Below are positions 1 to 35,677 of a stretch of DNA of 35,677 bases, one piece after another. The notes beneath the pieces are model-generated. The model worked only from the letters and a program-made list of their open reading frames with translations. It was not told the DNA's origin and did no database searches. A program made the translations under genes and the position numbers. This DNA is from a virus, in the IMG/VR virus record IMGVR_UViG_3300034159_000093, positions 1 through 35,677 of that record; one strand, given 5' to 3'. Position 1 is the first letter of the stretch, and the number at the start of each line of letters is the position of its first letter.

Positions 1-49
1 GGCGACGCTGGCGGCCGGCCACGCCACCAACCTTGCCAAGCTGCTGTAG
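1..49 (+). CDS. 3' end of last late gene (repeat copy, partial)
   Basis: This is the C-terminal tail (ending ATNLAKLL) of the 79-residue protein encoded whole at 35398-35637. It appears here only because the circular sequence overlaps itself. Codons start at base 2 and the TAG stop is at 47-49. It is not a separate gene. Confidence 0.9.
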   Translation, partial: ATLAAGHATNLAKLL

Positions 50-89
50 CCGGGCGCGAGAATCAAAAAGCACCCCCCTCCTCGTGCTG
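1..89. repeat. Left copy of 89-bp direct terminal repeat
   Basis: Bases 1-89 are identical to 35589-35677. The repeat covers the last 16 codons of the small last late gene plus the left half of the terminator after it. It shows that the window is a closed circle opened at an arbitrary point, or has true short direct terminal repeats. A cut inside a gene and a terminator stem favours assembly overlap. Confidence 0.95.
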
Positions 90-103
90 AGGAGGGGGGT
101 GCT
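69..103 (-). terminator. Intrinsic terminator ending the minus-strand block
   Basis: Perfect 15-bp arms (69-83 and 89-103, AGCACCCCCCTCCTC and its complement) enclose a 5-nt loop. Read on the minus strand, the stem is followed by TTTTT, so it is a good rho-independent terminator for the leftward genes ending at 116. On the circle, the rightward late operon also ends here (TAG at 47-49), so the stem separates two converging transcription units. No T-run follows on the plus side, so rightward termination is less certain. Confidence 0.85.
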
Positions 104-114
104 ACGGCGTAGCA
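100..114. repeat. TGCTACGGCGTAGCA palindromic element, copy 1
   Basis: Six-bp arms (TGCTAC/GTAGCA) around GGC, overlapping the right arm of the terminator. The same core recurs at 16340-16355 and 18900-18914, and in shorter form at 10806-10819, always between genes. It could be a favoured terminator tip or a protein-binding site. Confidence 0.7.
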
Positions 115-115
115 G

Positions 116-835
116 CTAGTTATCCCAGCCGCCGCCGCCGCCGCCGAGCTCGCCGTAGTGCGGCGGCTGCGGCGGGGCGATCGCCTGCCCGGCGGGCGCG
201 GGCGGGGGCTCGTAGATCGCGCGGTAGTTGCCGCCGCTATCCTCGACGACGACCCAGGTGCCGCCGTCGCCGGCGGGCTCCTCGCGCAGCACGGCCGGCT
301 CAGCCGTCGGCGCGGCGGGCGCAGGCGCGGCGGGCGCGGCCTGCGCCGGCACGGCCACGTAGACGATCTGTGGCTGCGCCGGCGCAGGGGGCGCGGGGGC
401 GGGCGTGGGCTGGCATGCCGCCGCCCGCTCGCCCGGGGTGGCGGCCGTCTCGCAGGTGAAGCTCTCGATCGCCAGGATCGGGGCCTCGGTCGCGGCCGGC
501 GCAGCCGTGGGCAGGCCCAGCGGCGGCGTGGGAGCGACGGCGGGGGCCAGCGTGCGCGTGGTTGCCGCCACGCCGGCGACGGGGGCCGGGCGCTGGCCCA
601 GGGCCAGCGCGACCAGGGCCAGCGTGAGGCCGGCGCCGAGTAGCAGCGCCGGCCAGGAGCGGGCCGCGCGGTCGCGCCAGATGCGCAGCTGCAGCTGGGC
701 CAGCTGGCGCCAGGTCAGGGGCGGCAGATGCGTGGTCGTCGCCGCCGCCGGCGCGGGCGCGTCGGGCTCGGCGGGCAGTGGCACCGTAGGCGACGGGTCG
801 GGCGCCACGGTCACGAGCTGCTCGGTGGTGATCAT
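116..835 (-). CDS. Pro/Ala-rich single-pass membrane protein
   Basis: Encodes 239 residues; the family is not recognised. After about 60 mostly polar residues there is one clear membrane segment (WPALLLGAGLTLALVALALG). A long low-complexity Ala/Pro/Thr stretch and a glycine-rich end (GELGGGGGGWDN) follow. The likely topology is an N-terminal cytoplasmic part and an extended outer tail. I chose the ATG at 835 because it overlaps the stop of the upstream gene as ATGA, which indicates translational coupling. The reading frame stays open further upstream, but only as a shadow of that gene. It is the last gene of the leftward block and lies beside an FtsK-like translocase, so a role with that pump at the membrane is possible but is inference. 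Confidence 0.75.
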   Translation of the reverse strand: MITTEQLVTVAPDPSPTVPLPAEPDAPAPAAATTTHLPPLTWRQLAQLQLRIWRDRAARSWPALLLGAGLTLALVALALGQRPAPVAGVAATTRTLAPAVAPTPPLGLPTAAPAATEAPILAIESFTCETAATPGERAAACQPTPAPAPPAPAQPQIVYVAVPAQAAPAAPAPAAPTAEPAVLREEPAGDGGTWVVVEDSGGNYRAIYEPPPAPAGQAIAPPQPPHYGELGGGGGGWDN

Positions 836-1116
836 TTGCTCAGCTCCTTGATGTGCGTCTGGAGGCGGCGGACATAGTCGCGGACAACCCCGTGCGCGTC
901 GGCGAGCGCCCCCGGCCAGTCGGCGTCGGGGTCGACGATGCCCGGATCGGGCGTGAGGTAGGCGACCTGGCGCATGCTGTCGCCGGCGAGAAATGCGGCG
1001 ACGCCGGGCGAGGGGGCTAGGCCGTCGCCGGCGGGCGGGCGGGGGAACCAGCGGGCGCTCAGCCGGCGCAGCCAGCGGGGCCAGCGGCGGCGCCACCTGT
1101 AAATCATTCTTCGCAT
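832..1116 (-). CDS. Small basic hypothetical protein
   Basis: Encodes 94 residues of unknown function. The N-terminus is strongly basic and tryptophan-rich (MRRMIYRWRRRWPRWLRRL), which suggests an amphipathic membrane- or nucleic-acid-binding segment. The C-terminus is an ordinary acidic/helical stretch. The ATG at 1116 is preferred over an in-frame ATG eight codons upstream because AAGGAG lies nine bases before it. The stop overlaps the start of the next gene (ATGA). Its position between the FtsK-like ATPase and a membrane protein suggests a three-gene unit. Confidence 0.7.
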   Translation of the reverse strand: MRRMIYRWRRRWPRWLRRLSARWFPRPPAGDGLAPSPGVAAFLAGDSMRQVAYLTPDPGIVDPDADWPGALADAHGVVRDYVRRLQTHIKELSK

Positions 1117-1140
1117 CGTCGAGGGCTCCTTATTCATCAT

Positions 1141-1225
1141 TCATCACTCACTCACACGTTCATTCACGACGATCGGGCGTCCCTATGGGAAGGCTATCGG
1201 CCGTGCGTGAAGGTGTGAGTGATGA
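1141..1225. repeat. Inverted repeat between translocase gene and its neighbours
   Basis: TCATCACTCAC (1141-1151) is perfectly complementary to 1215-1225. A second, inner pair (1159-1168 with 1202-1211) matches at 8 of 10 positions. The left side is a run of TCAT/TCAC units. It lies in the 122-bp gap 1117-1238, just after the stop of the FtsK-like gene. It could be a terminator-like or processing structure, or a DNA-binding locus. Confidence 0.55.
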
Positions 1226-1238
1226 GTCGCGTGAGCAA

Positions 1239-2831
1239 TCAGGCGGTCATCGCGCGCGGCAAAACGCTATACAGAAACTCCTTGCCCTTGCGGCGGTGCG
1301 TGATGGTGCCCTCGCCCCTCAGCCGGCCCAGCACGTTGCGCACGGTGCCCTCCTCGAGGCCCGTGCGGGCGGCCAGCGCCCTGGCGCTCAGCTCCTCTCG
1401 GGCGGCGGCCAGCGCGTCGAGGATTAGCTCGGCGGCCGAGAGCTCGAGCGCGGTGGTCAGGGCGGCCGGCGGGCGCGGCGCGGGCAGCGGCTCCGTGGGG
1501 GTCAGGGCGGCCGGCGCGCGCGGCGCGGCCACGGCGGGGGCGGCCCTGGGCTGCCAGGGCGCGTAGGCCACCGGCGGCCTGCCGTGGGCCGCCCAGGCCA
1601 GATCGGCGGGCTCGAGCTTGGGGAAGCTGACCAGCGCCGGCTCATCCCAGCCGTCAAAGAAGAGCGCCTGGCCAACCGGGAGCATGGCGACCTGCTGCGC
1701 GTAGCTCTGATTGGGCAGGATGGGCGCGGCGGCGGTCGGGGTCATGTTGCAGATCAGGCGGTGGGTCGCCTGATCGCGCCCCCGGCGGGCGGCGCGGCCG
1801 CCGAACCAGTTGTCGCTCAGGTCGTGGGCGATCACGAGCGTGTGGACGCCCACGGCCGCGGCCTTCGTGGCGGTCAGGAAGAGGTTCTCGGTCGCGTCGG
1901 CGTCGAGCATCTTCCGCCCGGTCACGCTCGAGAACTCGTCGACCACGAGCAACACCCGGCCGCTCACCGGGTCGCCCTCGAGGCGGCGCTGCGCGATATT
2001 CATCGCGAGCCCCACGGCCGCCGCGATCTCCTCCTCGCGCACGGCCTGGCGGTAGATCGCCCCGGTGAGGCCCGCCAGGAACTCCCGGAGCAGGCTGCGC
2101 TCCTCCCGGTGATAGACCGGGTCGCACACGATGATGTGCCAGCCGGCGAGCGCGGCCTGGGCGATGATGAGGCCCGCCAGGCTCGACTTGCCCTTGTGCG
2201 ACTGGCCCACGATGATGCCCAGCCCCAGCTCGGCGGCCTTGATGTAGCGCGGCTTGCGCGCGGCGTCGTAGCCCGTCAGGAGCCGATCGGAGCCGACGAC
2301 GATGTCGCCGCGCCCCACGAGCTGCTGCAGCCGGCTGGGCCCCTGCACAAACGCCTCGTGCGGCGCGGGCAGGGCCAGGGGCGTCGGCACCACCTCGCCC
2401 TCGATCGTCCGCGGCGCGGCCGCGGGCAGCTCGGCCGGGGCCCGCTCGCCGCGGTAGTTGTGCGTGACCGTGTAGGTGGAGATCCCGTCGGGGAGCTCCA
2501 GGTGATCGGCGCGCTTGAGGGCGATCTGCATCGAGGCGTGGCGGGCAGCGGGGCTGGCCCAGCGCGTGTAGCCGCCGATGAGGCCCAGGGCGCCGTAGAG
2601 CAGCCCGTAGAGCGCGGCGAGCGCGATCAGCACGATCAGCAGCGCGACCATGGCCTGCGTGGCCAGCACGCCGGCGTCCTGGATCTGCCGGGCCGTCCCT
2701 TGCACATACTCGTAATCGTTGAAGAAGTAGTAGTACGGCCCGCCGGCGCAGATGAGAATAAGTGCGAGGATGCCGGCGAGTGGGGGTGCCAGGCGGGCGC
2801 AGCCGCCCGGCGGGGCAGAGGATTCGCTCAT
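1239..2831 (-). CDS. FtsK/TraB-like membrane-anchored DNA translocase ATPase
   Basis: Encodes 530 residues. Two membrane segments lie near the N-terminus (about 16-36 and 55-87). A P-loop ATPase core follows: Walker A GQSHKGKSS (209-217) and Walker B VLLVVDE (293-299). The last 70 residues form a winged helix (ALAARTGLEEGTVRNVLGRL). Membrane anchor, RecA-like motor and C-terminal winged helix is the order in FtsK/SpoIIIE and in Streptomyces TraB, which pump double-stranded DNA and read DNA sequence with that last domain. The start at 2831 (MSESS) is preferred over an upstream in-frame start because of the local AAAGG and the character of the leader. A HerA- or coupling-protein relative is the alternative. 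A plasmid-type role in segregation or transfer is inferred. Confidence 0.8.
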   Translation of the reverse strand: MSESSAPPGGCARLAPPLAGILALILICAGGPYYYFFNDYEYVQGTARQIQDAGVLATQAMVALLIVLIALAALYGLLYGALGLIGGYTRWASPAARHASMQIALKRADHLELPDGISTYTVTHNYRGERAPAELPAAAPRTIEGEVVPTPLALPAPHEAFVQGPSRLQQLVGRGDIVVGSDRLLTGYDAARKPRYIKAAELGLGIIVGQSHKGKSSLAGLIIAQAALAGWHIIVCDPVYHREERSLLREFLAGLTGAIYRQAVREEEIAAAVGLAMNIAQRRLEGDPVSGRVLLVVDEFSSVTGRKMLDADATENLFLTATKAAAVGVHTLVIAHDLSDNWFGGRAARRGRDQATHRLICNMTPTAAAPILPNQSYAQQVAMLPVGQALFFDGWDEPALVSFPKLEPADLAWAAHGRPPVAYAPWQPRAAPAVAAPRAPAALTPTEPLPAPRPPAALTTALELSAAELILDALAAAREELSARALAARTGLEEGTVRNVLGRLRGEGTITHRRKGKEFLYSVLPRAMTA

Positions 2832-2905
2832 AGCACAGCCTTTCGCGTTGACGAGAGCCTTACAATGCCTTCGGGCGGGGTTTGCTTGCACAGCCTTCCT
2901 CGCCC

Positions 2906-2986
2906 CGGCGCCGTTCAGAGCGGCGCCGTTTCTATTTCCGCTGGGTGTATTACACCTGCCTCAGATCGCCCAGGGTGTAATACACC
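2906..2986. promoter_or_regulatory. Repeat cluster: candidate centromere (parC) or operator
   Basis: The 160-bp gap between parR-like and the translocase gene holds two 13-bp palindromes, GGTGTATTACACC (2944-2956) and GGTGTAATACACC (2974-2986), with centres 30 bp (about three helix turns) apart. It also holds two direct copies of CGGCGCCGTT (2906-2915, 2921-2930). Evenly phased dyads beside a ribbon-helix-helix protein fit a ParR binding locus. They could equally be an operator for the leftward promoter of the translocase gene. Confidence 0.55.
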
Positions 2987-2991
2987 CCTCC

Positions 2992-3225
2992 CTAGAAGTC
3001 GTCGAGCAGCTGGTCAAGCTCCTCCTCACTGATCCCCAGCTCGGGGATCAGGGCCGGCTGCCCGCCCACCTCGCCGCGAAGAAACGCCGCCGCCCAGGCC
3101 AGCAGGGCGGCCGACCGACCGCCCTGGGCCACGTCCCTGAGCGCCGTGGCGACCGTGACGGCGTCGGGGTTCGCCGGCGAGAGGCTGATCGGCAGCACGG
3201 TGCGCCGACCCTGGAAGGTGGCCAC
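2992..3225 (-). CDS. ParR-like ribbon-helix-helix partition adaptor
   Basis: Encodes 77 residues. The N-terminal half has a ribbon-helix-helix pattern: a strand RRTVLPISL (7-15), then SPANPDAVTVATALRDV and GGRSAALLAWAAAFL as two helices. It closely resembles plasmid StbB/ParR proteins that bind centromere repeats as dimers. The C-terminal tail is acidic (EEELDQLLDDF), as expected for the part that contacts the ParM filament. The GTG start at 3225 lies just after the stop of the actin-like gene, with AGGAG eight bases upstream, so the two are translated together. Identification rests on the fold pattern and on the neighbour. Confidence 0.75.
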   Translation of the reverse strand: MATFQGRRTVLPISLSPANPDAVTVATALRDVAQGGRSAALLAWAAAFLRGEVGGQPALIPELGISEEELDQLLDDF

Positions 3226-3226
3226 G

Positions 3227-4201
3227 TCAGGAGCTCCTCAGGGCGCGCCGGCGGGCGTAGCGCCAGAGGCCGATCGCAATTGCCTGCTGGGGGTTGGCCA
3301 CGACCCGCGCCTTGGGCCCAAAGGCCCGTCGCAGGTCCTCGGCGACCCAGTGGGCCGTGCCGCCGGCGAAGAGGTAGGCCGCGGGCTTGAAGAGGCTCCA
3401 GGACCGCTGCAGCTCGCCAAGCACGGCCTCTCGATACTGGCGCAGCAGCGCATCGGCCGCGCTGTCCTTGCCGGGCTCCTTGACGGCCGCCTCGAGGCGC
3501 CGCTCGGCGTCGACGTACTGCTGCCCGCTCTGCTGCTGGAGCGCCTCGACCACCTGGCGGCTGCCAAGCAGCGGGCTGGCCGACTGGCCTGGCAGAGCCC
3601 GGAGGCCCTCGAGCACGCTGCGGTTGAGCGTGGCGCCGCCGATATCGCCGACGGCGACCAGGCCCTTGGCCAGCGCCGCCTGGTCGGTGCGGATCTGGCC
3701 CGCGTCGTCGAGCAGCTCGTGGCTGACCACGGCGTTGGGCTCCGACTGCACGACGATCTCCTTGACGTCGACGATGCCGCGCAGGCCCACGCGCAGGTGG
3801 CCGATGATCGCGGCCTCGGCCGACTCGTCGCGCCAGGCCACGGGGAGCGCCGTGGCGATCAGGACCGTGGGCCTGGGCTCGGCCCTGCTCAGGCCGGTGT
3901 GCTGCGCCGACATCTGGGCCAGGGCCTGGTACATCGGCGAGTTCGGCTCGAGGCGCCCGTTGGCCATCTGGCGGTTGGCCAGGGGCAGGCGCTCAGCCGC
4001 CACGCCGCCGAGGTAGCTGGCGCCGCCCACGGTGGCGACCAGGTCGCGGCTCCGGCGGACCAGGCCCGTGTCGTCGCTCTTGGCCCAGGGGGCGATGACG
4101 GCGGGGTAGGGGCGCAGATCCTTGCGCTCGCCGGCGACGGTGATGGTGTCCTTCACGAAGCGCTGCCCCGGATTGTGTCCCCAGCAAAGAATGGTGCTCA
4201 T
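3227..4201 (-). CDS. parM: ParM/StbA-like actin-family segregation ATPase
   Basis: Encodes 324 residues, the usual length for plasmid actin-like proteins. Actin-fold landmarks are present in order: an N-terminal phosphate-1 loop (GHNPGQRFVK, 8-17), SEPNAVVSHELL (153-164), phosphate-2 loop VAVGDIGGATLN (182-193), adenosine loop YLFAGGTAHWVAEDL (276-290) and a C-terminal NPQQAIAIGLWRYA. Such proteins form filaments that push plasmid copies apart after capture by ParR on parC. The usual phosphate-1 aspartate appears to be Asn10. The gene is directly followed by the ParR candidate. This module is expected on low-copy plasmids and supports a plasmid-like lysogenic state. The family is clear, but the subgroup is not. 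Confidence 0.85.
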   Translation of the reverse strand: MSTILCWGHNPGQRFVKDTITVAGERKDLRPYPAVIAPWAKSDDTGLVRRSRDLVATVGGASYLGGVAAERLPLANRQMANGRLEPNSPMYQALAQMSAQHTGLSRAEPRPTVLIATALPVAWRDESAEAAIIGHLRVGLRGIVDVKEIVVQSEPNAVVSHELLDDAGQIRTDQAALAKGLVAVGDIGGATLNRSVLEGLRALPGQSASPLLGSRQVVEALQQQSGQQYVDAERRLEAAVKEPGKDSAADALLRQYREAVLGELQRSWSLFKPAAYLFAGGTAHWVAEDLRRAFGPKARVVANPQQAIAIGLWRYARRRALRSS

Positions 4202-4249
4202 AGTCCCCTCATCGTAGCGGAATAACCCCGCGTTGTGACTAAACGGTGC

Positions 4250-4648
4250 CTACCCCTGCGCCCGCCGCGCGCGCATCGCGCCCAGCAGGCCGCCGATCTG
4301 CGCGTCCCCCAGGTCCATCGCGCGCAGCTCGGCGAGCAGCGCCGCCTCGGTTGTCGCGGTGGCGGCGGCCTCGATCAGGTGCTGCCCGATCTCGGCCGCG
4401 GACGCCGCGGGCAGCGTGGCCGGGAGCGCGGGGCCGCTCAGCTCGACGAAGCCCTCGCCGGTCTTCGTGCCCACGCCGCTGAAGACGCTGAAGGTCTCCT
4501 CGCCGCGGTGCTTCACGCCGGCGACGGCGGTGCGCAGGCGGCCGATGGCGGCCATGATCGCGACGGTCGTGGCGCCCTGGGACTCGAGCTCGCACACGCG
4601 CTGCGCGGCGGCGATCAGCTCCTGAAAGCGGCTGGTGTTGGTGGTCAT
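4250..4648 (-). CDS. Hypothetical protein (132 aa)
   Basis: No family recognised. It is Ala-rich and mostly helical, with one Gly/Thr-rich middle segment (SVFSGVGTKTGEGF). No membrane segment or cysteine motif is visible. The start at 4648 overlaps the stop of the gene upstream (ATGA). It is the last gene of the overlapping chain that starts near 9268. A 48-bp gap without a clear promoter separates it from the parM start at 4201. Confidence 0.65.
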   Translation of the reverse strand: MTTNTSRFQELIAAAQRVCELESQGATTVAIMAAIGRLRTAVAGVKHRGEETFSVFSGVGTKTGEGFVELSGPALPATLPAASAAEIGQHLIEAAATATTEAALLAELRAMDLGDAQIGGLLGAMRARRAQG

Positions 4649-5013
4649 CCCTCGGTGCCTCGCAGTCTAATACGCGCATCCCAATCGTCGTCGGTTCCGT
4701 CCTTGGCCTCCTCTGCCTGCCGGCGCTGGTACTCGTCGAAGGAGGCGTCGGGCCAGAAGGTACCAAACCCGCCCGGCGTGGGCGGTCGCTCCTCTGCCTG
4801 CAGCAGCACCTCGACAAGGTTGAGTAGCCGCTGGCGCCAGTCGGCCTGGCTCAGCAGGCCCTGGGCGGCCTTGAGCTGCCAGGGCGGAGCCGTCGAGCGG
4901 TAGAGCGCCGCGCCCTCGGCGACCGCGCGGGCGGCCAGCGTGGCGCGGGCCAGGGCGCTTTCGTCGGCGAAGGTCACGATCAGCTCTGCGGTGATTGGGT
5001 CAGGATTGCTCAC
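4645..5013 (-). CDS. Hypothetical protein (122 aa)
   Basis: Function unknown. The start is a GTG at 5013 (MSNPDPITAELIVTF), five bases after AAGGAG and overlapping the upstream stop as GTGA. Residues 5-20 look like a beta strand, followed by alanine-rich helices, with an acidic, Asp/Glu-rich C-terminal third (EEAKDGTDDDWDARI). Three genes in this chain begin Met-Ser-Asn with GTG starts, which may reflect local duplication of the translation start region. Confidence 0.65.
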   Translation of the reverse strand: MSNPDPITAELIVTFADESALARATLAARAVAEGAALYRSTAPPWQLKAAQGLLSQADWRQRLLNLVEVLLQAEERPPTPGGFGTFWPDASFDEYQRRQAEEAKDGTDDDWDARIRLRGTEG

Positions 5014-5459
5014 AGGGTCTCCTTCCACTCGTCAGCCTCGCTCAGGAGCGGGTCGCCCTCGTCGAACTGCTCGCAGCGCCAGCCGTCAACGTGGTAGCGG
5101 CTGCCGGGGACGTCGTCGCGCTCCACCTGGTAGCCCCACCAGCCATAGTCCCCGTCGGCGTCGGAGACCAGAAACTCGGCGCGGTAGACGCCGTCCTCTG
5201 GCACCTGACCGACGCGCATCGTCAGCGCCTGGCCCGACTGGAGCCCGCCGTACCAGTCCAGAAACGCGCCCCGGCAGGCCCGGGCCGCCTCGTCTCGCTC
5301 AGTGGTGGTGGTCATCTTCTCCCCCATCGCGGTCATCGCCCTGCCCAGCGCGATCAGGGCCTCCATCGTCTCGCGCGGCATCTTCGGGTCGCCGCAGATC
5401 CGCAGCGGCGCGCCGTCCACATCGATCTCAAACCAGCGGTGGCGGTGGCGATTACTCAC
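5010..5459 (-). CDS. Hypothetical protein (149 aa)
   Basis: Not recognised. I take the GTG at 5459 (MSNRHRHRWFEIDVDG) as start: it overlaps the upstream stop, and the frame further upstream only shadows the neighbouring zinc-finger gene. The protein has a compact, aromatic-rich C-terminal half (GDYGWWGYQVERDDV, YHVDGWRCEQFDEGD) that looks like a small beta fold. Ordinary composition and tight coupling support it as a real gene. Confidence 0.65.
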   Translation of the reverse strand: MSNRHRHRWFEIDVDGAPLRICGDPKMPRETMEALIALGRAMTAMGEKMTTTTERDEAARACRGAFLDWYGGLQSGQALTMRVGQVPEDGVYRAEFLVSDADGDYGWWGYQVERDDVPGSRYHVDGWRCEQFDEGDPLLSEADEWKETL

Positions 5460-5769
5460 AACTGAGGATCTCGGGGATCCGCGCGAAGGCCCGCAGCGCC
5501 GCCGCGACCTCCGGCCCCATGCGCCGGCGCCGGAAGCGCCGGCGGTCAGGAAAGCCCGCGCAGCGGCTACAGAGCGTGGCGCGGTCGTTGGCCCAGTAGC
5601 ATCCGCGCCCGTAGTCGCGGCAGGCCCGGCGCTCCGTGCATCCGCAGCGCCGGCAGCGGCCTGTCGTCGAAAAGCGAGGCCAGTAGCGCCGATAGTCGTC
5701 GTCATCCCACAACAGGGCCTCGAACTCGCAGAGGCCCACAAAGCGGGTGCGGTCGTCAGGATTGCTCAC
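5452..5769 (-). CDS. Small cysteine-rich, zinc-ribbon-like protein
   Basis: Encodes 105 residues. A dense cysteine cluster occupies residues 38-69: CRRCGCTERRAC, then GRGC and LCSRC. This spacing is typical of a small zinc-binding module found in many phage proteins. The C-terminal third is Arg-rich (RRRFRRRRMG), so nucleic-acid binding is plausible. Start is GTG at 5769 (MSNPDDRTRF), overlapping the upstream gene by 14 bases. The exact role is unknown. Confidence 0.65.
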   Translation of the reverse strand: MSNPDDRTRFVGLCEFEALLWDDDDYRRYWPRFSTTGRCRRCGCTERRACRDYGRGCYWANDRATLCSRCAGFPDRRRFRRRRMGPEVAAALRAFARIPEILSCE

Positions 5770-6160
5770 GAGAATCCCCCTCTTGCTCGCTTACGGCCCC
5801 CACGCCGGCGCTGCGCAGCGCCGCCAGGTACGCCGCCGGGATCGTCGCCTCACTGCCGCTGCGCCCGGCGTAGGCCCAGTGCCAGGCCGTGCCGGGGTAG
5901 GCCTGCGCGACGTGGATGCCCAGGTCGCGCAGGCCGTCGCTGAGCGCGTTCCACTCGGCGACCAGGCGCGCGTAGGGCTCGGTGTAGCTGTCGCGCCGGA
6001 TCAGGGTCGTCTGGGCCTCGTCGAGGGCGGCGGCCAGGCGCTCGGTGATACCCACCAGGTGGAGGGCCTGGCGCTTGGGGCAGCGCGCGCCGGGCTCCTC
6101 GAGCGCCAGGCGCATCGCCGCGGCCTGGGATCGGGCCTCGCGGGTGTCTACACGCTGCAT
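5756..6160 (-). CDS. Hypothetical protein (134 aa)
   Basis: Unknown function. The ATG at 6160 (MQRVDTREARSQ) is preferred because GGAGG lies eight bases upstream and the start overlaps the stop of the small upstream gene (TGATG). The first 85 residues are predicted helical (ALHLVGITERLAAALDEAQ); an aromatic patch follows (GTAWHWAYAGRSGSE). No catalytic motif is seen. Confidence 0.65.
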   Translation of the reverse strand: MQRVDTREARSQAAAMRLALEEPGARCPKRQALHLVGITERLAAALDEAQTTLIRRDSYTEPYARLVAEWNALSDGLRDLGIHVAQAYPGTAWHWAYAGRSGSEATIPAAYLAALRSAGVGAVSEQEGDSREQS

Positions 6161-6285
6161 CAGTTCAGCCTCCACTGCTCGCCGTAGCGCCACAGCGACG
6201 TCCACAGCCAGGCGTAGGTCCGCGTTGAGATCGCGCCGGTGAGCCAGGCGCGCTGAAGGAGGTGGTCGCGCTGCTGCCGGCTCAT
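6160..6285 (-). CDS. 41-residue tryptophan-rich small protein
   Basis: A very short gene linked on both sides: its ATG (6285) overlaps the stop of the ParB-like gene (ATGA), and its stop overlaps the next start (TGATG). The protein is MSRQQRDHLLQRAWLTGAIS followed by a Trp/Tyr-rich half (TYAWLWTSLWRYGEQWRLN). Five tryptophans in 41 residues suggest a tight protein contact or a peripheral membrane helix. No database family is known to me. The overlaps at both ends are the main evidence that it is translated. Confidence 0.6.
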   Translation of the reverse strand: MSRQQRDHLLQRAWLTGAISTRTYAWLWTSLWRYGEQWRLN

Positions 6286-8045
6286 GGCGTCACCCCCGCT
6301 GCGGCGGCCCGCCTGAGCTCGCCGATGCGCTGCGCCAGGCGCTCGTACTGGTCATCGGCGAGCTCGCCGGCCTGCGCGTCGAGCCGGCGCTGGAGCGCCG
6401 CGACCGCGCCGGCCCCCGGCGGGTCGCCGTGGGCGGCGGCGAGCTCGGCGGAGACGACGGCCCGGCGCAGGTTGGCCACCTGGTGCGCGGCCACGGGGGC
6501 GGCCACGGGGGCGGCCGCCAGCGTCTCATCGTCGGCCATCAGCAGGCCCTCGACGATGAGCTCAAAGAGCTCGTCATCGTCGAGCGGCGTCCCGCGCGTG
6601 GCCATCCCGATCCCTACGCGCGCCAGCCACAGGAGCGACGGGCGCGCCGCCGCCCGCTCGGCGACCAGGGCCCGCTCGGCCGCCACGTAGCGCTCGCGCT
6701 GATCGGCCGGCTCGGCGTCGGGCTCCTCGTCCTCGGGCGATGCCGGCAGGGGCGTCGCCGTCTCAAAGTGGCGCACGCGCGCCAGGGCCGCCAGGTAGTA
6801 CGGGTGTTCGCCCGCGGCCCCATCGGGCTCGACCATGCGGTAGCTCCCGTCCGGCCGCCAGGCGAGCGCGCAGCCCACCGCGGCCGCGCGGTCGATCAGG
6901 GCCCTTATCTCCTCAGGGGGCGCGGGCTCCTCCAGCGCGTCAAGGCGAGCAAGGACGCCCACCCAGCGCTCGTAGTGCTCAGGGCTGCCCGCACCGCTCG
7001 GCGGGTCCAGGGCCAGCACGAAGATCTTCGCACTGGTCCCGTCGTCGTTTTTGACCCCCCGCCCGAGATAGCGGCCGAGCGCCTTCGCCCGCGCGAAGGC
7101 CTTGTCGAACGCCTCGGCGGGCGGGTAGGCCACGCCGAAGATCCGCGCCAGCTGCTCGGCCAGCGCGATCGGCAGCGCCTCCCCCGTGCCGAGCGGCGGC
7201 CAGTCGAGCTCGGCGGCCCGCTCGAGCGCCCGCACCGCCTCGGCCTGGTCATCAAACAGGCGAAGCAGCATATAGCCCGTCGGGACGTGCGTGATCGAGA
7301 ACTGCCGATCGGAGAGCCGCGCCGTCAGACCCCCGCCAAGCCACGCGGGCGTGAGGGCCAAGACGCCGAGACGCCGCAGCACCGGGGACTCGCGCGGGCC
7401 CGACTTCGTCGAGACGGTGATCGTCTCGGCGGGCGCTTCCGCCGGCGGCGCGGGCTCGGGGGCGCTCAGCAGAGCCAGGGCCTCGGCGAGAGGGCGGCCC
7501 TCGACCCGCGCGTCAACGGCGGCCATCGCGCGGCTGTAGTGCGCGCCGGACTCACGCGCCGCGACGTAGGCGGCCTTGGTGTCGCCCCGGCGCAGGGCCT
7601 CGGCGACGGCGGCCAGGGGGTCGGGGCGAGCGGCATCGCGGATCTGGGCGGCCGTGGGCGACTTCCCGCCGGCGGCCTCGGTCGCCCGCTGCATCACCGC
7701 CCGGCGGTCCTCCGGGGGCAGGGGGGCCAGCGCGCGGGCCTGGGACTCGTTGGTCAAACTGTTGCCAATTGGCAACAGATCGCGCTGCACCTCGGCGGCG
7801 GTGATCAGGCGGCTCGCATGGCTGCGCCCGCCGATCTGAGGCCAGCGCGCGGCGAGGTAGGCGTCGAAACTGCGGTGCGTGGCGCGGTACAGCCGCTCGT
7901 CACGGATCGCAGCGAGCGCCTCACCGACGGCGATGAACGCGCCGATCCCGTCGGTGATCACGGCCTCGTGCTGCGCTAAGGCGCGCTGATCGGCGCTGGT
8001 CAGCGGCGCATCGCCCGACAGATCGACAAGGATCTCAGTGCTCAT
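6282..8045 (-). CDS. Large ParB-like/phage DNA-binding protein
   Basis: Encodes 587 residues. Residues 30-125 match a region common in phage and plasmid proteins: an EVGEAL-like helix (FIAVGEALAAIRDERLYR), a SFDAYLAARWP segment and SHASRLITAAEV, a ParB/KorB-type helix-turn-helix pattern. The remaining 450 residues are alanine-rich and unassigned (LGRYLGRGVKNDDGTSAKIF is its most distinctive stretch). No ParB nuclease or CTP-binding motif could be pointed to, so it may be a DNA-binding regulator or replication accessory rather than a partition ParB. Start at 8045 overlaps the upstream stop (ATGA). It is the biggest gene in the chain of small coupled genes. Confidence 0.65.
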   Translation of the reverse strand: MSTEILVDLSGDAPLTSADQRALAQHEAVITDGIGAFIAVGEALAAIRDERLYRATHRSFDAYLAARWPQIGGRSHASRLITAAEVQRDLLPIGNSLTNESQARALAPLPPEDRRAVMQRATEAAGGKSPTAAQIRDAARPDPLAAVAEALRRGDTKAAYVAARESGAHYSRAMAAVDARVEGRPLAEALALLSAPEPAPPAEAPAETITVSTKSGPRESPVLRRLGVLALTPAWLGGGLTARLSDRQFSITHVPTGYMLLRLFDDQAEAVRALERAAELDWPPLGTGEALPIALAEQLARIFGVAYPPAEAFDKAFARAKALGRYLGRGVKNDDGTSAKIFVLALDPPSGAGSPEHYERWVGVLARLDALEEPAPPEEIRALIDRAAAVGCALAWRPDGSYRMVEPDGAAGEHPYYLAALARVRHFETATPLPASPEDEEPDAEPADQRERYVAAERALVAERAAARPSLLWLARVGIGMATRGTPLDDDELFELIVEGLLMADDETLAAAPVAAPVAAHQVANLRRAVVSAELAAAHGDPPGAGAVAALQRRLDAQAGELADDQYERLAQRIGELRRAAAAGVTP

Positions 8046-8293
8046 GGCCGCCTCCGAAACTGCCGCGCCCCCGGCTCGACGGCCGCAGCGCGAAGGCTCT
8101 CACGCTGGCGGGCCTGGGTGATCTGCGCCAGCTCGCCCTCCAAGCCGATCGCTGCGGCGATCAGCCTGGTCGCCAGGCCCTCGAGGCGATCGGCGGGGTC
8201 CTCGCCGGCCTCCAGCGGCCGACGGGCGTCGCGGGCGTACGCCCGGAGGGACTCGGCGAGGCGCTGGGCCTCGCGCTCGAGCAGGTAGCTCAT
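8042..8293 (-). CDS. Small helical hypothetical protein (83 aa)
   Basis: Unrecognised. The sequence is almost entirely helix-forming (MSYLLEREAQRLAESLRAYA, then a second helix LIAAAIGLEGELAQITQARQ), consistent with a coiled-coil dimer or an accessory subunit. Overlaps its neighbours by ATGA at both ends (8290-8293 and 8042-8045), so it is co-translated with the ParB-like gene that follows. Confidence 0.65.
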   Translation of the reverse strand: MSYLLEREAQRLAESLRAYARDARRPLEAGEDPADRLEGLATRLIAAAIGLEGELAQITQARQRESLRAAAVEPGARQFRRRP

Positions 8294-8511
8294 CCCTCAG
8301 CTCCTTTCGTGTCGGTGAGGCCGTAGTTGCGGGCCGTCGCCGCCACGCAGTCGCGGCAGAGCGGCAGGATCAGGTACGAGCCGCCGGGCATCGGGTCGGC
8401 CTGGGCGACGCTGGCCGGCTGGCCGCAGCGCCGCTCGAGGTCGCCCGGCGCCGGCTTCCACGCGCCGCAGGGCAGCGGCGGGTCGATGCGCAGGGTGATA
8501 CTGATGCTCAA
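8290..8511 (-). CDS. Small Cys-containing hypothetical protein (73 aa)
   Basis: Function unknown. A TTG start at 8511 is proposed: it overlaps the previous stop (TTGA) and has GGAGG seven bases upstream. The frame open upstream is only a shadow. Four cysteines occur as two groups (PPLPCGAW/RRCGQ and PLCRDC), a possible metal site. Ends TDTKGAEG. Confidence 0.6.
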   Translation of the reverse strand: MSISITLRIDPPLPCGAWKPAPGDLERRCGQPASVAQADPMPGGSYLILPLCRDCVAATARNYGLTDTKGAEG

Positions 8512-8954
8512 GATTGCACCTCCAGAATGCTTCGGGCCGCCACGCGCTCGGCCTGGCGGGCCGCGGTGTCGAGGCCCACGGCGCGGGCCAGGTCGCCGGC
8601 GGCCAGGGCCTCCCCGGCCTGGGCGTAGCGCCACACGGCCAGTCGGGCGGCCAGCCAGCGCCGGCGCAGTAGCCAGCGCTCGTACTCGTCCCCCTCGTGC
8701 GCGATCAGCACCCGGAGCGCGTCGGCGTAGCGCTCCGCAGGCCGGCGGAGATCGGGCGCCGGGATCACGGCGGCCGGCGGGGCGATCCGGGCCCGGATCA
8801 GGGCGACGTGGGCGCGGGCCAGGCGGGTCGCGCGCGCCGCGGTGGCGTCGTCGAGCCCGGCGGCGATGGCCCGGGCGATCCTCTGCCAGTCCGGGGAGCC
8901 GGGGGCCGGGGCGGGGCGGCTCTGGGCGCGGGGGGTGAGGCGTAGGCTGCTCAT
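8508..8954 (-). CDS. Hypothetical helical protein (148 aa)
   Basis: Not recognised. Arg/Ala-rich and mostly helical (ATRLARAHVALIRARI, YERWLLRRRWLAARLAVWRY). The first 22 residues are low-complexity and Pro-rich. It sits directly after the DnaA domain IV gene, overlapping it by ATGA, so a replication-accessory role is possible, but nothing in the sequence proves it. Confidence 0.6.
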   Translation of the reverse strand: MSSLRLTPRAQSRPAPAPGSPDWQRIARAIAAGLDDATAARATRLARAHVALIRARIAPPAAVIPAPDLRRPAERYADALRVLIAHEGDEYERWLLRRRWLAARLAVWRYAQAGEALAAGDLARAVGLDTAARQAERVAARSILEVQS

Positions 8955-9268
8955 CGCTCGCCTCCCCGCTCGATCCTGGCGAGCCGGGCCACGGCCTCAG
9001 CGTCGGCCGCGAGCCGGCGCAGGCCGTGGATCACGGTGCTGTGGTCCAGGCCCAGCAGCCGCCCGATCGCCGAGCGGCTCAGGCCGCGCTGGGTCAGCAG
9101 CCACATCGCCGCGTGGCGGGCCTGGACCCAGGCCGGCTCGCGGCAGCGCCGGCACAGCGCGGCCGGCGTGGTGTCGAGCAGGGCCGCGATCTCGGCGAAT
9201 GCGACCTGCTCGGCCGGGGCCACCCGGAACTCCACCGGGGCGCGGCTCGAGGCATCGTAGCGGGACAT
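8951..9268 (-). CDS. Stand-alone DnaA domain IV-like DNA-binding protein
   Basis: Encodes 105 residues. Residues 50-87 (ARHAAMWLLTQRGLSRSAIG and GLDHSTVIHGLRRL) carry the hallmark of the DnaA C-terminal domain, which binds DnaA boxes: the invariant DHSTV-H core and the preceding RH-A-WLL helix. There is no AAA+ ATPase domain and no DnaA domain I. About 45 extra residues precede it and include C39 and C42. The start at 9268 has GGAGG six bases upstream, and AAGAATACCAC lies just before. The upstream gene encodes a DnaA domain I-like module, so initiator functions seem divided between two proteins. Confidence 0.8.
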   Translation of the reverse strand: MSRYDASSRAPVEFRVAPAEQVAFAEIAALLDTTPAALCRRCREPAWVQARHAAMWLLTQRGLSRSAIGRLLGLDHSTVIHGLRRLAADAEAVARLARIERGGER

Positions 9269-9326
9269 AGGAACCTCCGTGGTATTCTTGGGCCGGCGCC
9301 GTGGTGGGAACCTCCAGCGCCGCCCA

Positions 9327-9354
9327 GGGCCCGGCTGTGCTAGCAGCCGGGCCC
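9327..9354. terminator. Strong hairpin between initiator and DnaA-IV genes
   Basis: Perfect 11-bp arms (GGGCCCGGCTG and complement) around TGCTAG. It lies 10 bases after the stop of the initiator gene on the minus strand. No T-run follows on either strand, so it may pause, process or protect RNA rather than terminate. Confidence 0.5.
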
Positions 9355-9364
9355 GCTCTGTGGG

Positions 9365-10483
9365 TCAGGGTGCGGCTGCCTCGAGGCGCAGCTGCACTGG
9401 CGCGCCGACGAGGTCGCCGAGCGTGCGCCGGATCTGCGTGGCGTAGCGCCGCTCAACCGCGCCGGCGACCTCGGCCGACGGGGCGCGCAGCGTGGCCGCG
9501 CCGTCGGCGAGCGCGACCAGGTCGAGGCCGCGCAGCCAGTTGTCGAACTCGCCCGGCGGGATCTGCGCCCGCAGCGTGCCGATAGCGGCACGCCAGAGCT
9601 GGCGCAGACCCGGCGACGGGCCCGGCGGGCTGGCCCGCGCCGGGGACGGCTCAGAGCGCGGCTGCAGGGCCGGCGACGTGCGCAGGGCCGCCCGCAGCGC
9701 CTCGGCGCTCTCGGCGGGCGGCGCAGCTCGGCCACGCGGGGCCGGAGGCGGCAGGGCCTGGCGCCGCGGCGTGATCCGCTCGCCCCGCGACCAGGCGGCC
9801 AGCACCAGGCCGCCTGGCCAGCCCACGCCTGGCCGGTCCTGCGCCGCGGCGAGGTCGACGCGCCAGTCGGCCAGCGTGGCCCGCGGGGAGCCGGCGAGCG
9901 CCGCCACCGCGGCCGAACAGTTGTTCACGTAGGGGTCTGCCTGCCAGGCGGCGAGCAGCGCGCGATCGGCGCCGGGGAACTCGGCGAGCAGCACCTCTGT
10001 CAGGAACGCCCTATCCGGTTTCGCATCTTCGCGCGCGCGATCATGCTGCTGCTGCTTAGATTCATGATTAGTACCATATAGGGGGGTCTGGGGGGTGGCG
10101 ATCAGTGATCGATCAGGCGGATCCTCTACCGCATCCTGATGCGGTATTTCATGTGTGACCGAGGTGGGCTCGGCGGGCGGTGGCTGATCAGCGATTGATC
10201 GGGCGATCGGCTCCGCCTGCTGCAGGTGGATCTCGGCGACCTGGCCGCCCTCGCCCGGGTAGAACTCGACGCCGATAATCTCCAGCGCCTCGAGCTCAGC
10301 AAACAGGATCTTGGGGTAGCTCAAGCCGCAGCCAAGCGCCGCGCTCCAGCCGCGCACGCCGCCCGTGAGGATCGTGACGCCGTCGGCGCCGGCGAGCTGG
10401 TAGAGGCGCTTGCAACCCTGGAGTTGCGCGGGCCGGCGAAGGTCGAGCAGCTGGTCGGTGATGTGGTTCGGGAGTGAGATCAT
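9365..10483 (-). CDS. Replication initiator: winged-helix N-terminus plus DnaA domain I-like C-terminus
   Basis: Encodes 372 residues. Residues 10-90 look like a winged-helix DNA-binding domain (YPKILFAELEALEIIGVEFY). Residues 90-155 are a flexible linker whose DNA carries repeats. Residues 295-370 match DnaA domain I: LWRAAIGTLRAQIPPGEFDN, then WLRGLDLVAL, TLRAPSAEVAGAVERRYATQ and IRRTLGDLVGAPVQLRL. In DnaA that domain binds the replicative helicase DnaB. An initiator that binds an origin in its own gene and recruits helicase through its C-terminus is the plan of phage lambda gpO. This would be an analogue built from a DnaA piece. The start at 10483 overlaps the upstream stop (ATGA). The order of domains is seen; the mechanism is inferred. 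Confidence 0.8.
   Translation of the reverse strand: MISLPNHITDQLLDLRRPAQLQGCKRLYQLAGADGVTILTGGVRGWSAALGCGLSYPKILFAELEALEIIGVEFYPGEGGQVAEIHLQQAEPIARSIADQPPPAEPTSVTHEIPHQDAVEDPPDRSLIATPQTPLYGTNHESKQQQHDRAREDAKPDRAFLTEVLLAEFPGADRALLAAWQADPYVNNCSAAVAALAGSPRATLADWRVDLAAAQDRPGVGWPGGLVLAAWSRGERITPRRQALPPPAPRGRAAPPAESAEALRAALRTSPALQPRSEPSPARASPPGPSPGLRQLWRAAIGTLRAQIPPGEFDNWLRGLDLVALADGAATLRAPSAEVAGAVERRYATQIRRTLGDLVGAPVQLRLEAAAP
10100..10205. other. Candidate replication origin inside the initiator gene
   Basis: GATCAGTGATCGATCAGGCG (10100-10119) recurs at 10186-10205 with three changes. Midway lies a perfect 20-bp inverted repeat with 9-bp arms (TACCGCATC, 10127-10146). Just to the left, 10040-10083 is unusually A+T-rich for this genome. 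Repeats plus an easily melted region within the linker of an initiator gene is the layout of lambda ori inside gene O. No DnaA box was found. Confidence 0.55.
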
Positions 10484-10791
10484 AGGACCTTCTCCCTTCG
10501 CAGCTCGGGCGGCGGCAACATCTCGATCGCAAAGCCGCCGCCGCGGCCATCGCCGAGGGCGTGGCGGACCAGGAAGACCCCGTCCATCGCGCGGATCGCG
10601 ATGGAGACAGTTCCCTCACTGACGCAGGCGTGGCGGGCGATGATGGCGTTGCTGAGCTTCCGCCGCCGTCCATCAGGGATAAGGCGCCGCAGCACGGCGA
10701 GGATCTTGAACTCGCTGGCCGACAGGGACTGCTCCATCGAGCGCGTCATGCGGCTGTAGCTAATATCGTCGTAGTCGACAGATCGGATCAT
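10480..10791 (-). CDS. Winged-helix DNA-binding protein (103 aa)
   Basis: Residues 25-92 read as a winged helix-turn-helix: ASEFKILAVLRRLI, then LSNAIIARHACVSEGTVSIA (recognition helix), then a wing FLVRHALGDGRGGGFAIEML. This fits a small phage regulator or replication-origin binding protein. It is the first gene of the minus-strand replication unit and overlaps the initiator by ATGA, so it may control that unit or help the initiator. Start at 10791, with GGTGAG nearby. The specific family is not recognised. Confidence 0.7.
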   Translation of the reverse strand: MIRSVDYDDISYSRMTRSMEQSLSASEFKILAVLRRLIPDGRRRKLSNAIIARHACVSEGTVSIAIRAMDGVFLVRHALGDGRGGGFAIEMLPPPELRREKVL

Positions 10792-10805
10792 CGGCTCACC
10801 GCCCT

Positions 10806-10819
10806 GCTACGGCGGTAGC
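10806..10819. repeat. GCTAC/GTAGC palindromic element, degenerate copy
   Basis: Five-bp arms GCTAC/GTAGC around GGCG, 14 bases upstream of the winged-helix gene start and inside its probable leader. It is related to the elements at 100, 16340 and 18900 but is the only one lying in a 5' region on the minus strand. Confidence 0.45.
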
Positions 10820-10864
10820 GCTGTGTCACTCGTTGGCATCCTTGGTGTGGTATCATGTGGCGTA

Positions 10865-11155
10865 TCAGTCTTTCTGGAGCCCCTCAGCCGTGCTACCGGC
10901 CGAGGGGCTCGGCGATTCCTGGGGTCCGTCCGTCGACTCGTCGCGCATTGCGACGCGTCGGTCGCGCAGGTAGTTGTAGAGCGCCTCGGCGTGGCGCGTC
11001 TGCTCGTTGAGCAGATGCCACTCGGCGGGCGTGCGTGCGGCGCGCCGCGCGGCCTCCAGGAGCCGCAGCAGCTCGAGCGCGTGGGCGACCATATCCTCGA
11101 GCCTCTGGACCTCGAGGTAGGCGTGGCGGATGGGCAGCCGGGCGCGTGGTCTCAT
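10865..11155 (-). CDS. Small helical hypothetical protein (96 aa)
   Basis: Unrecognised. Residues 14-70 are a long amphipathic helix or coiled coil (YLEVQRLEDMVAHALELLRL and LLNEQTRHAEALYNYLRDRR). The last 25 residues are polar and Ser/Pro-rich. Its coding end contains a hairpin (10877-10910) with 13 paired positions. It overlaps the upstream membrane-protein gene (ATGA) and so is co-translated. A holin-associated or membrane-complex partner is conceivable. Confidence 0.6.
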   Translation of the reverse strand: MRPRARLPIRHAYLEVQRLEDMVAHALELLRLLEAARRAARTPAEWHLLNEQTRHAEALYNYLRDRRVAMRDESTDGPQESPSPSAGSTAEGLQKD

Positions 11156-11484
11156 AGGAGCTGGAGGCGCCGCGCCGCCTCCAGCTCGGCGACGGCGCGG
11201 CGGTTGGCGGCGGCATCAAGCTGGCCGTGGGCCCACTCGCCCAGGCGGATCGTGAGCCCGGCCATGCCGGCGATGATTGCGGCGACGATCGCGCCGTCGA
11301 TCGCCGGGCGCTCCGGCCGGCGGACAGCCCAGAGCACATTCCCGCCGTAGATCAGGCTGATGGTGAGCACCTGGCGAGTGCCGGGCGTGATGTTGCGCCC
11401 GGCGATGTGGGTCGCGGCAACGATGGCGAGTGCGACGCCTCCCCCCACAACCCCGCCTTCCTGAAGCAATTTAGTCACAACCAT
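11152..11484 (-). CDS. Small multi-pass membrane protein, possible holin
   Basis: Encodes 110 residues with three likely membrane segments (about 11-28, 38-54 and 61-79) and a charged helical tail (AELEAARRLQ). Size and topology suit a class I holin, but also any small phage membrane protein. It is not next to the endolysin (19051), and a second one-pass candidate lies beside that gene, so the assignment is weak. Start ATG at 11484 has a strong ribosome site, GGAGG four bases upstream. It is the first gene of the leftward strand and diverges from the integrase. Confidence 0.6.
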   Translation of the reverse strand: MVVTKLLQEGGVVGGGVALAIVAATHIAGRNITPGTRQVLTISLIYGGNVLWAVRRPERPAIDGAIVAAIIAGMAGLTIRLGEWAHGQLDAAANRRAVAELEAARRLQLL

Positions 11485-11548
11485 TTCACCTCCTGCTAGG
11501 CTAAGGCGGGGCGATAACGTGTTGTTAACGGATCGAGCAGATCCAATC

Positions 11549-11606
11549 TCCGGGCCGCGCGTGGATCACAGTTCACAGCGGCCCGGATCGTCCGGGCTTT
11601 CTGTTT
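11549..11606 (+). promoter_or_regulatory. Attenuator-like leader of integrase gene
   Basis: Two mutually exclusive RNA hairpins precede the integrase. Hairpin A pairs TCCGGGCCGC (11549-11558) with 11578-11587 (10 bp, perfect). Hairpin B pairs GCCCGGA (11581-11587) with TCCGGGC (11591-11597) and is followed by TTTCTGTTT, a terminator form. Segment 11581-11587 is used in both. That is the logic of an antiterminator/terminator switch just before the ribosome site GGAG (11607-11610). Confidence 0.6.
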
Positions 11607-11618
11607 GGAGTGCGTCCT

Positions 11619-12545
11619 ATGCAGGCCCTTGACCTCACCATTGCCCAGTTCCTGCGCGAGTCAATTCGGCTGAGCCCGGCCACGGCCGATCGCTGGCGGC
11701 GGATCCTGCTCAGCCTGGCCCCGGCCGCCCCCACGCTGGCGGATATCACCCCCGCCTTTGTGCGGGCCTACGCGGGCGAGCGGGCCGCCCTGGGCCGGGC
11801 ACCCAGGACAATCCGCCAGGAGCTCGGCGCGATCCGCGCCCTGTGCCGCTGGGCGATCCGGGCGGAGCTCAGGACCGACGACCCGACGCTGGCGGCCGAC
11901 TGGCCGCCCGTGCCGAAGAGCCACCCGCGCGGCCTCTCGCAGGCGCAGATCCACCAGCTGCTGCACGCGCTGGCGAACCCGCCTCGCCGACGTGGATACA
12001 GCCACTGGCAGCACCAGCGCAACCGCCTGGCGGTCCTGCTGATGCTCTACGCGGGCCTGCGCCTGATGGAGGCCGCGCGCCTACGCTGGGAGGATGTGGA
12101 TCTTGACGAGCTGGTGATCTACGTGGTCCAGGGGAAGGGCCGGAAGGACCGGGCGGTGCCGATCCATCGTGATCTCGCGCTCGCGCTCGCGGCGTGGCGG
12201 GGCGCGGCGCGGACGGGCTATGTCCTCATCACCCGGCGGGGGACGCCGCTCGACGAGGACACCATGCCCCATATCTACGCTCGCTGGCTGCCCTCGCTGG
12301 GCATCCAGGGCTGCAACGCCCACCGGCTGCGGCGGACGTGCGCCAACGAGCTCAGGCGCTCAGGCGCCGATATCCGTGACATCCAGGAGGTCCTGGGCCA
12401 TGACAGCCCCGAGACGACCGATATCTACCTCGACCCAGATCCGAACCTGGTCCGGCCGGCGATCGACCGCCTGCCGGACCTGGCCGACTGGGAGGGCCGC
12501 GCCCCGCGCCTCACGGTGGTACGCGGGGAGCGGGCGCGGGCGTAG
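11619..12545 (+). CDS. int: Tyrosine recombinase 1 (phage integrase)
   Basis: Encodes 308 residues. The N-terminal ~100 residues form a core-binding (SAM-like) domain (FLRESIRLSPATADRWRRIL). The catalytic domain has the full set: Arg148 in YAGLRLMEAARLRWEDVD, Lys173 in GKGRKDRAVPI, His235-x-x-Arg238 in HRLRRT, His261 in LGHDSPETTD and the nucleophile Tyr270 in DIYLD. It should be active in integrating or excising DNA, or in resolving multimers. The ATG at 11619 (after GGAG) is preferred over an upstream in-frame GTG at 11610. It lies between an attenuator-like leader and the lysogeny switch, a usual place for phage int. Confidence 0.92.
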   Translation: MQALDLTIAQFLRESIRLSPATADRWRRILLSLAPAAPTLADITPAFVRAYAGERAALGRAPRTIRQELGAIRALCRWAIRAELRTDDPTLAADWPPVPKSHPRGLSQAQIHQLLHALANPPRRRGYSHWQHQRNRLAVLLMLYAGLRLMEAARLRWEDVDLDELVIYVVQGKGRKDRAVPIHRDLALALAAWRGAARTGYVLITRRGTPLDEDTMPHIYARWLPSLGIQGCNAHRLRRTCANELRRSGADIRDIQEVLGHDSPETTDIYLDPDPNLVRPAIDRLPDLADWEGRAPRLTVVRGERARA

Positions 12546-12954
12546 GGGTTGAGACGTGAACGTCGGCTGGCTACTCCCTGTGCCCCAGCCAACTTACTTC
12601 ACGCTCTCGCCTCGACGCGATCTCGCGCCGGGGCGTTTGGTCTATCGAGAAATATGCTTCCTTGACCGCTCCGCAGTCACCTCCCCACGGCAGTTCCGCC
12701 GCCGGCTACGTTGGCCACAGTCAAGGATCGCTCTTCGGTTGTTCAGGTCCGTCGGACAATGCGATAGCTGGGGCGCTGTGCCACATGGCACATACCCGGC
12801 AGGATTGCAGACGAGATGAGGGAAGGACGTTTGTCTACATAGCAGTCGGTTGATCCCGCCTTTGCCGGGCGGTCAACATAGCGTCGGGTCTGAGAGGTTC
12901 GGCGCGGCGCATCGTAGGGCGCTGTTTGGTCTCGTGAACTTGGCAGCGACCTAC
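12546..12954. other. Weakly coding region after integrase; possible attP
   Basis: About 410 bp with lower G+C and no ORF having good codon bias or a ribosome site; the open frames (87 and 63 residues) look accidental. It contains a near-palindrome, TGTGCCA-CA-TGGCACA (about 12778-12793), and short direct motifs. A phage attachment site usually lies beside its integrase gene, so this is the best place to look for attP. No tRNA-like sequence is visible. Confidence 0.4.
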
Positions 12955-13011
12955 AACAAGAGGGCTCCCGAACTAGGCTACTGAGCCTGCTAGTTCGGGA
13001 GCCCTCTTGTT
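12955..13011. terminator. 22-bp perfect inverted repeat at end of repressor gene
   Basis: Arms 12955-12976 and 12990-13011 are perfectly complementary over 22 bp, around a 13-nt loop that can itself fold (AGGCT/AGCCT). The repressor stop codon lies in the left arm, so its last codons are in the stem. It probably insulates the converging integrase and repressor transcripts in both directions, although T-runs are short. Confidence 0.65.
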
Positions 13012-13254
13012 AGTTGGATCATACTCCAAGATGTCGTTGGGCGTTACCGGACGCTCAAGTACCTGTGAGTAGAACCTGCACAGGCCCGCGAGTGTGCCAA
13101 AATCAATGCGGCCAGTGTGGCCGTTTTCGATTCTGCTCAGCTGCACACGCGATAATCCAACAGCCTCCGAAACCTCCTCAACCGTCACCGTCCGCCCGAT
13201 CTTCTGGGCGTAGTCCAGGCGAAGCTGGCGTACCCGTGATGTAATTTTCGCCAC
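12973..13254 (-). CDS. Cro/CI-family helix-turn-helix repressor
   Basis: Encodes 93 residues, a single HTH_3 domain without a CI-type cleavage/dimer domain. The helix-turn-helix is at about 25-45: VTVEEVSEAVGLSRVQLSRIENG. GTG start at 13254 (VAKITSRVR) lies six bases after GGGAGG; the longer frame runs into the promoter region. Its divergent promoter overlaps an AGATCT-centred site, and two more lie between it and the early gene, so it probably represses both promoters. With no RecA-cleavage domain, induction may work by an anti-repressor or by other means. Lysogeny control is inferred from layout. Confidence 0.85.
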   Translation of the reverse strand: MAKITSRVRQLRLDYAQKIGRTVTVEEVSEAVGLSRVQLSRIENGHTGRIDFGTLAGLCRFYSQVLERPVTPNDILEYDPTNKRAPELAGSVA

Positions 13255-13282
13255 TAGACACCTCCCTTTACCGCTCGCTTCT

Positions 13283-13311
13283 ACGATAGCCCAAGATCTA
13301 CGGCTTGTCAA
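13283..13311 (-). promoter_or_regulatory. Repressor promoter
   Basis: On the minus strand: TTGACA (13306-13311), a 17-bp spacer and TATCGT (13283-13288), a near-consensus sigma-70 type promoter. The expected start point lies about 23 bases before the repressor GTG. Operator O1 sits inside the spacer. Confidence 0.8.
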
Positions 13312-13380
13312 GTATTGCTTACGCATCGTAGATCTGGCTTATTTTGCCGTGCCTAGACCTTGACGAGTTGTAGATCTTAG
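13291..13380. promoter_or_regulatory. Three operators O1-O3 centred on AGATCT
   Basis: Copies are CCAAGATCTACGG (13291-13303), CGTAGATCTGG (13327-13337) and TTGTAGATCTTAG (13368-13380). O1 is in inverse orientation to O2 and O3. Centres are 36 and 42 bp apart. O1 lies in the repressor promoter spacer, O3 in the early promoter spacer and O2 midway. This is a standard place for a repressor to block both promoters and to cooperate across the middle site. Confidence 0.75.
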
Positions 13381-13388
13381 TGTATAGT
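13360..13388 (+). promoter_or_regulatory. Early rightward promoter
   Basis: TTGACG (13360-13365), exactly 17 bp, then TATAGT (13383-13388). The expected start lies near 13395, giving a 48-base leader before the ATG at 13443. Operator O3 sits in the spacer, so this promoter should be silent when the repressor is bound. Confidence 0.8.
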
Positions 13389-13442
13389 ATTCTTAACGAC
13401 AGGAATTCAAAGCACTACAACGCACCAGCAAGGAGCCCCCTG

Positions 13443-14156
13443 ATGAACCTCCACGAGCGCACCGCCCTCACCCGCCAGAACATCCTCGACAACGACGCCG
13501 CCCAGGCGCGCGACGACGCGCAGGCCGCGCTGATCGCGGAGAGCGTGGAGCTCGCGCCGCTCAGCTACGTGGCGATGCGCGACGCCCGCGACGCGGGGAC
13601 GCTGCCGGCGCTGCTGGCCGCGCTGGCCGACGATCTGGTGCGGGCGCAGGCGCTGCGCTTCCTCGTCGAGCGCCGCGCCGAGACCGGGGCGGGCTGGGGC
13701 TGGGGCGACGTCGACGACGTCGAGCGGCGCTTCCGCCTGACGATCGCCCGCGCCCGCCGCGAGCAGCTGGCGGCCCGCATCGGCCAGGCCCAGGCCGCGA
13801 CGCTGGCCGCGCTGGCCCGCGCCGAGCTCCCGGCCGACGCTGCGGTCGCCCAGGAGGCCGCGGCGGACCTTCGGCCCGAGCCGGCGGGCGAAGAGGAGCC
13901 GGAGTGCCGCAACGACGGCGAGCCCGGCCGCTGGGTGCGGACGCTCGAGCCCACGGCCGACGACGCGCGCGTGCGCTTCTACCGCAACTGGTCGGCGACC
14001 GTGGGCGGCTGGTCCTGGCGGGCCGTGCGCGCCTACCTCGGCTTCTACCTGCCCTACCCGACGACGCCGGAGGCCTGGCGCGAGCTGGGGCGGACGGTCG
14101 CCGAGGTGGCGGCCGAGCGGAAGGGGGGTGATCCGCGTGAAGTGGTAGCAGCATAG
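13443..14156 (+). CDS. First early protein, unknown (237 aa)
   Basis: Not recognised. The ATG at 13443 (MNLHERTALTRQN) has AAGGAG seven bases upstream; the frame opens earlier, but that part overlaps the promoter. The first 130 residues are Ala-rich and helical (DAQAALIAESVELAPLSYVA). The C-terminal part has an aromatic cluster (RFYRNWSATVGGWSWRAVRA). As the first gene transcribed from the repressed promoter it is a good candidate for lytic commitment, an anti-repressor or host takeover, but no domain supports any of these. Confidence 0.75.
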   Translation: MNLHERTALTRQNILDNDAAQARDDAQAALIAESVELAPLSYVAMRDARDAGTLPALLAALADDLVRAQALRFLVERRAETGAGWGWGDVDDVERRFRLTIARARREQLAARIGQAQAATLAALARAELPADAAVAQEAAADLRPEPAGEEEPECRNDGEPGRWVRTLEPTADDARVRFYRNWSATVGGWSWRAVRAYLGFYLPYPTTPEAWRELGRTVAEVAAERKGGDPREVVAA

Positions 14157-14161
14157 CTCGA

Positions 14162-14197
14162 AGGCCCGCGCCGGCGTTCGAGCGCCGATGCGGGCCT
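14162..14197 (+). terminator. Hairpin after first early gene
   Basis: AGGCCCGC/GCGGGCCT plus CGGCG/CGCCG, separated by a 2x2 internal loop, with a TTCGAG loop. It follows the stop at 14156. No T-run; it may reduce, rather than stop, transcription into the following genes. Confidence 0.5.
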
Positions 14198-14269
14198 CCA
14201 TCTCACACAGCCAGGGCGGCGAACGAAGAGCAAGCAACCCCGCCGCCCCAACACAGAAAGAATACCACA

Positions 14270-14542
14270 GTGAAGAGCCTCGCAATCATCGCCCTGGCCC
14301 TCTCCATCGCCCTCCCCGCCGCCCCGGCCCGCCCGGCCTGCTCTGAGGTGCAGAGCGCGACCGCTGTCCTCGACGGCCAGTATTACGCCGTCGCCTGCCC
14401 CCAGGGCTCACTCACGGTGAGCGCCCGCGCTGGCCAGCCGGCCCCGGCGCTCGGCCCGGCCCGGATCACCTCGACGACCGTCCGGCGGGTCACGGTCTAC
14501 ACGCTGGTCGCCGGCGGCGAGCGCTACGGGGTGCAGCGATGA
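14270..14542 (+). CDS. Small secreted protein with signal peptide
   Basis: Encodes 90 residues. It opens with a textbook signal peptide (MKSLAIIALALSIALPAAPA) and an Ala/Pro cleavage region near residues 20-23. The mature part of about 67 residues has two cysteines (24 and 43), one at or near the new N-terminus, and is rich in Val/Thr/Tyr as in a small beta fold. The GTG at 14270 follows AAGAATACCAC; the ribosome site is weak. Secreted early phage proteins can alter the cell surface, for example to exclude other phages; here that is inference. Confidence 0.65.
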   Translation: MKSLAIIALALSIALPAAPARPACSEVQSATAVLDGQYYAVACPQGSLTVSARAGQPAPALGPARITSTTVRRVTVYTLVAGGERYGVQR

Positions 14543-14790
14543 TGATCTCACTCACACGCCAGGTTGGAGCCGCGGGGATGCTGACCAACGCCGAGTGGGA
14601 GCTGCTCACGCACGGGCGCAAGGTCGCCTGGCTGGCGGGCCTCGACGACCTGCAGGTCAGGGCCCAGGCCAGCGTGCGGGCGTCGGCCAGCCGGCGCGGG
14701 GTCGACGCGGTGATCAACGCCTGGGTGACGTGCGGCTACTTGAGCATCGATCGCGCGGCGGGCGCGCTGGCCGCGGAGGTGGCGCCATGA
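14539..14790 (+). CDS. Small hypothetical protein (83 aa)
   Basis: Unknown function. The ATG at 14539 overlaps the stop of the secreted-protein gene (ATGA), and its own stop overlaps the next start (ATGA), so three genes form a tight chain. Mostly helical, with one cysteine (VINAWVTCGYLSIDRAAGAL). No motif recognised. Confidence 0.6.
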   Translation: MMISLTRQVGAAGMLTNAEWELLTHGRKVAWLAGLDDLQVRAQASVRASASRRGVDAVINAWVTCGYLSIDRAAGALAAEVAP

Positions 14791-14903
14791 GCAAGAAGAC
14801 GCAGGACAAGCCGGTGGTGGTCAGCGACGCCACGCTAAGGCGGCTGATCGCGACGGGCGGGCGCATCGTGGCCCCGCCCACCGGGCCCGTGAAGACAGCG
14901 TAG
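14787..14903 (+). CDS. 38-residue small protein
   Basis: A short gene linked to the previous one by ATGA, with GGAGG seven bases upstream of its ATG. The sequence is basic at the N-terminus (MSKKTQDKPVVV), then a helix-like SDATLRRLIATGGRIV. No known family. The ribosome site and coupling argue that it is translated. Confidence 0.55.
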   Translation: MSKKTQDKPVVVSDATLRRLIATGGRIVAPPTGPVKTA

Positions 14904-14917
14904 CAACGAGGCCAGCG

Positions 14918-15394
14918 ATGATCGGGCACATCTACCTGCTGCATTTCCACCGCCCCCTGGGCAACCTGACGAACGCCCGCGCGCTGGCCTCGCACTACAT
15001 CGGCTGGGCGCTCGACCCGGAGGCCCGCGAGCGGGCGCACCGCGCGGGCCAGGGCGCGGCGATGACGCGGGCGGCCGCCGCCGCCGGGATCCCCTGGGAC
15101 CTCTTCGTCCTGGGGGAGGGCGACCGGGCGCTCGAGCGGCGGATCAAGAACCTGAAGGCGACCCCGCGCCTGTGCCCGATCTGCGGGCGACGCCACCCCG
15201 GCGGCCGGCTGCGCCTGCCCCAGCTCGTCTACGCGCAGCTGGCCCTCGACCTCGACGACCCCTTCGATCTGCCCGCCCCTGGCACGCGCTGGGACTACTA
15301 TGAGCTCAGCCAGCAGCGGCGCTGGCGTGAGGCCCGCGCCCTGCCGCTCGGCCAGTACGACGGCCAGGTCGACAATGTTGGCATCGCATTCTGA
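14918..15394 (+). CDS. GIY-YIG-like phage protein
   Basis: Encodes 158 residues. The opening GHIYLLHF and the later HYIGWALDPEARERAHRAGQ resemble the two strands and following helix of a GIY-YIG nuclease fold. RALERRIKNLK fits the family's later basic region, and a small cysteine pair follows (RLCPICGRRH). Similar stand-alone proteins occur in many phages and plasmids of high-G+C bacteria and are often annotated as endonucleases. The classical catalytic Arg and Glu cannot be placed with certainty, so nuclease activity is not assured. Start ATG 14918 with GAGG upstream. Confidence 0.7.
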   Translation: MIGHIYLLHFHRPLGNLTNARALASHYIGWALDPEARERAHRAGQGAAMTRAAAAAGIPWDLFVLGEGDRALERRIKNLKATPRLCPICGRRHPGGRLRLPQLVYAQLALDLDDPFDLPAPGTRWDYYELSQQRRWREARALPLGQYDGQVDNVGIAF

Positions 15395-15439
15395 CGCGCC
15401 CCCTGTCGGCGCGGCACCACAACGAAAGCAAGGCTCTCA

Positions 15440-16315
15440 ATGACCTCCCCCATCGGTCGCAACAAAGTCCGCCAGGCCCAGGACGTGATCACCCTCCAAT
15501 ACGCCAACGGCAAGAGCGTGGCGCGCGCTGAGGGCAGCCGGGGGCGCTTCCTGCCCCTGATCGGCTTCCATATCGAGGTGGGCCGGGACGCCGAGATCGA
15601 CGCGGCGCTCGTGGTCGCCAAGGTGGCCCAGATCGAGATCCGGCACCAGCGCCCCGGCGGGGCCGAGGTGATCCGGCACTGGTTCCTGGGCGAGACGGTG
15701 CGGCTGTACCCGGTGACCAGCGGCCCGGTCGCCTCGACGGTCGCGGCCTCGCTTGCCGGGAGGAACGCCGCCCTGACGGCCGACGCGGGCATCGGCATCC
15801 GCTGGGGCGAGGGCGAGCGCAGCAAGCTGGCCGTGCGCGGCTACCTCGAGGTGCTGGTGCGGGCGGGCTGCCTGCGCCTGGTCCAGCTCTCGGTGCGCTC
15901 GCGCATGACTGACGAGCTGCTGAAGGCCCTGGTCGACCACGGCCGGGTCTGCGAGGCCGCCGACGGCCTGGTCGACCGCTCGCGCCACCCTGAGGTCGTC
16001 TGCTACCACGAGGTCGCGCTGCCCCTGGGCCCCGGTGAGGAGGCCGTCTGGGGCAAGGCCGACACGACCGCAGTGACCCCCTTCGTGAGCCAGCACGCCC
16101 AGGAGGTCGACGCCGACTACCTGCGCGGCGTGTGGCGTCCCGACGCGGTGCAGGCGGCGGCGCTCCGCGACTGGGAGGGCATTCAGGCCTGGGCCCACGA
16201 GTACGCGGCCCAGGCCGATGAGGCGGGCCCCGTCCCGCCGGCCGGCTACGACGCCGACGGCGTGGCGATCGACGATGAGGCCCCGCCCGCCCGGCGGGCC
16301 TACGGCCGGCACTGA
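15440..16315 (+). CDS. Hypothetical early protein (291 aa)
   Basis: Not recognised. Mixed alpha/beta composition with a beta-rich first third (LIGFHIEVGRDAEIDAALVV, AQIEIRHQRPGGAEVIRHWF) and an acidic C-terminus (DADGVAIDDEAPPARRAYG). Such a beta core with an acidic tail is reminiscent of phage single-strand DNA-binding or recombination accessory proteins, but no signature is visible. Start at 15440, with AAGG upstream. A perfect palindrome follows before the next gene. Confidence 0.7.
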   Translation: MTSPIGRNKVRQAQDVITLQYANGKSVARAEGSRGRFLPLIGFHIEVGRDAEIDAALVVAKVAQIEIRHQRPGGAEVIRHWFLGETVRLYPVTSGPVASTVAASLAGRNAALTADAGIGIRWGEGERSKLAVRGYLEVLVRAGCLRLVQLSVRSRMTDELLKALVDHGRVCEAADGLVDRSRHPEVVCYHEVALPLGPGEEAVWGKADTTAVTPFVSQHAQEVDADYLRGVWRPDAVQAAALRDWEGIQAWAHEYAAQADEAGPVPPAGYDADGVAIDDEAPPARRAYGRH

Positions 16316-16333
16316 TATCCGACACGACGCCCC

Positions 16334-16361
16334 CCCCCCTGCTACGGCCGTAGCAGGGGGG
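16334..16361. repeat. 28-bp perfect palindrome with TGCTACGGCCGTAGCA core
   Basis: Fourteen-bp arms (CCCCCCTGCTACGG and complement) meet without a loop, just upstream of GGAG and the ATG at 16375. The same core occurs at 100 and 18900. No T-run follows, so a DNA-binding site or RNA-stability stem is as likely as a terminator. Confidence 0.7.
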
Positions 16362-16374
16362 CTGGAGATTCGCC

Positions 16375-16710
16375 ATGACCCTGCGCCACGTCTTTCTGGA
16401 GCTCTACGAGGTCGCCCTGGCCCGCGCCACGCCGGCGCAGCGCGGCGAGAGCTTCCGGCGGCTCAAGAACGGGGCCACGATCACGGTGCGCGCCCAGGGC
16501 CGGAAGCGCCAGGTCCTGCTCGGCCGCCAGTCGGCCCCCGTCGGTGAGGGCGAGGAGGCGACCTTCCGGCGCGACGGGCAGATCCCGGCCGACGCCGAGC
16601 GGCGCGAGTACCAGGCCGGGCCGTGGCACTACGTGGCCCTGACGTGGGAGGCCCCGCCTGAGCTGTGGGATGGGACAATGCCGACGGTGGAGCTTCCGCC
16701 GTCGCTGTGA
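16375..16710 (+). CDS. Small hypothetical protein (111 aa)
   Basis: Unknown. Basic middle (RRLKNGATITVRAQGRKRQV) then an acidic, beta-like end with aromatic residues (YQAGPWHYVALTWEAPPELW). GGAG six to seven bases upstream of ATG 16375. Its stop (TGA) touches the next start region. Possibly a partner of the ASCH-like protein encoded next. Confidence 0.65.
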   Translation: MTLRHVFLELYEVALARATPAQRGESFRRLKNGATITVRAQGRKRQVLLGRQSAPVGEGEEATFRRDGQIPADAERREYQAGPWHYVALTWEAPPELWDGTMPTVELPPSL

Positions 16711-16721
16711 TGGGGGATGTA

Positions 16722-17243
16722 ATGAAAGGCCTCACGCTGACTTTGCCCTGGCCGTACCTGATCGCCGCCGCAGCGGCCCGGCCTGAGCTCGGCAAATCGT
16801 GGGAGACCCGCGACTGGGCCCCGCCGACGTGGCGGGGCGAGATCGCGATCCACGCCGCCGAGAACCTCAAGCCGGTGGGCGGGCCGGCGGGGCTCGTCGA
16901 CCTCTGCGACTCGTCGCCGTTCCGCCAGGCGCTGGCCAGCCTGGGCCTCACGGGGCGCGACCTGCTGGACAAGGCACGGCGCGGCGTGATCGTCGCCGTG
17001 GTCAGGCTGGCCGATGTGGGACAGGTTACGAGTGACGATCACTGGGTGCTCTGGCGCGGCGAGTATCGATACGATGAGGTTCTAGAGCCGGAGCTGAGCT
17101 TCGGCGACTACTCGCGCGGCCGCCGCGTCTGGCGCCTGGCGGAGATCCGCGCCATCGCCGAGCCGGTGCGGTGCCGCGGGGTCATGGGCCTCTGGGAGGT
17201 GCCGGCGGTCGTCGAGGCCGCGATCAGGGCGCAGCTGCGATGA
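16722..17243 (+). CDS. ASCH/PUA-like RNA- or nucleotide-binding protein
   Basis: Encodes 173 residues from ATG 16722 (MKGLTLTLPWPYLIA); an alternative ATG lies at 16710. The pattern is that of ASCH proteins: LTLPWPYL near the start, KSWETRDWAPPTWRGEIAIH (the binding strand and pocket), GVIVAVVRLADV, and a C-terminal VMGLWEVP. Phage ASCH proteins are related to the PUA fold and are thought to bind RNA or modified nucleotides; some are nucleases or RNA-modification aids. The exact substrate here cannot be read. It is overlapped by a short following ORF (ATGA). Confidence 0.75.
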   Translation: MKGLTLTLPWPYLIAAAAARPELGKSWETRDWAPPTWRGEIAIHAAENLKPVGGPAGLVDLCDSSPFRQALASLGLTGRDLLDKARRGVIVAVVRLADVGQVTSDDHWVLWRGEYRYDEVLEPELSFGDYSRGRRVWRLAEIRAIAEPVRCRGVMGLWEVPAVVEAAIRAQLR

Positions 17244-17332
17244 GCGCTGAGGGCGCGCTGCCCGCCCTGCCCACGCCGCCGCTGACGCAAGCCTGGCGCA
17301 AGTTGGCGCAAGAGCGCCCCTGTCACCACTGA
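17240..17332 (+). CDS. Possible 30-residue peptide gene
   Basis: An ATG at 17240 overlaps the ASCH stop (ATGA) and opens MSAEGALPALPTPPLTQAWR, ending after KLAQERPCHH with a TGA inside the loop of a hairpin. Three 10-bp repeats (about 17284-17313) lie within it. Coupling favours translation, but the low complexity and the hairpin argue against. Treat as tentative. Confidence 0.3.
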   Translation: MSAEGALPALPTPPLTQAWRKLAQERPCHH

Positions 17333-17340
17333 CAGGGGCG
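17315..17340 (+). terminator. Hairpin upstream of recombinase 2
   Basis: Eleven-bp perfect arms (CGCCCCTGTCA and complement) with loop CCAC, followed by TCCCCTTG. It probably ends the early transcript before the recombinase gene. The T content is modest, so its strength is uncertain. Confidence 0.6.
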
Positions 17341-17410
17341 TCCCCTTGCCCGCCCCCTAGACGCCCGTGCTACCCTCCGGGTAGGCCCCTGCGCCCGCCC
17401 GGAGGTTCCC

Positions 17411-18370
17411 ATGGCCCCGCTCACGGATCGCGTCCTGCTGCGTTACGATCCCGAATCGTCCTTTCAGGAAGTATCGCCGGTCGCCGCCTACCTGGCCACG
17501 CTGGCCCCCACGAGCGCCGCGACCCAGGCCGCCGCGCTGAAGGCCCTGGCGGCCTGGCTCGGCGCTGCGGACTCCCACGCCTACCCCTGGCACCAGGTGG
17601 CCTGGCACCGGGTCGCCTGGCTCCGGGGACAGCTCGCCGCCCGCTACGCCCCCGCCACGGCCAACCGCGTGCTCTCGGCGCTCAAGGGCACGCTGCTGGC
17701 CTGCCGCCGCATGGGCCTGCTGGGGGCCGACGACTACGCGCGCCTCGTCGACGTCCGCCCCGTGCGCGGCCAGGCCGCCCCGCGCGGCCGCATGCTCGAC
17801 GATGCGGAGCTCGCCGCGCTTTTCCGCGCCTGCGCCGGCGATGCGACCCCCCGCGGCCGCCGCGACGCGGCCCTGCTCGCCGTGGGCGTCGCCGGCGGCC
17901 TGCGCCGCGCCGAGCTCTCGGCGCTCGACGTGGCCGACGTCGCCGGCGACGGGCGGATCAGCGTGCGGCAGGGCAAGGGGGCCAAGGACCGCGCCGTCTA
18001 CCTGGCGGGCGACGCGCTTGCCCTGCTGCGGTGCTGGCTGCCCTGCCGGCCCGCCGGCCCGCTCTTCGTGGCGATCAGCCGCAGCGGCCGGCTGCTCGAG
18101 GACCGACGCCTCACCCCGGCCGCCGTGCGCTACGTGCTGCTGGAGCGCTGCAAGCAGGCCGGCATCGCCCCGGCGACGCCGCACGATATGCGCAGGACCG
18201 CGATCAGCCGCCTGCTCGACCGCGGCGTCGACCTCTCGACCGCCGCGAAGGTCGCCGGCCACGCCTCGACGGATACGACGGCGCGCTACGACCGGCGCGG
18301 CGAGCGGGCGCTGATCGCGGCGGGCGCGGCCCTGGGCGAGCTGCCAGGGGCCGACGAACGACCGTGCTAG
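17411..18370 (+). CDS. Tyrosine recombinase 2 (XerC/D-like)
   Basis: Encodes 319 residues. The N-terminal SAM-like domain is at 20-110 (AAYLATLAPTSAATQAAALK). The catalytic residues are complete: Arg165 in GGLRRAELSALDV, Lys189 in GKGAKDRAVYL, His258-x-x-Arg261 in HDMRRTAIS, His284 in VAGHASTDTT and Tyr293 in ARYDRRG. It is closest in style to Xer or transposon/plasmid resolving recombinases rather than phage int proteins. Start ATG 17411 with GGAGG five bases upstream. With ParM/ParR in the same genome, a job as multimer resolvase of an extrachromosomal circle is an attractive inference. Tandem 10-bp repeats and a hairpin lie just upstream and could be part of its site. Confidence 0.9.
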   Translation: MAPLTDRVLLRYDPESSFQEVSPVAAYLATLAPTSAATQAAALKALAAWLGAADSHAYPWHQVAWHRVAWLRGQLAARYAPATANRVLSALKGTLLACRRMGLLGADDYARLVDVRPVRGQAAPRGRMLDDAELAALFRACAGDATPRGRRDAALLAVGVAGGLRRAELSALDVADVAGDGRISVRQGKGAKDRAVYLAGDALALLRCWLPCRPAGPLFVAISRSGRLLEDRRLTPAAVRYVLLERCKQAGIAPATPHDMRRTAISRLLDRGVDLSTAAKVAGHASTDTTARYDRRGERALIAAGAALGELPGADERPC

Positions 18371-18463
18371 GCGCGCTCCCGTGGCACGCCTGGCCCGCGA
18401 CGCCCCAGGGCGGTGTCCTTGGACGCCGAGATCGTCAGCGGGCCGCTCAGCGCGCCACAGGGC

Positions 18464-18492
18464 TTGCTGGCGAGACACGCGCGTGCTAGTAT
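18464..18492 (+). promoter_or_regulatory. Promoter with extended -10
   Basis: TTGCTG (18464-18469), 17 bp, TGC then TAGTAT (18487-18492). It points into an interval that has no convincing gene and ends in a good terminator. A start at about 18499 would fall on the A of an ATG. Confidence 0.65.
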
Positions 18493-18498
18493 CTGGGC

Positions 18499-18926
18499 AT
18501 GGTAGCGCCGCCCTGCAGGCGCCATCCGGGTGGAATGCCTGGCCGCGACACCGAGGGCACGTCGCAGCACAGCCATAAACGCCACGAGCGTGCAAATGCC
18601 TGCTGCGCTGCCCTCCACACTGACCTGTCGGGGAAAGACCCGGCACCAATGCCCACAACACGTGGGCACCGCGCGAGATAGGACGGGCTGCGCATACGGC
18701 GTGTTGATCCCGAACGGGGGAGCGCACTGGCAGTGGAACGTATGCTCAGGCTAGGCCGCTACACTGCCCCTGGCTCGCGCCGTAGCCGGCGGTATCATCC
18801 GCCGGGGTGCCCGACGTCCGAGGGGGCCCCTGATCGCGGGGGCCCCGCCTTTCAGCCGAAGCCCTGCACATAGGGCGAGATCGCGGGCCCGCGGCCCCCT
18901 GCTACGGCGTAGCAGGGGGCCCTTTT
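18499..18926 (+). ncRNA. Candidate structured non-coding RNA or leaderless small ORF
   Basis: A transcript from 18499 to the terminator at 18926 would be about 430 nt. Stems visible by eye: TGCCCAC/GTGGGCA with loop AACAC (about 18652-18670), GTCGGG/CCCGGC with loop GAAAGA (one G-U pair), CCGGCGG/CCGCCGG with loop TATCAT, and a GGGGCCCC stem near 18817-18843. Several frames are open, e.g. a 60-residue one starting at 18499 (MVAPPCRRHPGG...), but codon use is poor and no ribosome site is seen. A regulatory RNA is favoured; a leaderless peptide is the alternative. Confidence 0.45.
18893..18926 (+). terminator. Terminator before late operon
   Basis: Thirteen-bp perfect arms (GGCCCCCTGCTAC and complement) around GGC, then CTTTT. 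The stem contains the TGCTACGGCGTAGCA element (18900-18914). It separates the RNA candidate from the late promoter. Confidence 0.85.
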
Positions 18927-18956
18927 GCGCCCTGGTACGCTCCACTAGCCCCCCTG

Positions 18957-19007
18957 TGCTATACTCGCCATGAGATCAGGGTGCGCGGCAAGCGAATACC
19001 TGATCTC
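18957..19007 (+). promoter_or_regulatory. Late promoter with 5' stem-loop
   Basis: TGC-TATACT (18957-18965) is a good extended -10; no clear -35. A perfect inverted repeat GAGATCAGG (18972-18980) and complement (18999-19007) follows at the expected start of the RNA, then TTTATG. It may be an operator or a 5' stem-loop that tunes late expression; its AGATC core recalls the AGATCT operators. The endolysin ribosome site is 30 bases further on. Confidence 0.6.
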
Positions 19008-19050
19008 TTTATGCACTGCGCACCCTGGCTCTACTCCAGGAGCGCATGGT

Positions 19051-20475
19051 ATGCCCCCCGCGATCGGCCTTATCCTCACCCACGCCCCCGACCTGGCCTG
19101 GCTGCGCGCGCAGATCACCGCCGCCCGCGCCGACACCCTGAAGATCGTCCCGGCCTGGGGCCTGGCGAGCGGCTGGACCCCGGCCGCCGTCGTCGAGGCG
19201 GCATACCTCTGCCCCACCCTGATTGTGCGCACCAGCTGGGGCGACCCGAGCTACAGCTACGGCGCGCGGGCGCTGCCCTTCGCCAACCAGGTGCTCACCG
19301 AGGTGGCCCCCTGGGCCGCTGCCCGCGACGACCTGGTCGTCGAGATCGGCAACGAGCCGCTGCTCGAGGAGGCGGGCGAGGGCTACGCCTGGGCCTACCT
19401 CGCCCACCTCGACGCCGCGATCGAGGCGGTGCGCGCGAGCTACCCGCGCGCCCGGATCATCGCGCCGGCGCACCAGCGCGACCACCCGGTGCGGTTGGGC
19501 GACCACGCCGACGGCCAGCGCCGCTGGGATGAGATCGCCGCCTCGACCTACCGGCGCTGCGATATCCTCGGCCTCCACGCCTACAGCGTCAGCCAGGCCC
19601 AGCAGGGCATCCACGCGCTCCGCGACCTCGTCGGCACCAGCATGCCGATCTGGCTCACCGAGTTCGGGCTCTTCGAGCCGCTCGACGACGACGCGCGCGG
19701 CGCGCGCTACGCCGACGTGCTGGCCGCCCTCCCCGTCGAGGTCGCCTGCCTCTACCACCTCGACGCGAGCGCGGCCCCGGCCACGGCCGAGCAGGGCCCC
19801 GCGCAGTATCGGCTGCGCCCGGCCACGCTGGCGGCGCTCGGCGCGGCCTGCCCCCCGCTCGGCGGGGCCGCGCCGGCGCCGGTCGCCGTCCACCACCCCG
19901 ACCGCATCGACGACTTCCTGATCGACATCTGGCAGTGGCGCACCGTCGCCGCCTTTCGCCGCCACCTGGCCACCTACCGCAAGGCCGAGGTCGCGCCCTG
20001 GGCCAGCGGCGTGACCCTGCACCACAGCGTCTCCCCGATCCCCTCGACCTGGCGGGGGGTGCAGAGCATCCTGGGCATGGCCCGCTACTACCGCGACAAC
20101 CCGGACTACCGCTGGGATCGCGGGCCGCACCTGTTCGTGGTGAGCGGGTCGCCGAACCCCAACCACAACGGCATATTTCAGATGACGCCCTTAAACGCCA
20201 AGGGCATCCACGCGAACGCCTGCAACGGCAGCCGCTGGGGCCTCGAGGTCGTCGGCTCCTTCGATAGCCAGCGCTGGCCCGCCGACGTGGCGGGGCTGGC
20301 CCTGGGCACGCTGGCGGCGCTGCACGACTGGGCCGGCTGGCCCGCCGTGACGCTCGCCACGCTGAACGGGCACCGCGACTGCGCCGGCGTCGACCCGACG
20401 AAGAGCTGCCCCGGCCGGGCGATCGACCTGCCCACGGTGCGCCGGGGCGTGGAGGCCCTGCGCAATGCGCCATGA
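19051..20475 (+). CDS. Endolysin: glycosidase-like domain fused to an amidase domain
   Basis: Encodes 474 residues from ATG 19051 (AGGAG eight bases upstream; an in-frame ATG at 18970 is less likely). Residues 1-270 resemble a clan-A glycoside hydrolase barrel: WGDPSYS, LVVEIGNEP with putative acid/base Glu102, LGLHAYS, and IWLTEFGL with putative nucleophile Glu204. Residues 315-474 match amidase_2/PGRP proteins: TLHHS (His324), GPHLFVVSG, GHRDC (His441) and TKSCPG (Lys451, Cys453), the zinc and catalytic set of T7 lysozyme-type enzymes. It should cut peptidoglycan at two kinds of bond. The barrel family is inferred from motifs only. It is the first late gene and is followed by small lysis-type genes. 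Confidence 0.8.
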   Translation: MPPAIGLILTHAPDLAWLRAQITAARADTLKIVPAWGLASGWTPAAVVEAAYLCPTLIVRTSWGDPSYSYGARALPFANQVLTEVAPWAAARDDLVVEIGNEPLLEEAGEGYAWAYLAHLDAAIEAVRASYPRARIIAPAHQRDHPVRLGDHADGQRRWDEIAASTYRRCDILGLHAYSVSQAQQGIHALRDLVGTSMPIWLTEFGLFEPLDDDARGARYADVLAALPVEVACLYHLDASAAPATAEQGPAQYRLRPATLAALGAACPPLGGAAPAPVAVHHPDRIDDFLIDIWQWRTVAAFRRHLATYRKAEVAPWASGVTLHHSVSPIPSTWRGVQSILGMARYYRDNPDYRWDRGPHLFVVSGSPNPNHNGIFQMTPLNAKGIHANACNGSRWGLEVVGSFDSQRWPADVAGLALGTLAALHDWAGWPAVTLATLNGHRDCAGVDPTKSCPGRAIDLPTVRRGVEALRNAP

Positions 20476-20834
20476 GCCACGACGCCGCCCGCCGGCAGCT
20501 CGCCCAGATGCGGGCCCGCCTGCGCCTCGACCCCGCCAACCGCTTTTTGTCGGTGGAGATCGCGCTCACCGCCCGACGCCTACGCCACCTCGAGCGCGCC
20601 GAGGCGACGGGGACGCTGGAGCCCCTGCCCGCCCTGATCGCGCAGCTGGCCACCGGCGCGATCACCGCGAACACGGCGGGCCAGGCGATCTCGCGCGACC
20701 TCTCGCTGGCCGCCCAGGTCGCTGCCGTGGCGCTCGACGGGGCCCAGATGGGGGATATTCAGATCGGGGAGGTCGCCGGCGGCAGCATCTACCACATTCA
20801 CTTCGGAGGGCCGCCGCATGACCCTGAGCGATGA
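20472..20834 (+). CDS. Small protein with Gly/Ile-rich end (120 aa)
   Basis: Not recognised. Helical for 90 residues (RFLSVEIALTARRLRHLERA), then a striking end, MGDIQIGEVAGGSIYHIHFG. Repeats like GDVAGG-I occur in bacterial oligomerising and defence-type proteins, so the end may form a small beta solenoid or a partner-binding tail. It starts by ATGA overlap with the endolysin, and its 3' end overlaps the next gene by 17 bases, so it belongs to the lysis cluster by position. Confidence 0.6.
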   Translation: MSHDAARRQLAQMRARLRLDPANRFLSVEIALTARRLRHLERAEATGTLEPLPALIAQLATGAITANTAGQAISRDLSLAAQVAAVALDGAQMGDIQIGEVAGGSIYHIHFGGPPHDPER

Positions 20835-21063
20835 CGCCCTGGCCACGGAGGTGATCGGCCTGCTGCGCGACATCAAGCAGCAGCAGGATACGCAGGCGAT
20901 CAAGTCGGCATCGCTCGAGCGGGCGATGCTGAGCCTAACGCAGGGGTTCGCCGCCCTCGACGACCGCCGCCTCTCGGCGCTCGTCACGGCGCTCTGGGGC
21001 CTGGCGGCCGCCATTACGCTCGCCGGGGGCCTCGTGGCCGCCGCGATCACCTGGGGGATCTGA
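20818..21063 (+). CDS. Holin-like/XhlA-like one-pass membrane protein
   Basis: Encodes 81 residues. A coiled-coil-like first half (LLRDIKQQQDTQAIKSASLE) is followed by one membrane segment near the C-terminus (ALWGLAAAITLAGGLVAAAI, 58-78). That order, coiled coil then C-terminal membrane helix, is like Bacillus XhlA, which helps endolysin cross the membrane. Starting at ATG 20818 with GGAGG eight bases upstream, it lies one gene after the endolysin. Good candidate for the lysis holin or its helper; not proven. Confidence 0.65.
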   Translation: MTLSDDALATEVIGLLRDIKQQQDTQAIKSASLERAMLSLTQGFAALDDRRLSALVTALWGLAAAITLAGGLVAAAITWGI

Positions 21064-21260
21064 TGGCGATCATCCTCACCCCCTACGGGCCCGCCCTCGA
21101 GCTGCCGGAGCCGCCGCCCCTCGAGCTGCGCCTCCTGGCGCTCGTGGGCGACCTCGAGCTGCTGGAGCGGGAGTTGAGCCGGGCCCTGGCCGAGATCGAC
21201 GCGCTGCGCCGGCGCGTCTCGGCGCTCGAGCGCCGGGAGCGGGGGGCCGATGAGCAGTGA
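21063..21260 (+). CDS. Small coiled-coil protein (65 aa)
   Basis: Starts by a one-base overlap with the previous stop (TGATG). After a Pro-rich beginning (LPEPPPLELRLL), residues 25-60 are a heptad-like helix (LELLERELSRALAEIDALRR). Possibly a lysis or assembly cofactor. It overlaps the next start by 11 bases. No family recognised. Confidence 0.6.
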   Translation: MAIILTPYGPALELPEPPPLELRLLALVGDLELLERELSRALAEIDALRRRVSALERRERGADEQ

Positions 21261-21570
21261 GGATCTCGGCGACAAGCTGCGCCGGGCCTGGCGCGAGATC
21301 CTCGCGGCCGAGGCGGCGCGCGGCGAGGCCCAGCGCGACATCCTCGCGGCCCAGCGCGACGAAAGCGACGCGGCCGAGGCCCAGGCCCAGGCCGCCTACG
21401 AGCAGGCGCTTGAGCGCTTCCGACGTGTTCAGATCGAGGCTTTCCACGTGACCCTCGGCAATATCCCGATCATCCTCGAGCTGATCCGGGCCCACGAGAC
21501 CCGCATCGCGGCCCTCGAGCGCGCCGCGGGCGAGCCTGTCGAGGAGACCGACCCGCTAAGCCCGTACTGA
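21250..21570 (+). CDS. Small coiled-coil protein (106 aa)
   Basis: Almost wholly helical, with long Ala/Gln/Glu heptads (AAQRDESDAAEAQAQAAYEQ) and a less charged end (VTLGNIPIILELIRAHETRI). Lies directly before the terminase genes. It could be a small accessory to packaging or lysis; function unknown. ATG 21250 overlaps the previous gene. Confidence 0.6.
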   Translation: MSSEDLGDKLRRAWREILAAEAARGEAQRDILAAQRDESDAAEAQAQAAYEQALERFRRVQIEAFHVTLGNIPIILELIRAHETRIAALERAAGEPVEETDPLSPY

Positions 21571-21583
21571 CCTTCGGAGCCCT

Positions 21584-22318
21584 ATGAGCGACATCGCCCC
21601 ACAACCCACCACCCCCCAGGCCCGCTACGAGGCGGCGCTGGCCGCGCTGCGCCCGCAGCGCCGCAAGTTCGTTCTTGAATATCTGCGCGATCTCCACGGC
21701 CGCAACGCGGCTACGCGGGCCGGTTACTCGCCCGCCACGGCTGAAGTACAGGCCAGCCAACTCTTAAGAGATCTTAAGGTCCGCGGCGCTGTTGACGCCG
21801 GCCTCGACCTCCAGGCGATGCCCGCGGCCGAGATCCTGGCCCGCCTCTCGGCCCAGGCCCGCGGCGACATGGCCGACTACCTCAGAGTGGACGAGGAGGA
21901 GATCACCATCGCGACCAGCGTGGCCGTGCTGACCCCTGAAGAGGAGATTGGCGCCGCGGCCGACGCGATCCCGCTCCTACGCCAGCTCATCCCTGACGAC
22001 GACCGGCCGCGCCGGGCCGTGAAGATCACGACGGCGACGATCACCCGGTCGGTGGCGCGCCTTGACCTGCTGGCGGCCGGTAAGGCCGGGAAGCTCGGCG
22101 TCGTGAAGAAGTACACCGTCGATAAGGACGGCAAGGAGTCGATCGAGCTCTACAGCGCAAAAGATGCGCTGGAGCTGCTCGGCAAGCACCGCAAGCTCTG
22201 GGGCGACGACCCCGGAGGTGCCATCTCGAAGTACCTGGACGTCTCGAAATTAACGCCGGATCAGCTCGAGCGGCTGTCGGCCGGGGAGGACCCGTATGCT
22301 GTCCTACTCGGGCGCTAA
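21584..22318 (+). CDS. terS: Terminase small subunit
   Basis: Encodes 244 residues. The N-terminal helix-turn-helix pattern is typical of phage small terminases (RRKFVLEYLRDLHGRNAATR, AGYSPATAEVQASQLLRD), which bind packaging DNA. The middle RLSAQARGDMADYLRVDE and C-terminal AKDALELLGKHRKLWGDD also match the terminase_2 family. The gene directly precedes, and overlaps, the large subunit. The distant C-terminal part should hold the oligomer and the large-subunit contact. GGAG lies four bases before ATG 21584. Confidence 0.85.
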   Translation: MSDIAPQPTTPQARYEAALAALRPQRRKFVLEYLRDLHGRNAATRAGYSPATAEVQASQLLRDLKVRGAVDAGLDLQAMPAAEILARLSAQARGDMADYLRVDEEEITIATSVAVLTPEEEIGAAADAIPLLRQLIPDDDRPRRAVKITTATITRSVARLDLLAAGKAGKLGVVKKYTVDKDGKESIELYSAKDALELLGKHRKLWGDDPGGAISKYLDVSKLTPDQLERLSAGEDPYAVLLGR

Positions 22319-23870
22319 CCACCAGCTGCAGCTGCGCGCCCGGGCGGCGCTCGAGCTGCGCCGGCGCAGGGAGGCCGGCGAGCTTGAGGGGCACGCGGCG
22401 GGCGGCGTGGACTGGCGGCCCTTCCCTGGGAGTCCCCAGGATGCGGCCTACCACTCTGAGGCGATCTGGATCGGCTACGGCGGGGCAGCCGGCGGAGGGA
22501 AGACCGACCTGGGCCTGGGCCTAGCCGGGACGAAGCACCGACGCTCCGTGATCTTCCGCCGAATCTACAAGACCCTGGCCGGGACGATCGAGCGCTCCCG
22601 GGAGGTCTACAACGCCCAGGCGGCCAGCCGCGGAGAGGACAGCTATAACGAGAGCCTCCACCGGTGGCGCCTCTCTTCCGGCCGCCTGGTCCAGTTCGAC
22701 GGGATCGAGCACGAGAAGAACAAAGAGGACTGGCGGGGCGTTCCCTTCGATCTCCATGTCTTCGATGAGGCCACGCAGTTCACAGAGAGCATGGTCCGCT
22801 TCGTGACCGGCTGGAACCGAACAAGCGTACCCGGCCAGTCGTGCCGCGTGCTGCTCACCTTTAACCCGCCTACCGATGAGGCGGGGCGCTGGGTTATCCG
22901 CTTCTTTCTCCCCTGGATGGCCTTTCTGTACCCGAAGCTGCAGGAGAGCCAGTCGTACCTGGCCAACGGCGGGATCCCGGCGGCCCCGGGGGAGCTGCGC
23001 CACTACCTGATGGGCGAGGACGGGAAGGACGTGGAGGTCCCGGCGGAGACTCCGAAGGCGAGATCGCGAACCTTTTTCCCGGCGAAGGTGGAAGACAACC
23101 CGGTCTATATGGCCCAGGGCTACGACGCCACGCTGGAGGCCATGCCGGAGCCGCTCCGGTCGCAAATGCGCTACGGGGACTTTGGCGCGGGGATCGAGGC
23201 GGACCCCTGGCAGATCATCCCCCACGCCTGGACCGCTGCCGCCAAAGGCCGCTGGGCACCCCAGACGATTTCAGGAAGGCCCTCCGGGGCGGGCCTGGAC
23301 GTGGCCCGCGGCGGGCGCGATCAGACCGTGGTGGCCCGCCTGTACGGCTCCTGGCTGGCCCCGCTCCAGGTGGTCCCTGGGGCGGCCACGGACACGGGCC
23401 CCAAGGCGGCCGCCCTGGTGATCCCAGATCTGGCTCAGGGCGTCCCCGTCGGCGTCGACGTGATCGGGGTGGGCGCCTCCGCCTTTGATAGCCTGGTCGG
23501 GGAGGGGCTTCCGGTGGCCTCCGTGAACTTCTCCGAGAGTGCAAAGGACCCCGTAACTGGCCTGCCCTTCCTGAACCGAAGCGGGAAGCTGCGCTTCCTC
23601 AACCTGCGCGCTTACGGCTACTGGCTGGTCCGGGAGGCCCTGGACCCGGAGGGGGAGGGCGAGCGCCTGGCCCTCCCGCCGGATGACGCGCTGATCACGG
23701 AGCTCTGCACGCCCCGCTGGTCCCTGACCTCGCGCGGGATCCAGGTGGAGAGCAAAGAGGACGTGATCAAGCGGGTAGGCTACAGCCCGGACCGCGCGGA
23801 CGCCCTGGTCATCGCCCTGCTGGCCCCGCTGCTGGCGAAGAGTCCGGAGGTATCGTTACGATGGCTGTAG
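22296..23870 (+). CDS. terL: Terminase large subunit (packaging ATPase/nuclease)
   Basis: Encodes 524 residues. Walker A GGAAGGGKT (62-70), Walker B LHVFDEA (153-159), and coupling motif LLTFNPP (186-192) form the ATPase. The nuclease half contains Asp335 in GLDVARGGRDQTV, Asp388 in GVDVIGVGASAFD and Asp499/Asp502 in SPDRADALVIAL, the RNase H-like acidic set. It pumps DNA into the capsid and cuts at the ends of packaging. It overlaps terS by 23 bases and has GGGGAGG six bases upstream. Arginine codons appear to lean towards CGG here. Family is certain; cos or headful packaging is not decided. Confidence 0.93.
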   Translation: MLSYSGANHQLQLRARAALELRRRREAGELEGHAAGGVDWRPFPGSPQDAAYHSEAIWIGYGGAAGGGKTDLGLGLAGTKHRRSVIFRRIYKTLAGTIERSREVYNAQAASRGEDSYNESLHRWRLSSGRLVQFDGIEHEKNKEDWRGVPFDLHVFDEATQFTESMVRFVTGWNRTSVPGQSCRVLLTFNPPTDEAGRWVIRFFLPWMAFLYPKLQESQSYLANGGIPAAPGELRHYLMGEDGKDVEVPAETPKARSRTFFPAKVEDNPVYMAQGYDATLEAMPEPLRSQMRYGDFGAGIEADPWQIIPHAWTAAAKGRWAPQTISGRPSGAGLDVARGGRDQTVVARLYGSWLAPLQVVPGAATDTGPKAAALVIPDLAQGVPVGVDVIGVGASAFDSLVGEGLPVASVNFSESAKDPVTGLPFLNRSGKLRFLNLRAYGYWLVREALDPEGEGERLALPPDDALITELCTPRWSLTSRGIQVESKEDVIKRVGYSPDRADALVIALLAPLLAKSPEVSLRWL

Positions 23871-25873
23871 AACGCCCGCCCTGGTGGCGCCGGATCTTCG
23901 GCCGCGGCGAGAAGGCCGCGAGCCTGCCCTTTGTGGCCGAGGTGCCCCGCTGGCGCAACGTCACCTGGGAGGCGCCCCGCTTCCGCCGCCTCGCCGATGA
24001 GGGCTACTCCAAGAACGGCGCGGTGTTCGCCTGTGTGAGCGCCCTGGCTATGGCCTACCCGGAGCCCCCGGAGATCGTGGTCGACGCCGGCGGTGCCACG
24101 CTCGCCGATCACAGCCTTACGCACCTGCTGCACCGCCCCAACCCGCTGATGAGCGCGGCCGAGCTCGACATCTTCAAGATCGTCTACTGCGCGATCGGCG
24201 GCAGCTGCTACCTGCACAAGATCCGCTCGCGCGCAGGCCGCGTCGTCGAGCTCTGGCCCTACCACGCCGGCCAGCTGCGCCCGGTGCCCTCGCCCACGAA
24301 CTGGGTGAGCCACTATGAGTACATCGGCGACGGCGATGTGCCCGACGAGCTGCGCCAGATCGCGGCCAGCGAGATCATTCACTTGAAGTGGCCGAGCGTC
24401 GACCTGCTGCAGCCCTGGCTGCCGCTGCCGCCGCTGATGGCCATTGCCCGCGAGGTCGACACCACCGGGGAGATCGGGCGCTACCTGTACGCTCTGCTCG
24501 CAAACGATGCCGTGGGCCGCACGGTGGTCTCAATGCCCCCCGGCATCGAGCTGAAGGATGCGCAGTTCGAGCGACTGCGCCAACAGTTCGAGGCCCGCCA
24601 CGGCGGCGACAACCGCGGCCGTGCGCTGTTTGTTGAGGGCGGGGCCAAGATCGACCGCATGGCCCTCAACCTCGAGGAGATGGCCTGGGAGGCGCTCTCC
24701 CGGGTGCCAGAGGCGCGGATCGCGGCCGGCTTCCGGGTGCCCGCGATCATTGCCGGGCTGCTCGTCGGCCTGGAAAAAGCGACCTATGCCAACTTCTCGG
24801 AGGCCCGCAAGGTGTTTGCGCAGGACACGTGCGTGCCACTCTGGCGCCACCACGACGACGAGATGACGCAGGGCCTGGCGGGAGAGTTCGGCCCGGGCCT
24901 GCGCATTGGGCGCGACCTCTCACATGTCGCCGCGCTGCAGGAGAACGCCGACGCGCTCTACGGGCGGGCGCTGCGCGGCTGGGACGGCGGGCTGATGACC
25001 CGCAACGAGGCCCGGCTGATCATCGGCCTGCCCCGCATCGAGGATCTCGTTCTGCCCCCCGGCGCCCCCGCGCTGCCCCCCGGCGACGTATTCGTCGATA
25101 GCGTCGCAATGGCGCCCCTGGCGCTGCCCGCGCCGCGAGACGTGACGCCAGAAGACCAGCGGGCCGCCCTCCCCTGGCTCTCCGCGAAGGATCGCCGACT
25201 TGTGAAGCGGGCGGGGGACTCGACAGAGCCGATCGAGCCGCGCATCGCGGAGGCCCTCGAGGGCTACCTGGAGAGCCAGTACGACCTGGCCGCCGATGGC
25301 GTGGCCGCGGCCACAGGGAGCCCCGCGGAGATCGTGGATCAGCTGGGCCTCGATCTGGGCTCGGGCATCGCCACCCTGATGCGCCGCTTCTACCGGCTGC
25401 TCATTGGCGCGGCCTGGGTAGACGCGGGGACCACGCTGGCCCTCGATCTGGTCTTTGACCTCGAGAACCCCCTGATCCAGACGGTCCTGGGCCAGCTGGC
25501 CCGGCGCGTGACCCGCGTGGCGGAGACCACGCGGGAGGAGATCCGGGCCCTGGTGGGCCTGCAGGCCGCCGAGGGGTGGAGCGTGGAGCGCCTGGCCCGC
25601 GAGATCCGGGCGGCCGGAGTGACCCGCTGCCCAGCACGGGCCCGGCTGATCGCGGCGACCGAGACGGCGGAGGCCTACAGCCTGGGCAGCAAGGCCGCCT
25701 ACCAGGAGGCGGGCGTGGTCACCGGCGTGCGCTGGCTGACCACGGAAGACGCGTGCCCAATCTGCAGCCCGCTGAACGGAAAGACGGCCCCGCTCGACGG
25801 GGACTTCGGGGGCGGGATCAGCCACCCGCCGGCGCACCCGGGATGTCGCTGCGCGATAGCGCCGGTTTTGTAA
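23861..25873 (+). CDS. Portal protein fused to MuF-like head morphogenesis domain
   Basis: Encodes 670 residues. Residues 1-430 are an HK97-type portal (NPLMSAAELDIFKIVYCAIG, FRVPAIIAGLLVGLEKATYA, FSEARKVFAQDT). The portal forms the DNA channel ring. The last ~110 residues match the Mu gpF domain: RARLIAATETAEAYSLGSKA, WLTTEDACPICSPLNG, then HPPAHPGCRC, a Cys/His metal-like cluster. In many phages MuF is a separate gene; here it is one chain with the portal, so each portal subunit would carry one MuF. A long unassigned linker lies between (about 430-560). ATG 23861 overlaps terL. Confidence 0.85.
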   Translation: MAVERPPWWRRIFGRGEKAASLPFVAEVPRWRNVTWEAPRFRRLADEGYSKNGAVFACVSALAMAYPEPPEIVVDAGGATLADHSLTHLLHRPNPLMSAAELDIFKIVYCAIGGSCYLHKIRSRAGRVVELWPYHAGQLRPVPSPTNWVSHYEYIGDGDVPDELRQIAASEIIHLKWPSVDLLQPWLPLPPLMAIAREVDTTGEIGRYLYALLANDAVGRTVVSMPPGIELKDAQFERLRQQFEARHGGDNRGRALFVEGGAKIDRMALNLEEMAWEALSRVPEARIAAGFRVPAIIAGLLVGLEKATYANFSEARKVFAQDTCVPLWRHHDDEMTQGLAGEFGPGLRIGRDLSHVAALQENADALYGRALRGWDGGLMTRNEARLIIGLPRIEDLVLPPGAPALPPGDVFVDSVAMAPLALPAPRDVTPEDQRAALPWLSAKDRRLVKRAGDSTEPIEPRIAEALEGYLESQYDLAADGVAAATGSPAEIVDQLGLDLGSGIATLMRRFYRLLIGAAWVDAGTTLALDLVFDLENPLIQTVLGQLARRVTRVAETTREEIRALVGLQAAEGWSVERLAREIRAAGVTRCPARARLIAATETAEAYSLGSKAAYQEAGVVTGVRWLTTEDACPICSPLNGKTAPLDGDFGGGISHPPAHPGCRCAIAPVL

Positions 25874-25884
25874 GGAGACGAGCC

Positions 25885-26670
25885 GTGGTCGAGTACAAGT
25901 CTGTTCCGCTCTTTACCAAAGAGATCACCGGGCGCACGGTCTCCGGGATCTTCGCCGTTCACGGCAACCTCGACGAGGGGCGCGACGTGAGCCACCCCGG
26001 CCTGTTTGGCGACTTCGCCGTGAACGGGCGCCGGCGGGCGCGCTACCTCTGGCAGCACGATAGCTTCTCGCCGCCCACCGCCACGATCGACGCGCTGCAG
26101 GAAGTGCCGAGGGCGGAGCTCCCAGGCGCCGTGCTGGCCTACGCCCCCGACGCGACCGGCGGGGTGCTCGTCACGCGCACCTATCTGGAGACGCCGCGGG
26201 CCGAAGAGGTCTTTGCCGGGCTGAAGAGTGGCGCCATCGATGAGATGAGCTACGCCTACGACCCGAAGCGCTGGGACTTCGCCGAGCGCGCGGACGGCAG
26301 CATGTTCCGCAACCTCTACGAGGCGCATCTCTACGACGTCTCTGACGTGAACTGGGGCATGAACCCGGCCACCAGCGCCGCCGGCAAGGCGGGCAAAGTG
26401 GCCGATCATCATACGACGGTGCTGGCCGCCGTCGCCGACTACACTGGGCGCCTAAAAGACCTCGCCGCCTTGCGGGCTAAGGAAGGGCGAGTTCTGAGCG
26501 GCGAGAGCCGCAAGCGCATCGAGAGCGCCGTCGAGGCCATGGAGCAGGCGCGGGCCGCCCTCCAGGAGCTCCTCGCGGCCACCGACCCAGGCAAGACCGC
26601 GCCCCAGGACCTGGCGGCCGCCTACGCGGCCTACCAGCGGCTTGAGGCCCAACTCAATGGAGCACTGTAA
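25885..26670 (+). CDS. HK97-type prohead protease (S78)
   Basis: Encodes 261 residues from GTG 25885 (AAGGAG seven bases upstream). The frame opens further upstream only as a shadow of the portal gene. The catalytic His58 lies in LWQHDSF and Ser122 in DEMSYAY, as in HK97-family assembly proteases, which cut scaffold parts off the capsid during maturation. The C-terminal 110 residues are helical and Ala-rich (ESAVEAMEQARAALQELLAA), perhaps acting as scaffold. The next gene begins with a TAATG overlap. Confidence 0.85.
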   Translation: MVEYKSVPLFTKEITGRTVSGIFAVHGNLDEGRDVSHPGLFGDFAVNGRRRARYLWQHDSFSPPTATIDALQEVPRAELPGAVLAYAPDATGGVLVTRTYLETPRAEEVFAGLKSGAIDEMSYAYDPKRWDFAERADGSMFRNLYEAHLYDVSDVNWGMNPATSAAGKAGKVADHHTTVLAAVADYTGRLKDLAALRAKEGRVLSGESRKRIESAVEAMEQARAALQELLAATDPGKTAPQDLAAAYAAYQRLEAQLNGAL

Positions 26671-27881
26671 TGGCCAAGTCTCGCACCCTCGCCGAGTTCG
26701 ACAACGAGATCGCCGCCAAGCGCGGCAAGCTCGCCGAGCTCTTCAAGCCCTACCCCGACGTGCCCGAAGACGACGTGAAGACGATCCAGGCGCTCAACAC
26801 CGAGCTCACCGACCTGATGAAGGAGCGCGAGCCCCTGGCCGAGCTCGACCGCATCAAGCAGCAGAACGAGCAGGAGCTCAAGTTCTACAACGAGCCTGCC
26901 GGCGAGCGCCTGCCCCCCGGTGGGACGCGCAAGAACGCCGACGCCGACGAGCGGCGGCCCCAGAAGAGCGTGGGCCAGCTCGTCGTCGAGAGCGAGCAGT
27001 ACAAAAAGCGCGATCAGAAGGGCCGCTTTGCCGGTGTGAAGATGCCCCGCAAGGCGCTCTTCTCGACGACCAGCACCGCGATCGCCGACATCCGCCTCCC
27101 GCGGGTCGAGCTCTCGGCCCAGCGCATGGAGCACGTCGCCGACCTGATGCCCGAGGGCGAGGCCAGCGGGCCGACGCTCACCTACCTCGAGGAGACCACG
27201 TTCACCAACGGCGCCGACATGGTGGCCGAAGGCGGCGCGAAGCCCGAGGGCACCCTCGGCCTCGAGGAGCGCACGATCAACATCCGCAAGGTGGCGGTGC
27301 TGCTGCCCGTCACGGATGAGATCCTGGCCGACGCCGTGGCCCTGCGCTCCTACCTCGAGAGCCGCATGCGCCTGATGGTCCAGCTCAAGGAGGATCAGCA
27401 GCTCATCGGCGGCACCGGCGTTGCGCCGCAGATCCGCGGCCTGCTCAACTTCGTCGGCATCCAGACCCAGGCGAAGGGCGCCGATCCCACCCCCGACGCG
27501 ATCTACAAGGCCATGGTCAAGATCATGGTCAACGCCTACCTCAACCCGGATGGGGCGATCTTCCACCCCAACGACTGGCAGGATATTCGCCTGCTGCGCA
27601 CCACGGACGGGATCTACATCTGGGGCAGCCCGGCCGACCCCGGCCCCGATCGCATCTGGGGCCTCACCGTCACGAAGACCACGGCCATGACCGAGAACAC
27701 CGCCCTGGTGGGCGCGTTCCAGGCGGCCACCCAGGTCTGGCGCATCGGCGACATCGAGGTCGACGCCAGCGACTCACACGGCGAGTTCTTCGCCCAGAAC
27801 AAGGTGATGCTGCGGGCTGAGGAACGAATTGGCCTGGCGGTGTACCGCCCCGCCGGTCTTGCTACGGTCACTGGGATTTAG
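26670..27881 (+). CDS. Major capsid protein, HK97 fold
   Basis: Encodes 403 residues. A charged coiled-coil N-terminus (about 1-110) is the delta scaffold domain, which the protease upstream would cut off. The mature part starts near 115-130. The HK97 pattern is clear: PRVELSAQRMEHVADLMPEG, FTNGADMVAEGGAKPEGTLG, RTINIRKVAVLLPVTDEIL, DWQDIRLLRTTDG and FFAQNKVMLRAEERIGLAVY. It will build the icosahedral shell. Translation is coupled to the protease by a one-base overlap (TAATG). Confidence 0.93.
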   Translation: MAKSRTLAEFDNEIAAKRGKLAELFKPYPDVPEDDVKTIQALNTELTDLMKEREPLAELDRIKQQNEQELKFYNEPAGERLPPGGTRKNADADERRPQKSVGQLVVESEQYKKRDQKGRFAGVKMPRKALFSTTSTAIADIRLPRVELSAQRMEHVADLMPEGEASGPTLTYLEETTFTNGADMVAEGGAKPEGTLGLEERTINIRKVAVLLPVTDEILADAVALRSYLESRMRLMVQLKEDQQLIGGTGVAPQIRGLLNFVGIQTQAKGADPTPDAIYKAMVKIMVNAYLNPDGAIFHPNDWQDIRLLRTTDGIYIWGSPADPGPDRIWGLTVTKTTAMTENTALVGAFQAATQVWRIGDIEVDASDSHGEFFAQNKVMLRAEERIGLAVYRPAGLATVTGI

Positions 27882-27908
27882 GTATCCCGCGAGAGTGAGG
27901 ACACGCCT

Positions 27909-28424
27909 ATGCCAGTCATTGAGGGAGGCTACTCCTACCAGAACGCCGGCGCGCCCGTGGCGGGCACCGACGAGGTGCAGACGCTCACGATCGGGGGCAC
28001 ACCCGAGGGCGGCACCTTCCAGCTCGCCTTCGCCGGCTTCACCACGGCCTTGATCGCCTGGACCGCCGTCGACGCCACCCTGATCGCGGCGATCGACGCG
28101 GCGCTTGAGGCCCTGGCCCCGATCGGTGCCGGCGGCGTCGTCGTCGCCGACGGCACCCTCACCGATGGGATCGGGACGGTGACGATCACCTTCAGCGGGG
28201 CCAACCTGGCCAAGCGCGCCCAGCCCACCATCACGGTGGCCGCCAACAACCTCACCGGGACAGACCCCACGGTGGCGGTGGCAGAGACCACGCCCGGCGT
28301 GGGCGCCACGGCCCTGGGGGCGGCCAAGGGGGCCACGCTGATCGACACGACCAATGGCAAGGCCTACATCAACACCGGCACGGCGGCCGCGCCGACGTGG
28401 GCGGTGATCGGGACGCAGACGTAG
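27909..28424 (+). CDS. Capsid decoration/head-fibre-like protein
   Basis: Encodes 171 residues. Residues 20-120 look like a phage beta-sandwich repeat (TLTIGGTPEGGTFQLAFAGF, ...DAALEALAPIGAGGVVVADG, GTVTITFSGANLAKRAQP). The C-terminal part (LIDTTNGKAYINTGTAAAPT) is of the type seen in head and tail fibres. Its place straight after the major capsid protein suits a head-decoration or head-fibre protein. Carbohydrate binding is possible; not proven. Confidence 0.65.
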   Translation: MPVIEGGYSYQNAGAPVAGTDEVQTLTIGGTPEGGTFQLAFAGFTTALIAWTAVDATLIAAIDAALEALAPIGAGGVVVADGTLTDGIGTVTITFSGANLAKRAQPTITVAANNLTGTDPTVAVAETTPGVGATALGAAKGATLIDTTNGKAYINTGTAAAPTWAVIGTQT

Positions 28425-28483
28425 CCAGCAGACGCGGGGGCCCTTGCCCACGGGCGGGGGCCACGCCCGCAGAGGAGTGAGCG

Positions 28484-28741
28484 ATGCCATTCACGAGCGA
28501 CAAGCGCTACTTCCTGACCGTTGATAGGAGCCGCGCGGTGGAGGAGGGACACCCGGAGGCGGCCTTCCTCCTGGTGGGGGTGGGCGGCGAGCTCGACGAC
28601 GCGACCGCCGAGCGCTACGGCCTCACCAGCGGGCCCAGGGCGAAGGATGGCGGGGAGCAGGCCCCGGCCTCGGCCCTGGCCAGCCCCCAGAAGGCCCAGC
28701 ACGCAAACAAGGTTCGCCTGCCAACGGAGGGGGATAAGTAA
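28484..28741 (+). CDS. Small structural-cluster protein (85 aa)
   Basis: Unrecognised. A short beta-like opening (KRYFLTVDRSRAVEEGHPEA, FLLVGVGGEL) then a flexible tail. Small genes of this kind often lie between capsid and connector genes; a minor head protein is possible. AGGAG six bases upstream of ATG 28484. Coupled to the next gene by a one-base overlap. Confidence 0.6.
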   Translation: MPFTSDKRYFLTVDRSRAVEEGHPEAAFLLVGVGGELDDATAERYGLTSGPRAKDGGEQAPASALASPQKAQHANKVRLPTEGDK

Positions 28742-29334
28742 TGCCCTACGCCAGCGTCGCCGAGTTCCGCGCCAACTTCCCCCAGGTCCCCGCCGGCGCT
28801 GCGGACGATGCCCTGATCGCGGAGAAGCTCGCCGCCGCGACGGCGATCATTGATCAGCGCGTCGGCTTCAGCTTCGGCGCGGCCGCGGCCGCGCCGAAGC
28901 TGATCTACGGCGACGGCACGGGCTACCTGGCCTTGCCGCCCTACGTGGCCGGGAGCATCACCGCGATCACAGCCCCCGACGGCTACAGCGTCCCGGGCTA
29001 CGCGGAGCGCGACGGCCTGCTCGTCGCCACCGACGCGGCCGGGGTGGCGTACCAGCCCGGCGGGACGGGCATCTCCAGCTACGCCTCGTCGACCTGGCGG
29101 GAGGGCGTCCCCTACACCGTGGCCGCGACCTTTGGCTACGCGACCGTCCCGGCGGACATCAAGGAGGCGTGTCTCGAGATCGCCGGCCGCCTCTGGCAGG
29201 GGCGGAACTCCGGCTACAGCGACGTGATCGGGGTGGAGGGGGCCAACGCCGTCGGCTACCAGAAGGCCCTCCCCGCCCTGGTCAAGGCGATCCTCGACAG
29301 CTACAAAGAGCGCTCGAGTCTGGGGGTGTGGTAG
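28741..29334 (+). CDS. Head-tail connector (gp6-like)
   Basis: Encodes 197 residues. Opens MPYASVAEFRANFPQVPAGA, with helices that match HK97 gp6/lambda-type head completion proteins, and ends YQKALPALVKAILDSYKERS. The mixed beta middle has several Gly/Tyr turns. These proteins sit as a ring beneath the portal. Position between capsid and tail genes agrees. The assignment is by pattern and order. Confidence 0.75.
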   Translation: MPYASVAEFRANFPQVPAGAADDALIAEKLAAATAIIDQRVGFSFGAAAAAPKLIYGDGTGYLALPPYVAGSITAITAPDGYSVPGYAERDGLLVATDAAGVAYQPGGTGISSYASSTWREGVPYTVAATFGYATVPADIKEACLEIAGRLWQGRNSGYSDVIGVEGANAVGYQKALPALVKAILDSYKERSSLGVW

Positions 29335-29336
29335 CG

Positions 29337-29660
29337 ATGACGCCAGAAGAGTTCGACAAGCAGCTCACCCCGGCGGCGCTGGAGGATCTGAAGCGGGACG
29401 TCCTCACCCGCATCACCCTGACGGCGGAGGCGGCGGTGAAGCCGCGCGTCCCGGTCCTGACGGGGACCCTTCGGCGCTCGATCACGTCGCGCGTCGACGT
29501 CCAGGCCAGCCTGGGCGCGGTGGGGACCAACGTGATCTACGCGCCCTACGTCAACCGGAAGCGCCGCTTCATGGAGGCGGGGCTAGACGCGGCCCGGCGG
29601 GACGTGGACCGCATCCTCACGGAGGCCGGTGAGGGCTTCTGGGCGAGCGTGATCTCGTGA
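29337..29660 (+). CDS. HK97 gp10-like head-tail/tail completion protein
   Basis: Encodes 107 residues. The typical motif is VPVLTGTLRRSITSRVDVQ followed by GTNVIYAPYVNRKRRFMEAG; both are hallmarks of HK97 gp10-type proteins, which complete the tail end or the connector. ATG 29337 follows GGGGTG. The stop overlaps the next GTG start (GTGA). Confidence 0.8.
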   Translation: MTPEEFDKQLTPAALEDLKRDVLTRITLTAEAAVKPRVPVLTGTLRRSITSRVDVQASLGAVGTNVIYAPYVNRKRRFMEAGLDAARRDVDRILTEAGEGFWASVIS

Positions 29661-30076
29661 GCACGCTCACCATCGCCGAGGCGATCGAGGCCGCCCTGGC
29701 CGCGGTCGAGGGCCTCACCAGGGTCCAGATCGGCGAGCTGGCCACATACCACGCGGGCAGCCCGGTGGCGACGATCACCCTGGCGGGCCAGGGGTTCAGC
29801 GCCCCCGGCCAGATCTCGGCCCGCCGGCCGCGCTACCTGGTGCGGGTCTGGCTCCTCTCCCAGGACTTCACCGAGGCGGAGCGGGATCTCTTGACGCTGG
29901 CGGACCGCGTGGTCACCGCGATCGAGGCGGACCCGCAGCTGGGCGGGGCCGTCGTGAGCGGCCTGGCCCGCATCATCGAGCAGACCTCCGGCTGGGCGGT
30001 GGTGGCGGGCTCCCAGCCCCACCGCATCCTGGACACGACGATCGAGGTAGTGAACAAGGTGGCATATGGCAGCTGA
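29657..30076 (+). CDS. Tail terminator/tail completion-like protein
   Basis: Encodes 139 residues. Pattern: IAEAIEAALAAVEGLTRVQI..., RPRYLVRVWLLSQDFTEAER..., then DTTIEVVNKVAYG, like small tail terminator proteins that cap the tube and join head to tail. GTG start at 29657. It overlaps the following gene by 11 bases. Confidence comes from size, order and fold style. Confidence 0.65.
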   Translation: MSTLTIAEAIEAALAAVEGLTRVQIGELATYHAGSPVATITLAGQGFSAPGQISARRPRYLVRVWLLSQDFTEAERDLLTLADRVVTAIEADPQLGGAVVSGLARIIEQTSGWAVVAGSQPHRILDTTIEVVNKVAYGS

Positions 30077-30323
30077 CCCCCAGGCGGTCCTGTACCGCTA
30101 TGACGCGAAGAAGAACACCACCCCCGCGGTGAAGGACGCCCAGGGGGTAGAGGTCCGGCCGGCCGAGACGATCGCCTACCTCCCCGGGGTCCCGCTCCGG
30201 GACCTCACCCGGGAGGACTGGGAGGCCCTCCCCGAGCACACCCAGGCTGCGGTGGCGGGGAGCGACTTCTACGTGGCCACCGAGCACGCCCCGAAGCGCA
30301 AGGCTCCGAAGGCGGAGGAGTAA
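30066..30323 (+). CDS. Small tail-region protein (85 aa)
   Basis: Function not recognised. Compact N-terminal part (VLYRYDAKKNTTPAVKDAQG, YLPGVPLRDLTREDWEALPE) and a basic C-terminal tail (HAPKRKAPKAEE). Lies before the tail tube gene, overlapping the previous one. ATG 30066 with AAGG. Confidence 0.6.
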   Translation: MAADPQAVLYRYDAKKNTTPAVKDAQGVEVRPAETIAYLPGVPLRDLTREDWEALPEHTQAAVAGSDFYVATEHAPKRKAPKAEE

Positions 30324-30326
30324 CTC

Positions 30327-31337
30327 ATGGCCTACGAGACTGCCTTTGAATACTTTTCCATCGCGCTGGAGGCCGCGCGCGGGACGGCGGTGGACCCGCC
30401 GACGCACCGCTTGCCGCTGAAGGGCACGATCACGCCCCGCGAAGAACGCTTCTACCCGGAGATGGGCACGGGCACGCTGGCCGCCAATACGCAGAGCGTC
30501 ACGATCAAACGCTGGTCCGAGTGGTCCTGCGCTGGCGGCCTGGACAGCCTCTACGGGCCCGTGTACGGCAACATGCTCTTCGCCCCAGTCACCAGCCCCA
30601 CGACCCCGGGCGGGGCAACCACGGCCCGCCTCTGGGCGTTTGTCCGGGCCATGACCGCCGACACGATCAAGAGTGCGACGGGCTACTGGGGCGACCCAAA
30701 CGTCCAGATCTTCCGCACGGTCTACAACCTGCCCGAGACGTTCACGATCGCCGCCGATGCCAGCAGCACCGACGGTGCGACGATCGAGCTCAGCGGGCGC
30801 GGCAAGTTCCCGACGAAGAACGCCCCCGGCAGTGTCCCCGCGATGCTCACCAACCCGCCAATCCTGGTGCCTGGCAAGATGCAGCTCTGGATCGACACCG
30901 CGAGCGCGATCGGCACGACGGCGATCGCGGACGCCCGGCTGGTGGGCGTGTCCTACAGCTGCCCCACCGGGGTCACGTATAAATCCAACGCCCAGGGGCC
31001 CACCTCGGATCTGAGTTTCTCCGGGACTGGCCGCACGAAGACCGCCCCGGAGCTCAAGATCCGGCTCGAGGTTCCGGACACAACCCAGTTTGACAGCTAC
31101 ACCGGCTCGAGCGGCGACACGATCCACAAGATTCGCGTGCGAATCAACGGCGGCCTGATCGAGAGCACCTTCTACCACTACGCGGAGCTGGACATTTACG
31201 GCCCGCTCACCAACCCCACGTGGGGCGAGCTCGAGGGCAGCAACCGCACGCTCGAGTTCACGATCCCCGGTCACTACGATGCGACCCTGGGGAGCGATGC
31301 CCGCGTGGCCTTTCAGAACAATCGTACGAGTCTGTAG
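30327..31337 (+). CDS. Major tail (tube) protein
   Basis: Encodes 336 residues. The beginning (AFEYFSIALEAARGTAVDPP) and the beta-rich body (TITPREERFYPEMGTGTL, ELSGRGKFPTKN, AELDIYGPLTNP) fit major tail tube proteins of siphoviruses. It would polymerise along the tape measure to form the tail tube. A long non-contractile tail is implied, as no sheath gene is present. GGAGGAG six bases before ATG 30327. Confidence 0.8.
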   Translation: MAYETAFEYFSIALEAARGTAVDPPTHRLPLKGTITPREERFYPEMGTGTLAANTQSVTIKRWSEWSCAGGLDSLYGPVYGNMLFAPVTSPTTPGGATTARLWAFVRAMTADTIKSATGYWGDPNVQIFRTVYNLPETFTIAADASSTDGATIELSGRGKFPTKNAPGSVPAMLTNPPILVPGKMQLWIDTASAIGTTAIADARLVGVSYSCPTGVTYKSNAQGPTSDLSFSGTGRTKTAPELKIRLEVPDTTQFDSYTGSSGDTIHKIRVRINGGLIESTFYHYAELDIYGPLTNPTWGELEGSNRTLEFTIPGHYDATLGSDARVAFQNNRTSL

Positions 31338-31346
31338 GAGGTGGCT

Positions 31347-31832
31347 ATGTTCGTACCTGACAGCGCGTCCCCGGAGACGCGCGTGGCCTGCTACCAACTC
31401 CCAGACGGGACGCTCGGGGCGCTCGAGGCCCTGGCCTGGGCGAGCTTCCGCCAGGGCCTGGACCTCGACACGGCGGCGCGGGCGAATGTGATCTGGATAG
31501 CGGCCCGCATGGGCTACGCCCGCAAGGCGGCGGTCCAGGACGCCCTCGTACGCCTCACGGTGGGCGGCGGCGGGCTGGCCTTCGGCGCGCACCAGCTGGC
31601 CCTCCTGCGCCACAACATCCTGGCCTGGGAGGGGCCCGCCTTCGCGGGGGTGGCCTGCACCGGGGAGATGGTCGATCGGCTCGACCCGGACGAGCCGCTG
31701 CCCGCTTTTGCGCTCGAGGAGATCGCCCGCCGCAACCCCATGCGGAGATCCCCCGACCCAAAAGCACGCGGCGCCAGTGGCTCACCCGCCGCTGGCGCGC
31801 GGCTCTCGACGGACGCCACACGGGCCACGTAG
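31347..31832 (+). CDS. Tail assembly chaperone, short form (G-like)
   Basis: Encodes 161 residues in the zero frame from ATG 31347 (AGGAGG five bases upstream). The body (LGALEALAWASFRQGLDLDT, LAFGAHQLALLRHNILAWEG) is the usual helical chaperone. It lies between tube and tape measure genes, exactly where lambda G and GT are. The last ~20 residues after the slip site are low-complexity, consistent with being only the unshifted end. Confidence 0.75.
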   Translation: MFVPDSASPETRVACYQLPDGTLGALEALAWASFRQGLDLDTAARANVIWIAARMGYARKAAVQDALVRLTVGGGGLAFGAHQLALLRHNILAWEGPAFAGVACTGEMVDRLDPDEPLPAFALEEIARRNPMRRSPDPKARGASGSPAAGARLSTDATRAT

Positions 31833-32065
31833 GGGACTACGACCTCCACGTCACCCTGGCGATGCGCTTCGGCTGGCCGCCCGGCCTGGTGGATAGCCTG
31901 GACCCGGACTTCGTGGAGGAGCTGGCGGCCCGGATCAACGCTGGCCACGAGCGGGAGCGGGACGCGGCCGAGCGGGCCCGACGAGAGCGGGAGCGCCAGG
32001 GGCGGCGCGGGCGCTACAACGGCATGCCGGGTCGCTACGTGGTCGCGTCGGTTCCGGTGGACTAG
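31347..32065 (+). CDS. Tail assembly chaperone, frameshifted long form (GT-like)
   Basis: The product of a -1 slip at 31757-31763: 139 residues shared with the short form, then 100 from the -1 frame, about 239 in all. The -1 frame is open through the whole overlap and ends with a good chaperone-like tail (FVEELAARINAGHERERDAA, YVVASVPVD). No start with a ribosome site exists for the second part alone. In lambda-like phages the shifted form holds the tube monomers on the tape measure. Encoded as two overlapping frames; the true span joins 31347-31763 and 31763-32065. Confidence 0.75.
31757..31763 (+). promoter_or_regulatory. -1 frameshift slippery site CCCAAAA
   Basis: In the zero frame the codons are CCA-AAA preceded by C, a perfect X XXY YYZ heptamer (C CCA AAA). 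After the slip, reading is CCC AAA AGC. It falls where the zero and -1 frames both stay open. GC-rich sequence after it can form a stimulating structure. Confidence 0.85.
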
Positions 32066-32077
32066 GGAGGGGAGACC

Positions 32078-33661
32078 ATGGCATCCCAGGCGGTCCTCGA
32101 GCTCATCCTCAAACTGAAAGACGAGGCCTCCGCCGGGCTGAAGGGCGTGGGCTCGAACCTGGCCGGCCTGGCTGGCCCCGCCGCGCTGGGCGCCGCCGGC
32201 CTGGCCGCCGCGGGCGTGGCCGCGATCGGGGCCTCCGCCTTCAACACCGCGAACGACCTGGACCAGGCCACGGCCCGCATTCAGGACGGGCTGGGCCTGA
32301 CGGTGGATGAGGCCGAGCGGCTGGGGGCCGTCGCCACGGACGTCTTCGCCAATAATTTCGGGGAGAGCATCGACGACGCGGCGGCGGCGCTCGTGACCGT
32401 GCGCCAGAATATGCAGGGGCTGGACGCCTCGCAGCTGCAGGGGGCCACGGAGGCGGCCTTCAATCTTCAGAGCGCCTTCGGGGTGGATCTCGCCGACTCG
32501 ACCAACGCGGCCAACACCCTGATGAGCAACTTCGGCCTGACCTCGCAGCAGGCGTTTGACTTCATCGCCTCCGGGATGGCCCAGGGCCTGAACTCCTCCG
32601 GCGATTTCCTCGACACGATCGGCGAGTACTCGACGCAGTTCGCGAACGGCGGGGCCGACGCGGGGCAGTTCTTCTCTACGCTCGAGAGCGGCCTGCAGGG
32701 CGGCATGCTGGGGACCGATAAGGCGGCGGACCTCTTCAAAGAGTTCCGCCTCCGCATCCAGGACGGGAGCGACACCACGATCGCGGGCCTCTCCCAGCTG
32801 GGCCTCAGCTGGGAGGAGATCAACGCGGGCCTGGCCGACGGGAGCATCACCGCGGCGGACGCCTTCACGCTGGTTCAGGACGCGATCAGCGCGACGGAAG
32901 ACCCGACGGTGCGCATGCAGGCGGGCGCCGCGCTGATGGGCTCCCAGTTCGAGGACCTGGGCGACTCGGCCGTCGCCGGGATCTCCCTGGCGACCACGTC
33001 GCTCGAGGATATGGCCGGGGCCAGTGAGAACACGGGCGCGCAGGGCGCCACCTTCTCCGCTCGCTTCGAGGGCAGCATGCGCAAGCTGCAGGTGGCGCTG
33101 CTCCCAGTGGGGGAGGAGCTGCTCAAGCTGGCCGAGCAGTACATGCCCTACGTGGAGCAGGCACTCGAGGCGCTGGCCCCGTGGATCGCCGAGCATCTCC
33201 CGAAGGCGATCGAGGGCCTCATGGCGTGGTGGACCGATCTGAACGAGGGGATCTGGGTGGTCCAGACCGCCCTGGGCCAGGTCCAGACCGCGATCCAGCC
33301 GCTGATCGACGCCTTCGGGAACCTCTGGAACAGCGTGAGCAGCGTCGGGGACGCCCTCCCCGACTGGCTCACCCCCGGCAGCCCCACCCCGCTCGAGCTG
33401 GGCCTGGACGGCATCAGCCGAGCTATGGACGACCTGGCCGGCGGGGAGCTCCCGCGGCTTACGGCGGGCCTGGATCTGACGGCGCCCAGCATCGCGCCCC
33501 TGGCGGCGGAGGGCGGGGGCCTGGCCGCGGGCGGCGGCGGCGGGATCAGCATCGTCGTGAACGTGGGCGGGAACGTGACCACGGAGCGGGACCTGGTGGA
33601 GGCGGTCCGGTCCGGGCTGATCGCGATCGGGCGCAACAACGTCAGCGCGGGGATACCCTGA
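32078..33661 (+). CDS. Tape measure protein
   Basis: Encodes 527 residues. Helical N-terminus (LILKLKDEASAGLKGVGSNL), a hydrophobic Ala/Gly stretch (36-55) and central TP901-type core (GLTVDEAERLGAVATDVFAN, NMQGLDASQLQGATEAAFNL). The C-terminus is Gly-rich. Tape measure length sets tail length. At about 1.5 Angstrom per residue this gives roughly 75-80 nm, a short siphovirus tail. GGGAGG just upstream of ATG 32078. Confidence 0.87.
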   Translation: MASQAVLELILKLKDEASAGLKGVGSNLAGLAGPAALGAAGLAAAGVAAIGASAFNTANDLDQATARIQDGLGLTVDEAERLGAVATDVFANNFGESIDDAAAALVTVRQNMQGLDASQLQGATEAAFNLQSAFGVDLADSTNAANTLMSNFGLTSQQAFDFIASGMAQGLNSSGDFLDTIGEYSTQFANGGADAGQFFSTLESGLQGGMLGTDKAADLFKEFRLRIQDGSDTTIAGLSQLGLSWEEINAGLADGSITAADAFTLVQDAISATEDPTVRMQAGAALMGSQFEDLGDSAVAGISLATTSLEDMAGASENTGAQGATFSARFEGSMRKLQVALLPVGEELLKLAEQYMPYVEQALEALAPWIAEHLPKAIEGLMAWWTDLNEGIWVVQTALGQVQTAIQPLIDAFGNLWNSVSSVGDALPDWLTPGSPTPLELGLDGISRAMDDLAGGELPRLTAGLDLTAPSIAPLAAEGGGLAAGGGGGISIVVNVGGNVTTERDLVEAVRSGLIAIGRNNVSAGIP

Positions 33662-35385
33662 TGGCTACCTGGCCCCAGCTCTCCATCGAAATAAGCTTTG
33701 ACAGCGACGCCATCCCGGTCTTCAAGCAAAGTGACGCGGACTGGGATAGCGGGACGGGGACCTGGCTAGGGACCGACGCCTCCTGGACGTCTGTCACCAG
33801 CTACGTCCTGGCCTTCGGCTACACCCGCGGCCGCCAGCGCCAGCTGGCCCGGATTGAGGCCGGGACCGCCTACCTGACCCTGGACAATGCGGACGGGCGC
33901 TTCGACCCGGAGAACACATCCAGCCCCTACTACGGGGCCGGAACCGCGATGCGCCCGGGGAAGCACCTCCGGATCTCCGCCCAGCACGGCGGGCTGACCT
34001 ACGACCTCTTCTATGGGATGGTCACCGCCTGGAGGCCGGAGGAGCTGAGCCGGGCCGGGAGCCCCATCGTCCGGGTGGAGGCGGCGGACATGATCGCCTG
34101 GATCGCCCGCGGGGACTTCTCCTGGAACTACGGATCGAGCCAGAGCGGGACCATCGTCGGCTATCTCCTCCAGGAGATCCTCAAAATCCCAAGCTCCGCC
34201 TTCCTGCTCCTAGACGAGGGGGCGACCCTGGTCCAGGACGCCCCGGCGGCCACCGGGAACCCGTGGAGCGAGATCCAGGCGGTGGCCGAGGGTGAGGAGG
34301 GCCTCGTCTTCGTCAACGGGGCGGGGAAGTTCGTCTACCACGACCACACCCACCGATTCGCCCGGGAGCGCTCGATTGTGCTGCAGGCCCAGTTTGACAA
34401 TGACCCCACCGCGATCGCGGGCGGGGCGCTGCCCTTCACGAGCGCCGCCTTCGTCGCGGACGAGACGGAGTTCTACACCCGGGTCACCACCACCCGGGCC
34501 GGCGGGTCCCCCCAGACGATCACCATTGATTACTTTGGGAACCCGCTCCCGGACCGCTTCTTCGTGCGGGAGTATCGCCGGGGCGTCCGGAGCTTCTCAG
34601 AGGCGGGCGCCCTGAACGCCTCCCGCCGGCTGGCGGACCGCTTCCGCGCCCTGTTTGTGGACCACCACCTCCGCCAGCACACCAGCGTCACGATCGCGCC
34701 GGTGGCCGGCCCGGCCGCGCTCTGGCCCGTGGCCCTCGGCCTTGAGATCTCGGACCAGGTCCAGGTCCGAGAGCGGCTGTACCCCGGCGCGCGGAGCCGA
34801 CTGAGCCGGGCGTTTGTCGAGGGCATGACCGTGGACGTTGACCTGGTCAGCCTAGCCTGGACCACCACGTTCCGCCTGAGCCGGGCGCTGTCGGCGTACT
34901 TCTGGAATATCAGGGGGAAGGGCGTGGCATTTCCAACATTCCCACTCGCGAACGATCTGTACTTCCGGCAGGACCTGGGCCTCCTGTGCTTTTACGACGG
35001 CTTCCGCTGGCTCACTACCGAAGTATCCGAGGTGGCGTTCACGTCGCTCTATAATCAGCCGTTTAGCGCAGGGCCGCTCAACACGCTCTGGCTGCCGAAG
35101 ACCAGCTACAGTCGATACCTCGTCGACATCCGCCTCCAGACAGCGGTGGCGACAACGAACAACGGATCAAACTATTGGACGGCGACGGTATACAGCTACA
35201 ACGGCGGGGCGAACCTCGGCAGCGCGAACACCGCGAGCAACAGCGCAAACGTGCGGGTCGACGTGAAAATCACCCCGTCATCCGCCGTCGTCGACGATAG
35301 TCTCTCCATCCAGATCACCAAAACCGGGAGCCCCGGAAGCCTGGAAGTCGTCGCCGTTTTGCGGCACCGCCTGATCGTCACCTAA
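33661..35385 (+). CDS. Distal tail/baseplate protein
   Basis: Encodes 574 residues from ATG 33661, overlapping the tape measure stop (TGATG). The frame open upstream only shadows that gene. Residues 40-200 resemble phage tail proteins around the tip (RGRQRQLARIEAGTAYLTLD, NADGRFDPENTSSPYYGAGT). The last ~130 residues, after about 440, are different: Asn/Ser/Thr-rich and less basic (NNGSNYWTATVYSYNGGANL), as in a receptor- or sugar-binding beta domain. A chimeric host-range tip is likely. Confidence 0.75.
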   Translation: MATWPQLSIEISFDSDAIPVFKQSDADWDSGTGTWLGTDASWTSVTSYVLAFGYTRGRQRQLARIEAGTAYLTLDNADGRFDPENTSSPYYGAGTAMRPGKHLRISAQHGGLTYDLFYGMVTAWRPEELSRAGSPIVRVEAADMIAWIARGDFSWNYGSSQSGTIVGYLLQEILKIPSSAFLLLDEGATLVQDAPAATGNPWSEIQAVAEGEEGLVFVNGAGKFVYHDHTHRFARERSIVLQAQFDNDPTAIAGGALPFTSAAFVADETEFYTRVTTTRAGGSPQTITIDYFGNPLPDRFFVREYRRGVRSFSEAGALNASRRLADRFRALFVDHHLRQHTSVTIAPVAGPAALWPVALGLEISDQVQVRERLYPGARSRLSRAFVEGMTVDVDLVSLAWTTTFRLSRALSAYFWNIRGKGVAFPTFPLANDLYFRQDLGLLCFYDGFRWLTTEVSEVAFTSLYNQPFSAGPLNTLWLPKTSYSRYLVDIRLQTAVATTNNGSNYWTATVYSYNGGANLGSANTASNSANVRVDVKITPSSAVVDDSLSIQITKTGSPGSLEVVAVLRHRLIVT

Positions 35386-35397
35386 AGGAGATCCCCT

Positions 35398-35637
35398 ATG
35401 CCCCGCAAAGAAGAGTTCGTCGCCGACGCCCGCCGCTATGCCCGCGCGATCTGGGACAACCTGAACGCGCTCCAGGCCCTCCAGGCGGAGTGGAACGCCC
35501 TCGATTACGGCAACACCCTCGGCACGCACGAGGGCCTGGTGCCGACGGATGTGGGCAGCGTGGTCTTCGACACCGCGACCGCGCTGCGGGCGACGCTGGC
35601 GGCCGGCCACGCCACCAACCTTGCCAAGCTGCTGTAG
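35398..35637 (+). CDS. Small last late gene (79 aa)
   Basis: Function unknown. AAAGGAG upstream of ATG 35398. Helical (FVADARRYARAIWDNLNALQ), then a Gly/Val-rich turn (YGNTLGTHEGLVPTDVGSVV) and a helical end. It follows the tail protein, so it may be a tail accessory or tip chaperone. Its 3' end is repeated at window positions 1-49 because of circularity. The terminator at 69-103 lies just after it on the circle. Confidence 0.7.
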   Translation: MPRKEEFVADARRYARAIWDNLNALQALQAEWNALDYGNTLGTHEGLVPTDVGSVVFDTATALRATLAAGHATNLAKLL

Positions 35638-35677
35638 CCGGGCGCGAGAATCAAAAAGCACCCCCCTCCTCGTGCTG
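35589..35677. repeat. Right copy of 89-bp direct terminal repeat
   Basis: Identical to 1-89. Joining the copies gives a 35,588-bp circle with all genes intact across the junction: the last late gene ends and the bidirectional terminator follows, complete. Confidence 0.95.

Follow-up and report, generated by a model that had tools for sequence, protein, structure and literature searches.

The DNA analyzed here, called the window below, is the whole virus record IMGVR_UViG_3300034159_000093 (35,677 bp), and its gene content and order indicate that it is probably a phage-plasmid similar to Bacillus phage vB_BtS_B83. We consider it likely, and short of firmly established, that this siphovirus-type phage is temperate and that it persists, as a prophage, in the form of a circular plasmid at low copy number. 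A complete virion and packaging gene set is found here together with a plasmid-type pair of actin and adaptor genes (the adaptor being recognized by position and shape), Xer-like recombinases, and an initiator module, on a circular assembly. An earlier note had proposed this lifestyle, and these features support it in part; the ParB protein that it also invoked is not confirmed, and the centromere is much smaller than it implied. The finding would add a high-GC phage lineage to the plasmid prophages that use actin, and it shows a partition cassette in phages whose packaging genes differ; the palindrome pair and the neighboring motor gene offer specific, testable sites for prophage inheritance.

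Genome Structure and Virion Genes

The first and the last 89 bases of the window are identical, giving a circle of 35,588 bp on closing; the G+C content is 71%. The genome is a complete tailed phage, assembled as a circle; a circular contig can also be produced from permuted or circularized virion DNA, or from replicating or lytic DNA. The window ParM is found in only two other viral contigs, G001 (IMGVR_UViG_3300034196_000147, 47,193 bp; ParM 85% identical) and G002 (IMGVR_UViG_3300005330_000008, 53,892 bp; ParM 66% identical). Identical ends are present in all three records (127 bp in G001, 50 bp in G002), and none of the three circular records carries a host flank. The identical ends of the window, as well as its second tyrosine recombinase, are absent from the earlier note.

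The plus strand carries a complete HK97-type set of head, packaging, and tail genes (Table 1), as had been claimed. The portal protein carries a head-morphogenesis domain, and the best identity of the large terminase subunit in the phage collection is about 45%.

Table 1. Features of the window with their positions, strands, and supporting evidence.
Feature	Position	Strand	Evidence or remark
Left identical end	1..89	.	Sequence identity with 35589..35677
Membrane-anchored FtsK/HerA/TraB-like motor, C-terminal winged helix	1239..2828	-	Superfamily weak by profile
13-bp palindrome GGTGTATTACACC, candidate parC/operator site 1	2944..2956	.	Conserved in G001
13-bp palindrome GGTGTAATACACC, candidate parC/operator site 2	2974..2986	.	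Conserved in G001
ParR-like adaptor, 77 aa, RHH-like N-terminal part, acidic C-terminal helix	2992..3225	-	
ParM-like actin, Alp7A/pSK41-ParM relative, 324 aa	3227..4201	-	Profile and alignment
Large protein, ParB-like in the earlier note	6282..8045	-	ParB domain undetected
DnaA domain-IV (Bac_DnaA_C) protein, candidate origin binder	8951..9268	-	E 1.5e-10
Initiator-like protein, C-terminal DnaA_N domain	9365..10483	-	E 7e-6
HTH protein overlapping the initiator gene	10480..10791	-	63% identical in G001
Tyrosine recombinase 1, XerC/D-like, 311 aa, arm-binding domain absent	11610..12545	+	Profiles
Cro/C1-type HTH protein, repressor candidate	12973..13326	-	Profile matches
Tyrosine recombinase 2, XerC-like, 319 aa	17411..18370	+	54% identical in G001
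Endolysin	18970..20475	+	ORF; real start probably 19051
Terminase small and large subunits	21584..23870	+	
Portal/head morphogenesis, maturation protease, HK97-type major capsid	23861..27881	+	
Head-tail adaptor, tail genes, tape measure (32078-33661)	28741..35385	+	
Right identical end	35589..35677	.	Sequence identity with 1..89

Actin and Adaptor Genes

The predicted actin matches PHROG 691 "partition protein" (2.3e-13) and, weakly, Pfam ALP_N. PHROG 691 also matches in 12 of the 14 control genomes; hence, the profile alone cannot separate ParM from other actin relatives, and a second line of evidence was sought for this reason. Plasmid matches are limited to two Paenibacillus genes, one of them annotated as parM. 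The ParM protein of the Paenibacillus plasmid pYS18 matches the window protein at 6e-9, and its hhalign alignment with the window ParM family covers 221 columns (1e-9), spanning both DIGGxTL (phosphate 2) and the adenosine GG motif. In turn, pYS18 ParM scores above the cutoff with both Pfam Alp7A_like_C and ALP_N, and matches the solved ParM 3js6 in PDB (chain title "Uncharacterized ParM protein") at 2e-14; we take 3js6 to be the ParM of the pSK41 group. The window ParM profile has no direct match in PDB, and reaches 3js6 only via the Paenibacillus protein. The link to pYS18 ParM does separate the window protein from other actin relatives.

The phosphate-1 loop of actins usually has the pattern GxDxGxxxxK, with aspartate. 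In all three phage ParM proteins it reads GHNPGQRxVK, with Asn at the usual Asp position, which makes the filament dynamics uncertain. Judged by sequence, the protein belongs to the ParM/Alp group of actins and has an atypical phosphate-1 residue; the ParM-like gene named in the earlier note is confirmed by PHROG 691 and pYS18 ParM homology, and the profile check against ParM/Alp families that the note had suggested comes out as actin-like, by PHROG 691 and by the route through pYS18 to 3js6. The AlphaFold model, built from three sequences, has pLDDT 48, too poor for a fold test.

At most two bases lie between the parM stop and the start of the adaptor gene. Its product shows, in this order, RRTxxPISL, two helices, and a conserved acidic tail LGISEEELDQLLDDF, an arrangement that fits an RHH adaptor with a predicted ParM-binding tail. 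The protein is conserved at 58% and 51% identity in the two other phages and has no profile match in Pfam, PHROGs, or NCBIfam; its AlphaFold model, also from three sequences, is weak (pLDDT 59), with two helices at the RHH places. It may be called ParR-like by position and shape only: of the earlier assignment, the small conserved gene downstream of parM stands, while recognition by a profile is lacking. An actin homolog with a small gene directly downstream is also seen in pSK41-type ParM/Alp7A and in pYS18 ParMR; the window ParM differs in being about 25% identical to these proteins and in the D to N replacement in phosphate 1. The small proteins encoded downstream do not align.

Palindromes Next to parR

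The order in the window is parM, parR, palindromes, motor gene. Two copies of the palindrome GGTGTAWTACACC, 30 bp apart, directly follow the parR stop; no further copies with fewer than three mismatches are seen elsewhere in the window, and none is found upstream of parM. Of 100 shuffled sequences, 98 contain no same-arm palindrome pair of this type within 60 bp. G001 retains both palindromes after parR, 29 bp apart. Since G002, in which the motor gene finds no match, has other inverted repeats at this place, the palindromes may belong either to ParR or to the winged helix of the motor, and three genomes cannot separate these. The palindrome search of viral contigs yields ten further records besides G001, none of which matches the window ParM, ParR, or motor. 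In one of these ten, the unrelated contig L066 with 67% G+C, the same palindromes are located upstream of a small RHH-like gene, which favors an RHH protein as the putative palindrome binder.

A typical parC has more ParR sites than two. The repeat cluster described earlier next to the par genes is retained as a rare palindrome pair conserved in G001, but it comprises two 13-bp copies and no iteron array; the candidate centromere is much smaller than had been implied.

The Motor Protein

The open reading frame of the motor runs from 2891, and the ATG at 2828 fits the relative. The protein has two hydrophobic N-terminal helices, Walker A GQSHKGKSS, Walker B VLLVVDEF, and a winged helix at the C-terminus. 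Membrane helices, a Walker motor, and a C-terminal winged helix constitute the TraB/FtsK layout, here shared with pIJ101 Tra (the Streptomyces TraB) and FtsK. Unlike these proteins, the window motor has no family-level match (FtsK/TraB families in Pfam, PHROGs, and NCBIfam), and no other transfer genes are seen in the window. Pairwise hhalign comparisons give weak similarity, with E 8e-4 for pIJ101 Tra and E 5e-3 for E. coli FtsK; in both, the Walker regions are in register and the Walker A/B order agrees. The architecture of the proposed FtsK/TraB-like translocase is found and its family assignment is weak; the name thus appears reasonable but not firm. The gene lies outside the range 2992–10791 stated in the earlier note.

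Replication Genes and Recombinases

The two DnaA-domain proteins partly substantiate the proposed autonomous replication unit; DnaA_N is the helicase-recruiting domain in DnaA. No origin, DnaA boxes, or iterons are found in the window. The large protein at 6282–8045 had been considered ParB-like; ParB_N and HTH_ParB give zero matches to it in Pfam, PHROGs, and NCBIfam, and this identity is rejected. At a similar position, G001 has a true ParB (ParB_N and HTH_ParB).

For both tyrosine recombinases, XerC has the top NCBIfam score, below the NCBIfam cutoff. Both are short, like those of plasmid prophages already described, and consist of SAM-like and complete catalytic domains only; the arm-binding domain that, together with an attachment core beside int, marks lambda-type integrases is absent. 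The integrase listed previously is indeed present as recombinase 1, with its catalytic domain. No tRNA-type attP or T-arm core is seen or enriched near the recombinases; a non-tRNA core may exist. A T-arm-like stretch near 19020, considered as an att core, is part of a leader RNA structure.

Lifestyle

Prophages that live as plasmids and encode ParM, an RHH adaptor, and either one or two Xer recombinases have been described, and a published table lists them (PMC8026635). Bacillus phage vB_BtS_B83 is such a plasmid prophage, and it is circular (PMC6669507, PMC8026635). Its gene content closely resembles that of the window: the two share a siphovirus head and tail set, a ParM-like protein, an adaptor (RHH in B83, RHH-like in the window), an initiator, and a pair of Xer-family recombinases. 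In B83, ParM, the RHH adaptor, both recombinases, and the initiator are encoded on the strand opposite to the virion genes, whereas both recombinases of the window are on the virion strand. B83 further differs in its Bacillota host, arbitrium genes, and RepA-like initiator; the window, in its DnaA-domain proteins, FtsK/TraB-like motor, and 71% GC.

If the phage is indeed maintained as a plasmid, ParR dimers would bind the palindrome pair that closely follows parR on its 3' side, and ParM filaments, capped by the conserved acidic C-terminal ParR helix, would drive the sister circles apart ahead of cell division. The DnaA-N and DnaA-IV proteins would initiate replication by the host machinery; circle multimers would be resolved by one or both of the Xer-like recombinases, the membrane-anchored motor perhaps acting on DNA during resolution, much like FtsK in its partnership with XerCD; and the late operon would be kept off by the C1-like repressor. 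Against the plasmid reading, the two tyrosine recombinases could integrate the genome, and there are two palindromes only, without an iteron array, and no origin was found.

Partition genes alone do not prove the plasmid state, CGP3 being named as a case (PMC8026635). This prophage is integrated in Corynebacterium, and its actin AlpC serves replication of the excised DNA (PMC4446434, PMC5539076). The statement that integrated prophages do not need actin-based segregation was therefore too strong, as integrated CGP3 uses AlpAC to move its DNA when it replicates. Similar to CGP3, the window phage encodes an actin and a predicted DNA-binding adaptor, and, given this precedent, the window phage might integrate by a tyrosine recombinase and use the actin and adaptor to position phage DNA in lytic replication. 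Two recombinases with complete catalytic domains agree with such a scheme, and the circular record is compatible with excised or virion DNA. However, in AlpAC the adaptor gene comes first, with 24 alpS repeats upstream, while in the window the order is reversed, the actin gene preceding the adaptor gene as in plasmid ParMRC, with no upstream repeats; the recombinases are XerC-like and lack the arm-binding domain; the tRNA-type att core is not seen; and host flanks are found in none of the three circular records. On balance, we regard integration as unlikely.

Quite improbable, in our view, is a dual state, in which the plasmid could also integrate or, through the TraB-like motor, pass from cell to cell in the form of double-stranded DNA. 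The TraB layout of the motor (two transmembrane helices, Walker motifs, and C-terminal winged helix) and the different sequences of the two recombinases are consistent with it; on the other hand, no other transfer gene is recognized among the scanned proteins, the FtsK/TraB similarity is weak, and G002 keeps ParMR with no motor match found. It is very improbable indeed that the partition genes were acquired from a plasmid by recombination and are now a neutral leftover that does nothing for the prophage: the cassette does occur in phages with different virion modules, and so moves between genomes, but the frames are intact with strong third-position GC, ParM is kept at 85% and 66% identity beside diverged neighbors, and the palindromes are conserved.

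Distribution of the Partition Cassette

The partition cassette is shared by two phages with other virion genes. The window capsid is not found in G001 or G002, and tblastn shows no match between their terminases and that of the window. What G001 has in common with the window is the partition cassette, motor, HTH protein, repressor, and second recombinase, arranged identically, while its virion and packaging genes differ; therefore, the cassette travels with the early region. G002 retains ParMR, and no motor match is found there. A more far-reaching arrangement, which we consider distinctly unlikely, is that the actin partition system and the membrane-anchored motor share one small palindromic centromere, so that filaments would position the circle and the motor would clear or resolve it at the septum, the cassette being traded as a unit among phages with different virion genes.

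The phage group is divergent and high-GC, a new lineage with a known lifestyle; no close relative of the lineage was found in the phage, plasmid, and genome collections searched. As for the host, two scans of genome contigs from 84,980 genomes with ParM or motor patterns yield no relatives, a weak negative result. An independent actin gene, with a small gene downstream of it, occurs in one (G006) of 19 terminase relatives.

Putative regulatory elements and additional loci

The window leader of the late operon contains two overlapping stems, GAGATCAGG/CCTGATCTC with CAGGGTGCGC/GCGCACCCTG, whose pairing would allow either a pseudoknot or alternative hairpins. The stems are preceded by the promoter-like CCCCTGTGCTATACTC, identical in the window and in its ParM-sharing relative G001, where the architecture of the leader is retained at the matching place, with a different sequence. 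Rfam searches of the leader produced no family match beyond one at chance level. The leader is possibly a late-operon RNA switch or a put-like antitermination site.

The region of about 600 bp between the XerC-like recombinase 2 and the late operon (18371–18960, plus strand) has no convincing gene, and perhaps encodes a noncoding RNA. A similar gap is seen in G001, its similarity to that of the window being scattered. The long hairpin, with arms CAACAAGAGGGCTCCCGAACTAG / CTAGTTCGGGAGCCCTCTTGTTAGTTG, is probably a bidirectional terminator.

Structural features and the second actin-like locus
Feature	Position	Strand	Location
Leader RNA structure	18958–19050	+	immediately 5' of first late gene
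Counterpart leader	G001 23835–23920 (= L050 4335–4424)
Long hairpin	12955–13013		3' end of repressor gene
Second, independent actin-like gene, followed by small 72-aa gene	L056 1278–2463		G006

Paired GTGTAWTACAC palindromes may be a widespread RHH operator. Such pairs also occur in other viral contigs (L058–L063 and L065–L068); in L066, the pair lies upstream of a small RHH-like gene. The terminase of G006 is related to that of the window, and its actin-like gene is independent of the window's.
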